Assembly: GCF_963082655.1 (NCBI RefSeq)
Contig: NC_081553.1
Location: 150,460,990-150,524,989 of the forward strand
DNA length: 64,000 bases
Direction of reading: 5' to 3'
From: Stomoxys calcitrans
Taxonomy: Eukaryota > Arthropoda > Insecta > Diptera > Muscidae
The position numbers were made by a program, and so were the translations under genes. The notes below the pieces were generated by a model. That model worked only from the letters and a program-made list of their open reading frames with translations, searched no databases and was not told where the DNA came from. Below are positions 1 through 64,000 of the stretch, one piece after another (position 1 is the stretch's first letter; each line of letters starts with the position of its first letter).

Positions 1-1029
1 GGAGTCTACATATAAAGGAAATGAGAGACAAAATAACTCCTGGTGTGTGAATTTTATACAAATATAAAAATAAACTGAGCCAGCAAGTTAAGATCTTTGT
101 TTTCAAATCATTGGTATAAAGTCACCTAAATAATTTGCCCATTATTAATGGTTACAAAAATATTTCAGATTTGAAATCCTGGCAAGTTTTCAGAACAAAG
201 CATTGGAATCAGTATATAATTAAGGGAGATGTACTCCACACTCATGCTTTACACAGAATTTGCACCGATACCAGGTTTTGGATAATATAAAAATCAAGTT
301 TTGACATACATTTGTAAAGTAGTAAATAATATCGGTTACCGGAGACAGATCTAACCTCAGAGTAATCAGATGTCGTTTAGAAAAAAACAAAATATCGGGA
401 TGTTTAGAGTGCAACAATTTGTCCTTATGTATAACAATAAGGGATTTCAAAAATCTAATAAAATAATATTTACATCAAGACATTGAAATGCTTCTAATGT
501 GGTTACATATATATAAGTTATTTTATTTAAACAAGTTTTGTTATTTTAATATGTAAATTCTCGCAAACAGTTGTCATAGAGGTGCTGAGGCATATAAATG
601 AATTGTATTTAATATAAATTTGTTTATACAAAATGGAATTAAAAAAAAGGTTAACTCAAAAACCCCATTCATTTGAAATTTGTCATTTCTTTTAAATAAA
701 ATTTTTACTGTTTAAATAAAAATTAATAATTGATATTTATTTATTATATACCTACACAACAAGAAAATAGTTACAGTGCAGGCTTATTATATTTTATAAA
801 ATGTCCCTCATAACAAAAAAGATAAGAATAACAACAGGTTTAACGTATGCTTTTATTTTCCAATCACTTGCCGTGATATAAAAAATATCGAATATCTATA
901 TCAAAAGAAGAATCTTATTGTAGCCGTTCAGTGAAGCGGACGTGTTTTTATTTTGCTCCTCAAAGTAAAAAATAAATATATGTATATTCGTATCTCGGAA
1001 TAGGTACTACCTATTACGAAAAAAAAAAA
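1..1029. other. AT-rich stretch without a recognisable gene
   Basis: Reading both strands I found no protein-like frame, RNA gene or element end in this stretch. It is AT-rich with short A and T runs, and it ends in a poly-A tract (about 1019-1030) directly before the first LINE-A homology. It may be ordinary intergenic or decayed repeat sequence. Confidence 0.6.
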
Positions 1030-1074
1030 TTTAAAGCCTTCTGGAGGCTAGACTCCAAAGACTCAACATTTGCG

Positions 1075-2840
1075 GTGGTGGCGTCAGACCGCAGCATCTT
1101 GTCCTCCCCTCCTATAGGTTTGGGTGCCTTGGTACCTGTAGTCGAGAGAAATGCTTCAAGCGCACAACTAGTCGTCAGACTAATAAAAGGGGAAGAGACG
1201 GATAAACCAGAGGGATACACAGTTCGTCCCAAGACTTTAAGTAAAGGTGGAGTTTCTGACTCGGATTTAGAAAGCGACTATATCAATGAAACAGTCATCG
1301 CAGCCGAACCGAGAGATGAGGGCATCGGGATGACAGCAGAAGTGAGCGATGGCTTTGCTAAGCTCACAAGCAGACCGAGAAAGCGATCCGATGCACGACG
1401 AAGGAGACAGAGGAGTATGTACCGGCAGCGTAATCGGGCAAAGGTGCAGGATGCTGGAAGGGATAGAACTGGCATTCCAAGCACTTCCACGGAAGCTGGA
1501 AAAAGAATAAGATTTCCCGAAGAGGATAACACTACTAAAATACTGAAGAAAGAAAAAGTACTCTGGGAAAACCAAGCTAGCCATCCCGCAATGGAGACTC
1601 CAGACTGTGTCCTGCGGAGGTGGACAAAGTTGGAACAGGAACGAAGGAAGCGCGCACGGCCCCCGACTCTTCATGGAGGACTGTGACTTCCAAAAGGAGG
1701 CCACAGCCATCACGGAAGGGGAAGATGGTCGCTGAGAATGGTAAAGAGCCGCCCTCTTACGCCAGAGTGGCAAGGAAGCACAAGAGAGATGAGCTGACTT
1801 ATGCAGTCATCAATATCGGCTGTGCATCCGGTAGAATTCCACCAGATCATCGGTCCCAAGTGGAGGATCTGGTTAACGATCGGATTTTTGAACATGTGTG
1901 GAACTCTGCAGAGGTTCCACCCATACAAATGATGCGCTGCGAGTTTAGAGGCGACATCCTTACGCTGCGTTTTGCGTCGGCGGAATGTATTGATACCGTC
2001 AAACAGCTCGTCAGAGATATTCAAGCTCCTTGGGAGGGCGCAAAGGTCGACCTTGTGAGAAAGGTGGATATCCCCCAGCTCATAAAGGCTACGGTCTTCA
2101 TCAAGGGATGAGGCAGAAAATTTGCGACGGAACGCATGTTGGGATTCTTGGGCAAGCAAAACCAAGGTTTGGTCGCAGAGAAGTGGAAGGTCTTCCACAG
2201 GGAGGGGAAGGAGGAAGGAACGCTCTTTGCGGTTGGCATTGATCAAGTCTCCGTGACGAGTTTGGCTAAGATAAAGGCATGGCGCACTACAGGGCAAAGC
2301 TGTCTTTTTCAAGATTGCGAAGACTAAGATAGGCAGAAATTTTCATACTGCGACGTCCACCAGGCCATGCAGTGGCAGGTGACTCAACACAACCTAACAA
2401 ACAGGAACCCGACGAAGGACCCATCACCGACTTAAAGATTCGGAATACTGGGATAGGTAAAGATCCTAATATTGAAACATTAGGCAGCGCTGCTATAGGA
2501 GACTCAATGCAACCCAACGAACAGGGGACCGATGATGGTACCATTACCTACTCCCAAGAAGCCCATTTACTTAAGATTTGGAAGGCTAAGATAGGCAAAG
2601 ATCCTAGTATTGAAACACGAGGCAGAACAGGGAATGGAAACCCAATAAAGCTTAACGAACAGGGACCCGACGATGGAACCATTACCGACTTAAAAAGTCG
2701 GAAGACTAGACAAGGAATGAACCTAAAACGATGACATCAGGCAGTGTAGTGACAGGAAAGTCAATTCAGTTTAAAGAACAGGGAGCAGACGATGAGATCA
2801 TCACCTTCTCCCAAGATGCCCATTTACTGGAGGACCAATA
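1075..2840 (+). pseudogene. LINE-A ORF1 (DUF4780-like, RNA-binding type), broken
   Basis: The first readable part (1075-1686) is rich in Arg, Ser and Lys, including SRPRKRSDARRRRQRS-like basic sequence. The frame then shifts, and 1620-2111 carries SYARVARKHKRDELTYAV and a conserved block through TVFIKG. An in-frame TGA at 2109-2111 interrupts the continuation, which resumes with GRKFATERMLGFLGKQN and VGIDQVSVTSLAKIKAW up to about 2290. This block resembles DUF4780, known from fly retroelement ORF1 proteins. After another frame change the C-terminal part (2366-2840) is made of four degenerate repeats. ORF1 proteins of LINEs bind the element RNA; that role here is inferred from position. The stop at 2838-2840 overlaps the start of ORF2 homology. 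Confidence 0.75.
2366..2840 (+). repeat. Four degenerate tandem coding repeats in LINE-A ORF1
   Basis: Four units of about 100-140 bp (roughly 2366-2480, 2481-2619, 2620-2738, 2739-2840) each encode a variant of G(D/N/K)S(I/M)Q-x-NEQG-x-DD-x-IT. Units 1 and 2 also share IGKDP(N/S)IET. The same array recurs in copy 2 at 40345-40790, so it is part of the family and not a local accident. The repeats are hydrophilic and look disordered; the function is unknown. Confidence 0.75.
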
Positions 2841-5800
2841 ATTGAGGTAATCCAGATAAACCTCCACCGGAGCGAGACTGCTACAAACGCTCTGACGGAG
2901 AAAATCAGCAAGGGCAAGATACATATTGCCTTAATTCAGGAGCCATGAACGGCCCGGAACAAGGTCTCTGGACTAAACCACTAAACCATATCAACTACCA
3001 ATTATTCTATGCTATCACTGGTACTCGGCCGAGGACCTGCGTTATTTGTCATAGAAATTTGAATTACGTATTTTCCCCAGAGTTGTCAACGTCGGATGCA
3101 ACAGTTATCTGCCTTTCGACTCTCCGACACCGCCACCCACGTCGGAGCTGCAACGGCTGGCGGGGAAAGCAAAACAGTCAGGAAACGAGGTACTAAAAGG
3201 GTGCGATGCGAACTCTCACCACATTTCGTGGGGTAGCACCATCACTAATAAGCGGGACCAATCCCTGGCAGAGTTCTTGAATACTAACGACCTAATAATA
3301 CTTAATATTGGTAACACCGCTACCTTTGTTAATAGGATTAGGCAGGAGGTATTAGATGTGACGATATGTTCCGAAAATCTGATCGATGAGGATGAGGTTT
3401 GGAAGGTCTCCATGGAACACTCTTTCTCAGATCATCGCTACATTAGGTTTAGAATAACACGGCCACCGCCGAATCCGATAAGCTTCGGCAATAAGTTGAA
3501 AACCAACTGGACAAAATTCGGAAGGCTACTCAGAAGAAGACTTGGGCAAGATAATTTAGACTGTCCAAGCATAGAAGAGATGGACGAAAATGTCAACTGG
3601 ATTACGACTGCACTAGTGGGATCCTTCGAAGATAGTTGTCCTCTTCGGGAAAGAAAATCAGCCTAAGAATAACCCTGGATGACCGGGGAGATTCGCAATA
3701 TTGGGAAAGATGTCCGCAGACTTTTTAACAGAGCACGTCGTAAAAAAGCTGAAGTTTATTGGGATGTGTATTACACATGGCTCAAGAAATACAATAAGAT
3801 TACCAGAGGGGCAAAACGTGCCTCCTGGAAGATTTTCTACGAACAGGTCGATAGCGTTAATGACGCTACCAAGGAAAATATTTCTCTCAAAAATCTATGT
3901 CCAAACTGAAACTTTAGTAGACGATATGGGAGTGAGAGCAAAGACAACGGGGGACATGTTTAAGATTTGATGAAAACCCATTTTCCACAGGATACGAAGG
4001 GACTCACGGAGACACCGGAATCTTGGAATAATGACGTTGATCGAAGGAACGGAATTTATGGTGAAGGAATCCTTGAGGAAATTCAACCATTTAAGTCACC
4101 CGGATCTGATGGAATATTTCCGGATTTACTACAGAAAGAGGCAGACTATCTGGCGCCTCGTCTGGCTAAAATTTTCAAAGCGTGCCTAGGACTATCATAT
4201 GCTCCGAAAGCCTGGCAAGAGGTAAGGGTGGTGTTTATACCTAAGCCCGACAAGGCAAGTTATGCCTACAGACCCACAATCCTTACGTCCTTTATACTTA
4301 AAACCATGGAACGTATTGTGGACACCATGATAAAGAGTATGACATGCAGCGAACTTCTCAAATATAAGCAGCATGCCTATGTCAAGGGAAGGTCGGTGGA
4401 GACTGCCCTGCACGAGGTTGTGCATAAAATAGAAGAATCCTTCGATGCCAAAACGTTCATACTGGCGGAATGCATTGACATCGAGGGGGCTTTTAACAAT
4501 ATGCGGAACGACACATTGATCCAATCCTTAGACCAGTACCGGGGGGATCGGTCCTTAGAGACTGGATAAACCATATGCTAAGGAACAGGTGGATAAATTG
4601 TGTGTTCAATGGCATAAATATAAGGGAGAAAGTGGCACAGGGCACGCCACAGGGGGGGCATTTTATCGCCACTCCTATGGGTGACCACCATAAATGTCCT
4701 ATTACGGATGCTGACTGAGGAGGGATTTGATGTTATAATACTTTTAAGAGGTAAGGATCCGAACGAGCTATGTAAAAGGGCCGAAAGGGTCTTGCATTTG
4801 GCATATGGGCTAGACCCAGAGGTCTCAATGTTAACCCAGAGAAGAATGAAGTATGCCTGTTCACGAGGAAGACGAAGGTGAACGAATTTAGCGCACTACG
4901 TTTCCTTAATAAAACGATTTCGATATCTGACAAGGTCAAATACTTAGATGTGATCTTGGACAGAAAACTGAATTGGAAGTGTCACATTCAGTAGCGTACT
5001 GAGAAAGCCCACAGATGTTGGGCACTATATAGACGGGCCGTAGGCTCGAAATAGGGCCTGGATCCTAGTAGAGTCTACTGGCGTGATTAGACCAATACTT
5101 ACTTCGCCTCAGTAGTTTGATGACTGCTATGGAGGAAAAGTGCAGCATAAAAACCATACAACAGGTTCAGAGAACATGGCATAGGCGGAGCGATGAGGGC
5201 CACGCACACTAGGACACTGGAGACTATTCTAGATATCCGACCCATTGACATACAGATTAAGTGTGAGGCAGCCACTACGGCTATGAGACTTAAGGTGATG
5301 GGACAATGGATTGAGGATGGGAGCAGCTCATACCATCGCGGTATAATCGAAGCGACGATAGGAAACCTGGAAGGAAGGGGAGAGGTTTCCGATCGGAAAC
5401 CTGAGATGAACCTTGAAGTCGAGTGCGAGGCACTGCTGCCATCGGTCTTGGATTGACGGAACCCTAGTATTGCCATCTGGAAGATCACGTTACACGGATG
5501 GATCAAAGCTAGAGGACAGAGTGGGCCTGGGGGTTTACATTGAAAACCCAGGGACTGACTTCTGTTTTAGACTGCCTGACCATAATACCGTCCTGCAGGC
5601 GGAGATCCGGGCAATCAAGGAATGCGTGAAGTGGTGTGGTGCTAACGCGAGGACGTCGAGTGTGAACATCTTTACCGACAGTAAATTGCCATAAGGGCAA
5701 GAACAACCAGGACGGTAAGGTCACGAACAGTCTTGCAGTGTAAGAAGGAGATTAACTCCTTCTATGAGGATGGAAAAATCCACTTCGTTTGGGTGCCGGG

Positions 5801-6282
5801 CCATAACGGAGTAAGGGGAAATGAAAGGGCAGACGATTTGACGGTGAAGGCCAGAGGACTGCCGTCAATAAACTTGGTTATCCCGAAGCCTTCGGGTCGA
5901 CGCCGTCCGAGTTAAAGGAGTGGGCGACGAATGCGCATGCAACATTGTGGAACAGCGAAACAAGGGGGATCCAGATCGTGAGAAGACGAGGATATTGCTG
6001 AAAGGAAGCAAGAAGGAGGTCAGTATAGCTATTGGTATCATAACAGGACACATAGAACTACGAGCTCACTTATGTAAAATCGGTGCGTCAAGTGATAGCA
6101 TGTGTAGGGCATGCGGGGAAGATGATGAAACGTTGGAGCATTTCCTTTGTCATCACCCGTCTTTTGCGTCCAACAGATACCGGTACGTAGGTGGACACAC
6201 AATATCAGACATGAACCAACATAGGAGAGTGGCATTGAAAAGAATTAAGATTTATGTAAGTAGCGCGGAATTCCTACATTAA
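2841..6282 (+). pseudogene. LINE-A ORF2 (endonuclease, reverse transcriptase, RNase H), broken
   Basis: The frame opens right after the ORF1 stop with VIQINLHRSETATNAL and HIALIQEP, the start of an APE-type endonuclease. GCDANSHHISWGS near 3200 and SDHRYIRF near 3430 are the later endonuclease motifs. The RT fingers and palm appear at 4080-4560 (SPGSDGIFPDLLQK, KAWQEVRVVFIPKPDK, ECIDIEGAFNN). RNase H appears at 5480-5870 (YTDGSKLEDRVGLGVY, AEIRAIKECVKW, VWVPGHNGVRGNERAD). The end carries a Cys/His motif (CRACGEDDETLEHFLCHH, about 6100-6155). Frameshifts near 3670, 3910, 4565, 4690, 5690 and 5890 break it, and the RT YADD segment is not readable. Confidence 0.85.
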
Positions 6283-6623
6283 ATTTTTTTTGAGAGATTA
6301 CTTAATGGTTTTTAGTGCGCACAACAAGCCGATTACTGGCTTTGATGTATGTCCATAGTGGCATGGGGCGGATTAATATCTGCACCCTCTTTTCAACCTA
6401 ACCTAACCTATATCAAAAAAATTAAAGCAATTAACACCTTGTTTGAAAAGATGTTTATAAGTCAATACCATGTTTAGAACCCATTTACACTGCTCTTTAA
6501 ATCGGGATTTAATGACTCGATTATCTGTTTTTCCTTTATGAAATTAGCTGACGAAAGCCTTAAATCTGTATTTAATGAGCAGTGAAAACGTGGTTTTGAT
6601 CGCTCTAATTTAGGTGTATATAT

Positions 6624-6765
6624 GTTCTTTATAAGAACCATCACACACATAAACAACGAAAAATGGCGCGAACTAATAATAAACACAAAATCAGAGTTGC
6701 ATTAATAGCTGATTTTAACAGATAGTGCACTCAATATAATCTTGTTCAACAATTGCTCCTACCTA
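6624..6765 (-). repeat. Repeat R, diverged partial copy
   Basis: The reverse complement matches the middle of the 39392-39639 copy: a segment around GCGCCATTTTTCGTTG, followed by the CAGAGTTGCA block and a GATAGTGCACTCAATAT block. No target duplication is visible, and it is the most diverged of the four copies in the window. Confidence 0.65.
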
Positions 6766-6769
6766 TCCT

Positions 6770-7426
6770 GACTAGTATCTAAAATCTCAAAGCAATGAAA
6801 GATATATTATTATCAGAGGTAAACACCATTTTTTTATATATCGATTTAAAGAATTCTACCAATTTTGAGAATAAATGGTGCCACTCCGGCCTATTATAAG
6901 CTTCACGATGAATTGGTATTACTTACATGCAAAAAAGAGCGTATTGTGGCAAATTTGAAGCACAATTAAATTCAAACATTTCTGCTGGAAATAAATTATT
7001 TGACAAGTAATGCTCTCATTGAATATACGCCGGAATTTATTTTTAAATACATTAGTTTTTAATCGTCCAATTTTATTTACGCTGTTAAATTTGTCACACT
7101 GAATAAACTACTCTTCATATACTTTCTAATTTACTTGTAATGTCAAGTTGCAATTTGAACCTTTTCCAACACGCAAATGACAGATAACGATTAAGTCACC
7201 AAAAATCGACTATCCCTACTATTGTTCAAGAAAACTAAATTAATTTGCAATAGTTGGTATTTTCTACTTTGGTTTGATTGTGATACATCACACACTCATT
7301 TGGAAGCACACAAATGTGAATGTGTCTTTGCTACCCTAACTTTGAGACTGCGTTTGCGCAATATAACTGTAGGTGAGTGCAGTATTTCTCTCACATAATT
7401 TACGGTGTACTTAATCACATCGGGGC
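6770..7426. other. Non-coding stretch, nothing recognised
   Basis: AT-rich sequence with scattered stops in all frames. No motif, element end or RNA gene was recognised. Confidence 0.5.
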
Positions 7427-7512
7427 CATATTCACAAAACTTAATGAAGCATTATAATAAGTTTATTTGGGATAGGTCTATTTATTCAAAGTTACATTCA
7501 GTTTTGTGTATA
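7427..7512. repeat. Short foldback element (MITE-like), copy 1
   Basis: The left end CATATTCACAAAACTTAATG and the right end CATTCAGTTTTGTGTATACC are imperfect inverted repeats. The length is about 86 bp. It shares its terminal sequence with the better preserved copy at 7774-7880. No coding capacity. Confidence 0.5.
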
Positions 7513-7773
7513 CCCGACTTAATGTGTTTCATTTATTCGTTTAACCACAGTCTATAAAATTACAATATCCGAAACCTGCCTGAAAATGGTTTAATCTGTG
7601 GCCCTTATATGTATAATCTCCCTAAAAAATCACAATTTTTATGTTTATTTATTAAAGATTAGAATTTTGTATCACAAAACTACATATATAAAGGCATTTA
7701 GTGCCCAATAGATAGTACTAGTTATAAGTTAAAACTTTTTTTTCTATCATGCGGTAAATAAATACTAACACCT

Positions 7774-7880
7774 GTATTCACAAAACTTAATGTAGATTTA
7801 AAATAGGTTCATTTGATAGATTTCCTTTATAGAACTGTCAAGTTAACATGTTTCAAGGCTTCAATAAGTTTTGTGAATGC
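7774..7880. repeat. Short foldback element (MITE-like), copy 2
   Basis: This 107 bp segment begins GTATTCACAAAACTTAA (7774-7790) and ends ATAAGTTTTGTGAATGC (7864-7880), nearly perfect inverted repeats of about 17 bp. The interior carries a TAGATTTAAAATAGGTT block that also occurs in inverse orientation near 50320-50345. This size and structure are typical of a MITE. The autonomous partner is not in the window and the TIRs do not identify the superfamily. Confidence 0.6.
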
Positions 7881-8023
7881 GACCATAAATGCCTCTACAT
7901 TTTTTTGTAAAACCTTATACGAACCAACGTTTGTGCCATATCTATAGGTTATGTTAGGTTTAAATGACAATCTGCAATCAGACTCACTTTGACATTTTCG
8001 TACATTGCCTTGTATTTTTTACG

Positions 8024-8092
8024 GTTGAACATCCAGATCGCTTTAAAAAGTCCAACAACTTGCAAAGTTCGCATCCACTAAATCAAACCTGT
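8024..8092 (-). pseudogene. Scrap of LINE-C 3' coding end
   Basis: The plus strand reads CAGATCGCTTTAAAAAG and then GTTCGCATCCACTAAATC. This matches the minus-strand LINE-C sequence at 53225-53282, which encodes the last residues of that RNase H-bearing ORF. Only about 70 bp is retained. Confidence 0.5.
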
Positions 8093-8235
8093 ATATTATG
8101 ATATGCGATCATCATCGAAACATCCTGACATGATGATTGACACAAAACGGCTGTCATAAGCTGCAATATCGAAACAACCACTATGCCATAAAGTGTAGTT
8201 TGTCCATCGTCCGCTGTATACGTGTTAGTCTGTTG

Positions 8236-8439
8236 CATGACATAATTACCAGGTAGTGTACCGTACTGAGTAAAATTTTTTCTCGCGAAGTGCACTATCT
8301 GTCAACGAGTTTTGGTTGTGTGTGCTTTATAGTTAACATACTCAAAATCAGAGTTGCACTTATCTCTGATTTTGACAAACAGTGAACTCAATATTTTGTT
8401 GTTGGGCAACTGGCACAACCTGTAAATAAATATATCTTG
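8236..8439 (-). repeat. Repeat R, copy with 8 bp target duplication
   Basis: GTCTGTTG is present at 8228-8235 and again at 8440-8447, directly flanking about 204 bp that matches the copies at 39392-39639 and 43578-43701. Inside is a hairpin: AAAATCAGAG (8344-8353) and CTCTGATTTT (8364-8373) separated by 10 nt. No ORF. Duplications of variable length (8-12 bp among copies) suggest LINE-driven or similar insertion; the class is unknown. Confidence 0.7.
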
Positions 8440-8447
8440 GTCTGTTG

Positions 8448-9007
8448 TCCGCGTTTATACATCGTGTCATTACGTTTTTTATTGTATTTGCGGAAAAACA
8501 ACAATAATGCCATCTTATAAAGTGCTCAAAAAGAAAATAAAAACCGCATGATTGTCCGATATAAAAAATATAGAAATAATCCGAGCAATAACTTCATCAA
8601 AATATCATACGTGCAAGTGCACAAAACCATAATCCGGTCGTCTTGTTTTTCGTTTTCCTCTCCACTCTGATAATCAAATCAAAGAAAACAAGTAAAAGCG
8701 TGCTATAAAAATAATAACAACCGCGCCGCAGCGTCAACAAAACAATAATACACCATAATAACACTCTTGACCTTTTTTAACTTCGCACCCGACAATTGTG
8801 AATTTAATGTCCTTCCACCTCTTGGTAACTCAGACCACTGCATCATTTCAGCATCCTTTTCGTGTTCTTCTCTTCGCACCACCTCTTCCCCAGCACCTTG
8901 AGCCGAACACAATGAATTTTTCCAGCATTTTAATTGGAACTTTGTTTTTAAAACGGCGACGTAAATGCTACTGCTAAAATGGTGGGAGGAGTTTCTTTTT
9001 TATAGGA
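8448..9007. other. Non-coding stretch, nothing recognised
   Basis: No protein-like frame or repeat end was recognised. The sequence is moderately AT-rich with pyrimidine-rich patches. Confidence 0.5.
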
Positions 9008-9680
9008 ATGGGACCGTTCATTCAGACTAAGAATTTATTGGGTAAATCAAAGGATAACTTTTGGTTTAATCGGACATGCAGAGATGCCGTCGGATCAAAA
9101 GTGGAAGCATTTAGGAACAAAAATGGCAATGCCCGAATGCGTCGCATACAGGAAAGAACTTCTGGTGCCAAAGTACTTAGACACGAAAAGTTTCATCACG
9201 AACGTGAACTACATGCTACAGTTATTGCTTCACCGAGGGGAAAGCTTTTCGTCATTCGTAGAAAGAATAAAGGGTAGCCCAACGGCAAAACCCAACTCTT
9301 GTTAAAGATGACCAGTTGTTCACCTCCAGTAGATGAGGCTTATCTACTGGCTGAAATGTTTGCAGGGAATTCCTTCCTTCCTTTAAGCAATTAACCAATC
9401 CCGGTGATTGAACGTGGATCTAGAATCAGATATTTTTTCGAACGCGTGAAGTTAAAATGGTCCTACGTATCTCGACGCTAAGAAATCTCTGGGCCCGAAT
9501 GGTATATAAACACTTACCCTTTGTAAGTGTTCTTCGACATTTGATCGTCCACTAACACAACCTTGCTTATAGGAGAACAACCCTGCGAATTACCGACCAA
9601 ATGGGATATGCTCCGCGTTCTCTGTGGTTAACCACCATCTTGTGAGTCCGTCCCCCTTCCGATATCCAAACATTATATAG
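9008..9680 (+). pseudogene. LINE-E: decayed non-LTR retrotransposon fragment (EN-RT linker and RT fingers)
   Basis: The first part encodes DNFWFNRTCRDAVGSKVEAF, the linker that follows the endonuclease in many Jockey/CR1-type ORF2 proteins. Near 9305-9365 another frame reads VDEAYLLAEMFAGNS, the usual stretch before the RT. Near 9480 comes KSLGPNGI (normally SGPDGI), and near 9578 NPANYRPNGICSAF, which is the RT block with YRPI. At least three frame changes occur. The fragment lacks the rest of the RT and any 3' end, so the family cannot be defined further. Confidence 0.65.
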
Positions 9681-10057
9681 CCTATATTTCCTCACAGACC
9701 AACCTACACAATCTGTGAAAATTCCAAGGTAATCGGTTCAGTTTTTTTGAGTCTATACAAAACAAACCGACAAACAAACACAAATTCAATTTTATATATA
9801 AAAAGATTGTGTGCGCTGTAGGTGACGAAAAAAACCAAGTCAACTTTTTCAACCACGATTGCATTTTTTTACCGCTGTCAATGAGGCTTCATTCAAAAGT
9901 AATTTAAAGTGCAATATGTATAGGTAGGTGGCCATCGAGGTGGCATAACGCGAACAGCTGACAACCGCCGGCCAGTTTGGCAGTACTAAAATTTTAATTC
10001 ACCTTCAACATCTGTTGATGCCAGACATGTTAATGCGCCGCCCGCTTTTTTCAAATA
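9681..10057. other. Non-coding stretch, probably old repeat tail
   Basis: 9720-9800 contains GTAATCGGTTCAG, GAGTCTATACAAAAC and a CAAACAAACA run. I regard this as a widespread arthropod repeat-tail type of sequence, but cannot assign it. No gene was found. Confidence 0.35.
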
Positions 10058-11036
10058 GTATAGGTTAGGTTGTAAAGAGGCTGCAGATATTAATCTGCCC
10101 TATGACACTACAGACATACACATAAGCCAGTAATCGGCTTGTTGTGCGCTCTAAAATCTAAAAAGTAACCTTGAAAAAAATTTTAAGTTAGGAATTCCGT
10201 GCTACTTACAAAATCTTTAATTGTTTTCCATACCACTCCCCTAAGTTGGTTCATGTCTTGTACCGTGTCCTGACCGAAGTACCGGTGTCTGTTAGCCGCG
10301 AAAGCCGGACAATGCTCCAACGTCTCATCATCTTCCCCACATGCCATACCTTGCCGCACCGATTTTGCATAAGAGAGCTCGGAGTCCGATATGTCCTGTT
10401 ATGATACCAAAAGCTATACTGACCTCCTACTAACTTCCTTTCAGTAATAGCCTCGTCCTCTCACGACCCGGATTGCACCATAAGCACGTTTTGATCTCAT
10501 TCTTACACTCCAAGACTGTTCGTGATCTTACTGTCCTCGTTGTTATTGCCCTTATGGTCATTTTCCTGTCCGTAAAGATGTTCACACTCGACGTCCTCTC
10601 GTTAGTACCACACCAACCCACGCGTTACGTGATCGCCCGGATCTTTGCCCGCAGGACCGTATTATGGTCAGGCAGTCTAAAACAGATCTCAGTCCCTGGA
10701 AACTCAATGTAGACTCCCAGGCGCACTCTTTCCTCTAGCTTAGATCCATCCGTGTAACATGATCTTCCAGATGGCCATACTAGTGTTCCATCAGTCAAAG
10801 ACTCTCCCGCTAGCAGCAGTCCCTCGCACTCGACCTCAAGTGTAGTCTCAGGTATCCGATCGGAACCCTCTTCCCTTCCTTCAAGGTTTCCTATAGGCGC
10901 CTCGATTATACCGCGATGGTATGAGCTGCTCCCATCCTCAATCCATTCTCCCATCGCCTTAAGTCTCATAGCCAAATCCGATACCCTGTATATCATCCGG
11001 GCCCTTTTTATGTCCAAGTTCAGACAAATTCTCAAT
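10058..11036 (-). mobile_element. LINE-A copy 3: 5'-truncated 3' fragment
   Basis: On the minus strand this reads into LINE-A: MRLKAMGEWIEDGSSSYHRG, CYTDGSKLEERVRLGVYIEF and FRLPDHNTVLRAKIRAIT, the region before and within RNase H. It continues through the 3' untranslated end to the same CCTAACCTA terminus as copy 1. It starts abruptly at about 11036, which is the usual LINE 5' truncation. RNase H is interrupted around 10625 and 10430, so it is non-functional. Confidence 0.8.
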
Positions 11037-11139
11037 TGAGCTCTAGAAGTAGGAATTTAAAGCTACATCTTTTTGAAAAACTTGGGTCAATTACCATCTC
11101 AGGAAATTTTGAGTCTAAAAACATTGTAATACCTTTCGT

Positions 11140-11365
11140 TTGAAATTCAAAGAATCAACTTCTGCAGATTACTTTGCAAATAATACCAAATTGCTCGGTC
11201 GAGAGAAAAAATCTTTAAAGAGATTGATAAGGAAAAAATTTTTTCACCCATTTCAATATATAGCTTTATTTACAATCAAAGTGACACATAATACAATTGT
11301 AACTGAAGTTAAAATATTTTGCACAAATTGTGGCAGGCTTGGCCACATTGCCATCCGTTGCCGCT
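11140..11365 (+). pseudogene. Zinc-knuckle ORF (LINE ORF1-like), part before the BEL insertion
   Basis: The frame from 11140 reads to CTNCGRLGHIAIRCR, a CCHC zinc knuckle (C-x2-C-x4-H-x4-C). It is cut exactly at the BEL 5' LTR. Joining at the target site continues the same frame at 18095. Zinc knuckles of this kind are typical of LINE ORF1 or Gag nucleic-acid-binding proteins. The start codon choice is uncertain; upstream homology is not recognised. Confidence 0.55.
11361..11365 (+). repeat. BEL plus copy: left target-site duplication CCGCT
   Basis: CCGCT lies directly before the 5' LTR and again at 18090-18094 directly after the 3' LTR. Five-base duplications are usual for BEL/Pao elements. 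Confidence 0.95.
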
Positions 11366-11924
11366 TGTTGGAGATGGTAACCCTAGCTTTGGTAACGCAA
11401 ATCAAATGTCATCCAACCCCAGAATATCCCAAGCTGAGAGAAGGACAACAACATGATCCTTCTATTTACAATATTGATTTAAAATTGTTTATGTATTAGA
11501 AAGAAGATTGTATTTTTGTAGCACTTAAAGAGCATATAAATAGGCCCATCAGGCAAAACAATCTTCCCCTTTTTGCTCATAACCGAAAACAATAAGTAAG
11601 ACTGATCCTATTTTCCTATTTCCTATTTTGTTAAATTTTATATCTTTAAGTTGTTCACTTAAATTTGCATAATTTTACTGTGATTTATTCCTCTAATACA
11701 AGTGTATATTTGTGCCTTTTTTTATAGTGAATAAACCATCTTAAACTACACTAAGCCAAACCATATCATCATTGTACACACACACTCACTCATACCTACC
11801 ATTTCTATAGTGCCAAATAAATAAAAGGAATGGATGCAAGAAATATTAAAGCAAATTTATAGTGTTTTTATTTAGAAGGGTAAAGTCGGATGCAGTTTAT
11901 TCATCGGTGAGGCAAAAAAGGACA
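11366..11924 (+). repeat. 5' LTR of BEL plus copy
   Basis: 559 bp beginning TGTTGGAGATGG and ending AAAAAAGGACA. It contains a TATAAATA box at 11535-11542 and an AATAAA signal at 11730-11735. The 3' LTR repeats it completely as far as I can read. Confidence 0.95.
11535..11542 (+). promoter_or_regulatory. TATA box in BEL 5' LTR
   Basis: TATAAATA occurs about 170 bp into the LTR, followed by a run leading to CAATCTTCCCC. It is the plausible core promoter for the genomic RNA. The same box lies at 17700-17707 in the 3' LTR and at 28465-28472 in the minus copy. Confidence 0.6.
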
Positions 11925-12107
11925 TCTTTATTCATTATTGTCTTGGCCTGACGTGGTCATCTTTATGGATTATTGGTCTGTCGTGGAAAAAATTTCTCAT
12001 AACCTGTTGTAAAATTGGAATTCATGTTAATTTATTGTCTATTTCTGTCGTGAAATATTTGTATGTGATTCGTACTACTTACTTGTTATTGTGATCTCGT
12101 CGGTCTT
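11925..12107 (+). promoter_or_regulatory. BEL leader with imperfect 33 bp tandem repeat
   Basis: The leader starts with two similar units, CATCTTTATTCATTATTG followed by TTGGCCTGACGTGG, then CATCTTTATGGATTATTGG followed by TCTGTCGTGG. A tRNA primer-binding site normally begins near the LTR with TGG. Here TGGCCTGACGTGG begins about 18 bp after the LTR and is the only candidate, which is unusual. The minus copy has the same arrangement. Confidence 0.4.
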
Positions 12108-15100
12108 ATGTCAGAAGATCAAGATCAGCCTAGAAGAACCAGTAGACGAACGCAAGGAATTCCACCAGCCTACTTAAAAACCTACGCCATCGAAATGCCA
12201 ATCGAACACTCGCCAGCAAAAGACACAGCAGGTACAAGTATTCACACAGAGGATCGTCAAGACGCGAACACCCAAAATGCCCCTAAGAAACTATCAAATC
12301 CTCCTGCCAAAACCTCACCAACGAAACTAAGTCGTGAACTAAAGAAGCAAGTGGATCAACTCCAACGACAAATGCAAGCCATGCAAACTGAGTACTTAAC
12401 CTCAACACAACAATTGGAAGCCCAACTCACTGCCACTGTGCAACAAATTCAAAGTTTTTTCACAAATAATCAATCCACTGCAACAACAACACAACAGCAA
12501 AGAAACCCACGAAGTTCACCACCGTCCACACAACAGCCACAAATGTCGACAGCTTCGGAAATCTCATACTCACAAAATTATTCTATGGTACCACACAAGA
12601 AAATTTATCCACTTCCTATTTTTACAGGTCTTCCAGAGGAATGGCAAACATTTTATGAAGCCTTCGAAACCACCACAACAGAATTTGGTTACACAAATTT
12701 GCACAACATAATGCGCCTTCGAGAATCGATCAAAGGCCGTGCTCGAGAAACCGTGGAATCACTTCTGTCAAATTCTGCAAACGTAGCCACTATTTTGGAA
12801 ATCCTCAGGGAAACATATGGTCGTCCAGAACAACTAGTCAGAAGCCAGATAGAAAAGGTTCGCGCCATCCCACCGCTAGCAAACGACAACTTAGATTCAC
12901 TCGTCAACTATGCCACAAAAATTTCAAATATGACGACATTTCTAAAAAATATCAAAGGTGAGCATCATTTATCCAACCCATCTCTGCTCAGTGAACTCGT
13001 CTCAAAACTTCCGACAAATCGACAAATGCAATGGGCCGAAAAATCTTTAACACTGGAGCGACCAGCCACTATAGTCGATTTCTGCGAATGGCTCTCCATT
13101 TTAAGACGACTCGCCAACATTGTAAACGACACTCTTCCAATAGCATCAACTTCTGCCGGCCGCCGTCAAACGACCTCTACCAACCCTCAAGGACGAAAGT
13201 ATGCTTGTGTTGCAGTCATTCAAAAATGCCTTATATGTGAAGGTGAGTGCCATAATATCAAAGAATGCCAATCCTTTTTACAGATGCCCGTTAACGATCG
13301 TTGGAGCAAAATACAACAAACAAAGACGTGTTTTTGTTGCCTTAAACGGGGCCATCGTATTAAATTTTGTACACAGAAAAGAAAATGTGGCATAAACAAT
13401 TGTCCAAAACTTCACCACCGATTGCTACACAACACACAACCGCACATCAATACAACAACTTCATTATCAACACAACAAACGTCAACCTCATCTATGGAAA
13501 CACGGAACGAAAGCCAAAATATACCCGAAGCACCACAAGCCGATGCCAGAATTTGCCATGCAACAAACGAAGCCAACAATATATTATTTCAAATATTGCC
13601 CGTAAAACTGTATGGGACCACTAAAACCTTAACAACATATGCCTTCGTGGACGACGGCGCAAACGTGTCAATGCTGGACGAAAACCTATCCCGAGAACTT
13701 GGCTTACGCGGCGAACCCGAAATCCTGCAACTCCAATGGCTCAACGATCATCAAATATCTCGAAAAACCGAAAAAATTAATTTAACCGTAAGTGGAGTTG
13801 GTCATTGTGAAGAAAAATTTACAATTTCTAATGTTTACATTTCGCCTGAACTGTCATTGCCGATCCAGAGCTGCCACATATCACATTTCTTGAAATCCCG
13901 TGGATTGGAAAAAATACCCGCAAAAGACTATTCACATGTTCAGCCAAAATTGATTTTAAGTTTAAATCATTCCTTTTTAACAGTGCCATTGCAGGTTCCA
14001 CGTATGCTAGCAGATGGTGGTCCATTCATATCCATGACAAGGTTGGGAGCAATAATATATGGTCCCTTTCCAGGAGAGAAAATCTCAACAACAAAGCGTT
14101 TACATATCCAGAGAAGAGTGGATGACCATGAAAACCAGTTGTTGCAGGAAATGCATGACATGATGAGGGGCTATTTCGACATAGAAACACTAGGTGTGAA
14201 AGTGAGTACAAAAAATATGAGGTCTAAGGATGACGAAAGAGCTTTGATGTTGCTAAAATCTAATACGAAGAAAGTTCATGAACGGTACGAGTGTTCATTG
14301 CTATGGAAGGAGTACGTGCCACCAATACCAGATTCATATGCGACAGCATTAAAACGTCTATATTCAATTGAAAGAAAAATGGCAAAAGATCGTGAGTACG
14401 CCACACAATATTGTGACAAAATTAATGATTATATCAAAAAAGGCTACGCAAGAAAATTATCTCAGGAAGAAATTGAAAATGCTAGCGAACGAATTTTTTA
14501 CTTGCCACATTTTGGTGTAAAAAATCCAAATAAGAAAGGCATTCGCCTTGTGTTTGATGCGGCAGCCGAAACTAATCAATTTTCTTTAAATAAAGCTCTA
14601 TTACAGGGGCCTGACATAAACAACTCATTAATTTCGATTCTTTTCAAATTTAGAGAAGCTCCTGTTGCAGTCTGTGGAGACATCCAAGAAATGTTCCACC
14701 AAATTGCCATCACCAAAGAAGACCAACATAGCCAAAGATTTTTATGGAGAGACGGGATGGACCATAAACCGGTGGAAACATATGTGATGCAGAGGTTGAT
14801 TTTTGGTGCCACCTGTTCCCCCACAATAGCACAGTACATCAAAAATGTTAACGCAAAAAATTTTATAGAAGAGGCACCGAGAGCTGTCCATGGAATAGTG
14901 GAGCGTCATTATGTGGATGATTACGTTGATTGCTTCCAGTCAGAAGAGGAAGCAATTCAGGTTTTAAAGGACGTAATTCGAATTCATAAAGTCGGCGGTT
15001 TTAATCTGCGTAATATTTCATCCAACTCGGCAACTATTAAAAACATGTATGGCAACCCTGTAATTGAAAGTAACCATAGTGATGAGTTTCTCAGCAGTAA

Positions 15101-17621
15101 CCAGACCGAACGGGTACTTGGCATTCACTGGCTGTCACAACCAGATATTTTTCATTTTCTATTAAAATTGCACAAAGTGGACGGCGAAATAGTAAATTGC
15201 AACAAAATTCCAACCAAACGTGAAATGTTGTCGTTAAACATGTCGATATACGACCCGTTTGGTTTTATAGCGGATTTCCTAATTACGTCGAAGGTATTAA
15301 TGCAGCGTGTGTGGAAAAGTGGTACAAAATGGGATGAGGTACTGCCGCCGGATATCTATAGCCATTGGAAGACCTGGTTGGAAGAATTGCAGAAAATTTT
15401 GGAATTTTCTGTGCCTCGTTGTTACTCAGGAGCTTTCGAAAAGAGTTTGGTGGACATGCATATCTTCGTGGACGCAAGTGAAGAGGCGATGGCTGTTGTG
15501 GCGTACTGGCGGATGGTAAACAGTGAGTTTGTTGAGGTTGCATTCATAATGGGAAAGACGAGTTGTGCTCCTACCCGCTATCATACTATACCAAAGCTTG
15601 AATTGCAAAACCATTTGAAAAATATGCAAAACCATTTGAAAAATATTAATAAATGTTATTTTTGGACAGATTCATCTACAGTTTTGCAGTGGATTCGATC
15701 GGATCATCGTAAGTACAAGCAGTACGTGGCCAACAGGGTGGCGGAAGTTTTAGAAAATAGCTGTGCAAAGGATTGGCGATGGTGTCCAGGTGTTGAAAAT
15801 CCTGCGGATGATGCCACAAGGGCAAAGTATTCAAAAAACTACAACGCGGACGGACGGTGGAAGAATGGGCCAAAATTTCTTTTGTTAGACGAATCTAAAT
15901 GGCCTAAGGTGGCGGAGATGGGCGAAAAGATAGATCGCAGCGCAACAGAACTACGGGCAAAATATAGAATCCTTGTTACTCATCAGGTATGTGCTGTCGT
16001 ACCAAATTTTAATCGATTTTCAAAATATCGCAGGCTAAAGCGGGCGATGGCATGGATACACCGCTATATAAAAAATTTGAGGCGGTGTGTTAGAGGCGAA
16101 ACTTGTATGGTGGGTGAGCTGGACGTCGAGGAAGAGGTAAAGGCCGAATTGTACTTGTGTCGCTACGTTCAACATCAGTATCTTGCTGACGAACTAGAAG
16201 ATTTGCGGAAAAATGGTCATGTGTCTCAAGACAGCAGCATAAAAATGTTAAATCCGTATGTTGATGATGAAAACATTCTGCGTGTGTCTGGCCGTTTAGA
16301 AAATGCAAAATTTTTGTCATTGGAAGCACGTCGTCCAATAATTTTGCCAAAAGGCAGCCCGTTTACTCGACTTGTCGTGCAGTCATACCATCAAAAATTT
16401 TTACACATTAACATGGCGACGGCGTTAAGTGAAATCCGATTGCGCTTTTGGGTACCTTCTCTACGCCAATTGCTTAAGAGCGTTCAATCAGCATGCCAGG
16501 CTTGCAAAATTCGTGCTGCTAAACCAAATCAACCACAGATGGCCCCTCTGCCAGTAGAACGAGTCACCCCGTATGTACGAGCCTTCACCTACACTGGTTT
16601 GGACTATTTTGGACCGGTGAGTGTTGCTATAGGACGAAGGCGTGAAAAGAGGTGGGTAGCCCTGTTCACCTGCCTTACAATCCGCGCCGTGCACCTGGAA
16701 ATTGCAGCTGATCTATCGAGCGATGCCTGCCTCCTTTGTATCCGAAATTTTGTCAACAGAAGAGGGGTCCCAGTACTCATCCGCAGCGACAACGGGACGA
16801 ATTTCGTTGGAATACCAAAGGAGCTGCAAGGTGTAAGTAACTTTGTTAACAATGACTCTCTCGCTTCAGGTGTAACAGCACTAGGCATAAAATGGCTTTT
16901 CAACACTCCGTCCAATCCCAGTGAAGGTGGTGTTTGGGAAAGGCTCGTACAGTCGGTCAAAAAGGCGCTCTACATTATGCTGAAGGAGCAGGCACCCAGG
17001 CTGGCAACATTGCAGGCCTTCTTAATCGAAACGGAAAATATGGTAAATTCAAGGCCTTTGACCCATCTTCCGATAAGCCCAGATGATCCTGAGCCTTTGA
17101 CGCCTAACCATTTTTTACTTGGCTGCACAAATTCTACACAAACTCCAGCCCCCTTTGAGCCCAGGTTGTTATGCCTAAGAAAGCAGTGGCGTGTACTCCA
17201 ATGTTTAAAGAATGGCATGTGGCGCCAATGGATCCGTGAGTACTTGCCCGAATTGACTCGGCGAACAAAGTGGTGCCTTCCATCCCAACCTCTTGAAGTC
17301 GGCTGCTTGGTTTTTATATGCGATGTGGAGGCTCCAAGGTCCCATTGGAAACGTGGTCGCGTTATTGAACTTCACAAAGGCAAAGATGGCGTAGCTCGGT
17401 CTGCTGATGTGAGGACCAGCACTGGTATTTTGCGAAGGCCTTTATCAAAACTGGCGGTGCTGGATGTCAAGCTTGGCGTTGGTATTGGAAGTGAATCTTC
17501 ACCCGGTGGTTCAGTTCACGGAGGCGGGGATGTTGGAGATGGTAACCCTAGCTTTGGTAACGCAAATCAAATGTCATCCAACCCCAGAATATCCCAAGCT
17601 GAGAGAAGGACAACAACATGA
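12108..17621 (+). CDS. BEL/Pao Gag-Pol polyprotein, 1837 aa
   Basis: This single frame encodes structural and replication proteins of the retrotransposon. Domains by approximate residue: Pao-type Gag (DUF1759-like) from 165 (PLPIFTGLPEEWQTFYEAF); CCHC-type knuckles from 372 (CLICEGECHNIKEC, CFCCLKRGH); aspartic protease near 511 (FVDDGANVSML); RT from 811 (RLVFDAAAETN) with YVDD at 933; RNase H from 1118 (IFVDASEE) with TDSSTVLQW; integrase with an HHCC-like zinc motif at 1426, catalytic Asp at 1499 (GLDYFGP), Asp at 1560 (RSDNGTNF) and Glu near 1606 (EGGVWERL); and a DUF5641-like end. The last ~30 codons lie in the 3' LTR. Near 15600 the plus copy lacks seven residues after KLELQ and carries a small duplication, so RNase H activity is doubtful although its acidic residues remain. 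Confidence 0.95.
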   Translation: MSEDQDQPRRTSRRTQGIPPAYLKTYAIEMPIEHSPAKDTAGTSIHTEDRQDANTQNAPKKLSNPPAKTSPTKLSRELKKQVDQLQRQMQAMQTEYLTSTQQLEAQLTATVQQIQSFFTNNQSTATTTQQQRNPRSSPPSTQQPQMSTASEISYSQNYSMVPHKKIYPLPIFTGLPEEWQTFYEAFETTTTEFGYTNLHNIMRLRESIKGRARETVESLLSNSANVATILEILRETYGRPEQLVRSQIEKVRAIPPLANDNLDSLVNYATKISNMTTFLKNIKGEHHLSNPSLLSELVSKLPTNRQMQWAEKSLTLERPATIVDFCEWLSILRRLANIVNDTLPIASTSAGRRQTTSTNPQGRKYACVAVIQKCLICEGECHNIKECQSFLQMPVNDRWSKIQQTKTCFCCLKRGHRIKFCTQKRKCGINNCPKLHHRLLHNTQPHINTTTSLSTQQTSTSSMETRNESQNIPEAPQADARICHATNEANNILFQILPVKLYGTTKTLTTYAFVDDGANVSMLDENLSRELGLRGEPEILQLQWLNDHQISRKTEKINLTVSGVGHCEEKFTISNVYISPELSLPIQSCHISHFLKSRGLEKIPAKDYSHVQPKLILSLNHSFLTVPLQVPRMLADGGPFISMTRLGAIIYGPFPGEKISTTKRLHIQRRVDDHENQLLQEMHDMMRGYFDIETLGVKVSTKNMRSKDDERALMLLKSNTKKVHERYECSLLWKEYVPPIPDSYATALKRLYSIERKMAKDREYATQYCDKINDYIKKGYARKLSQEEIENASERIFYLPHFGVKNPNKKGIRLVFDAAAETNQFSLNKALLQGPDINNSLISILFKFREAPVAVCGDIQEMFHQIAITKEDQHSQRFLWRDGMDHKPVETYVMQRLIFGATCSPTIAQYIKNVNAKNFIEEAPRAVHGIVERHYVDDYVDCFQSEEEAIQVLKDVIRIHKVGGFNLRNISSNSATIKNMYGNPVIESNHSDEFLSSNQTERVLGIHWLSQPDIFHFLLKLHKVDGEIVNCNKIPTKREMLSLNMSIYDPFGFIADFLITSKVLMQRVWKSGTKWDEVLPPDIYSHWKTWLEELQKILEFSVPRCYSGAFEKSLVDMHIFVDASEEAMAVVAYWRMVNSEFVEVAFIMGKTSCAPTRYHTIPKLELQNHLKNMQNHLKNINKCYFWTDSSTVLQWIRSDHRKYKQYVANRVAEVLENSCAKDWRWCPGVENPADDATRAKYSKNYNADGRWKNGPKFLLLDESKWPKVAEMGEKIDRSATELRAKYRILVTHQVCAVVPNFNRFSKYRRLKRAMAWIHRYIKNLRRCVRGETCMVGELDVEEEVKAELYLCRYVQHQYLADELEDLRKNGHVSQDSSIKMLNPYVDDENILRVSGRLENAKFLSLEARRPIILPKGSPFTRLVVQSYHQKFLHINMATALSEIRLRFWVPSLRQLLKSVQSACQACKIRAAKPNQPQMAPLPVERVTPYVRAFTYTGLDYFGPVSVAIGRRREKRWVALFTCLTIRAVHLEIAADLSSDACLLCIRNFVNRRGVPVLIRSDNGTNFVGIPKELQGVSNFVNNDSLASGVTALGIKWLFNTPSNPSEGGVWERLVQSVKKALYIMLKEQAPRLATLQAFLIETENMVNSRPLTHLPISPDDPEPLTPNHFLLGCTNSTQTPAPFEPRLLCLRKQWRVLQCLKNGMWRQWIREYLPELTRRTKWCLPSQPLEVGCLVFICDVEAPRSHWKRGRVIELHKGKDGVARSADVRTSTGILRRPLSKLAVLDVKLGVGIGSESSPGGSVHGGGDVGDGNPSFGNANQMSSNPRISQAERRTTT
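17520..17530 (+). promoter_or_regulatory. Putative polypurine tract
   Basis: GGAGGCGGGGA lies immediately before the 3' LTR, inside the coding frame. Its position fits the plus-strand priming site of LTR elements, although one C interrupts it. Confidence 0.5.
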
Positions 17622-18089
17622 TCCTTCTATTTACAATATTGATTTAAAATTGTTTATGTATTAGAAAGAAGATTGTATTTTTGTAGCACTTAAAGAGCAT
17701 ATAAATAGGCCCATCAGGCAAAACAATCTTCCCCTTTTTGCTCATAACCGAAAACAATAAGTAAGACTGATCCTATTTTCCTATTTCCTATTTTGTTAAA
17801 TTTTATATCTTTAAGTTGTTCACTTAAATTTGCATAATTTTACTGTGATTTATTCCTCTAATACAAGTGTATATTTGTGCCTTTTTTTATAGTGAATAAA
17901 CCATCTTAAACTACACTAAGCCAAACCATATCATCATTGTACACACACACTCACTCATACCTACCATTTCTATAGTGCCAAATAAATAAAAGGAATGGAT
18001 GCAAGAAATATTAAAGCAAATTTATAGTGTTTTTATTTAGAAGGGTAAAGTCGGATGCAGTTTATTCATCGGTGAGGCAAAAAAGGACA
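17531..18089 (+). repeat. 3' LTR of BEL plus copy
   Basis: 559 bp, same ends and internal signals as the 5' LTR. The polyprotein stop codon lies inside it at 17619-17621. It is followed by the CCGCT duplication (18090-18094). Confidence 0.95.
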
Positions 18090-18330
18090 CCGCTGTAAAA
18101 AACGCTGTCTGCAATGTGGAGTAGCTATTCTGTATCCAAACAACTGTCAGGAAATTAAATGCAGCTTTTGCATCATCAATAATAAATATATCTTCTTATG
18201 CACAACACCACGTTGTATTCTTTGCAATCAACACAAACCGACTGTAAATGACTCCTCAGCAATGAGGGTGAGCAAAGCTAGCATCTTCACCAAAGAGGGT
18301 GAGAATAATAAAATACACTTTTGCGCGCGT
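18090..18330 (+). pseudogene. Zinc-knuckle ORF, part after the BEL insertion
   Basis: After removing the BEL element and one CCGCT, the 11140-11365 frame continues with CKKRCLQCG, NNCQEIKCSFC and CTTPRCILCNQHK. These are further Cys-rich knuckle-like motifs. The frame runs to about 18370, where it overlaps the mariner relic. It is probably the nucleic-acid-binding part of a LINE ORF1; the rest of that LINE is not recognised nearby. Confidence 0.5.
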
Positions 18331-18740
18331 TTGAACCAATTGTCGAAGCACTTTTGCCACTCTGATTGAGGTATCTCCAAAACATGCATACTGAAAGCAT
18401 AAACCCCTTCTTCATGTGTCAAAAACGTTGACTTCTCATTTTATTTGATACGTACGGGAATAAAAAGAAGTCATTCGGTGCCAAGTCAGGACTATACTGC
18501 GGACGGCTTATCATATCGATTTTTAAGTGCTCAAAAATTTAGTTGTTTGAGCCGATGTGTGAGTGCTCGCATTGTCGTGGTGAAGAGTGATCCGTCTTCG
18601 GCAGTTGGTTTAGAATTGACTGTTCTGCATTGTTCTAGTGGTACGATTGCGAAATGTCCAGTTCTTCCGGAAAACAGGCGCTTATTTGCTTGGAAGTGCT
18701 TCGTGCTTCGACGACCGAAAAAATTTACTAAACGAACGTA
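18250..18740 (-). pseudogene. mariner-type transposase relic
   Basis: The minus strand reads RRITLHHDNASTHTSAQTT near 18540-18605, the block holding the second catalytic Asp of mariner transposases. It then reads HVLEIPQSEWQKCFDNWFKR (18290-18390), the C-terminal block. The third catalytic Asp region (normally APNDFFLFP) is only partly readable across frame changes near 18450-18500. The N-terminal DNA-binding part is absent and no terminal inverted repeats were recognised. It is a dead fragment. Confidence 0.75.
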
Positions 18741-18749
18741 AACACGAAG

Positions 18750-19889
18750 AAAACTAAAAAAAAATGTTCAATCGAATGCCCTGAGCAAAACAAAATACCA
18801 CAAAATGTTGCATCCCGTATGCAAAATGCATGGTACTTATTAAGAAGAAGCACAAAATCTTCTCACCAAAGTGGGTGAGAATAAGAAGAGGAATGGTCCG
18901 GGCGAAATACGGGATGCCAAGAAGCCACTTTTAAAAAACCATACTTGTATAAATCATGTGTTTATGACGTACGATATTATCTTTTTCTTTTATTCCAACT
19001 TTCGGTCGAAAGTAGAATAAGAAGAAGAATATCGTTCAATCCACAGTAAATTGGTGGAAATTAGTATGGCGCGTGAGGAAATAAATAAAAATTTCCAAAA
19101 TAATAATCTTTTGAAGGTTTTTAATTATTTAAATATTTCTCTATTAAGGTTGGTACTATATTCAGTTTTCGTGGTGAAACTCCATATAAAAAAATGTGCG
19201 GAAAATATTGACGAAAAGAGTATATTTCACCATAACTTGTTTTTTCATAAAGGGGGAATTTACATTTCACGACACGCCAAAAAGAGCACAACCCCAACGT
19301 TGACCCAGCCTTTAGTGCTCAATTTTACCTACGGCAATTTTCACTTTGCAGGCGTGGATAAATGTGAAACGGGACATTCTCCACAAACTGGGAATTAATA
19401 TAATAGTGCGAATATAGCGACGAACGATGAGGTCGTCCAGAGATATTCAAACCCCCTGTCCATCTTGCAGTGTATATAAGATTCGGCTTGGCCAAACTGA
19501 TGAAATGCACTTTCCAGAGAACAACCTGCATGTTTATTGTCGAACGAAGGATTGCCTTAACAATTTCTAGCTGCCTTGGGCTATGGACAAACAAAATTTT
19601 GTAAAATATTTATCAAAAAACAAAAAAAGCCCACAAATAAAAAAAATTTTTTTTCATTCGGACTATCATCGAATAGTCTTCTCAAAGTACAAGTGTTTTG
19701 ACCAATGAGAATTCCAATTCTTACTATATAAACCTGGAGACGAATTGGCCCATGACCTATGCCATACTTTTCAAAATTTGTCCAGCATCTATATGCTGGT
19801 GATGCCCAGGGAAAAGAGATACATGTCAGGTAATGGGTAAGTAAACTCTTGTTTTATCCTATTCTATTTGACTTACACTTCTACGGTGA
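18750..19889. other. Non-coding stretch before the copia relic
   Basis: No recognisable protein. A 115-codon open frame at 19051-19398 has no family likeness I can name and is low-complexity and Lys/Asn-rich at its start. GGTGAGAATAA occurs at both 18298-18308 and about 18875-18886, on either side of the mariner relic, which may mark an older duplication. Confidence 0.4.
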
Positions 19890-21898
19890 TTCTGGTATGC
19901 AGCCAATCGTGTTGGTAGTTTCTACTATTTGGAAGATCACGTAAATACTTGTGCTACAGAAAATGCTAATGTAGGCAAAATGGATGAGTAGCATCTAAGG
20001 ATGGGACACTAGAATGAACGTGACATACAGTTGATGGACAAAAGAAAATTGTTTCAGTGGATATTGGTTCATCGGAAAAATTAACACCCTGTGAAATTTG
20101 CATCAGCGAGAAGCAGGCAAGAAACCCATTTCCAAGGGCAAGTGCAGAACGGGCTAAAGATTACTTGGAAATCGTACACAGTAATGTTTGTGGGCCATTG
20201 AGGGTGGCATCTAATTCTTCTTCGAAACACTTTGTGACTTTTACTGATGACCTCTCACGATACTGCGAAATCTACGTACTCAAAGGGAAATCAAATGTGT
20301 AGGAAGCTTTTAAAAAATTTAAAAATTCAGCTGAGACATTTACAGGCAGTAAGATCAAAGCTTTACAATCTGACAATGGACGTGCGCATCGCAATAAAGA
20401 TTTTGAAAAGTATTTGCAGATGTGCGAAATTCGAAAAATGCCCCTTATACGCCACAACAAAACGGCGTATATGAGCGCCAAAATAGAACCCTCCTTGAAA
20501 TGGCGAGATGCATGATGAGGCATGCAGGTGCATCACCATCATTTTGAGCAGAGGCAATCGCAACCGTTGTCCAACAAAATCGTTGAATGGTGAAATCCCC
20601 ACACGTTGTAGAATGGCAGAAAACCTTTTGTAAAACATATTTGCCCACTTGGCGCAAAGAAAGGAGAAAGGAAGTTCCAAAGGGAATTTTGATTCAAAAT
20701 TCGAACTTTGTGTATTGGTTGGCTATTCAAATGAGGCAAAGAAGAAGCGATACATCATAATAAGTCGTGAAGTTAAATTTATGGATGAAATGTATTTTAA
20801 AAAGGAATACGAGCCATTTCAGAGGACCCAGACAGTGATGGGGCGATTTAGAAATGTCTTTGGATAGTCCTCAAATGAAAATCAATTTGACACATGATGC
20901 GAGTATAGGCGAATCGGAAGGTTTCCAGGATTGCAACTTGGTTAACTGCGAAACAACACCGGCAACATTCGAGGAGTTTCATGAACGAGAATATGCTGAA
21001 ATGTGATTTTAAGCCGTAGAGGATGAATATGTGGCACAATTACTCAGTAATACGTTGGAGAAAGTTTAAAGGTCTGATGACCGTAAAGTGAAAGGAAATA
21101 GTTTTGTGTTCACCACAAGGAGCAAAAACAAGAAAAAAGCCAGGCTGGCTGCCAAAGGGTGCTCCCAGCGTCCAGGGGAGGATTTCTTCGAGATATATTC
21201 ACCGGTAGTGCGATCAACGTCAATGCTTCTAGTCACTGCGTTATCAGCAAAAATTAATTTGGAGATTCATGAAATGGACGTTGTCACACCTTATTTGACC
21301 TTTATACTTACGGAAGGTGTTTATATGCACATACCACAAGTATTAAAAACTGTTCTGGAGAAGATTTTGAGAGGCGAAACAATGGGATCATGCGTACCTA
21401 ATTCTCAGAGCGTAGAATATATTGCAAGGAAGTGGTTAGACGCCATAAATCGATTTAAATACCCCGTATGTAAAATTGTAAAGACATTGTACGGTCTTCG
21501 TCATTGTGGGTTGAAATGGTACGAGAAAGTGAAATTGCAAGAGCTCTAATTGAATCCATCAAAGCAAGACCCCTGTATATTATCTAGAGGCAACAGTTTT
21601 TTATTGCTCACCATCTACGTTTAGGATGATTTAATGATCGAATCAAACAATAAATCACGGATAAACGATTTGAAGAAATCATTGGCTATGTTTTTTGAGA
21701 TGGAGAACTTACGACCGGTCAAGTTATGTTTGAGGATTGAATTCCATTAAGACCTATCGGAAGAAAAAGTTTTTCTTGGTCAACGCGGATATACGGAGCC
21801 ATTGTTTGAGAAATACGGTATGTCCTATTGTACACCAGTGCAGTCACCGATAGTGACGAACTGCAAACTTGAAAAGGCAGAAAATCCTAGTGAGGATG
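19890..21898 (+). mobile_element. copia-type LTR element relic, part 1 (pre-integrase, integrase, RT)
   Basis: HLRMGH and NERDIQLMDKRK near 19990-20040 form the GAG-pre-integrase block. CEICISEKQARNPF, DLSRYCEIYVLKGKS and ALQSDNGR (20090-20390) form the integrase. RT follows at 21100-21550 (RLAAKGCSQRPGEDF, YSPVVRSTSMLLVTALSA, KTLYGLRHCGLKWYEK). Many stops and frameshifts, for example near 20300, 20450, 20510 and 21005, make it inactive. The 5' LTR and Gag were not recognised. At 21898 it is interrupted by the minus-strand BEL element and resumes at 28647. Confidence 0.85.
21894..21898 (-). repeat. BEL minus copy: target-site duplication GGATG
   Basis: GGATG directly precedes the element on the plus strand and recurs at 28642-28646 directly after it. 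Removing the element and one GGATG restores the copia RT reading across the site. Confidence 0.95.
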
Positions 21899-22456
21899 TG
21901 TCCTTTTTTGCCTCACCGATGAATAAACTGCATCCGACTTTACCCTTCTAAATAAAAACACTATAAATTTGCTTTAATATTTCTTGCATCCATTCCTTTT
22001 ATTTATTTGGCACTATAGAAATGGTAGGTATGAGTGAGTGTGTGTGTACAATGATGATATGGTTTGGCTTAGTGTAGTTTAAGATGGTTTATTCACTATA
22101 AAAAAGGCACAAATATACACTTGTATTAGAGGAATAAATCACAGTAAAATTATGCAAATTTAAGTGAACAACTTAAAGATATAAAATTTAACAAAATAGG
22201 AAATAGGAAAATAGGATCAGTCTTACTTATTGTTTTCGGTTATGAGCAAAAAAGGGAAGATTGTTTTGCCTTATGGGCCTATTTATATGCTCTTTAAGTG
22301 CTACAAAAATACAATCTTCTTTCTAATACATAAACAATTTTAAATCAATATTGTAAATAGAAGGATCATGTTGTTGTCCTTCTCTCAGCTTGGGATATTC
22401 TGGGGTTGGATGACATTTGATTTGCGTTGCCAAAGCTAGGGTTACCATCTCCAACA
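21899..22456 (-). repeat. 3' LTR of BEL minus copy
   Basis: 558 bp. Read on the plus strand it starts TGTCCTTTTTTGCC and ends CTCCAACA. It holds the end of the polyprotein frame. Confidence 0.95.
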
Positions 22457-25400
22457 TCCCCGCCTCCGTGAACTGAACCACCGGGTGAAGATTCACTTCC
22501 AATACCAACGCCAAGCTTGACATCCAGCACCGCCAGTTTTGATAAAGGCCTTCGCAAAATACCAGTGCTGGTCCTCACATCAGCAGACCGAGCTACGCCA
22601 TCTTTGCCTTTGTGAAGTTCAATAACGCGACCACGTTTCCAATGGGACCTTGGAGCCTCCACATCGCATATAAAAACCAAGCAGCCGACTTCAAGAGGTT
22701 GGGATGGAAGGCACCACTTTGTTCGACGAGTCAATTCGGGCAAGTACTCACGGATCCATTGGCGCCACATGCCATTCTTTAAACATTGGAGTACACGCCA
22801 CTGCTTTCTTAGGCATAACAACCTGGGCTCAAAGGGGGCTGGAGTTTGTGTAGAATTTGTGCAGCCAAGTAAAAAATGGTTAGGCGTCAAAGGCTCAGGA
22901 TCATCTGGGCTTATCGGAAGATGGGTCAAAGGCCTTGAATTTACCATATTTTCCGTTTCGATTAAGAAGGCCTGCAATGTTGCCAGCCTGGGTGCCTGCT
23001 CCTTCAGCATAATGTAGAGCGCCTTTTTGACCGACTGTACGAGCCTTTCCCAAACACCACCTTCACTGGGATTGGACGGAGTGTTGAAAAGCCATTTTAT
23101 GCCTAGTGCTGTTACACCTGAAGCGAGAGAGTCATTGTTAACAAAGTTACTTACACCTTGCAGCTCCTTTGGTATTCCAACGAAATTCGTCCCGTTGTCG
23201 CTGCGGATGAGTACTGGGACCCCTCTTCTGTTGACAAAATTTCGGATACAAAGGAGGCAGGCATCGCTCGATAGATCAGCTGCAATTTCCAGGTGCACGG
23301 CGCGGATTGTAAGGCAGGTGAACAGGGCTACCCACCTCTTTTCACGCCTTCGTCCTATAGCAACACTCACCGGTCCAAAATAGTCCAAACCAGTGTAGGT
23401 GAAGGCTCGTACATACGGGGTGACTCGTTCTACTGGCAGAGGGGCCATCTGTGGTTGATTTGGTTTAGCAGCACGAATTTTGCAAGCCTGGCATGCTGAT
23501 TGAACGCTCTTAAGCAATTGGCGTAGAGAAGGTACCCAAAAGCGCAATCGGATTTCACTTAACGCCGTCGCCATGTTAATGTGTAAAAATTTTTGATGGT
23601 ATGACTGCACGACAAGTCGAGTAAACGGGCTGCCTTTTGGCAAAATTATTGGACGACGTGCTTCCAATGACAAAAATTTTGCATTTTCTAAACGGCCAGA
23701 CACACGCAGAATGTTTTCATCATCAACATACGGATTTAACATTTTTATGCTGCTGTTTTGAGACACATGACCATTTTTCCGCAAATCTTCTAGTTCGTCA
23801 GCAAGATACTGTTGTTGAACGTAGCGACACAAGTACAATTCGGCCTTTACCTCTTCCTCGACGTCCAGCTCACCCACCATACAAGTTTCGCCTCTAACAC
23901 ACCGCCTCAAATTTTTTATATAGCGGTGTATCCATGCCATCGCCCGCTTTAGCCTGCGATATTTTGAAAATCGATTAAAATTTGGTACGACAGCACATAC
24001 CTGATGAGTAACAAGGATTCTATATTTTGCCCGTAGTTCTGTTGCGCTGCGATCTATCTTTTCGCCCATCTCCGCCACCTTAGGCCATTTAGACTCGTCT
24101 AACAAAAGAAATTTTGGCCCATTCTTCCACCGTCCGTCCGCGTTGTAGTTTTTTGAATACTTTGCCCTTGTGGCATCATCCGCAGGATTTTCAACACCTG
24201 GACACCATCGCCAATCCTTTGCACAGCTATTTTCTAAAACTTCCGCCACCCTGTTGGCCACGTACTGCTTGTACTTACGATGATCCGATCGAATCCACTG
24301 CAAAACTGTAGATGAATCTGTCCAAAAATAACATTTATTAATATTTTTCAAATGGTTTTGCATAATAAGCTCCTTCAATCTCACGCCCATTACCGCCGCT
24401 TGCAATTCAAGCTTTGGTATAGTATGATAGCGGGTAGGAGCACAACTCGTCTTTCCCATTATGAATGCAACCTCAACAAACTCACTGTTTACCATCCGCC
24501 AGTACGCCACAACAGCCATCGCCTCTTCACTTGCGTCCACGAAGATATGCATGTCCACCAAACTCTTTTCGAAAGCTCCTGAGTAACAACGAGGCACAGA
24601 AAATTCCAAAATTTTCTGCAATTCTTCCAACCAGGTCTTCCAATGGCTATAGATATCCGGCGGCAGTACCTCATCCCATTTTGTACCACTTTTCCACACA
24701 CGCTGCATTAATACCTTCGACGTAATCAGGAAATCCGCTATAAAACCAAACGGGTCGTATATCGACATGTTTAACGACAACATTTCACGTTTGGTTGGAA
24801 TTTTGTTGCAATTTACTATTTCGCCGTCCACTTTGTGCAATTTTAATAGAAAATGAAAAATATCTGGTTGTGACAGCCAGTGAATGCCAAGTACCCGTTC
24901 GGTCTGGTTACTGCTGAGAAACTCATCACTATGGTTACTTTCAATTACAGGGTTGCCATACATGTTTTTAATCGTTGCCGAGTTGGATGAAATATTACGC
25001 AGATTAAAACCGCCGACTTTATGAATTCGAATTACGTCCTTTAAAACCTGAATTGCTTCCTCTTCTGACTGGAAGCAATCAACGTAATCATCCACATAAT
25101 GACGCTCCACTATTCCATGGACAGCTCTCGGTGCCTCTTCTATAAAATTTTTTGCGTTAACATTTTTGATGTACTGTGCTATTGTGGGGGAACAGGTGGC
25201 ACCAAAAATCAACCTCTGCATCACATATGTTTCCACCGGTTTATTGTCCATCCCGTCTCTCCATAAAAATCTTTGGCTATGTTGGTCTTCTTTGGTGATG
25301 GCAATTTGGTGGAACATTTCTTGGATGTCTCCACAGACTGCAACAGGAGCTTCTCTAAATTTGAAAAGAATCGAAATTAATGAGTTGTTTATGTCAGGCC

Positions 25401-27900
25401 CCTGTAATAGAGCTTTATTTAAAGAAAATTGATTAGTTTCGGCTGCCGCATCAAACACAAGGCGAATGCCTTTCTTATTTGGATTTTTTACACCAAAATG
25501 TGGCAAGTAAAAAATTCGTTCGCTAGCATTTTCAATTTCTTCCTGAGATAATTTTCTTGCGTAGCCTTTTTTGATATAATCATTAATTTTGTCACAATAT
25601 TGTGTGGCGTACTCACGATCTTTTGCCATTTTTCTTTCAATTGAATATAGACGTTTTAATGCTGTCGCATATGAATCTGGTATTGGTGGCACGTACTCCT
25701 TCCATAGCAATGAACACTCGTACCGTTCATGAACTTTCTTCGTATTAGATTTTAGCAACATCAAAGCTCTTTCGTCATCCTTAGACCTCATATTTTTTGT
25801 ACTCACTTTCACACCTAGTGTTTCTATGTCGAAATAGCCCCTCATCATGTCATGCATTTCCTGCAACAACTGGTTTTCATGGTCATCCACTCTTCTCTGG
25901 ATATGTAAACGCTTTGTTGTTGAGATTTTCTCTCCTGGAAAGGGACCATATATTATTGCTCCCAACCTTGTCATGGATATGAATGGACCACCATCTGCTA
26001 GCATACGTGGAACCTGCAATGGCACTGTTAAAAAGGAATGATTTAAACTTAAAATCAATTTTGGCTGAACATGTGAATAGTCTTTTGCGGGTATTTTTTC
26101 CAATCCACGGGATTTCAAGAAATGTGATATGTGGCAGCTCTGGATCGGCAATGACAGTTCAGGCGAAATGTAAACATTAGAAATTGTAAATTTTTCTTCA
26201 CAATGACCAACTCCACTTACGGTTAAATTAATTTTTTCGGTTTTTCGAGATATTTGATGATCGTTGAGCCATTGGAGTTGCAGGATTTCGGGTTTGCCGC
26301 GTAAGCCAAGTTCTCGGGATAGGTTTTCGTCCAGCATTGACACGTTTGCGCCGTCGTCCACGAAGGCATATGTTGTTAAGGTTTTAGTGGTCCCATACAG
26401 TTTTACGGGCAATATTTGAAATAATATATTGTTGGCTTCGTTTGTTGCATGGCAAATTCTGGCATCGGCTTGTGGTGCTTCGGGTATATTTTGGCTTTCG
26501 TTCCGTGTTTCCATAGATGAGGTTGACGTTTGTTGTGTTGATAATGAAGTTGTTGTATTGATGTGCGGTTGTGTGTTGTGTAGCAATCGGTGGTGAAGTT
26601 TTGGACAATTGTTTATGCCACATTTTCTTTTCTGTGTACAAAATTTAATACGATGGCCCCGTTTAAGGCAACAAAAACACGTCTTTGTTTGTTGTATTTT
26701 GCTCCAACGATCGTTAACGGGCATCTGTAAAAAGGATTGGCATTCTTTGATATTATGGCACTCACCTTCACATATAAGGCATTTTTGAATGACTGCAACA
26801 CAAGCATACTTTCGTCCTTGAGGGTTGGTAGAGGTCGTTTGACGGCGGCCGGCAGAAGTTGATGCTATTGGAAGAGTGTCGTTTACAATGTTGGCGAGTC
26901 GTCTTAAAATGGAGAGCCATTCGCAGAAATCGACTATAGTGGCTGGTCGCTCCAGTGTTAAAGATTTTTCGGCCCATTGCATTTGTCGATTTGTCGGAAG
27001 TTTTGAGACGAGTTCACTGAGCAGAGATGGGTTGGATAAATGATGCTCACCTTTGATATTTTTTAGAAATGTCGTCATATTTGAAATTTTTGTGGCATAG
27101 TTGACGAGTGAATCTAAGTTGTCGTTTGCTAGCGGTGGGATGGCGCGAACCTTTTCTATCTGGCTTCTGACTAGTTGTTCTGGACGACCATATGTTTCCC
27201 TGAGGATTTCCAAAATAGTGGCTACGTTTGCAGAATTTGACAGAAGTGATTCCACGGTTTCTCGAGCACGGCCTTTGATCGATTCTCGAAGGCGCATTAT
27301 GTTGTGCAAATTTGTGTAACCAAATTCTGTTGTGGTGGTTTCGAAGGCTTCATAAAATGTTTGCCATTCCTCTGGAAGACCTGTAAAAATAGGAAGTGGA
27401 TAAATTTTCTTGTGTGGTACTATAGAATAATTTTGTGAGTATGAGATTTCCGAAGCTGTCGACATTTGTGGCTGTTGTGTGGACGGTGGTGAACTTCGTG
27501 GGTTTCTTTGCTGTTGTGTTGTTGTTGCAGTGGATTGATTATTTGTGAAAAAACTTTGAATTTGTTGCACAGTGGCAGTGAGTTGGGCTTGCAATTGTTG
27601 TGTTGAGGTTAAGTACTCAGTTTGCATGGCTTGCATTTGTCGTTGGAGTTGATCCACTTGCTTCTTTAGTTCACGACTTAGTTTCGTTGGTGAGGTTTTG
27701 GCAGGAGGATTTGATAGTTTCTTAGGGGCATTTTGGGTGTTCGCGTCTTGACGATCCTCTGTGTGAATACTTGTACCTGCTGTGTCTTTTGCTGGCGAGT
27801 GTTCGATTGGCATTTCGATGGCGTAGGTTTTTAAGTAGGCTGGTGGAATTCCTTGCGTTCGTCTACTGGTTCTTCTAGGCTGATCTTGATCTTCTGACAT
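22366..27900 (-). CDS. BEL/Pao Gag-Pol polyprotein, 1844 aa
   Basis: Domain order is the same as in the plus-strand copy: Pao-type Gag, Cys-rich knuckles (CLICEGECHNIKEC, CFCCLKRGH), aspartic protease (FVDDGANVSML), RT with YVDD, RNase H, integrase (TGLDYFGP, RSDNGTNF, EGGVWERL), DUF5641-like end. Unlike the plus copy it keeps KLELQAAVMGVRLKEL in RNase H. By eye only a handful of other residues differ (for example Met/Ile in NYS(M/I)VPHKK and Glu/Lys in LRG(E/K)PEI). No stop or frameshift interrupts the frame. It is expected to act in the cytoplasm as virus-like particles and in the nucleus for integration, as in the family. Confidence 0.95.
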   Translation of the reverse strand: MSEDQDQPRRTSRRTQGIPPAYLKTYAIEMPIEHSPAKDTAGTSIHTEDRQDANTQNAPKKLSNPPAKTSPTKLSRELKKQVDQLQRQMQAMQTEYLTSTQQLQAQLTATVQQIQSFFTNNQSTATTTQQQRNPRSSPPSTQQPQMSTASEISYSQNYSIVPHKKIYPLPIFTGLPEEWQTFYEAFETTTTEFGYTNLHNIMRLRESIKGRARETVESLLSNSANVATILEILRETYGRPEQLVRSQIEKVRAIPPLANDNLDSLVNYATKISNMTTFLKNIKGEHHLSNPSLLSELVSKLPTNRQMQWAEKSLTLERPATIVDFCEWLSILRRLANIVNDTLPIASTSAGRRQTTSTNPQGRKYACVAVIQKCLICEGECHNIKECQSFLQMPVNDRWSKIQQTKTCFCCLKRGHRIKFCTQKRKCGINNCPKLHHRLLHNTQPHINTTTSLSTQQTSTSSMETRNESQNIPEAPQADARICHATNEANNILFQILPVKLYGTTKTLTTYAFVDDGANVSMLDENLSRELGLRGKPEILQLQWLNDHQISRKTEKINLTVSGVGHCEEKFTISNVYISPELSLPIQSCHISHFLKSRGLEKIPAKDYSHVQPKLILSLNHSFLTVPLQVPRMLADGGPFISMTRLGAIIYGPFPGEKISTTKRLHIQRRVDDHENQLLQEMHDMMRGYFDIETLGVKVSTKNMRSKDDERALMLLKSNTKKVHERYECSLLWKEYVPPIPDSYATALKRLYSIERKMAKDREYATQYCDKINDYIKKGYARKLSQEEIENASERIFYLPHFGVKNPNKKGIRLVFDAAAETNQFSLNKALLQGPDINNSLISILFKFREAPVAVCGDIQEMFHQIAITKEDQHSQRFLWRDGMDNKPVETYVMQRLIFGATCSPTIAQYIKNVNAKNFIEEAPRAVHGIVERHYVDDYVDCFQSEEEAIQVLKDVIRIHKVGGFNLRNISSNSATIKNMYGNPVIESNHSDEFLSSNQTERVLGIHWLSQPDIFHFLLKLHKVDGEIVNCNKIPTKREMLSLNMSIYDPFGFIADFLITSKVLMQRVWKSGTKWDEVLPPDIYSHWKTWLEELQKILEFSVPRCYSGAFEKSLVDMHIFVDASEEAMAVVAYWRMVNSEFVEVAFIMGKTSCAPTRYHTIPKLELQAAVMGVRLKELIMQNHLKNINKCYFWTDSSTVLQWIRSDHRKYKQYVANRVAEVLENSCAKDWRWCPGVENPADDATRAKYSKNYNADGRWKNGPKFLLLDESKWPKVAEMGEKIDRSATELRAKYRILVTHQVCAVVPNFNRFSKYRRLKRAMAWIHRYIKNLRRCVRGETCMVGELDVEEEVKAELYLCRYVQQQYLADELEDLRKNGHVSQNSSIKMLNPYVDDENILRVSGRLENAKFLSLEARRPIILPKGSPFTRLVVQSYHQKFLHINMATALSEIRLRFWVPSLRQLLKSVQSACQACKIRAAKPNQPQMAPLPVERVTPYVRAFTYTGLDYFGPVSVAIGRRREKRWVALFTCLTIRAVHLEIAADLSSDACLLCIRNFVNRRGVPVLIRSDNGTNFVGIPKELQGVSNFVNNDSLASGVTALGIKWLFNTPSNPSEGGVWERLVQSVKKALYIMLKEQAPRLATLQAFLIETENMVNSRPLTHLPISPDDPEPLTPNHFLLGCTNSTQTPAPFEPRLLCLRKQWRVLQCLKNGMWRQWIREYLPELTRRTKWCLPSQPLEVGCLVFICDVEAPRSHWKRGRVIELHKGKDGVARSADVRTSTGILRRPLSKLAVLDVKLGVGIGSESSPGGSVHGGGDVGDGNPSFGNANQMSSNPRISQAERRTTT

Positions 27901-28083
27901 AAGACCGACGAGATCACAATAACAAGTAAGTAGTACGAATCACATACAAATATTTCACGACAGAAATAGACAATAAATTAACATGAATTCCAATTTTACA
28001 ACAGGTTATGAGAAATTTTTTCCACGACAGACCAATAATCCATAAAGATGACCACGTCAGGCCAAGACAATAATGAATAAAGA

Positions 28084-28641
28084 TGTCCTTTTTTGCCTCA
28101 CCGATGAATAAACTGCATCCGACTTTACCCTTCTAAATAAAAACACTATAAATTTGCTTTAATATTTCTTGCATCCATTCCTTTTATTTATTTGGCACTA
28201 TAGAAATGGTAGGTATGAGTGAGTGTGTGTGTACAATGATGATATGGTTTGGCTTAGTGTAGTTTAAGATGGTTTATTCACTATAAAAAAGGCACAAATA
28301 TACACTTGTATTAGAGGAATAAATCACAGTAAAATTATGCAAATTTAAGTGAACAACTTAAAGATATAAAATTTAACAAAATAGGAAATAGGAAAATAGG
28401 ATCAGTCTTACTTATTGTTTTCGGTTATGAGCAAAAAAGGGAAGATTGTTTTGCCTTATGGGCCTATTTATATGCTCTTTAAGTGCTACAAAAATACAAT
28501 CTTCTTTCTAATACATAAACAATTTTAAATCAATATTGTAAATAGAAGGATCATGTTGTTGTCCTTCTCTCAGCTTGGGATATTCTGGGGTTGGATGACA
28601 TTTGATTTGCGTTGCCAAAGCTAGGGTTACCATCTCCAACA
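28084..28641 (-). repeat. 5' LTR of BEL minus copy
   Basis: 558 bp, matching 21899-22456. It includes the TATA box (28465-28472 on the minus strand) and AATAAA signals. GGATG follows it at 28642-28646. Confidence 0.95.
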
Positions 28642-28846
28642 GGATGAGATGCGCAAATATCCCTACCAGAACCTAATTGGCAGTTTGATGTATTTAGCGG
28701 TTAAACACGTCCGGATAATGTTTTCTCGGTCAATTTTTTAAGTCAATTCATTAACTATTATGACGAGAACCATTGAAAAGCTGCTTAGCACATTTTGCGA
28801 TATATTAAAGGGACAATAGATTATGGATTGTTGTTGTGTCAAGCAG
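28642..28846 (+). mobile_element. copia-type relic, part 2 (RT end)
   Basis: The frame reads MRKYPYQNLIGSLMYLAVKH, the conserved end of the copia RT (usually YRxLVGSLMYLA), followed by decayed sequence to DYGLLL. It breaks at about 28846, where LINE-D copy 1 begins. The element resumes at about 35425 with DEVQLYG, the next expected residues. Confidence 0.8.
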
Positions 28847-29233
28847 TGTAGACGTGTTTGTCTCGTGCTCTCTACTAAGGCTCCATTTTTAACAATAAAG
28901 TCTTATTAAAGTACATAAAAGTCAACTTCGTAACATTAAATTCAGTACAGTAATAATTAATTAATGTAAACAACTGTGAATGAACATTGTGATTTCTTTG
29001 TATGATAGAAAGTGTAACAAATAAATAAATAAATCCAACTCAGCATACCGGCATTTCAACGATCAGAAAACCAAAACAAAATCAAAAGAAAAGAACAAAA
29101 ATAGAAACAAATTTTTGTAGGAAAGAGAGAATTAAGTTCACAGTTCTAGAAAAAAGGCACAACTTAACACAACACACAATATTTAACGTACGGGTCAAAC
29201 CTTCACTATTATAACTATTTTACATGCACGATT

Positions 29234-30158
29234 ATGGCAACTCCTGGAAATACATTTAATATCGGCATGTCCCCAGTTACATCTGAGAATAATGGTTCAG
29301 CAAAACTTAGTAATGACTCCAACATTTATTTACCTATGAATAGAAATGTAAAGACGAAGCTGTTATCTTTCGCAGACTCTTCTTTTCGTGTCATCAATTT
29401 AGTGGAAAAGCGGCTACATTAACAGTTTGAAAAAAAGTGATAATGAAAGAATCTGAGAACTCAATCTTAAAGGAAAAAAATTGTGATTTGGACCCATGAC
29501 TTTCCGAAGTAGAAAACAAGCTCTTTACTTAGGTGGACCAGAAATTTATTGAGATAGACAAAACTATTAGTCGCATAGATGCTCGCTTAGCTAGCCTTGA
29601 ATCTTGTAATTACTCTGGCCATGGAAATGAAATAATAATGCTGAGGCAACAACCGCAACGCCATGGAAATTTAATGGTTTTTTGTGACCTGAAGATTTTC
29701 ACATTAGAAATGACAATCTTCATGAATGTTTTCAGGCTATTTGTACTGTTATGGAAATAAACACACGTCCATATACCTCCAAATTCCGCTTGCGTAGCAA
29801 TAACAGTACATCCAATGTTATTATTGCTAAATTAATATCAGCATACGACAAAAACTATTTCCTAAAATGCTATACTGGCTTTAGGAAACGTAATAACGGC
29901 AAACTCCTTTTGGCGCATATTGGTTTTAATTCCAACAATCCAATATACATCAACGAGAATATTACTGGCTACAATTACAAAATTCTGCAAGCAGCAATAA
30001 AGTTCCGAAAGCAGAATGCCATATTCTCGGCCTTCTCATTGTGCGGTCTTGTCTACATTAAAGTTAGGCAGACTGATGAACCCCTGCGAATTGATGAATT
30101 AAATAAACAGAATCATCTTTTTCGCCCCTGTGATAATTATGCTACTGAAAATATTTAA
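29234..30158 (+). pseudogene. LINE-D ORF1, broken
   Basis: It starts MATPGNTFNIGMSPV, has a helical or coiled-coil-like middle (KFIEIDKTISRIDARLASLE, 29545-29610), and ends in a C-terminal block (29780-30130) with LISAYDKNYFLKCYTGF, INENITGYNYKILQAAIKF and GLVYIKVRQTDEPLRIDEL. This last part resembles the C-terminal fold shared by baculovirus FP-like and many LINE ORF1 proteins. Stops at 29420 and near 29530, and a frameshift near 29750, break it. It would bind element RNA. Confidence 0.65.
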
Positions 30159-30169
30159 CTCGTTTTAAA

Positions 30170-30668
30170 TCCATTCAATTTATATTTCCTGAAGATTATT
30201 GTTGGAGTTTCGAATTTCGATACATTTTCGAAGAATCTGCAGCTGATATTGTTTGTATATCTGAAACCTGGTTCAAAATATCTATTCCTGATTCATTAGT
30301 ACGACTCAATGGATACAATTTATTTCGAACCGATACTACTCATGGTGGTGATGTCTACGTTAAAAATTATATTTCTTGTAAAATTTTAAGTCAATCAAGC
30401 GGAGAAGATCGCATTGAGCACATTTTTACTGAAGTTACTCTGAATGGTAAGAAATTATTTTTGGCATGCATATACAGGCCCAATCAACATGTCGAAAATA
30501 ATAAATTAATAGCACTACTTGGTGATTTTACTATATTTTATTCTAATATAATAATTGCTGGAGATTTAAATTGTAACTTACTTAAGCCAAATAGTTTCGA
30601 ACCATTGCTACATTCCGTCGGCCTATCTGTGGCTCCTGGCAATTCTTTACCTATTCATCATCGATGAT
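30170..30668 (+). pseudogene. LINE-D ORF2 endonuclease part
   Basis: ADIVCISETWFKISIPDSLV, LACIYRPNQHVENNK and IIIAGDLNCNLLKP are APE-endonuclease motifs (catalytic Glu in SETW; Asp and Asn in GDLNC). The domain ends near HSVGLSVAPGNSLPIHHR, where the AT-rich insert starts. A frame change occurs near 30440. The final SDH motif of the endonuclease is missing. Confidence 0.75.
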
Positions 30669-31385
30669 GTTGATAATGTGTCAACCTGGTTGTGCACAGA
30701 GACTTTGACTTGGGTTTTTATCCCAAAACATGGCCTTTGTGAAGCGGATCCGGTACTTGGGTGTTGGCTGCGGCTTAGCTCGCCGGATGGGGAGGTTCTT
30801 TTCCGCTAACGGCTATACATTTAAATTTGTACCGGTTTGTCAAAAATGAAAGTTTAAAAACAAAAAAGGTCAAATACACTGATAAAAAAATCTGATTAGT
30901 GATAATTGTCTGTGGTCCGTTTCTTTAATTCTGATGTGGGTTACATCTTTTCATGGGAGAGTTTAGATGTTATTTTCTCCCTGGCTGCCCACCCCATACG
31001 ACTTAATGCCATCCATGGTATTTTCTGTGCCATATTATATTTGAAAATACCCCAAACTTTAAATTTCCATTTCACATTGAATAACCATTACATTTTCAGC
31101 CTATGGTAAATCATTCAACACATATTAGTTCCTTTTACAAACTACATAACATAAATTATTTTTTTTTTTTATTATAAAAAAAAATATATAAAAGTTTACA
31201 TTTGTTTTAATAAATTGTTAATTATGTTAATTGGGCTTAAGGAAAAAGATAAGAAGTTTTCTTTGTTATTATATATATTTACAAATTTTATCTCAAAAAG
31301 GTTTTTCTTTGTTTTAAATATATACCTATAAATTTTAATTCAAATATAATTATTTTTCTGTTCAAATTTGTAATACTTTATATGA

Positions 31386-31389
<4 letters not shown>

Positions 31390-31467
<78 letters not shown>
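31390..31467. repeat. (TA)n microsatellite
   Basis: About 75 bp of TA repeats just before the first unit of the 300 bp tandem duplication. A second (TA)n run lies at about 31726-31767. Confidence 0.95.
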
Positions 31468-31472
<5 letters not shown>

Positions 31473-31724
31473 AGTGTACACATAAATATGTATATACACA
31501 TATATAAACATATAATTAATTTTTTTTATTTATTTTAGTGATTAATTTACTTTCGTTTTTTTATTGCTTCTGAACGTTATTCTTAAAAAAATTCAATTTG
31601 ATAATTATTACCTCTAGTATTATCCTTTTGTTTTAATATATTACTTTGTACAAACATTTATGTACTTTTGTAGTATTTTCTTTTCCATATATATGTATAT
31701 ATATTTTTTTTTTCTTTACTTCTT

Positions 31725-31772
<48 letters not shown>

Positions 31773-32025
31773 AGTGTACACATAAATATGTATATACACA
31801 TATATAAACATATAATTAATTTTTTTATTTATTTTAGTGATTAATTTACTTTCGTTTTTTTATTGCTTCTGAACGTTATTCTTAAAAAAATTCAATTTGA
31901 TAATTATTACCTCTAGTATTATCCTTTTGTTTTAATATATTACTTTGTACAAACATTTATGTACTTTTGTAGTATTTTCTTTTCCATATATATGTATATA
32001 TATTTTTTTTTTCTTTACTTCTTTG
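31468..32025. repeat. 300 bp tandem duplication
   Basis: GCACAAGTGTACAC begins at 31468 and again at 31768. The two units match closely, to about 31725 and 32025, with one T-run difference near 31511. Each unit is preceded by a (TA)n run, suggesting slippage or unequal exchange between the TA tracts. Confidence 0.9.
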
Positions 32026-33235
32026 TTAAAATAAGTTTGGCGCCAAATTTCGTTAAGAAATGATAATATTATCGTATACCATTTTTTAAGCAAATTTGGT
32101 TCTAATTTTTTTCTTGATTTTTGTTAATTCTTCTTTGATTTCTATCTATAATTCTTTCTTTTTTACTTGTTGTACACATTTTAGTTTCACTTTTCGTTAG
32201 ATCTAGTTTCGTTTCGTTTGTATCTAGTTAGTCAAGTTAGTTAATATATAGGACGGCACAATGGGATAAATAGCATTAACACAATTATGTAGCTAGGTAT
32301 ACTAATACTTTCGTGTCTTACTGTGCGAGTGAAATCTTTCGCAATCCTTCCAGCTCTGGCTTCAATGCATGCGTCCCACAATGGCAGCTGGTCCCACTAA
32401 CCATGTTCCAACTTGGCCCCACTTTCAGAACTGGTCGTACTGTACCGACCAAAAAAACACGTGCGTCGGCCAAATTAGTGCAACGTGTGCAACCGTTTAC
32501 ATGGAAATTACTGGGAAATAATTGTAGTGACATTTACTGCAACTAGCAACAAAAAGGGTTTTAAAAAAGTACTTCGTATTTCATATAAATTGCTGCCAAA
32601 AAATTAGCTATTTAAGCTTACTTAACAATCGTCTCACAATTTCTATAAAATTTACACAAAAAAAAAACAAAAATCCGTCAGAATTTCATCGCACATGGTC
32701 ATTTGGAACAATTCGACTCCCTATACAAAATAACAAGCACGATGTACTTTCTTAACTTTGAATAATCTTTCAAATCCAAAAAAAAATTATCGCACATTGG
32801 TCAATAATTTAATTAACTTTAACGAAAACTTTTCAATTCAACCACTTATAAAGTAACTTTTCTCAACGTGATGTTTAAACACTCCAATTTGGGTGGAGCT
32901 AAAAGGTGTGAGTTGTAAAGATGTCCAAACGAAAAAGAACATGTGCACGCTTACGTTCCCTCAAATCAGTCACATTTCAGTAAAAATGAAATGACTGGAA
33001 AAAATATGTCTCTGGAAAAATGCTCAAACTCTGACTCTCTCATGGCAACCCCTCTCTTGAAAGTGATAGTTTGCCAGACCCTGGCCGTTCACATACAAGC
33101 CTGCTCTGCTACACAGATGGCAAACCCTGTTGTACGTCCTACGCTCATGTATAGGTTGTGCTACTGAAAATCACCATTGTGAATGTCCATAAAATAGAAA
33201 ATGTCAAAAGAAAATAGAAAGGGCACACGAAATGA

Positions 33236-35142
33236 CAACACAACATATATAGTGTTCGTTACAATAAAGTATTGTTGTGCGACCAATTGTCGGTTCCGTG
33301 TTTTTCAGAACATGATGTATGAATTTAATATGCGCATGGACGTATCTACCGAGAAATATTATGACTTTAAACATATTAATGTACCTCTGTTAGAATTGGA
33401 TATCTCAAATATGGATAGGAACGAGATATATTACAAAACATCTGGAGACGATTAGCTCTCTTGTTAATAAAACAATATATCTATGCTTTTTGATACACAA
33501 GTTCAACTACATGAATTTTGAGACACGACTGTATGCGCGCTGGAAACGATACAAGATATCTTCGTTCCATGAGGATTATAAAGCAGCACAAAAGCATGTG
33601 ACGAAACAAATTCAACGAGCAAAATCCATTTTCTACGAAACGGCAGCTAATTCACAAAAGAAATGCAAATTATTCGGGAAATCGGTATAGGAAAATCCAA
33701 AAAAAAGTCGATAATGGTATTGATGTTGACGCACTGAATCAACAATTTGTTTACCTCAATTTGATTCCATCAGGATTATCTGCCTTGCCGTCAAATCCAA
33801 TGCTGTGGGATCTGACATGTTACACCCAAAATTCTTTAAGCATATCCTACCATTCATTCTTTCACATGTTACATATATCTTCAATACAATAGTAACAACA
33901 AGCACGTTCCCTAATATATGGAAACACGCAAAGATTATTCCTATTGTTAAACCTAAAAAAGAATATAGGCCAATATCAATATTACCATTCTTATCTAAAG
34001 TGTTTGATTATCCGCAAGCAGATAACCTATCATATTCATGACCAACACTTATTGTTTGGCCGTCAGTAAGGATTCAGAGCTAACCACAGCTATATCGCAG
34101 CACTAATGGATGTATTAGAAAATATCAGGAATAACATCGACTCCGGAGACATTACATTTCTAGATCTGTTGGATCACTCGAAGGCCTTTGATTGCCTAAA
34201 TCATGCTATACTCTGTTCAAAACTGAGGACATTGTTTCACTTTTCTAAGACTTCCGTTCGACTGATCCATTCATACCTGCATCGCATAACCCAATCTGTT
34301 TGAGGGGTCAAATTGTCTCCGCTGCACTGTTTCTCAAGAGATGTTCCTCAAGGCTCGATTCTTGGACCCCTTTTTTCTCTATGTACATGCAGTATCTCCA
34401 GAATTATATAACACACCTAATTTACATGTTTATGCTGATGACGTCCAGCTATACTTTAGTAGCCCCAAATCTGATATACAATCTAGTATTGCCTTGTTGA
34501 ACGAGGACTTGCTTAATGTTCATGTTTGGGCGGACAACAATAGTTTAATCCTAAACCCTTCAAAGGCAAAATGTCCTATAATAAGCAAATCAAAACTCGA
34601 CCAGTCCCTAATTGATCATCGCATCGTATTAAATAACCAAATAATCACTGTTGTAAAAAATCTTGGAGTAATTTTCAATGATCGCCTTACATGGCACGAC
34701 CACATAAAAATCACTACAGGGAAAATGTTTGGAATGCTCAGAATACTCTACGGAAGCTAATCTTTTACATCTCTACATATCAGAGCGCTATTAGCATAAA
34801 CATACCTAGTTCCGCAATTACTGTATGGATGTGAAATATATGCATCTTGCGACAAAAAACTATACGGAGTTACTTTTGATAATCTTTTAAAAATCAAAGT
34901 TCTAACATTTCTTCACAAACTCATATACTATGCAGCCGAGTTATCTGTTTGATTGCTTACAATTCGCTCACTCCACCAGAGGAAAAAAATTGGTCATACC
35001 ACGGCACCGCGCCAAGATTTCTGAATGGAATTTTTTCCTGCACTCAATAAAACTTTGGAACCAATTATCAACCAGCTCCCAACTCCAAGGCAATGCTATA
35101 ACGTTGAAAAGCACACTTTACAGGATGTTTGGAGTGATATAG
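33236..35142 (+). pseudogene. LINE-D ORF2 linker and reverse transcriptase, broken
   Basis: YYDFKHINVPLLELDISNMD (33358-33417) is the stretch between endonuclease and RT. LYARWKRYKISSFHEDYKAA and QIQRAKSIFYE follow (33510-33650). The RT is seen as GSDMLHPKFFKHILPF, EYRPISILPFLSKVF, DLLDHSKAFDCLNHAI (normally DLSKAFD), HVYADDVQLYFSSP and NLGVIFNDRLTWHDHI. The end has RGKKLVIPRHRAK and HSIKLWNQLSTSSQLQGNAI. Stops and shifts near 33455, 33690, 34040, 34300 and 34760 make it inactive, although YADD survives at about 34434. Confidence 0.8.
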
Positions 35143-35424
35143 TGTAACCCCAATTTTTCATGCTTGTTAACTTATATGATGTTTTCCTTTCAATTTTTCT
35201 TTATCACATACTCCTACTTAAAGTATTAATTGTATCTTTACTTTCAACTACATAAAAAGATTAATGCTTTTGAAAATAATTTGTAAACAACTTTACTATT
35301 CCTTATTTTACATAATACTTAGAATACTAAGTTGCTCATATCAATGATGTAAAATAACGGACCCGCACAGTCAATTATAACACTCCGGTGTTGTTGTGTG
35401 GGTTGCCATTAAAATAAAATAAAT

Positions 35425-35900
35425 AATAATGATGAAGTTCAGCTTTATGGAGTAGTTAATGACGACTGGGGATCCGATATGACGGATAAGCGATCATTCT
35501 CCAGATTTTCATTTTTATTGTTTGGTGCAGCTATTTGCTGGGAAGCGGGAAACTGAAGAATGTGTCCCTCTCCAGTTTAGAATCGGAGTACTTGGGTATT
35601 TCTGAGGCAACAAAACAATCTTTATACATAAAGGAGCTTTTGAAAAAGACTGGATACGTAAGACTCTTCAACGTCAATCTGCTCAAAAATTGGTTTTGGG
35701 TTCCATTCGAGGACCAAACACATCGATGTTGGTCATCACTACATGAGACAGAAGCTTCAAGATAGGGAGATCCGTATTGAATGCATTCCGACAGGGGATA
35801 TGCCAACAGATGTCCTGATGAAAGTTTTGGGTGTGACGAAGCACATGAGGTGCATAGGAGCCTTAGGTATGACTAAAGCCGATGGTCATTGATTCCCACT
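35425..35900 (+). mobile_element. copia-type relic, part 3 (RNase H and 3' end)
   Basis: DEVQLYGVVNDDWGSDMTDK, RSFSRFSFLLFGAAICW, SLSSLESEYLGISEATKQSL and RIECIPTGDMPTDVLMK make up the copia RNase H through to the polyprotein end, with frame changes near 35550 and 35690. A purine-rich GAAGGGAGGCGAAG at about 35906-35919 could be the polypurine tract before the lost 3' LTR. Together with parts 1 and 2 this shows one element split twice. Confidence 0.8.
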
Positions 35901-36072
35901 ACTTCGAAGGGAGGCGAAGTATTTCGAATACAATGATATGATATACTTTTCCATTTTGATATACTTTTCCATTTTGACGGTTGTCTTATTTTCCTTTGTA
36001 CTTGCTGTTGCATATACTAACTGAAGTCAGTCTTTGTCACAGCTCATTATATGAAGACCTTTTTACTTTAAC

Positions 36073-36455
36073 TCATTGAATAAATAAGCACGCGACTATT
36101 TGAAATAGAGACTTTTGTTTCGGCGAAATGCATCTGAGGAATATCAAGGAGCATATCCAACAGCATCTTCTAGCAAATATGTTATTAATAAACTTTCTTA
36201 CGGTAGAGTTGATCCCTTGAACATTATTGAAAGCAGCTTCAATGTCAAGAAATTCTACCATTGTATATTCTTTGACAGCGAGAGAACCCACTATGTAGCC
36301 GACTAGGATGAAGAAGGCCTGTTTTAGTTGATTTTCTATATGCATGCTGCTGCCGCTACAGGTGAAATCCAGGGATCTTTGCCCTAAGATATCTTTCTAT
36401 CAACCTCTCAAGAGTCTTCAGCATAAAGGATGACAGACTACTTACTTTACTTTAA
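36073..36455 (-). pseudogene. LINE-C RT fragment, minus strand
   Basis: GSLAVKEYTMVEFLDIEAAFNNV is the RT block with the catalytic Asp, equivalent to KPYTIVAFLDIEGDFNNV in the plus-strand copy at 37550. Upstream on the minus strand, near 36390-36450, the sequence matches the LINE-C segment around FMLKTLERLI. Only this part is kept. Confidence 0.7.
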
Positions 36456-36464
36456 TTGGCTATG

Positions 36465-36712
36465 ACAGAACATTTGTTCCACTAGCCGAATATAGAATAG
36501 CGTTCCAAGTGCCTCGATCTTCTGCACTCATTCTAAAATCTCTGACACTAAGTTTCGAGGTGTCTCCCACTACTTGATCTTTCCATCGGGCTTTTGGTCT
36601 TCCCGGTTTCCACCGTGTTTGCCAAGACAACATAACCTATCCAACGCAGCCGTTGTATTTTGATGCGTGTAACTATGCTAATGTCGTCATATAGCTTATA
36701 AAGCTCGTGGCT
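36465..36712 (-). pseudogene. C-terminal fragment of another LINE ORF2
   Basis: The minus strand reads ISIVTRIKIQRLRWIGYVV, then after a frame change GRPKARWKDQVVGDTSKLS and FRMSAEDRGTWNAILYSASG. This RLRWxGH...GRPKxRW...DRxxW pattern is the usual C-terminal end of several LINE ORF2 proteins. The RT itself is absent. Confidence 0.65.
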
Positions 36713-36724
36713 CATACGCGGCAA

Positions 36725-38115
36725 CTACGGAGGATATAGACATAGTGGTCAAGCGGACCACGAAGAGGCTGAATGACTCGTTTGTGTTAGCATGCTGTAG
36801 TGCCAAGCCAAGGGGCAAACAGCAACCGCCATGGTGTACCCCAGAGCTGGTTGGTCTAACGAAGGACTGCAGAAGTTCTTCAACGGAGCAAAAGCCACAA
36901 GAGCACCACGCGATTGGGACATCTATAAGGCAGAGTTAAGAAAATATAAGGGCGGGCTAAGAAAAGCTCAGAACCAATCTTGGGTAGAATTCTGCAGCTC
37001 CGTGGAGGTTACGTATTCTGTTCTGGAGACCTATTACTGTGGGGTATATTCAGAAGACGGAGGATGTATGGGCGATGTCTAGTGAGGAAACACTACTCGT
37101 TGATACACATTTCCTAGAATTTTCACCAACGGACAACGTAGTGCCAGAAAAGGTTGTCACTGGTATGCATTCGTCGGAGGCTGTTGGGGAAATTGTGTCT
37201 GAGCCGAAAATCCTTTGGACGATAAGAAGTTTCGACTCCTTTAAGTCGTCAAGCCCTGATGATGTATTACCGGTTAAATTACAAGCTGTGTCTGATAGAC
37301 TGGTTCCCTGGCTTAGGGAGATATACTCAGCTTGTATCAAAATATCATATATACCTGTGGGATGGAAAGACACGAAGGTCAATTTCATTCCGAAAGCAGG
37401 AAACCCCTACCACACGAAGGCGAAAGATTTTCGTCCTATAAGTTTGTCATTCTTTATGCTGAAGCGGCAGCAGCATGCATATAGTAAAGGCAAATTCACT
37501 GAAACAGCCATTCACGACCTAGTCGGCCACATAAAGGGTTCTCTCGCTGTCAAGCCATATACAATAGTAGCATTTCTTGACATTGAAGGTGATTTCAATA
37601 ATGTAAAACCGACGTCAATCATGAAGGAGTTGGAGTTTCTGACATCAACTCTACCATAAGAAAGTTTATTTATATTTTACTTACTAAAAGATGCATTACG
37701 GCAGGCTTGGGATCTGTGGATCTAAAAAGAAGGGTCAACAGAGGAACATCTCAAGGAGGTGAACTGTCTCCGCTACTTTGGAATACAGCCATTTACAATA
37801 TATTATTGTCTCTGGAAGAAAAAGGCGTAAAAGTGGTGGCGTAGGTTGATGACGTGACAATTGCTGTTAGGGCAAAGTTGCCCAGCACTCTATGAGATAT
37901 ATTTCAGGCAGCTCTATGTGCAGTGGAAAGTGTTCTAGGTATGAATCCGTGCAAGACAGAAGTAGTTCTTTTCAGCAGGATATACAAATTGCCTACTGTG
38001 GAACCTGTCTCCTTGGGTGGAGAGAATGTTCCATTTACAGAAAGCGCAAAATACCTGGGTGCTTTGCTGGACAGGAAATTGAACTACAAATCCAACATTT
38101 TGGAAAGGGCAAGAT
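36725..38115 (+). pseudogene. LINE-C ORF2 linker and RT, broken
   Basis: YKAELRKYKGGLRKAQNQSW (linker) is followed by the RT: PDDVLPVKLQAVSDRLVPWL, GWKDTKVNFIPKAG, DFRPISLSFFMLK, QQHAYSKGKFTETAIHDLVG and TIVAFLDIEGDFNNV. Near 37842 the tyrosine position of the YVDD box is a TAG stop, followed by VDDVTIAVR. A deletion next to FMLK removes part of the fingers. The frame changes near 36939, 37080 and 37659. Confidence 0.8.
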
Positions 38116-38503
38116 AGGCCACTCTTGCCCTATACACCTGCAAGAGAGCCATTGGCAAAAGTTTGGGGTTTAGACCGCGTGTCATACATTGGGTATGTAC
38201 TGCAGTTTCCAGTCCTATTATGCTATATGGTGTTGTGGTCTCGTGGACGGCGCTTCACAAGTCCACCTACTGCTCAATACTCAATACCGGATCCAAAGGA
38301 TGGCTTGTTTGTGCATCGCAGCCGCACTGAGGACTGCACCATCTGATGCACTGAAATTAATGCTACATCTTATGCCTCTGGACATTGTGACTACCCAAAT
38401 TGCAGCGACCTCTGTCATGAGTTTAAGGGAGCTTTTTCATTGTTCATAATGCGGCTACGGACACTGTGTTATTCTTGATACAATATCCGTTGTTCCAGGC
38501 AGT

Positions 38504-39330
38504 GTGGATTACAACCTACCTGAGCGGCTTTTTGATAAAAATTACTGTACCACTATTTCTGATAGAATCGATTGGAACTACGATGGTTCCAAAATAAACG
38601 ACCAGGTGGGCTTTGGTGTGTACTCTAAAGATCTAGAACTGGGCATATCGAAAAGTTTACCGAACCACTGCAGTGTGTATGCAGCGGAGATCCATGCAAT
38701 TAAGGAAATGCTGGAATGGCTAAAATATAATGTCATTACGACGATTGACATAAATATCTTCTCAGACAGGCAGGCAGCCATTCAATCCCTGAAGAACGTA
38801 TTTCTGAACATAAAAATCGCCCTCGACTGTCGCGGAGATTCCAAAGCAGATTCCTAAACAGTTCAAAATTCACCTGTTCTGGGTACGCGCCACAGAGATA
38901 CCCCAAGGAATTGTAAAGCGGATGAACTTGCGAGACTAGAAATTATCTTACACATTCCAAGGATACTGGAATCTGTGGGTATGCCTCTAGCGACATGTAA
39001 ACTAAGTTTTCAGGACCAGGCCCGAATGATAACGAATGATAGATGGTCACAAAGAGGGGGCTGTGAGCATTCCAAAGCTATGTGACCTAATCTAGACTTG
39101 AACAGGTCTACCGCATTGCTGTCATTGGCTAGAAAAGACGTTTCAGTCATTGTTTCCGCCATGACAGGTCACTGTCCAATCGGAAAACATGCTGCCAGCA
39201 ACGACTTTTGCAGAAGCTGTGAGGACATTGAAGAAGAAGAGACTGTAGAACAACTTCTGTGTGTGTCACATACTAGCAGTCAAAAGGAGTTCCAATTTAG
39301 TTTCTCATTTCTTTGAGAACCTGTCTGATA
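38504..39330 (+). pseudogene. LINE-C RNase H and C-terminal Cys motif, broken
   Basis: NYDGSKINDQVGFGVYSKDL, VYAAEIHAIKEMLEWL and NIFSDRQAAIQSL contain the RNase H acidic positions, but the first is N-Y-D-G instead of the usual YTDGS. HLFWVRATEIPQGIVKRMNL near 38870-38925 corresponds to the usual WVPGHxGIxGNExAD, now degenerate. CRSCEDIEEEETVEQLLC near 39210-39260 is the terminal Cys-rich motif. Confidence 0.75.
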
Positions 39331-39391
39331 TAGGGAATGTGAACATTCGCAAGTTATTGGGCTTTTTTAAGCAATCTGGATGGTTCAACGG

Positions 39392-39639
39392 CAAGATATT
39401 TTCATTCACAGTTAATGGAAGTTGCCCAACAACAAAATATTGAATGCACTATCTGTCAAAAACAGTGATAAGTGCAACTCTGACTTTGAGTATGTTAGTA
39501 TTTCGCGCCATTTTTCGTTGTTTGTGTGGTGGTTCCTAACTATAATACACACACATAACCAAAACTCGTTGACAGTAGTGCACTTCGCGAGAAAAAATTG
39601 TACTCAGTTGTTTACGGTACATTACCTGGTATTTATGTC
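39392..39639 (+). repeat. Repeat R, longest copy, with 12 bp target duplication
   Basis: ATGGTTCAACGG at 39380-39391 recurs at 39640-39651, bounding 248 bp that start AAGATATTTTCATTCACAG (after one flanking C) and end ACCTGGTATTTATGTC. It matches the copies at 8236-8439 and 43578-43701 end to end. No coding capacity and no terminal inverted repeats. Confidence 0.75.
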
Positions 39640-39654
39640 ATGGTTCAACGGTAG

Positions 39655-40794
39655 ACTAATAAATGAGGGATTCACAGTTCGTTCCCAGCCTTTAAGTATA
39701 GGTGGAGTTTCTGACTCGGATTCAGAAAGCGACTGTGCCAATGAAACAGTCATCGCAGCCGAATCGAGAGATGAGGGCATCGGGAACGATCGGATTTTTG
39801 AATATGTGTGGAACTCTGTAGAGGGTCCACCCATACAAATGATTAGCTGCGAGTTTAGAGGGGACATCTTTACGCTGCGTTTTGCGTCGGCGGAATGTAT
39901 GGAGGAAGGAGGAAGGAACTCTCTTTGTGGTAGGCATTGATCAAGTCTCCGTGACGAGTTTGGCTGAGATGAAGGCATGGCGCACTACAGGGGCAAAGCT
40001 GTCTTTTTCAAGATTGGGAAGACTAGGATAGGCAGAAATTTTCATTCTTCGACACCAGGCCGTGCTGTGGCAGGTGACTCAACACAGCCCAACAAACAGG
40101 GGGCCGACAACGAGAAAATCACGGCATCTCTCAAGCAAAACGAAGTCATGGTCGCAGAGAAGTGGGAGGTTTTCCACAGGGAGGAGAAGGAGGAAGGAAC
40201 TCTCTTCGTGGTTGGCATTGATCAAGTCTCCGTGACGAGTTTGGCTAAGATAAAGGCATGGCGCACTACAGGGGCAAAGCTGTCTTTTTCAAGATTGGGA
40301 AGACTAGGATAGGCAGAACTTTTCATTCTGCGACACCAGGCCGTGCAGTGGCAGGTGACTCAACACAGCCTAACAAACAGGAACCCGACGAAGGACCCAT
40401 CACCGACTTAAAGATTCGGAATACTGGGATAGGTAAAGATCCTAATATTGAAACATTAGACAGCGCAGCTACAGGAGACTCAATGCAACCCAACGAACAG
40501 GGAGCCGATGCCCATTTACTTAAGAACTGGAAGGCTAAGATAGGCAAAGATCCTAGTATTGAAACACCAGGCAAAACAGGGAATGGAAATCCAATAAAGC
40601 TTAACGAACAGGGACCCGACGATGAAACCATTACCGACTATATAAAAAGTCGGAGGACTAGACTAGGCAATGAACCTAAAACGATGACATCAGGCAGTGC
40701 AGTGACAGGAAAGTCAATTCAGTCTAAAGAACAGGGAGCAGACGATGAAATCATCACCTTCTCCCAAGATGCCCATTTACTGGAGAACCAATAA
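39655..40794 (+). pseudogene. LINE-A ORF1 of copy 2, rearranged
   Basis: GVSDSDSESDCANETVIAAE matches the N-terminal part of copy 1. The sequence then jumps directly to NDRIFEYVWNSVEGPPIQM, losing about 500 bp. A segment encoding MAHYRGKAVFFKIGKTRIGR is present twice (39977 and 40258) through tandem duplication. The C-terminal repeat array reads KIRNTGIGKDPNIETLDSA, NEQGPDDETIT and SKEQGADDEIITFSQDAHLL up to 40794. Confidence 0.75.
39900..40460 (+). repeat. 281 bp tandem duplication inside LINE-A copy 2
   Basis: GCATTGATCAAGTCTCCGTG and the following ATGGCGCACTACAGGGGC, ending near CAGGTGACTCAACACAGCC, occur twice 281 bp apart (for example ATGGCGC at 39977 and 40258). Copy 1 has this segment once, so the duplication arose after this copy was made. 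Confidence 0.85.
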
Positions 40795-43195
40795 TTGAGG
40801 TAATCCAGATAAACCTCCACCGGAGCGAGACTGCTACACACGCTCTGACAGAGAAAATCAGCAAGGGCAAGATACATATTGCCTTAATTCAGGAGCTATG
40901 GACGACCCGGAACAAAGTCTCTGGACTAAATTATTCTATGCTATCACTATTTGTCATAGAAATTTGAATTATATATTTTCCCCAGAGTTGTCAACGTCGG
41001 ATGCAACAGTGGTGAGACAGGGAGACGGTGGAACATACCTGGCAACACTTTTTCTGCCTTTCGACTCTCCGAAATAGTCAGGAAACGAGGTACTAATAGG
41101 GTGCGATGCGAACTCTCACCACACTTCGTGGGGTATAATATATATAATAATAACACTTAATATTGGTAACACCGCTACCTTTGTTAATAGGATTAGGGAG
41201 GGGGTATTAATTGTGACGATATGTTCCGAAAATCTGATCGATGAGGTTGAGGATTGGAGGGTCTCCATGGAACACTCTTTCTCCGATCATCGCTACATTA
41301 GGTTTAGAATAGCACGGCCACCGCCGATTCCGATAACCTTCCGGAATGAGTTGAAGATGAACTGGACAAAATTCGGAAGGCTACTCAAAAGAAGATTTGG
41401 GCAAGATAATTTAGATTGTCCAAGCATAGAAGAGATGGACGTCAAAAGGATTACGACTGCATTGGTGGGATCCTTCGAAGATAGTTGTCCTCTCGAGAAA
41501 GGAAATCAGAGCACGTTGTAAAAAAGCGGAAGTTTATTGGGATGTGTATTACACACGGCTCAAGGAATACAATAAGATTACCAGAGCGGCAAAACGTGCC
41601 TCCTGGAAGCTTTTCTGCGAACAGGTCGATAGCGTTAATGACGCCGCAAAGATAAAAAAGTTTCTCTCAAAAAACCCATGTCCAAACTGAAACTTTAGTA
41701 GACGATATGGGAGTGAGAGGCTTTGGATGAAAACCCATTTTCCACAGGGTACGACAGAACTCACGGAGACACCGGAATCTTGAAGGTTTATAATAACGGA
41801 ATTTATGGTGAAGGAATCCTTGAGGAGCTTCAAACCATTTTAGTCAACCGGACCTGATGGGATATTTCCGGCGTTACTACAGAAAGAGGCAGACTATCTG
41901 GCGCCTCGTCTGGCCAAAATTTTCACAGCGTGCCTTGGGCTTTCATATACTCCGAAAGCCTGGCAGGAGGCAAAGGTGGTGTTTATACCTAAGCCCGGCA
42001 AGGCAAGTTATGCCTACAGACCCATAATCCTTACGTCCTTTCTACTCAAAACCATGGAACGTATTGTGGACACCATCATAAAGAGTATGACATGCAGCGA
42101 ACTTCTCAAATACAAGCAGCATGCCTATGTCAAGGGAAGGTTGGTGGAGACTGCCCTGCACGAGGTTGTGCATAAAATAGAAGAAGCCTTCGATGCCGAA
42201 ACCTACACACTGAAGGTATGCATTGACATCGAGGGGGCTTTTAACAATGTACGGAGCGACGCACTGATCCAATCCTTACACCAGTACAGGGTGGACCCAG
42301 TCCTTGGAGACTGGATAAACCATATGCTAAGGAAAAAGTAGATAAATTGTTTGTCCAATGGCATAAATATAAGGGAGAAAGTGGCACAGGGCACGCCACA
42401 GGGGGGCATTTTATCGTCACTCCTATGGGTGATCACCAAAAATGACCTATTACAGATCAGCCAGCATCCAGGATTTGAACCCGTATGCTACGCTGACGAC
42501 GTTATAATACTTCTAAGAGGAAAGGATCCGAACGAGCTATACAGAAGGGTCGAAAGGGTCTTGCATATGGTATATGACTGGGCTAGACCCAGAGGTTTCA
42601 ATGTTAGCCCAGAGAAGACTGAAATATGCCTGTTCACGAGAAAGACGAAGCTGGACCAATTTAGCGCACCTCGTTTCCTCAATAAGGCGATTTCGATATC
42701 TGACAAGGTCAAATACTTAGATGTGATCTTGGACAGGAAACTGAATTGAAAGTGTCACATTCAGAAGCGTACTGAGAAGGCTCACAGATATTGGGAACTA
42801 TGTAGACGGGCCGTAGGCTCGAAATGGGGCCTGAATCCGAAGAGAGTCCACTAGCTCCACAGGAGCGTGATTACATCAATACTTACATACGCCTCAGTAG
42901 TTTGGTGGACTCCTATGTAGAAAAAGTGTAACATAAGGACCACACAACAGGTTCAGAGAACATGTAGTCTTGGCATAGACGGAGCGATGAGGACCACGCC
43001 ACTAGGGCACTGGAGACTATTCTAGATATCCAACCCATTGACATACAGATTAAGTGTGAAGCAGCCACTACGGCTATGAGACTTAAGGCGATGGGAGAAT
43101 GGATTGAGAATGGGTGCAGCTCATACCATTGCGGTATAATCGAGGCGACGATAGGAAACCTGGAAGGAAGGGGAGAGGTGTCCGATCCGATTTGG
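40795..43195 (+). pseudogene. LINE-A ORF2 of copy 2 (endonuclease and RT), broken
   Basis: HIALIQEL begins the endonuclease near 40890; a deletion then removes its middle, and SDHRYIRFRIARPP returns at 41290. The RT is better preserved than in copy 1: GYIFPALLQKEADYLAPRL-like sequence near 41870, FIPKPGKASYAYRPIIL, KVCIDIEGAFNNVRSDAL, and YADDVIILLRGKDPNELYRR with an intact YADD at about 42490. SDKVKYLDVILDRKLN follows at 42690-42748. Frame breaks near 41520, 41700, 42340 and 42750 inactivate it. Confidence 0.8.
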
Positions 43196-43567
43196 ATACA
43201 ACGCTGAAATTGGGAAATTTGATCCGCTGGGCTCACTTTATCTTCTTATTGTACCAAAGTTTATGCCTTCAGAGTTCCAACTGGTGTGGTGCTCATAGGG
43301 CTCAAACAGAATGAGCGAGTTATGCTTTGTTTTTGATTGTCGGGTTAAAAAATCCTACTCTGCAAATAGATACCAGAAAAGCAATACGCAAAGTTAAAAA
43401 ATTTCAACTTGGACGACTTAAATCGAGCGTAATTCTGTGTTGCAGTGCTTGAAGAAGTATTTTAAGGTGTCAAAGTTAATAACTGTTTTACTTTTGACCG
43501 TTGCTTTTGTGTTTTTTTTTGCAGAGTTGCATTTTCATTCAAAAACAAACCACAACATTCTGTTTTG
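43196..43567. other. Short non-coding stretch
   Basis: No recognisable gene or repeat between the broken end of LINE-A copy 2 and repeat R. Confidence 0.5.
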
Positions 43568-43577
43568 GCGTATAGCC

Positions 43578-43701
43578 AAAATATATTCATTTACATGTAG
43601 TGCCAGTTGCCCAACAATAAAATATTAGTGCACTTTCGTTCAAAATCAGCGAAAAAATTGTACTCAGCTGTTTACGGTACAGTACCTGGTAATTATGTCA
43701 T
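43578..43701 (+). repeat. Repeat R, internally deleted copy with 10 bp target duplication
   Basis: GCGTATAGCC (43568-43577) and GCATATAGCC (43702-43711) flank a 124 bp copy that keeps both ends of the family (start AAAATATATTCATTTAC, end CCTGGTAATTATGTCAT). It lacks the middle, with the break after AAAATCAGCG. Confidence 0.75.
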
Positions 43702-43711
43702 GCATATAGCC

Positions 43712-44043
43712 ATACCATGCCAGACCACGACCACTTTTTAAGATGTACCGTGTAAACTCAGCTTAAGCTGCGGTGTTATCCATTCTCAACAGCGCCACCA
43801 ATCAGTAATTTTGTATATTCTAAACTGGTACTTTTCAAACTTTCTGCTTCGGAAGTGATCAGATATAGGTTACTACGCGTCGCGATTTCTATTGGTAGGC
43901 ATTGCAACCAATAAAAAAATTGCGCGTGCAACGCTATACTTCTCATAATAGGGCACTTGTTTTCGGCTCTATGTTAATCTTAGAACTCCTGTTGTAACTA
44001 TTTGACATAGTGTCCCATTCACCGCGTTGGAAATTGTTCAAGT
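43712..44043 (+). other. Region upstream of the calreticulin-like gene
   Basis: Not coding. It should hold the promoter and 5' untranslated region of the gene that starts at 44044, but I see no clear TATA box or initiator. The short upstream region right after a repeat R insertion may mean the original promoter has been disturbed. Confidence 0.35.
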
Positions 44044-44854
44044 ATGGAAAGATATATTTTAAGTTTAAGTATTATATATGCAGTGCTTAATATTGCAGTA
44101 GGCACAGTTTATTTTGAGGAAAATTTTTTGGATGGTAAGTAGTTTGGAGAAATCTGAAGAGTAAATATTTATATTACCTTTTATTTAGATTCTTGGAAAA
44201 ATTCTTGGATTAGTAGTAAACACCCTGGAAAGGAATTTGGCAAATTTATTTTAAGTTCTGGAAAGTTCTATAATGATCAAAATTCTGACAAAGGTACTGG
44301 AAGCTTTTGTGAATTCATGACACATAAATACTAATTTTTATTTTAAATGTCTTACCAAAGGTATTCAAACATCCCAAGACGCAAAATTTTATGCGGTGTC
44401 GAAAAAATTTCCTCCTTTTTCTAATGAGGATAAGCCTCTAGTTGTTCAATTTTCTGTGAAACACGAGCAAAATATTGACTGTGGTGGCGGCTATATAAAA
44501 CTTTTTGACTGCTCTCTGGAACAGACCGACATGCATGGAGAATCTCCGTACGAAATTATGTTTGGTCCAGACATATGTGGACCCGGAACGAAGAAAGTTC
44601 ATGTTATATTTAGTTACAAAGGCAAAAATCATTTGATCAATAAGGAAATTCGCTGTAAAGATGACGTATTCACCCACTTCTACACATTAATTGTAAAGCC
44701 AGATAATACCTATGAGGTATTAATTGATAGTGAAAGCGTTCAAACTGGTAATTTAGAAGACGACTGGGATTTCTTACCGCCCAAAAAAATTAAAGACCCA
44801 AGTGCAAAAAAACCGGAGGATTGGGATGATAAGGTATGTACACAATATTGGTAA
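44044..44854 (+). CDS. Calreticulin-like gene, N-domain only, three exons
   Basis: Calreticulin is an ER-lumen lectin chaperone that binds glycoproteins and calcium. Exons are 44044-44134, 44189-44293 and 44361-44854. The introns (54 and 67 bp) have GT-AG ends and keep phase. Residues 1-20 look like a signal peptide (ILSLSIIYAVLNIAVG) before VYFEENF, matching the usual mature start. SKHPGKEFGKF, GIQTSQDAKFYA, both family signatures (KHEQNIDCGGGYIKLF and IMFGPDICG), and the paired Cys are all present. The model ends after KKPEDWDDK either at a donor-like GTATGT (44834) or by read-through to VCTQYW and a stop, giving 229 aa against about 400 in the family. No proline-rich P-domain, acidic C-domain or KDEL-type tail was found downstream in the window. 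It is either a truncated paralogue or pseudogene, or a gene whose last exons lie beyond an intron full of transposons. Confidence 0.85.
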
Positions 44855-45275
44855 AAAAAAACAATTCTATAAGTTTGAAATAGGAAGGTACGCTTAGATA
44901 ATGTAAAAATATCCATTTGACTCTAACATTTATGAAATTTTCAACTGGTTGTCGATAACAGATCTTGGTAATGAGATAAAAACTTCGAAAAGGAACACAA
45001 AAACGATTTTATTGCAAAAAGTGATATAATTTAAAAAGGTAGAACACAAAACTGTCCATTATATATAAGCGTAGTTTCGTAGAGCCGAATCTTATATATT
45101 TTCCACCACGCATTAAAATTTTTCGGACGAGTTTACTCTTTAGACTAAACGGCCAAAGAATAGCTAATTGAAATAAGAATTTGGGCGCCAAGGGCCCAAG
45201 ATTTACATAGAAGTTGGATTTAAATGACTTACAACACATCCCGTTGAGGAAATATACAACGTAGATCTTCTATGG
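44855..45275. other. Non-coding stretch after the calreticulin-like exons
   Basis: I searched this stretch for the missing IPDP/KPEDW repeats of calreticulin and found none. No other gene or repeat was recognised. Confidence 0.5.
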
Positions 45276-45579
45276 TGTTGTTCTTGTAGCCACATTGCAT
45301 GTGGAGGTAGCAATCCTCATAAAACTCCTAAAGATGAGTAATCTCGTTCCGGTTCATAGGGCCGACCACTGCGTGTTATTTAAAGGCGACAAAAAAACTC
45401 GCCTTGTCATATCGAGCATCATAGGCACTCAGTATATAAGTAAGAGCCGGTGCCGCCCGGACTCTCACTGAGACTTTCGACTCGATACCGCTGATTGTCC
45501 GCGACTGCAGTTACAGCTACTCTGTATTCGAAGCATCTCACTATCCGCAACCTATCCGCCCGGTAGCTCTCAGCTGAGT
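45276..45579 (-). repeat. Possible further short element with TTGTTGTTGTAGC-like end
   Basis: The segment begins GTTGTTCTTGTAGCC, close to the TTGTTGTTGTAGCAG tail of SINE-B read in the same direction, and is GC-richer than its surroundings. CCGCCCGG occurs twice inside (about 45452 and 45557). No second copy is in the window, so calling it a repeat is an inference. Confidence 0.3.
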
Positions 45580-45585
45580 TTCTCG

Positions 45586-45683
45586 TTGTTGTTGTAGCAG
45601 TGTGTTATATACTGGGCACCCCATATCGATGAAGATCTCCATCGTGTCAATCCGGTACGTACAACCGCCATGGGATTGGGAGC
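45586..45683 (-). mobile_element. SINE-B copy a (short LINE-B derivative), diverged
   Basis: Read on the minus strand it goes from CAATCCCATGGCGG at the 5' end through GTACCGGATTGAC and CGATG...CATCG to ACACACTGCTACAACAACAAC, the same 5' block and tail as LINE-B with nothing between. TTCTCG at 45580-45585 and 45684-45689 may be the target duplication. Part of the P2 region of the candidate ribozyme fold is lost in this copy. Confidence 0.7.
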
Positions 45684-45690
45684 TTCTCGT

Positions 45691-45759
45691 GATAACTACA
45701 TATGACCACCACACAGATCGGAGCCGAAAGCTGCATCCTGTGTGGTCTTCATAGTTATC
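45691..45759. repeat. Long imperfect hairpin
   Basis: GATAACTACATATGACCACCACACAG (45691-45716, split here only as one arm) is complementary, with gaps, to CTGTGTGGTCTTCATAGTTATC (45738-45759), leaving a loop of about 21 nt. It lies directly beside SINE-B copy a. It could be a short foldback element or a remnant; nothing identifies it further. Confidence 0.5.
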
Positions 45760-46294
45760 CCGTATCGGGATATGGTGTCGCCATCATTAGTTAGGAGAAT
45801 ACCTGCTTTGAATAATGTTTCAGATGGTTTCGCAAGGATTTGAAGCTAGACATTCAGTGTCACAGTCAGACATGTTAACACGTGTGCCCAGGTTATTTAA
45901 GTGAAAACTGGTTTTTTTAAAAGAATAATTTTTAAGATGTGGCGCAGTAGTGGAATAGCGGCCTAAAACCAAACAACAATGGATTTTATTTTCTTTATTA
46001 AGATGGGAATATGTGGTCACTTATGTGTTATGTCGGGCTTACAATCTGCCTTACCAAAAAAAAACATCGCCGCTGAGGGTCAAATCCATCTCGGCACCGC
46101 TTTCGCATTACTTCGAGATGGCTCTAAAATGGTGCTTACGAAGAACGAAGTTCCATTTCATCGCTTGCGTCCGAGCACCCATCACTGTTTGTTTATTTGT
46201 TTTCAGTTTCATATACAACAAGATTTTAAATCTTATAATTAAAGTATGTGACTTTTGTTGTAATAATAAGATTTTTGATTTAATAATAAAATAG
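45760..46294. other. Non-coding stretch
   Basis: No protein family recognised. A weak tRNA-like box B appears on the minus strand near 45840 but without a consistent cloverleaf. Confidence 0.4.
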
Positions 46295-46336
46295 TCGCAT
46301 TTAATAAAATTATCTAATTTTTTTTATTAAATGCGA
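46295..46336. terminator. Perfect 15 bp stem-loop with AATAAA signals on both strands
   Basis: TCGCATTTAATAAAA (46295-46309) and TTTTATTAAATGCGA (46322-46336) form a perfect inverted repeat around 12 nt. AATAAA-type signals occur in both directions in and around it. It lies just past the 3' end of LINE-D copy 2 (minus), so it may serve polyadenylation, or be a foldback remnant. Confidence 0.4.
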
Positions 46337-46399
46337 TTTTTATAAACACAAATGAAACAAGTAGCCAAATTAATAAATAAGTTTCCTATCATAAGTAGA

Positions 46400-47811
46400 C
46401 AATTTTTAACATAAATACAAGGTAACAAGATTATTAGAAATATTCATATAAAGCTTTCTTAAAAGCATTTGCGTTGCCAATAAATTGAATATGGGGAGGC
46501 AGAGATTTACAAAGACGAATAACATTGTAGGAAAATTGCCATACAGATATCAGGAGACGGTAGCGAATAGGTACTTTACAATTATTCTACTAGATCTACC
46601 AATTTTAACTTTTGCGTGAAGATTTTCAGGACTTCTGTTGTACACTTACATTAAAAGTGTTCTCAAAAAAGTAAATCACCGAGTGCGATACCATGCAAAT
46701 TTTTAAAAGTTGAAACACTTGCATATCTCTTTTGATCATAGACATATATTATTATTATATAGACAGATATTTCCAACCGATTTCAACGTCTCGAGTCACA
46801 TTGACTAAACAACTTACAGCCAGATAGGAGTATAAGTACAAGATATGATTTCGCTAAAAGGGATCTGATGTTCTGTAGTGTGTATAAACGTGTTTTATAG
46901 AGTGTTCCTAACATTCCGAAGATTTTGCCTGTCGCTGATATGATATGGTCCTTCCATGTTAGTGTTTGATTAATAATAACACCAAAATTTTTTTGTTTTA
47001 TGTACCTGTTGATAGCGTTATTTCCAATTTGCAGAGGGTATTCGCACACCACTTCCTGGCAGCGGTTTGGAAAAAGAATGAACTTTGATTTATTTGGATT
47101 TATGTGCCGTTTGTTTTCCATAGCCCTCATGTTGATATATCTTTAGTTGGTGTTTAGCTTCTCTATTCCATGACATAGTTCTGACTTTGGGCAATTCAGA
47201 TAAATATGTTCATTGTCCGCATAGATTTAGATATTTGAATGTGTCAGTCTGGTTGGCAGTTCATTTATATACATACAAAACAGAAGCGGTCCCAGCTTCT
47301 GGCGTGTACGCATGAGAATTCAAATTAAGAATACATTGGAAATACATTCAATATGGACAGCATTGGACTATCTATTTGGTGATGGTAGATGATTTTATGA
47401 AATTTTCATTAATTTTGTCGCGATCCCCAAATTTTATTAGTGGTGTTTTTTTTTTTTTTTTTGCCAACACCTATTTCCCGTATAAATTTCCACTTCCTTT
47501 TTGTATTTGTAGCATTTTGAAATTTGTTGGCATAGTTGATTCTTTTGCTCCTCTGTGTCGCCTTGTTGACCTCAGACCTCAGTGATCGGAATTCTTCATG
47601 CAACTGGGGCATCTTAAACATTTTCCATCTCTTGAATGCAATATCTCTTTTGTTTATTAATTCTTTTATAGGTGGGTTAAACCAAATATTATATCTTCGA
47701 CTTCTTACACAAGACATTTGTTGTGGAACTGCACAATTCTGTAAATATCGCACTTTATAATTTAAAAATTCGAGTGGTTCATCAGCTAAAACCATGGCAA
47801 AATTTTCATTC
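46400..47811 (-). pseudogene. LINE-D copy 2 ORF2 linker and RT C-terminal part
   Basis: The linker reads SRRYNIWFNPPIKELINKRD and RKWKFIREIGVGKKKKK (47795-47410). The RT catalytic region is missing, and the text resumes at HINPNKSKFILFPNRC, KQKNFGVIINQTLTWKDHI and LLAKSYLVLILLSGCKLFS (47110-46810). It ends with HGIALGDLLF and a decayed CKSLPPHIQFIGNANAFKK (about 46530-46450), the typical SIRLWNSLP end. The loss of YADD means no activity. An 18-T run at 47445-47462 lies inside it. Confidence 0.75.
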
Positions 47812-47817
47812 CAATTT

Positions 47818-48059
47818 ATTATGTTTGGTCAAGACATATGTGGACCCGTGAACAAAGAAAGTTCATGTTATATTTATTTACAAAGGCAAAAATCATTTGA
47901 TCAATAAGGAAATTTGCTGTAAAAATGACGTATTCACCCACTTCTACACATTAATTGTAAAGCCAGATAATACCTATAAATTATTAATTGATAGTGAAAG
48001 CGTTCAAACTGGTAATTTGGAAGACGACTGGGATTTCTTACCGCCCAAAAAAATTAAAA
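47818..48059 (+). pseudogene. Copied piece of calreticulin exon 3 inside LINE-D copy 2
   Basis: This segment matches 44555-44795, the exon coding from IMFGPDICG to LPPKKIK, in the same orientation. I count about nine substitutions and one inserted T (in CCCGTGAAC against CCCGGAAC), which shifts the frame. Substitutions include Pro to Gln in the FGPD motif and Arg to Cys in EIRCK. Both breakpoints are inside the exon and carry no poly-A. On each side the minus-strand LINE-D sequence is directly adjacent (GCIYRPNKSIPYDSIT on one side, INWNENFAMVLADEPLEF on the other). Confidence 0.9.
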
Positions 48060-48061
48060 GT

Positions 48062-48475
48062 TATTGAGTCATACGGTATGGATTTGTTTGGTCTATAAAT
48101 ACATCCAAGAAGCAACTTGTGTGAATTTGCATTTGCTTCCACAAATATTGACTCTACTTTCTCATCCGTGTCTGATTTTGAACAACATCACACGGGATGT
48201 TGTTCCTAAAATAGATAACTCCACCTCCTAAGGAACATCTATCGTTTAGAAAAACAAACCATGTCCACCAATCATGCAATTCGTAAAAGCGGGGCTAAAC
48301 CAAGTTTCGGACACATAGATAATGTCGACTCCTGACGTTTCAAATATATTTCGAATTTCATCAATTTTTCTGAGTAGACTGCGCATTGATGTGGCAAATA
48401 TTCAAACCACTATTCTGCTTGGCTAGAATGCGAATCATATTCTTCAATCCGTCTCTGGAAATGCCTGTATTATTT
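48062..48475 (-). pseudogene. LINE-D copy 2 endonuclease N-terminal part
   Basis: Across frame changes the minus strand reads LNICHINAQS, VDIICVRNLV (normally CVSETW), LFFLNDRCSLGGGVIYFRN and GCIYRPNKSIPYDSIT. This is the start of an APE endonuclease, with the catalytic Glu position altered. It ends at the calreticulin piece, so the second half of the endonuclease is missing. Confidence 0.7.
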
Positions 48476-48599
48476 ATAGGTAACAGATTTTGGGAACGCG
48501 AGACACTTTAGATAAAGTTATGTATTTAATTTCTATAAACATTTTAGCAATGACAATATTAATAACAAAAATAATGTATTTATAAATAATAATAAAAAT

Positions 48600-49422
48600 A
48601 TTTATTTCAGTTTAAAGTATTGTGATTGAGAGGTTGATCGAAAAATATTCTACAAGTTAGAAAGGCTGTCGATTAATAAAGGTTCTCCATTTGTTGTAGG
48701 TTTCACATAAATTAAACCTTGGCATGAATATGTGGAATTCTCTTTAATGTGAGATTCTCTTTAAGTTGTATTCGGTGATCTGATGAAAAGCCATTTTGTT
48801 GCAGGAGTAAGGGACTTTTGACGTTTCTTTTAAATTGCGACAACGCCCTATGGAAATTATTTTTCAAATAAGGCGTAAGCATTTGAATTATAATTGTAGA
48901 ATCCTATAGTTGCTTATTTTTTGCTTTGCATTCGATAAATGCCTTTATACTGAGGAGTAGGTATATTTAAAGCGTTGCAAATACTATCGAATACAGTGCA
49001 CGAATTCTAGGGTTTATTAAAAGGGATGCCGTTAAAAAGCAGATCGCATGCAACAGATACATTTTCCTGCCCCTGTATTTGTGATTTCCATGAGAATATT
49101 TTTTCTCCCATGCTCTTGATTTTTTGCATTCGGTCTTTACCACAGAAATTCTTGCACATAGCGTTTTTATGCTTACCATGCTTGGCCACAATTTAGTCTA
49201 CTATCTTTTTGATATGTGAGACAACTCTATCCTCGCTTTCTTCAACATTACTTTTATTAGTTGCAGATGTTCTATGCATGTTGGTGAAGCGGGAGTTTTT
49301 GGGAGTCCCCTTTTGACTGATGCCGTTAGTTTCTCCATAATTTCACCTTGTAGCTTGTGGTTTGTTGCATTTATTACAGAGAGTATTTGGTTGTGGTTCT
49401 CATTCTTAACCTGATTTGACAT
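48600..49422 (-). pseudogene. LINE-D copy 2 ORF1, broken
   Basis: It starts MSNQVKNENHNQILSVINAT with a helix-rich N-terminal part to 49201 (stop). A Cys-rich part follows (SVACDLLFNG, 49060-49010). After that comes the block MLTPYLKNNFHRALSQFKRN and NGFSSDHRIQLKENLT (about 48870-48740), which corresponds to YFLKCYTGFRKRNNG and INENIT in copy 1. Several stops are present. Confidence 0.6.
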
Positions 49423-49439
49423 TTTTATATTGATTTTAA

Positions 49440-49864
49440 TTTTGTTGAGAAGAGATGCTTGATTGATTGCGTATGTGTTTGTAAGGTTGGTTTATTAGAA
49501 AATAAACAATGCTTTGTTTGGAAATGCCGGCTATGTCGTACAAATATTTTTTCTGATTTTACCAAGAACAACAGTTCAAATCAGAAAACATTGATCTTTT
49601 GCATTACACAAATGGACAAAGTTTTATACAGTGCCAATATGTAGTGATAAATTTAATAAACTGATAATATGAAATTAAATTACAGAGCCAATAAAAACAC
49701 GTCTGTCTCCCTCAACCATTGATCTTCATCTCAGTAGAGAGAAAAATAAGAGTTACACTTCCCCATTTTGTGCAATTATTTGAAAAAAAAACGATATGTT
49801 ATATTTAACATCCCCATGTCTCCTATATACAAATTTCGTGATATTTTGGCTAAGTTTTCTGTTT
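49440..49864. other. Non-coding stretch
   Basis: No gene or repeat recognised; AT-rich. Confidence 0.5.
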
Positions 49865-49917
49865 CGAGGATACTTTTTAGTTTTTAGATCGAACAACAAG
49901 TCGATTACTGGCTTAGG

Positions 49918-50020
49918 TTGTTGTTGTAGCAGTGTGTTGTGCACTGAGGCGACAGCCCTTGTCGATGAAGGAATCCATCGGGTCAATCCGGTACACAACC
50001 GGCTGCCATGGGATGGTTGT
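49918..50020 (-). mobile_element. SINE-B copy b with 10 bp target duplication
   Basis: CTGGCTTAGG at 49908-49917 and 50021-50030 directly flank 103 bp. On the minus strand the sequence runs from the LINE-B 5' block (CATCCCATGGCAGCCGG...) straight into the LINE-B tail (ACACACTGCTACAACAACAA). It is inserted in a LINE-A tail. No coding function is expected; it is mobilised, by inference, by LINE-B proteins. Confidence 0.85.
49951..50016 (-). ncRNA. Candidate HDV-like ribozyme in SINE-B copy b
   Basis: The same five helices as in copy c can be drawn: P1 with one mismatch, P2 GGCAGCC/GGCTGTC with a G-U pair, P3 GGT/ACC with a short loop, P4 CCGATG/CATCGA with a mismatched closing pair, and J4/2 CAAG. 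The changes keep P2 pairing but weaken P1 and P4. The fold was drawn by hand. Confidence 0.5.
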
Positions 50021-50094
50021 CTGGCTTAGGTGTATGTCCATAGTTGCATGGGACGGATTAATATCTGCACCCTCTTTTCAACCTTTCCTGGGCT

Positions 50095-50265
50095 CAGTTT
50101 CGTGGACCATCTCCCGTATGCTTCGTTCTCCCACCGTATCTGCCACTTTCTTGTAGTCTCATTTCTTATTTTCTTTCTGTAGTCTATGGTATTTAGTATC
50201 ATCGTCAAAAAAGGGTCTAATTTGATACTAAACCAGCACAACGGTAACGTTGGACAAAGGCATTC
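50095..50265 (-). pseudogene. R1-like LINE ORF2 C-terminal scrap
   Basis: The minus strand reads IRNETTRKWQIRWENEAYGR and WSTKLSP. This corresponds to the WQxRWxxxxxGRWTxxLIP motif that follows the RT in R1/LOA-type ORF2 proteins. Only this segment is present, next to the LINE-A tail. Confidence 0.6.
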
Positions 50266-50290
50266 ATACGTCATTTGTTTTAAAATAAAG

Positions 50291-50370
50291 TTTTACGGCC
50301 GTTTTCACAAAACATGAAATCTTTCAATTAAACCTATTTTAAAGCTACATTAGCCTCTTTTATCAAATGC
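50291..50370. repeat. Foldback MITE-like repeat, copy 3 (inverted, partial)
   Basis: The reverse complement contains TAATGTAGCTTTAAAATAGG and ATGTTTTGTGAAAAC, matching the interior and one end of the 7774-7880 element. The other end is not recognisable. Confidence 0.5.
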
Positions 50371-50573
50371 TTGTGGAAGTTTAATGCACAAAAAGATCAT
50401 TTCGTTTTCAGTCACAAAAAAACATTTTGTTAAAAAAAACTTCACTCAAAATATTTGTAAAACTTTCGCACAATCTTGTCCACGTAAAAATAGGTAACAG
50501 CTGGTAAAGTTTGGTCAGACGAAAAATTATTTTTTTACCATTGAAATCTACGTTATGGAATTGAACATAAAAC

Positions 50574-53034
50574 AATTGCTTTGTACGTGGTCAACAAGGT
50601 TTCTTTTTCTGCATCCCAAGTGCTGCCAGGACTTTTTGACTTTATCGCAAATTGCTGTGGCATGTGGGGAGAATGTGTAAGAGCTGTCAAATGTAGCGCC
50701 AAGTATTTTGGGACACTTGATTGTCGCAATCATTTCTCCATCAACCATCACAGTCAGCTCAGTATTCACCTCCCGCGTATTTGTAGTGAACAATGTGGCT
50801 GAAGATTTGGTAGATATCTTCAGATTTCTTGCAGCGAAATATCAAGTTCGTTGAGGTAGACGTTCAACCTATCGCAGATGTCAACAATGGGTGAGGGGCC
50901 TGATGCCATGATCGTTCAATCGTCCGCATATGATATGATCTCTATGCCGTCTGGAGGGGGTGGAATGGAGGATTGATAGAGGTTAAAAAGTGCCGGAGAT
51001 ATCACCCTACCTTGGGGAACTCCCTGTTTCACTCTACGGTGCTTCGACTTCTTATCGCTAAATTCCACAAATGACTGGCGACCACACATATAATTCGCGA
51101 CCCAGCGTTTCAGGCTTGGCTGGGGAGACGTGTTGGCGATGTCCTCAAATAATTTGGCATGACTGACCGTATCGGATGCCTTCAATAGGTCCAGTGCCAC
51201 GAGGACCGCTTTCACATGGCCTGGGCTGATTGCACTTTATTGGTGGTATTGGGGTCACCCTGCCCATTTTCCAGACATCGGGAACTATAAGAGTGTTCAA
51301 AGACAGGTTGAGAACAGTAGTAAGGTACTCAACTGCAGGTGAATCCAGATTCTTCAACTATAATGTAGATATTCCGTCGGGGCCCAACCCCTTGGATGAT
51401 TTGGCGCCACGGATGACATTCGTAACTTCGCCCACGGTAAATTGTGATGGCTGTTCATCGACTCGGAGACCACGAATACGGCAAATGGCTCCTTGCCCCG
51501 TCACTTTCGGGATGCACAATAAATTGACGGTTGAACAACCTGGCGCATCTCTTCGGATTAGTCACGGTTATTTCGCCAGAAGTGACTGAGGTCCTGTCAT
51601 CCCGTCTAACGGGGTTCGAAACCGGTGGCTAAGTTACATTGCTCCAAGTGTTCCATCCAAAAATTCCGCTTATGTTCGTTGACTACCCTGTTTATTTCCA
51701 GATTCAGCTCACTGATTTTGGCGTTAGTGGGGTCCATACAACGAATCCCATCACGGTCGTCTGCGAGTACCACTGCCTGCGCCGGGAAATTGGATCGCAC
51801 TTGGGGTATTCGACCGGCTGGTATAAAGCGAGCGGCTGCTGCGTAAATGATGCCTCGGACTTTCCTCTCGGCCACTAGCACATCCAAGGGGGGTGGCAGT
51901 TCACTGAAGCGGCGATTGATATACTCTTTGAAGCCAACCCAATCGGCCTTCTTCTGATTGATAAACGTCCGGCGCTCAGAGGTTATGAAGTCGTGTGGTC
52001 GGTCGATGGTGAGAATTATGGGGAGGTGGTCTGGATACGTCACTCAGGAGGTCAGGGAATGCAATGGAAATGTCTGGCGAGCTGCTCCACTTCTTAATCC
52101 TAGTGGGGGCCTTCTCATTCACCGTACACTACGTGGAGCCTTCAATCTGCTCTTTCAAAGCTATGCCACGCTGGTCGTTACCTAGGAGAGATTGCCATGA
52201 AGTATGATGCGCATTAAAGTCCCCTAGAACTAGACGATTATGGCCAGATAGTAACCCAGTTATGTCGGGGTTGTAAGTTTGGCTATTAATCGGGACACAG
52301 CTATCAACTGGCGGTATGTACACATTGTATAGCTCTATCTCGGCAGTACCGGACCTGACTGCTATCCTCATGTCCCTATATTGCACGGAATCACGAAGGC
52401 CAATCCCCCACTTCCATTCCTTGAGCGATCCTTACGTAGCACATTGTATCCATGACAACTGTGCAAGCTGCAGGTGTTGGTCAGGTTTGTCTCCTGGATT
52501 GCTGCGACCAATACATCCTTCTGGCTCATGACATCCACAATCTCATCGATCTTGCCACGTAGACCGTTGCAGTTTAGTTGCAAAAATGATACATTTCCCG
52601 GCAATTGCCTGGCAATATTTTGGCTGGGATGCTGCCGTTGTGTTTATTGTCGTACGGGAGAGGTCGGGAGGGTCACATAGTTCGACGACGACAACGCATG
52701 TGACCCACTGCTGGCTGTGTTCGCACAGCACCTTGCGACATATCCAGTGTGACTATACTCCCGTAGTAAGTGAGGCCAGAGCAAGATCGGAAATGTACCC
52801 ACTCCATGCACCGGTTACACCTCACCGACTGATGGTGGAGGCAGTTCTGGCAAACCGAACAGAACCAGGGTCCGGGGTTCTTTTCAATCCCGGCACGGAA
52901 CAGAAGCGTGCGGAGAAGGCACTCTGGGATGTGCCTCTCCCATGACGGAAAAAGACGAACAAGTACACTGAGGCGGCAGCCCTTGCCGATTAGGGGTTCC
53001 ATCGGGTCAATCTGGTGCGCACAACCGGCTACCA
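50574..53034 (-). pseudogene. LINE-B ORF of copy 2, broken, with intact N-terminus
   Basis: The ATG lies at 53034, inside the 5' structured block. The frame stays open through 46 or so residues (WERHIPECLLRTLLFRA) into GIEKNPGP (52868-52891) and the finger FCSVCQNCLHHQSVRCNRCM with CNRCMEWVHFRSC. After a frame change the endonuclease reads VSFLQLNCNGLRGKIDEIVD and LVLGDFNAHHTSW, the linker MTYPDHLPIILTIDRPHDF, and the RT VALDLLKASDTVSHAKLFED, QGVPQGRVISPALFNLYQSS and ISYADD (51215-50916). Frameshifts occur near 52700, 52370, 52130 and 51600. Confidence 0.8.
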
Positions 53035-53042
53035 TGGGATTG
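52975..53042 (-). ncRNA. Candidate HDV-like ribozyme at the 5' end of LINE-B copy 2
   Basis: Minus-strand sequence from 53042: CAATCCC, AT, GGTAGCC, GGT-loop-ACC, AGATTG, AC, CCGAT-loop-ATCGG, CAAG, GGCTGCC. P2 contains a T-G pair where copy c has C-G, so pairing is kept. P1 has one C-A mismatch. Confidence 0.5.
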
Positions 53043-53044
53043 TC

Positions 53045-53699
53045 AATGATAAGGAAAGTCATTTATATATAGCCGAGTGCAATCGGCGTCCTGAAGTGCG
53101 GCACCAGCAGGTTGGGTTAGTTCAGATAAGGCTTAAGTGGCATTCTTCCTCAGACTCACTTAGACGTTTTCGTATTGTTATGCCATAGGAACAGGAGAAG
53201 GAAGATGCCTTCCTGCCGTTGAAGATCGCTTTAAAAAGCCCTACCTCTTGCGAATGTTCACATCCGCTAAATCAGACAGGTTCTCAAAGAAATGAGAACG
53301 TAAAGTGAAACTCCTTCTGACTGCTAGTGCGGGACACACACACAGGTGTTCTTTAGCCTCCTCTTGTTCGATGTGCATACAACTTCTGCAAAAGTCGTTG
53401 CAGGCAACCTTCAGTCTGTCAGCTTGTTTTCCGGTTAGATAGTGACCTGTCGTTACGGACATAATGACTGAGACGTCTGCTCTAGCCAATGACAGCAAAG
53501 CGGCTGACATCTGCAAGTCTAGAATAGGCCACAAAGTTTTGGAATGCTCACAGCCCCCTCTTTGTGGCCATCTGTCATTCCTTGTTCTTCGGGCCTGGTT
53601 CTGAAAACTTAGTTTACATGTCGCCAAAAGCATACCCACAGATTCCAGTATCCCTGGAATCTGTAGGGTAGTTCCAAGTCTTGGAAGCTCGTCCGTTTT
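53045..53699 (-). pseudogene. LINE-C copy 2, C-terminal and 3' part
   Basis: SLARADVSVIMSVTTGHYLT, CNDFCRSCMHIEQEE, FTLRSHFFENLSDLADVNIR and the 3' untranslated stretch are the end of the LINE-C ORF. The upstream continuation lies across the inserted LINE-B copy 1, at 57265 onward; the RNase H motif with HFTCSGCRATEISQ-like sequence abuts the LINE-B tail there. Confidence 0.8.
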
Positions 53700-53712
53700 A
53701 CAAGCAATCCCA

Positions 53713-53780
53713 CAATCCCATGGCAGCCGGTTGTATGTACCGGATTGACCCGATGAATTCCTTCATCGGCAAGGGCTGCC
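53713..53780 (+). ncRNA. Candidate HDV-like ribozyme in SINE-B copy c (best example)
   Basis: P1: CAATCC (53713-53718) with GGATTG (53742-53747). J1/2: CAT. P2: GGCAGCC (53722-53728) with GGCTGCC (53774-53780). P3: GGT (53729-53731) with ACC (53739-53741), 7 nt loop. P1.1: possibly GT in that loop with AC (53748-53749). P4: CCGATG (53750-53755) with CATCGG (53764-53769). J4/2: CAAG (53770-53773), whose C would be the catalytic cytosine. Helix order and the P3, P4 and J4/2 sizes match the HDV double pseudoknot as known from HDV and from R2 and L1Tc ribozymes. P1 is 6 bp instead of 7, and the first base is C and not the usual G. Confidence 0.6.
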
Positions 53781-53818
53781 GCTTCAGTGTACCACACACT
53801 GCTACTACAACAACAACA
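53713..53818 (+). mobile_element. SINE-B copy c, inserted in the first bases of LINE-B copy 1
   Basis: ACAAGCAATCCCA at 53700-53712 recurs at 53819-53831, giving a 13 bp target duplication made partly of LINE-B copy 1's own first bases. Between them lie about 106 bp: the LINE-B 5' block (to 53780), a short link (CTTCAGTGTACC) and the tail ACACACTGCTACTACAACAAC. It is therefore a separate insertion and not part of the LINE-B transcript. Confidence 0.85.
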
Positions 53819-53823
53819 ACAAG

Positions 53824-53890
53824 CAATCCCATGGCAGCCGGTTGTACGCAACGGATTGACCCGATGGAATCTTCATCGGCAAGGGCTGCC
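53824..53890 (+). ncRNA. Candidate HDV-like ribozyme at the 5' end of LINE-B copy 1
   Basis: P1 CAATCC (53824-53829) with GGATTG (53853-53858), P2 GGCAGCC (53833-53839) with GGCTGCC (53884-53890), P4 CCGATG (53861-53866) with CATCGG (53874-53879), J4/2 CAAG. P3 can form as GTTG/CAAC (53841-53844, 53849-53852): two changes relative to copy c, and still paired. The P4 loop is one nucleotide shorter. The ATG in J1/2 (53831-53833) is the presumed ORF start, frame-shifted here by that loss. Confidence 0.55.
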
Positions 53891-53955
53891 GCCTCAGTGT
53901 ACGTGTTCGTCTTTTTTCGTCATGGGAGAGGCACATCCCGGAGTGCCTTCTCCGT

Positions 53956-55812
53956 ATGCTTCTGGTCCGTGCCGGGATTGAAAAGAACCCCGGACCCTGG
54001 TTCTGTTCCGTTTGCCAGAAGCGCCTTCATCATCGGTCAGTGTCGGTGAGGTGTAACCGGTGCTTGGAGTGGGTACATTTCCGTTCTTGCTCTGGCCTAA
54101 CTTCGCTACGGGAGTATAGTCATACTGGCTATGTCACCAGGTGCTGTGCGAACATAGCCAGCAGTGGGTCACAAGCGTCGCCTTCGGCGTCCTCGTCGTC
54201 GGACTATGTGACCCCCCCGACCTCTCCCGTACGGCAATTTATGCAACGACAGCACCCTAGCCCTACTATTGCCAGGCCACTGCCGGGAAGTGTATCGTTC
54301 TTGCAGTTAAACTGCAATGGACTGCGAGGCAAGATTGATGAGATTGTAGATTTCATGAGTCGGAAGAGCATGTCGGTCGCAGCGATCCAGGAGACAAAGC
54401 TGACTAACACCTGCAGCTTGCACAGTTGTCACGGCTACAATGTGCTACGTAAGCATCGCTCAAGGAATGGAGGTAGGGGATTGGCCTTCGTTATACACCA
54501 TTCCGTGCAGTATAGACCTATCTCGCCTGCGCTTGACGCTAGTGACCCATACATGGAATGTATGGGGGTGGCAGTCAGGTCTGGTTCTGCCGAGATAGAG
54601 ATATACAACGTGTATATACCGCCGGTTGGCAGCTGTGTCCCGATTAATGGCCAGGCCTACAGCCCCGACATAAGTGGGTTGCTATCTGGCCATAGTCGTC
54701 TGGTTCTAGGGGATTTTAATGCACATCACTCGTCATGGCATTCTCCCCTAGGTAACGACCAGCGTGGCATAGCTTTGGCAGAGCAGATAGATGGCTCCAC
54801 GTTTTGCACGGTGAATGAGGATGCCCCCATTAGGATTACGAGGAGGTGCAGCAGCTCGCCAGACATCTCTATCGCATCCCCTGATCTCCTGAGTGACGTA
54901 TCCTGGCAAGCCGTCATCTCTTTGGGGTCAGACCACCTCCCCATAATCCTCACCATCGACCGACCACCCGACTTCATAACCTCTGAGCGCCGGACGTTCA
55001 TCAATTACAAGAAGGCCAATTGGACTGGCTTCAGAGAGTATACCAATCGCCGCTTCAATGAACTGCCACCCCCCTCTGATGTGCTTATGGCCGAGAGGAA
55101 ATTCCGAGACATCATCAACGCAGCAGCCGCTCGCTTTATACCAGCCGGTCGAATACCGCAAGTGCGACCCAATTTTCCGGCGCAAGCAGTGGTACTCGCA
55201 GACGAGCGTGATGGGATTCGTGCTATGGACCCCGCTAACCCCAGAATCAGCGAGCTGAATCTGGAAATAAACAGGGTAGTCAACGAACATAAGCGGAATT
55301 TGTGGCTGGAACACTTGGAGCAATGTAACTTAGGCACCGGTGCAGGCAAACTGTGGGCCACTGTTAAGTCTCTCTCGAACCCCGGTAGACGGGACGACAG
55401 GACCTCAGTCACTTTTGGCGAGATAACCGTGACTGATCCGAAGAGATGCGCCAGGTTGTTCAACCGTCAATTTATTGCGCATCCCGAGAGAGACAGGGCA
55501 AGGAGGAGAGCCATTCGCCGTATTCGTGGTCTCCGAGCCGATGAACAGCTATCACAATTTACCGTGGGCGAAGTTACGAATGTCATTCGTGGCGCCAAAT
55601 CTTCCAAGGCGGTGGGCCCCGACGGAATCTCTACATTGATGCTGAAGAATCTGGATTTACCTGGAGTTGAGTACCTTACTACTGTCCTTAACCTGTCATT
55701 GAACACTCTTATAGTTCCCGATGTCTGGAAAATGGGCAGAGTGATCCCGCTACTGAAGCCTGGTAAAGACCCGAGTTTGGGGGAGTCGTACAGACCGATC
55801 TCCCTTCTCTAA
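53956..55812 (+). pseudogene. LINE-B ORF of copy 1, first part (2A-like, PHD-like finger, endonuclease, RT start)
   Basis: Residues 7-14 are GIEKNPGP, one residue off the 2A consensus D-(V/I)-E-x-N-P-G-P. The finger FCSVCQKRLHHRSVSVRC and CNRCLEWVHFRSC (residues 16-45) fits a PHD-like C-C-C-C-H-C pattern. The endonuclease spans about 115-330 (FLQLNCNGLRGKIDEI, AIQETKL, LVLGDFNAHHSSWHS, LGSDHLPIILTIDRP). RT begins about residue 540 (SSKAVGPDGISTLMLK, WKMGRVIPLLKPGKD, ESYRPISLL). The frame ends at TAA 55810-55812, where copy 3 has TCA. The true start is probably the upstream ATG at 53831, lost from frame by a one-base deletion. It is a reverse-transcribing enzyme of the element, inactive here. 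Confidence 0.85.
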
Positions 55813-57235
55813 CCAGTGGCTAAGACGCTTGAGGCATTACTCCTCCCGAGCCTCGTAGGAGAATTTCCATTCGCCGAGCATCAACACGGATTTCGGAGAC
55901 TGCAAATTATTTGAGGACATCGCCAACACGTCCCTCCAGCCAGGCCTGAAACGTTGGGTCGTGAATTATCTGTGTGGCCGCCAGTCATTTGTGGAATTTA
56001 GGGATAAGAAGTCAAAACACCGTAGAGTGAAACAGGGAGTTCCCCAATGTGGGGTGATATCACCGGCTCTGTTTAACCTCTACCTATCCTCCATCCCACC
56101 TCCTCCAGACGGCATAGAGATCGTATCATATGCGGACGATTGTACGATCATGGCATCAGGCCCCCCACCCATTAATGACATCTGCGATAGGTTGAACGTC
56201 TACCTCAACGAACTTGCCTCATATTTCGCTGCAAGAAATCTGAAGATATCCGCCACCAAATCTTCAGCCACACTGTTCACTACAAATACGCGTGAGGTGA
56301 ATTCTGAGCCGACTGTGATGGTCGATGGAGAAATGATTCCGACCATCAAGTGTCCCAAAATACTTGGCGTCACATTTGACAGCTCCTACACTTTCTCCCC
56401 ACATGCCACAGCAATCTGCAATAAAGTCAAAAGTAGAAACAAGGTCCTCAAGTCACTCGCTGGCAGCACTTGGGATGCAGACAAAGAAACCTTGTTGACC
56501 ACGTACAAAGCAATTGGCCGGTCTGTGGTAAGTTATGCAGCGCCAGTGTGGTCACGTCAACTTTGTGACATGCAGTGGAATAATATTCAGATCTGTCAGA
56601 ATGCCGCCCTCCGAACTGCGACGGGCTGTCTCCTTAGTTCTCATGTGGACCATCTCCATCAGGAGACAAAGATCCTACCAGTGCGAAGACATAACTACAT
56701 GCTGTCTAAGCAATACCTTTTGGGCTGTTTTCGCAGAAATCATCCAAATCATCATCTTGTGGATAGATACCCACCGCCCAGAAGCCTTAAGGTAGATCTA
56801 CACGATCTAGAGCGTGAGGTCCAGCGCTACAAGAGAGAACCTCTAGATCAAGCGGCATATCAAGCGGGTCTGAACAACATTCATGCAGGCACGGTAGGAG
56901 ACGCGTTAATTGGCTACCGGGTGAATGTAGTCCTTGGAGAACGACCGCCACCCATTGCACCCGAAGAAATCGACCTCCCCCGGCAAACCAGAGTGGTTCT
57001 GGCTCAATTACGTTCCGGCAGATGCAGCCGCCTCAATTCCCACAGAGCTAGGATTGATGCCGACGTGCAAGATGTATGTCCCGATTGTAACCAGGGACCG
57101 CACGATACACGTCACCTGTTTAACTGCCCGGCCAGACCCACTCGACTCAGACCCAGATCCCTGTGGACGCACCCCATCTTAGTCGCGGAGTTCCTGGGTC
57201 TTGACACTCAACAGAATCAAGCAGACGAAAAATAG
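55813..57235 (+). pseudogene. LINE-B ORF of copy 1, second part (RT and C-terminal Cys/His motif)
   Basis: After the stop the RT continues to FRRL at about 55905. There 131 bp present in copy 3 are missing, including ALDLSKAFD with the first catalytic Asp. From 55961 a 424-codon frame has QGVPQCGVISPALFNLYLSS, SYADDCTIMASG, CPKILGVTFDSSYTFSPHAT and the end CPDCNQGPHDTRHLFNCPAR. YADD is intact but motif A is gone, so this RT cannot work. Confidence 0.9.
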
Positions 57236-57264
57236 TACACAATAAACTGCTACAACAACAACAA

Positions 57265-57730
57265 TTCCCTGTGATATCTCTGTGGCCCGGCACCCAGAAC
57301 AGGTGAATTTTGAACCGTTCAGCTATCTCGTTGAGAGATCAGCGACAGTCGAGGGCGGTTTTTGTGTTCAGAAATACGTTCTCCAGGGATTTAATGGCTG
57401 CTTGGCTGCCTGAGAAGATATTTATACCAATCGTCGTAATGGCATTATATCTTAGCCATTCAACGACTTCCTTAATTGCAAAGATCTTCGCTTGATACAC
57501 ACTGCAGTGGTCGGGTAACCTTTTCGATATGACCGGTTCTAGATCTTTAAAGCATACCCCAAATACTACCTGGTCATCTAGTTTGGAACCATCCGTATAA
57601 AAGTTTATGTAAATTCAATTACCAGGTATATCGAAGTTCCAATCGGTTCTATCAAGAATAGTGGTACAGTTCTTTTTATCAAAAAGCGGCTCAGGTAGTG
57701 TGCCTGGAACATTGAATATTCGGGTATGAT
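57265..57730 (-). pseudogene. LINE-C copy 2, RNase H part
   Basis: The minus strand encodes the WV-G-H region (LFWVPGHRDI-type, 57265-57300), AVYQAKIFAIKEVVEWLRYN-like sequence (57490-57430) and the LFDKKNCTTIL stretch (57700-57650), aligned with 38500-38920 of copy 1. It is cut on the left by LINE-B copy 1 and on the right by an inverted-repeat-bounded insert. Confidence 0.75.
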
Positions 57731-58266
57731 CTTGGTTTCGTTTCGCAGGCTAATATGAAAAATATTTGAAATGGGGTGAGGTAATAGATTTCACCAAAAA
57801 ACTGTGAAACCATTTCACTAAAAATTTATGGTGTAAGCAATGTAAATTCCTCCTTATACTGAAAATACACCTTAAAATCACAAAACAACTGTTGAATAAC
57901 CACTTTTGGGTTGTTTTTTATTTTGGGTTGTTTTTTATTTGTGTCATTAGTTTTTGGGTTAAAAATTAACTTCAGTGTGTGCTAAATTGAGATTAAAAAG
58001 AAAAACATCTTCAATTTGATCTCAACAAGACAGCCAACAGGAAAGCCGCAGGCATTTCGAAATTTCCAAAAAATTAAAACAATTACAAGTCCAAGGGTTT
58101 CTTCTTTTTTCTATCTTTTGTTTACCTTTGTTTCTGTAAATTGTATGCATTTGCAGGCAATGTTTGATTTTTTCGAAAGAATTATTTCGTGTGCATTGGC
58201 GGTCACGTAAATATTTATTTGGTGAAACGAATGTGAAAAGGGAAAACTTTTTTTGGCGAAACCAAG
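57731..58266. mobile_element. Candidate non-autonomous DNA element with terminal inverted repeats
   Basis: CTTGGTTTCG (57731-57740) and CGAAACCAAG (58257-58266) are perfect 10 bp inverted repeats (12 of 13 if extended outward). A second inner pair, TTTCACCAAA near 57791 and TTTGGTGAAA near 58219, lies inside. LINE-C homology stops and resumes at the two ends (compare 38440-38500). There is no transposase and no clear target duplication. The superfamily is unknown. Confidence 0.5.
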
Positions 58267-58860
58267 GTCACACCGGATTCTATCAAGGATAACCGTAAGG
58301 ATGTCCGTAGCCGCCGCATGACCAAGGAGAAAGCTCCCTTAACCTCACTATTGAAAGCACATTCAATGTCAAGAAATGCTACCATTGTATATTTCTTGAC
58401 AGCGAGAGAACCCAGGCGATCTCTAAGGATCTTTGCCCTAAGATATGATTCTATCAACCTCTCAACAGTCTTCAGCATAAAGGATGAAAGACTTATGGGC
58501 GAAAATCTTTCACCTTCGTGTGGTAGGGTTTTCCTGCTTTCGGAATAAAAATGACCGTTGTGGCCCTCCATCCCACATTTATATATGACATTCCGATAAA
58601 ATCAGAATATATCTCCCTAAGCCAGAGAACCAGTCTATAAGACACAGCTTGCAATTAAACCGGTGCTTCATCTTCAAAGTCTGACTTAAAGGAGTCGAAA
58701 CTTCTTATCGCCCAAAGGATTTTGGGCTCAGACATAATTTCCCCAATAGCCTCCGACGAAAGCTTACCAGTGACAACCTCTTCTGGCACCACGTTGTCCG
58801 TTGGAGAAAATTCTAGGAAATGTGTATCAACGAGTACTAGTGTTTCCTCACTAGACATCG
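58267..58860 (-). pseudogene. LINE-C copy 2, RT part with internal deletion
   Basis: FSPISLSSFMLKTVERLIES and TMVAFLDIECAFNSEVKGAF are RT blocks. MSSEETLVLVDTHFLEFSPT and ILWAIRSFDSFKSDFEDEAP (58858-58655) precede them. Between the LDIE block and the RNase H part most of the RT, including the YxDD box, is deleted. Confidence 0.75.
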
Positions 58861-59870
58861 TTCATACATTCTCTGACTTCTGAATATACCCCACCGTAAT
58901 AGGTATCTAGGACAGAATCTTCCTTAGTTTAGAGGCCACAGATGTATCCTCCACTGAGCTGCAGAATTTTACCCACGATTGATTTTGAGCCTTTCTTAGC
59001 TCGTCCTTATATTTTCTTAGCTCAGCCTTATAGATGTCCCAATCGTATGGTGCGATTTTGGCTTTTGATCTGCTGGAGTATTCTGCAGTCCTTCCTTAGA
59101 CCAACCAGCTCTGGAGTCCACAATGGCGGTTGCTGTTTGCCCCTTGGCTTCCCACTAGGACATGCTGACACAAACGAGTCATTCGGGGCCTTCGTGATCC
59201 GCTTGACCACTATGTCTATATCCTCCGTAGTTTCCACTTCTTTTTCTAGACGAAATAGACGTGCAGAATTTGTGCAGAAATTTATCCCAATCCGCCTTTC
59301 TTCTGTTTAGCCAAGGGACCACTTCTACAGTATTTTCTCCAAGGCTAAAACTAATATAACGATGATCAGGGAAGCTGTGATCATCCCAGTCGCGTATTTT
59401 TCCACTTATATCTTTTGATACAAAGGTAATATCTAATACCTCCTGCCTGTTCCTGGTAATAAATGTCGATTTATCCCCTTTATTACAAATCGCCAGATTG
59501 CAACTTATAATATATTCGATAAGCAGCTCACTCCTTTCGTTGACATCCGAACTTCCATATATCTGGTGATGTGCATTAGCATCACTTCCTACAATGAGAC
59601 TTTTCTTCCCTACAGAAGGGGCTTCAACCAGCGACTTAAGGTTTGAAGTCAGCCAGTAATGAGACTTGTTTATTTCAAGGCTGGTTACTACTAAAAAAAA
59701 CATTTAGAATACTCTGCAAGAATACAGGCTCTGTGTCTCTCATTCCATGTTCCCTTGAGTAGTTTAAATCCCGCAGTTCTTAGTCCACGAACTTTTTGAC
59801 TGATTGCGGTACAGTTTCCGAATCTAGACGTGTAGTCTTTGGGGTAGCTTGTGCAGCAAAATCCCGAACC
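58861..59870 (-). pseudogene. LINE-C copy 2, endonuclease and linker
   Basis: Minus-strand reading: LRTAGFKLLKGTWNERHRA near 59790-59730, then SLIVGSDANAHHQIYGSSDV, STFITRNRQEVLDITFVSKD and DWDDHSFPDHRYISFSLGEN (59703-59330), all APE-endonuclease motifs. The linker continues with IDIVVKRITKAPNDSFVSAC and CPSGKPRGKQQPP (59240-59080). A three-stop cluster near 59695 and frame changes near 59180 and 58900 break it. The 5' end of the element is not clear beyond 59870. Confidence 0.75.
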
Positions 59871-59879
59871 TAATTAAGG

Positions 59880-60646
59880 GGGTCTGTCTCGTGAGAGTGA
59901 GCGTCTTAAGATCAGCGATGCGTCTTCTATTATTCCAACCTTCTAAAGAGCGTGTTGGTTTGCCGGGGAAAGCCGATGAGGCAAATTATTGGCATGCGAA
60001 GAAAGAATACGCTCGGTCTTGTCCTTAAGGCGTCTTCGTCAAAGCCCCTGCTGAACAGTAGCGTACAACATGCCACGGCCTGATACCACCACCACAGCTG
60101 ATGGGTCTTTGGAGTCCATTGTAAGCCTCCTCCCGGGTAGTAGACCTGCCGCTCCACTGGAAACAGACGCAGATCATCAACCGCCTAATGGATACATCAA
60201 TCATCATCTATCCTTGGGTGACTTAAATTTTTCTTCCAAAAATAATGACCTATTACGAGCTACAGGAAAATTCTTGCGGTATGAAATAATAAAACGTCCG
60301 CTTCACTCAACTGTTCAAACAAGAAAGATATATACAAGATATTTTTGTAAGGTATCTTTATATCCTAAGTCAAAAGTTATGCCAGTTGCAAAAATGCAAT
60401 TTTTGGCATTTTTTGGTCGAAAAAATTAATTTCATTGTTCCGTCTCTACAAACAAAAATTCGAATTGATGACTTTAGCTTATTATACTGTAAAGGGAATA
60501 AACGTGGATGCGCTTAAATGAAATTTTTATAATTTGTGTTGACTCTAATAGAAGATATGTGGAGTACAATATTGTATTTTTTTTTTGAGGGAATACTGGA
60601 AAAAACCTTTCAAATTCTCAAAAGCTGAAACGTCAACTTGATACAT
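59880..60646. other. Stretch without a recognised gene
   Basis: 59880-60230 is GC-richer and may still be LINE-C 5' sequence or another decayed element; no motif was found. 60231-60646 is AT-rich and featureless. Confidence 0.4.
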
Positions 60647-60997
60647 AGAGGAAATTCCAAGACATCATTAACTCAGCAGCCGCTCGCTTTATACCAGCCG
60701 GTCGAATACCCCAAATGCGGCCCAATTTCCCGGCACAGGCAGTAGTACTCGCAGACGAGACGTAGAATCAGGGAGCTGAATCTGGAAATAAACAGGGTAG
60801 TCAACGAACATAAGAGAAATTTGTGGCTGGAACACTTGGACTAATGTAACTTAGGCACCGGTTTAGGCGGGTTGTGGTCTACTGTTAAGTCCCTCTCGAA
60901 CCCCGGTAGACGGGAGGACAGAACCTCAAGCACTTTTGACGACGTAACCGTGACTGATTTGAAGAGATGCGCCAGGTTGTTCAACCGTCAATTTATT
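60647..60997 (+). mobile_element. LINE-B copy 4: internal fragment
   Basis: AEFQDIINSAAARFIPAGRI-type sequence through LWSTVKSLSNPGRREDRTSS and RCARLFNRQFI matches 55098-55470 of copy 1, with a deletion near 60760 and a stop at 60842. It ends where the tail of LINE-B copy 3, on the opposite strand, begins, so copy 3 probably inserted into this older fragment. Confidence 0.8.
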
Positions 60998-61039
60998 GTT
61001 GTTGTTGTTGTTGTGGTTGTTGTAGCAGTTTATTGTGTA

Positions 61040-62080
61040 CTATCTTTCGTCTGCTTGATTCTGTTGAGTGTCAAGACCCAGGAACTCCGCGACTAAGATG
61101 GGGTGCGTCCACAGGGATCTGGGTCTGAGTCGAGTGGGTCTGGCCGGGCAGTTAAACAGGTGACGTGTATCGTGCGGTCCCTGGTTACAGTCGGGACATA
61201 CATCTTGCACGTCGGCATCAATCCTAGCTCTGTGGGAATTGAGGCGGCTGCATCTGCCGGAACGTAATTGAGCCAGAATCACTCTGGTTTGCCGGGGGAG
61301 GTCGATTTCTTCGGGTGCAATGGGTGGCGGTCGTACTCCAAGGACTACATTCACCCGGTAGCCAGTTAACGCGTCTGCTACCGTGTCTGCATGAATGTTG
61401 TTCAGACCCGCTTGATATGCCGCTTGATCTAGAGGTTCTCTCTTATAGCGCTGGACCTCACGCTCTAGATCATGTAGATCTACCTTAAGGCTTCTGGGCG
61501 GTGGGTATCTATCCACAAGATGATTTGGATGATTTCTGCGATAACAGCCCAAAAGATATTGCTTAGACAGCATGTAGTTATGTCTTCGCACTGGTAGGAT
61601 CTTTGTCTCCTGGTGGAGGTGGTCCACATGAGAACTAAGGAGGCAGCCCGTCGCAGTTCGGAGGGCGGCATTCTGACAGATCTGAATATTATTCCACTGC
61701 GTGTCACAAAGCTGACGTGACCACACTGGCGCTGCATAACTTACCACAGACCGGCCAATTGCTTTGTACGTGGTCAACAAGGTTTCTTTGTCTGCACCCC
61801 AAGTGCTGCCAGCGAGTGACTTGAGGACCTTGTTTCTACTTTTGACTTTATTGCAGATTGCTGTGGCATGTGGGGAGAAAGTGTAGGAGCTGTCAAATGT
61901 GACGCCAAGTATTTTGGGACACTTGATGGTCGGAATCAATTCTCCATCGACCATCACAGTCAGCTCAGAATTCACCTCACGCGTATTTGTAGTGAACAGT
62001 GTGGCTGAAGATTTGGTGGCGGATATCTTCAGATTTCTTGCAGCGAAATATGAGGCAAGCTCGTTGAGGTAGACGTTCAA
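61040..62080 (-). CDS. LINE-B ORF of copy 3, C-terminal part (after the frame break)
   Basis: 346 codons: LNELASYFAARNLKISATKS, KCPKILGVTFDSSYTFSPHA, STWGADKETLLTTYKAIGRS and the terminal CPDCNQGPHDTRHLFNCPAR, RSLWTHPILVAEFLGLD. This is the RT thumb and a Cys/His motif probably binding RNA or DNA. It matches the end of copy 1 with only scattered changes. It is followed by a stop, AATAAA (in ACACAATAAACTGC) and the tail. Confidence 0.85.
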   Translation of the reverse strand: MNVYLNELASYFAARNLKISATKSSATLFTTNTREVNSELTVMVDGELIPTIKCPKILGVTFDSSYTFSPHATAICNKVKSRNKVLKSLAGSTWGADKETLLTTYKAIGRSVVSYAAPVWSRQLCDTQWNNIQICQNAALRTATGCLLSSHVDHLHQETKILPVRRHNYMLSKQYLLGCYRRNHPNHLVDRYPPPRSLKVDLHDLEREVQRYKREPLDQAAYQAGLNNIHADTVADALTGYRVNVVLGVRPPPIAPEEIDLPRQTRVILAQLRSGRCSRLNSHRARIDADVQDVCPDCNQGPHDTRHLFNCPARPTRLRPRSLWTHPILVAEFLGLDTQQNQADER

Positions 62081-64000
62081 CCTATCGCAGATGTCATCAA
62101 TGGGTGGGGGCCTGATGCCAGGATCGTACAGTCGTCCGCATATGATACGATCTCTATGCCGTCTGGAGGAGGTGGGATGGAGGAAAGGTAGAGGTTAAAC
62201 AGAGCCGGAGATATCACCCCGCCTTGGGGAACTCCCTGTTTCACTCTACGGTGTTTTGACTTCTTATCCCTAAATTCCACAAATGACTGGCGACCACACA
62301 GATAATTCGCGACCCAACGTTTAAGGCCTGGCTGGAGGGACGTGTTGGCGATGTCCTCAAATAATTTGGCATGGCTGACCGTGTCGAATGCCTTCGATAG
62401 GTCCAATGCCACGAGGACCGTCCTATCACATGGCCTGGGTTGATTGAAGCCGCGGCAAATGTGTGTGGTGATGGCATGCAAAGCTGTTGTTGTGCTGTGC
62501 AGTCTCCGAAAACCGTGTTGATGCTCGGCGAATGGAAATTCTCCTACGAGGCTCGGGAGGAGTAATGCCTCAAGCGTCTTAGCCACTGGTGAGAGAAGGG
62601 AGATCGGTCTGTACGACTCCCCCAAACTCGGGTCTTTACCAGGCTTCAGTAGCGGGATCACTCTGCCCATTTTCCAGACATCGGGAACTATAAGAGTGTT
62701 CAATGACAGGTTAAGGACAGTAGTAAGGTACTCAACTCCAGGTAAATCCAGATTCTTCAGCATCAATGTAGAGATTCCGTCGGGGCCCACCGCCTTGGAA
62801 GATTTGGCGCCACGAATGACATTCGTAACTTCGCCCACGGTAAATTGTGATAGCTGTTCATCGGCTCGGAGACCACGAATACGGCGAATGGCTCTCCTCC
62901 TTGCCCTGTCTCTCTCGGGATGCGCAATAAATTGACGGTTGAACAACCTGGCGCATCTCTTCGGATCAGTCACGGTTATCTCGCCAAAAGTGACTGAGGT
63001 CCTGTCGTCCCGTCTACCGGGGTTCGAGAGAGACTTAACAGTGGCCCACAGTTTGCCTGCACCGGTGCCTAAGTTACATTGCTCCAAGTGTTCCAGCCAC
63101 AAATTCCGCTTATGTTCGTTGACTACCCTGTTTATTTCCAGATTCAGCTCGCTGATTCTGGGGTTAGCGGGGTCCATAGCACGAATCCCATCACGCTCGT
63201 CTGCGAGTACCACTGCTTGCGCCGGGAAATTGGGTCGCACTTGCGGTATTCGACCGGCTGGTATAAAGCGAGCGGCTGCTGCGTTGATGATGTCTCGGAA
63301 TTTCCTCTCGGCCACAAGCACATCAGAGGGGGGTGGCAGTTCATTGAAGCGGCGATTGGTATACTCTCTGAAGCCAGTCCAATTGGCCTTCTTATAGTTG
63401 ATGAACGTTCGGCGCTCAGAGGTTATGAAGTCGGGTGGTCGGTCGATGGTGAGGATTATGGGGAGGTGGTCTGACCCCAAAGAGATGACGGCTTGCCAGG
63501 ATACGTCACTCAGGAGATCAGGGGATGCGATTGAGATGTCTGGCGAGCTGCTGCACCTCCTCGTAATCCTAGTGGGGGCATCCTCATTCACCGTGCAAAA
63601 CGTGGAGCTATCTATCTGCTCTGCCAAAGCTATGCCACGCTGGTCGTTGCCTAGGGGAGAATGCCATGACGAGTGATGTGCATTGAAATCCCCCAGAACC
63701 AGACGACTATGGCCAGATAGCAACCCACTTATGTCGGGGCTGTAGGCCTGGCCATTAATCGGGACACAGCTGCCAACCGGCGGTATATACACGTTGTATA
63801 TCTCTATCTCGGCAGTACCAGACTTGACTGCTACCCCCATACATTCCATGTATGGGTCACTAGCGTCAAGCGCAGGCGAGATAGGTCTATACTGCACGGA
63901 ATGGTGTATAACGAAGGCCAATCCCCCACCTCCATTCCTTGAGCGATCCTTACGTAGCACATTGTAGCCGTGACAACTGTGCAAGCTGCAGGTGTTAGTC
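62077..64000 (-). CDS. LINE-B ORF of copy 3, endonuclease and RT, partial at window edge
   Basis: The frame is open from the window edge (LTNTCSLHSCHGYNV) through the endonuclease (LVLGDFNAHHSSWHS, LGSDHLPIILTIDRP) and RT (GPDGISTLMLK, ESYRPISLLSPVAKTLEAL, ALDLSKAFDTVSHAKLFED, QGVPQGGVISPALFNLYLSS, SYADDCTILASG). It then shifts at a C run near 62107-62111, which has five C against six in copy 1, and ends at 62077. Both RT catalytic motifs are intact. With that single base restored by a correct consensus it would join 61040-62080, so a sequencing or assembly error is possible. Confidence 0.85.
   Translation of the reverse strand, partial: TNTCSLHSCHGYNVLRKDRSRNGGGGLAFVIHHSVQYRPISPALDASDPYMECMGVAVKSGTAEIEIYNVYIPPVGSCVPINGQAYSPDISGLLSGHSRLVLGDFNAHHSSWHSPLGNDQRGIALAEQIDSSTFCTVNEDAPTRITRRCSSSPDISIASPDLLSDVSWQAVISLGSDHLPIILTIDRPPDFITSERRTFINYKKANWTGFREYTNRRFNELPPPSDVLVAERKFRDIINAAAARFIPAGRIPQVRPNFPAQAVVLADERDGIRAMDPANPRISELNLEINRVVNEHKRNLWLEHLEQCNLGTGAGKLWATVKSLSNPGRRDDRTSVTFGEITVTDPKRCARLFNRQFIAHPERDRARRRAIRRIRGLRADEQLSQFTVGEVTNVIRGAKSSKAVGPDGISTLMLKNLDLPGVEYLTTVLNLSLNTLIVPDVWKMGRVIPLLKPGKDPSLGESYRPISLLSPVAKTLEALLLPSLVGEFPFAEHQHGFRRLHSTTTALHAITTHICRGFNQPRPCDRTVLVALDLSKAFDTVSHAKLFEDIANTSLQPGLKRWVANYLCGRQSFVEFRDKKSKHRRVKQGVPQGGVISPALFNLYLSSIPPPPDGIEIVSYADDCTILASGPHPLMTSAIG

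Follow-up and report, generated by a model that had tools for sequence, protein, structure and literature searches.

A predicted HDV-type ribozyme at the 5′ ends of a LINE and a very short SIDE in the stable fly, Stomoxys calcitrans

HDV-like ribozymes are already known at the 5′ ends of LINEs and in SIDEs, including R2, R4, Dong, baggins and L1Tc (PMC3774820, PMC3414825, PMC4035085; statements citing these and other articles refer to selected passages of them). The L1Tc-type ribozyme cleaves before nucleotide 1 (PMC4035085). Because ribozyme-headed LINEs and SIDEs of the R2 and L1Tc types are known, the Stomoxys family described here is a probable addition to such elements, with an unusual active-site sequence.

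Five element 5′ ends and their fold

The window, that is, the whole stretch of 64,000 nucleotides analysed, is from the stable fly S. calcitrans, a muscid dipteran with a genome of 1.07 Gb. It holds five related 5′ ends: LINE D (53824, plus strand), LINE E (53042, minus), SINE c (53713, plus), SINE b (50016, minus) and a decayed SINE a (45678, minus). The last of these, which has lost most of its P2, was missing from the earlier list. Their features are as follows.

53700–53712, plus strand: left target duplication of SINE c, 13 nt, ACAAGCAATCCCA
53713–53818, plus strand: SINE c element, with a LINE-like 5′ end carrying the fold, a LINE-like 3′ tail and terminal (CAA)n
53713–53783, plus strand: whole HDV-like fold of SINE c, from sequence, descriptor, minimum free energy (MFE) structure and family covariance model (CM R1, 101.9 bits)
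53713–53718 with 53742–53747, plus strand: P1 of SINE c
53722–53728 with 53774–53780, plus strand: P2 of SINE c
53729–53731 with 53739–53741, plus strand: P3 of SINE c, with L3 at 53732–53738
53733–53734 with 53748–53749, plus strand: candidate P1.1 of SINE c
53750–53755 with 53764–53769, plus strand: P4 of SINE c, two more pairs being possible within its loop
53770–53773, plus strand: J4/2 of SINE c, CAAG, with a putative catalytic-type C at 53770
53819–53831, plus strand: right target duplication of SINE c, which takes in nt 1–8 of LINE D
53824–57264, plus strand: LINE D element, with 2A-like AGIEKNPGP, Cys/His-rich stretch, APE endonuclease and RT; 3′ end CTGCTACAACAACAACA
53824–53893, plus strand: 5′ HDV-like fold of LINE D, P3 changed to GGT/AAC, with P1, P2 and P4 intact (CM 93.7 bits)
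53956–55812, plus strand: main open frame of LINE D, 618 aa, start MLLVRAGIEKNPGP, with an Exo_endo_phos_2 match
52972–53042, minus strand: 5′ HDV-like fold of LINE E, with a U-G pair in P2, one P1 mismatch (C-A) and a shortened P4 (CM 84.9 bits)
49948–50016, minus strand: 5′ HDV-like fold of SINE b, with a G-U pair in P2, one P1 mismatch, a basal C-A in P4 and an L3 of 5 nt (CM 86.2 bits)
45615–45678, minus strand: degenerate copy a, P2 mostly deleted (CM 55.5 bits)

The first 71 nt of the consensus read P1 CAATCC, J1/2 CAT, P2 GGCAGCC, P3 GGT, L3 TGTACGT, P3′ ACC and P1′ GGATTG in the 5′ half, followed by J1.1/4 AC, P4 CCGATGGA, L4 TTCC, P4′ TTCATCGG, J4/2 CAAG, P2′ GGCTGCC and a remaining GCC. 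Both the consensus and copy c have the helix order P1-P2-P3-P1′-P4-P2′ with a pseudoknotted P1. Every strand that the original prediction had quoted for copy c was found at 53713–53780 in the order claimed, and the proposed fold is real. The unconstrained MFE structure of copy c and of the consensus consists of exactly P2, P3 and P4, leaving both P1 strands unpaired and able to pair together. The MFE of copy D likewise gives P2, P3 and P4, but with P3 re-paired as GTTG/CAAC; E, b and a, three of the five window copies, gave other folds. The earlier description of D, E and b as keeping P2 and mostly keeping the remaining helices was fair but generous: P2 is retained, with a U-G pair in E and a G-U pair in b, but each copy has changes in P1, P3 or P4.

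P1 adjoins P3 downstream, comprises 6 bp and opens on the first base of the element. Its length had been entered as a caveat, which loses force against a published range in which the P1 of R2 typically has 6 or 7 bp, and the P1–P1′ spacing of the consensus, 23 nt, is the shortest reported for R2 (PMC3774820). A second caveat, C as nucleotide 1, likewise has a published precedent, in a trypanosomatid relative, though C1 forms a mismatch with A39 there and cleavage is poor (PMC4035085). A P1 shifted to AATCC/GGATT was rejected, as the element begins at C1.

In HDV-like ribozymes, P1.1 consists of 1–2 bp, usually C-G, and J4/2 has the form CNRA. A candidate P1.1, overlooked in the original prediction, lies in the Stomoxys fold where L3 positions 2–3 (GU) are complementary to the AC that follows P1′; its two pairs, G21-C37 and U22-A36, differ in base identity from the C-G type. 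J4/2 is CAAG, with A as its final base in 7 of 98 rows; theta ribozyme searches left the last J4/2 position free (PMC10879173). U is the first and G the sixth nucleotide of L3, so that the letters required of an HDV-type L3 are present; judging by these letters, they may form the reverse wobble that is a conserved feature of HDV-like ribozymes (PMC3774820).

An ATG is found within the fold, in J1/2-P2 (CCCATGGCAGCC; window 53713–53780 and 52972–53042). In copy E the frame is open from this ATG through the 2A-like motif into the ORF. An ORF start at the fold ATG was dropped as a candidate: it is in frame with the 2A-like motif in copy E, but out of frame in LINE copy L094.

The short element and the LINE coding region

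As judged from its sequence matches, the short element called a SINE is a SIDE as PMC3414825 uses the term, because both of its ends match LINE ends: it consists of about 80 nt of the LINE 5′ end joined to about 25 nt of the LINE 3′ end, without the coding region. SINE b is 100 nt long (49917–50016) and SINE c 106 nt. SINE c aligns with the LINE 5′ end over its first ~80 nt (91% across 80 nt), and its last 19–23 nt match the LINE 3′ ends at 57246–57264 (94%) and 61029–61007 (91%). A tRNA-derived SINE is unlikely; ARAGORN predicted no tRNA in 45000–58000, and SIDEs as a class do not depend on polymerase III for transcription. Target duplications of the SIDE are mostly 8–14 nt and flanks vary between copies. 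SINE c was inserted into the 5′ end of LINE D, since the right copy of its 13-nt duplication extends over nt 1–8 of LINE D. First-look searches with three queries returned 3,332, 3,232 and 1,252 candidates (40 scored each), which are not copy numbers.

Among loci L001–L058, 31 head-to-tail pairs were seen (e.g. L031:1499–1670 and L055), a number that gives no frequency, the search query having favoured such pairs; in some, one copy has inserted beside or within the 5′ end of another. A target duplication surrounds the whole dimer in two SINE dimers (L031 and L055), with a third (L007) ambiguous. In several of the head-to-tail pairs, (CAA)n is fused directly to C1. The dimers look as if reverse transcriptase had jumped from the 5′ end of one RNA onto the tail of another.

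LINE D has APE endonuclease and RT domains by Pfam, and a 2A-like AGIEKNPGP and a Cys/His-rich stretch as read from the translation. It is internally damaged, with its frame broken at about 55.8–55.9 kb. L1Tc/ingi-type LINEs have an RNase H domain after the RT and an N-terminal 2A peptide; Pfam found no RNase H in two scanned frames of the damaged LINE D. In the genome, 44 of 45 RT matches to the protein of a relative (P0021) are without a stop, a proportion biased towards quality because the 45 are the best of 49,749 candidates. The same protein was used to look for other LINE families, but all 15 loci fetched from the 45 best matches were the same LINE. The best named relatives come from Musca domestica (70% identity), Cochliomyia and Lucilia sericata (59%), Calliphora (58%) and Bactrocera dorsalis (56%).

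The motif AGIEKNPGP of this family, LINE-B, recurs as AGIE(P/K/T)NPGP in relatives P0017, P0019 and P0021, ahead of the Cys/His-rich stretch. As a sequence, AGIE(K/P/T)NPGP appears to resemble a 2A ribosome-skipping peptide, the consensus of which has D where this motif has G. In the window it lies at 52869–52895 (minus strand) and 53956–53997 (plus strand), and the relatives that carry it include one named from Diaphorina citri.

Other LINE sequences were also seen in the window. On the minus strand, 61000–64000 is apparently another copy of the same LINE, which has a (CAA)n 3′ end at about 61000–61030 and runs past the window edge. Pieces of other, more distant LINE families lie at 3133–4530, 33763–34402, 37198–38072 and 40949–43010, mostly with 25–40% identity to LINE-B relatives. 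Pattern and protein scans of viral contigs found no relative. A scan of genome contigs yielded one distant LINE (L059, 24% identity) on a 7.7-kb contig of a Chromatiales MAG; this eukaryotic-type LINE protein in a bacterial MAG is probably contamination, and the loose descriptor detected no fold in it.

Element boundaries, conservation and rival readings

If a ribozyme frees the 5′ end, the element should begin with the first paired nucleotide of P1. This coincidence, put forward in the original prediction, held up in LINE copies chosen by their protein. Fifteen LINE loci were fetched by protein rather than by 5′ end, and 13 of them retained the 5′ region in full. Of these 13, 12 have C at +1 and 11 start with CAATCCC. 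The exceptions start with AACGCCC (L095) and CTATCCC (L102), and two further loci (L099, L101) have no start. LINE junctions were read in 41 of 45 loci, and 36 of them were distinct; C occupies +1 in 35 of these and positions 2–6 agree in 35 or 36, though 30 of the 45 loci were picked with a query beginning at C1, which favours C at +1, and positions from 7 onwards were part of the search pattern. Position −1 at the same 36 junctions is random (G12, A7, T12, C5).

The SINE duplications agree with this boundary. A recognisable SINE tail was present in 66 of 113 distinct copies, and 28 of the 66 had an exact target duplication of at least 8 nt. These duplications end at C1 (offset 0) in 14 cases, overlap it through microhomology (+1 or +2) in five, and stop short of it at −1 in four and at −3 to −5 in five; 19 of the 28 thus start at C1 or overlap it by 1–2 nt, and four more carry one extra base. 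Permuting the right flanks yielded 1.6 duplications on average and never more than 5 in 200 trials, against the 28 observed. An earlier pass with a 7-nt rule placed 18 of 27 SINE duplications at 0 to +2. R2, which cleaves at its own 5′ end, has variable junctions with microhomology or extra bases (PMC3774820).

A sharp 5′ end would also be produced by a precise internal promoter. The main rival, which we regard as unlikely but worth weighing, is a structured, non-cleaving RNA, acting as a translation-start or RT-binding element, whose 5′ end is set by transcription initiating at C1 from an internal RNA polymerase II promoter. In its favour, the 5′ 77 nt of L1Tc (Pr77) are both promoter and ribozyme (PMC4035085), Rfam models return no match to the family, and cleavage is a prediction from the fold. 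A promoter, however, has no need for the edge of P1 to fall on the first base of the element, nor for an HDV-order double pseudoknot, the C of J4/2 or the U and G of L3. The (CAA)n-to-C1 fusions and dimer-wide duplications fit run-off of reverse transcriptase at C1, but a promoter start would explain them as well. Promoter and ribozyme can coexist.

Retention of the fold was assessed with a family CM built without P1, which gave 116 matches in 58 of 59 sources (L009 left out), three of them counted twice because L001 overlaps the window. The model made no use of the six P1 pairs, which are standard in 84/99, 88/99, 90/99, 90/99, 87/99 and 92/96 distinct rows. The C of J4/2 is retained in 94 of 97 distinct rows, the U and G of L3 in 98 and 93 of 99, and the candidate P1.1 pairs are standard in 93 of 99 (G21-C37) and 95 of 98 (U22-A36); in 14 of 98 rows the basal P4 position is C-A. 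Conservation is about 95% in most columns, paired or unpaired alike, with exceptions in L4 and at two L3 sites. Since loops are conserved about as well as helices, what the counts document is retention within a young family, not selection. Among near-identical LINE copies in the genome (best matches to D), 25 of 29 share one identical core with all helices intact; this set, in which 29 of 30 loci gave a row, includes D itself and some duplicates with shared flanks.

The covariation on which the original prediction had partly staked its case gave no support within the family. Over 41 rows, 93.9% of cells are paired, the same as in shuffles, and there is one two-sided change; this comparison has little power, since close similarity was the criterion for choosing the rows. 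Pairing survives in 7 of 9 distinct cases among widely shared transitions, compared with 19 of 40 among rare ones (p = 0.1, position 1 left out), while other cut-offs gave p = 0.19–0.22 and a control slid by +3 gave 6 of 9. Shared variants tend towards pair preservation, in the right direction but not significantly. At the P2 pair 11-67, nine A-U double variants were counted genome-wide in one exact context.

A second rival is that the fold is a ribozyme by descent, now inactive or very weak through its changed P1.1 and J4/2, with mobility relying on another source of 5′ ends. In its favour are the altered P1.1 pairs, the CAAG of J4/2 and the R2 junction of the sow bug, which still folds without cleaving (PMC3774820). 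We nevertheless consider this reading very unlikely: the fold is kept by near-identical LINE copies (25 of 29 identical cores), and the P1.1 letters differ yet are complementary. The short T1 pseudoknot pairs of HDV and CPEB3, which we read as P1.1, showed positive epistasis for compensatory swaps when screened by mutagenesis (PMC9901934).

Rfam contains HDV-type models. None of them matched the family at the gathering threshold or at E ≤ 10. The descriptor match sought at the outset was found in part: Rfam was silent, while our own descriptor, derived from this fold, was satisfied. In its strict form (P1 of 6, P2 of 6, P3 of 3 and P4 of 5 bp, J4/2 beginning with C), the descriptor has copy c as its sole match in the 64-kb window, from 53713 and from an alternative start at 53705 with the same core, which leaves one intact copy among the five in the window; shuffled controls gave six solutions in 5.888 million strand-bases. 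A near-identical descriptor (J4/2 of 3–5 nt, J1/2 of 1–12 nt), applied to dinucleotide shuffles of the consensus, gave 0 of 460,381 at starts 1–3 and two at starts 4–15. All these chance rates are post hoc, because the fold had already been seen when the descriptor was set up. A loose descriptor returned further window matches that resemble chance and were left unused. Chance complementarity, despite the post hoc descriptor and the lack of covariation, was rejected as extremely improbable on the shuffles (0 of 460,381 at starts 1–3) and on two agreements that lie outside the descriptor, the U and G of L3 and the complementarity of P1.1.

Predicted mechanism and comparison with known systems

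The 5′ ends of the LINE and the SIDE are, in our judgement, probably an HDV-type ribozyme that frees the RNA at C1. Under this ribozyme reading, the first 68–69 nt of both elements fold as an HDV-type double pseudoknot, and read-through transcripts from host DNA would cut themselves immediately 5′ of C1, with the C that opens J4/2 acting as a putative general acid. The cut would free an RNA beginning exactly at C1. The freed LINE RNA would then be translated, while the SIDE RNA would be reverse-transcribed in trans, recognised by the shared (CAA)n 3′ end. Insertion is predicted to proceed by target-primed reverse transcription, and priming of the second strand by microhomology may yield the slightly variable junctions. 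The analysis itself establishes the fold and its place at the element edge, the sharp 5′ end, the make-up of the SIDE and the existence of near-identical LINE copies with open frames; from these, cleavage, a catalytic C, co-transcription and mobilisation in trans are inferred.

If active, the family would represent HDV-like ribozymes with unusual P1.1 and J4/2 letters, and searches built on the usual letters would miss it, as Rfam did here, because those letters differ. Activity would also show that a retrotransposon can make do with a ribozyme of 70 nt plus a short 3′ tag, and transcribed insect DNA would then hold many potential self-cutting sites. A more far-reaching reading is possible but on balance doubtful: that in an active fly LINE with a 2A-like peptide the entire 5′ module consists of an HDV-type ribozyme whose P1.1 is swapped (G-C, U-A), and that this ribozyme has been captured by a ~100-nt SIDE made of little else but a 25–30-nt tail, possibly in thousands of copies. 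Were it true, the SIDE would be among the smallest ribozyme retrotransposons, and arthropod LINEs would have the architecture of ribozyme, 2A and APE-RT in common with L1Tc of trypanosomes, through shared descent or convergence.

Neither the Stomoxys family nor a ribozyme in Stomoxys retrotransposons was found among the listed titles and abstract openings, which came mostly from non-subscription journals. The family may already be described in Webb 2009, Ruminski 2011 or Repbase; possible novelties are the composition of P1.1 and J4/2, a SIDE this small and the combination with a 2A-like peptide.

Among known systems, R2 and the R2 and R2/R1 SIDEs of Drosophila are alike in having an HDV-fold ribozyme at the 5′ end of the element (PMC3774820, PMC3414825), in a P1 reported at 6–7 bp, compared with 6 bp in the Stomoxys family, and in 5′ junctions that vary and show microhomology or additional bases (PMC3774820). 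R2 SIDEs likewise combine the ribozyme with the 3′ end, but none in the passages of PMC3414825 compared is as small as the ~100-nt Stomoxys SIDE. The L3 of R2, as we parse it from a printed catalytic primer, is TCCTCGT against TGTACGT in Stomoxys, agreeing at four of seven positions, and the three that differ include both that would form P1.1 (PMC3414825). R2 is site-specific in 28S rDNA, whereas the flanks of the Stomoxys family differ by copy and its target duplications are mostly 8–14 nt. The baggins, Dong, R4 and L1Tc LINEs, compared by description only, are similar in their cleavage at the 5′ end of the element (PMC3774820). L1Tc and ingi differ in belonging to another kingdom of hosts, while the Stomoxys 3′ tail is (CAA)n and Pfam detects no RNase H in two frames of LINE D. 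L1Tc has an N-terminal 2A sequence, as the Stomoxys LINE appears to have in AGIEKNPGP. Like the Stomoxys LINE and SIDE with their predicted ribozyme, LINEs and short derivatives of trypanosomatids (L1Tc/NARTc, ingi/RIME and SIDERs) share a 5′ HDV-like ribozyme, of ~77 nt (PMC4035085).
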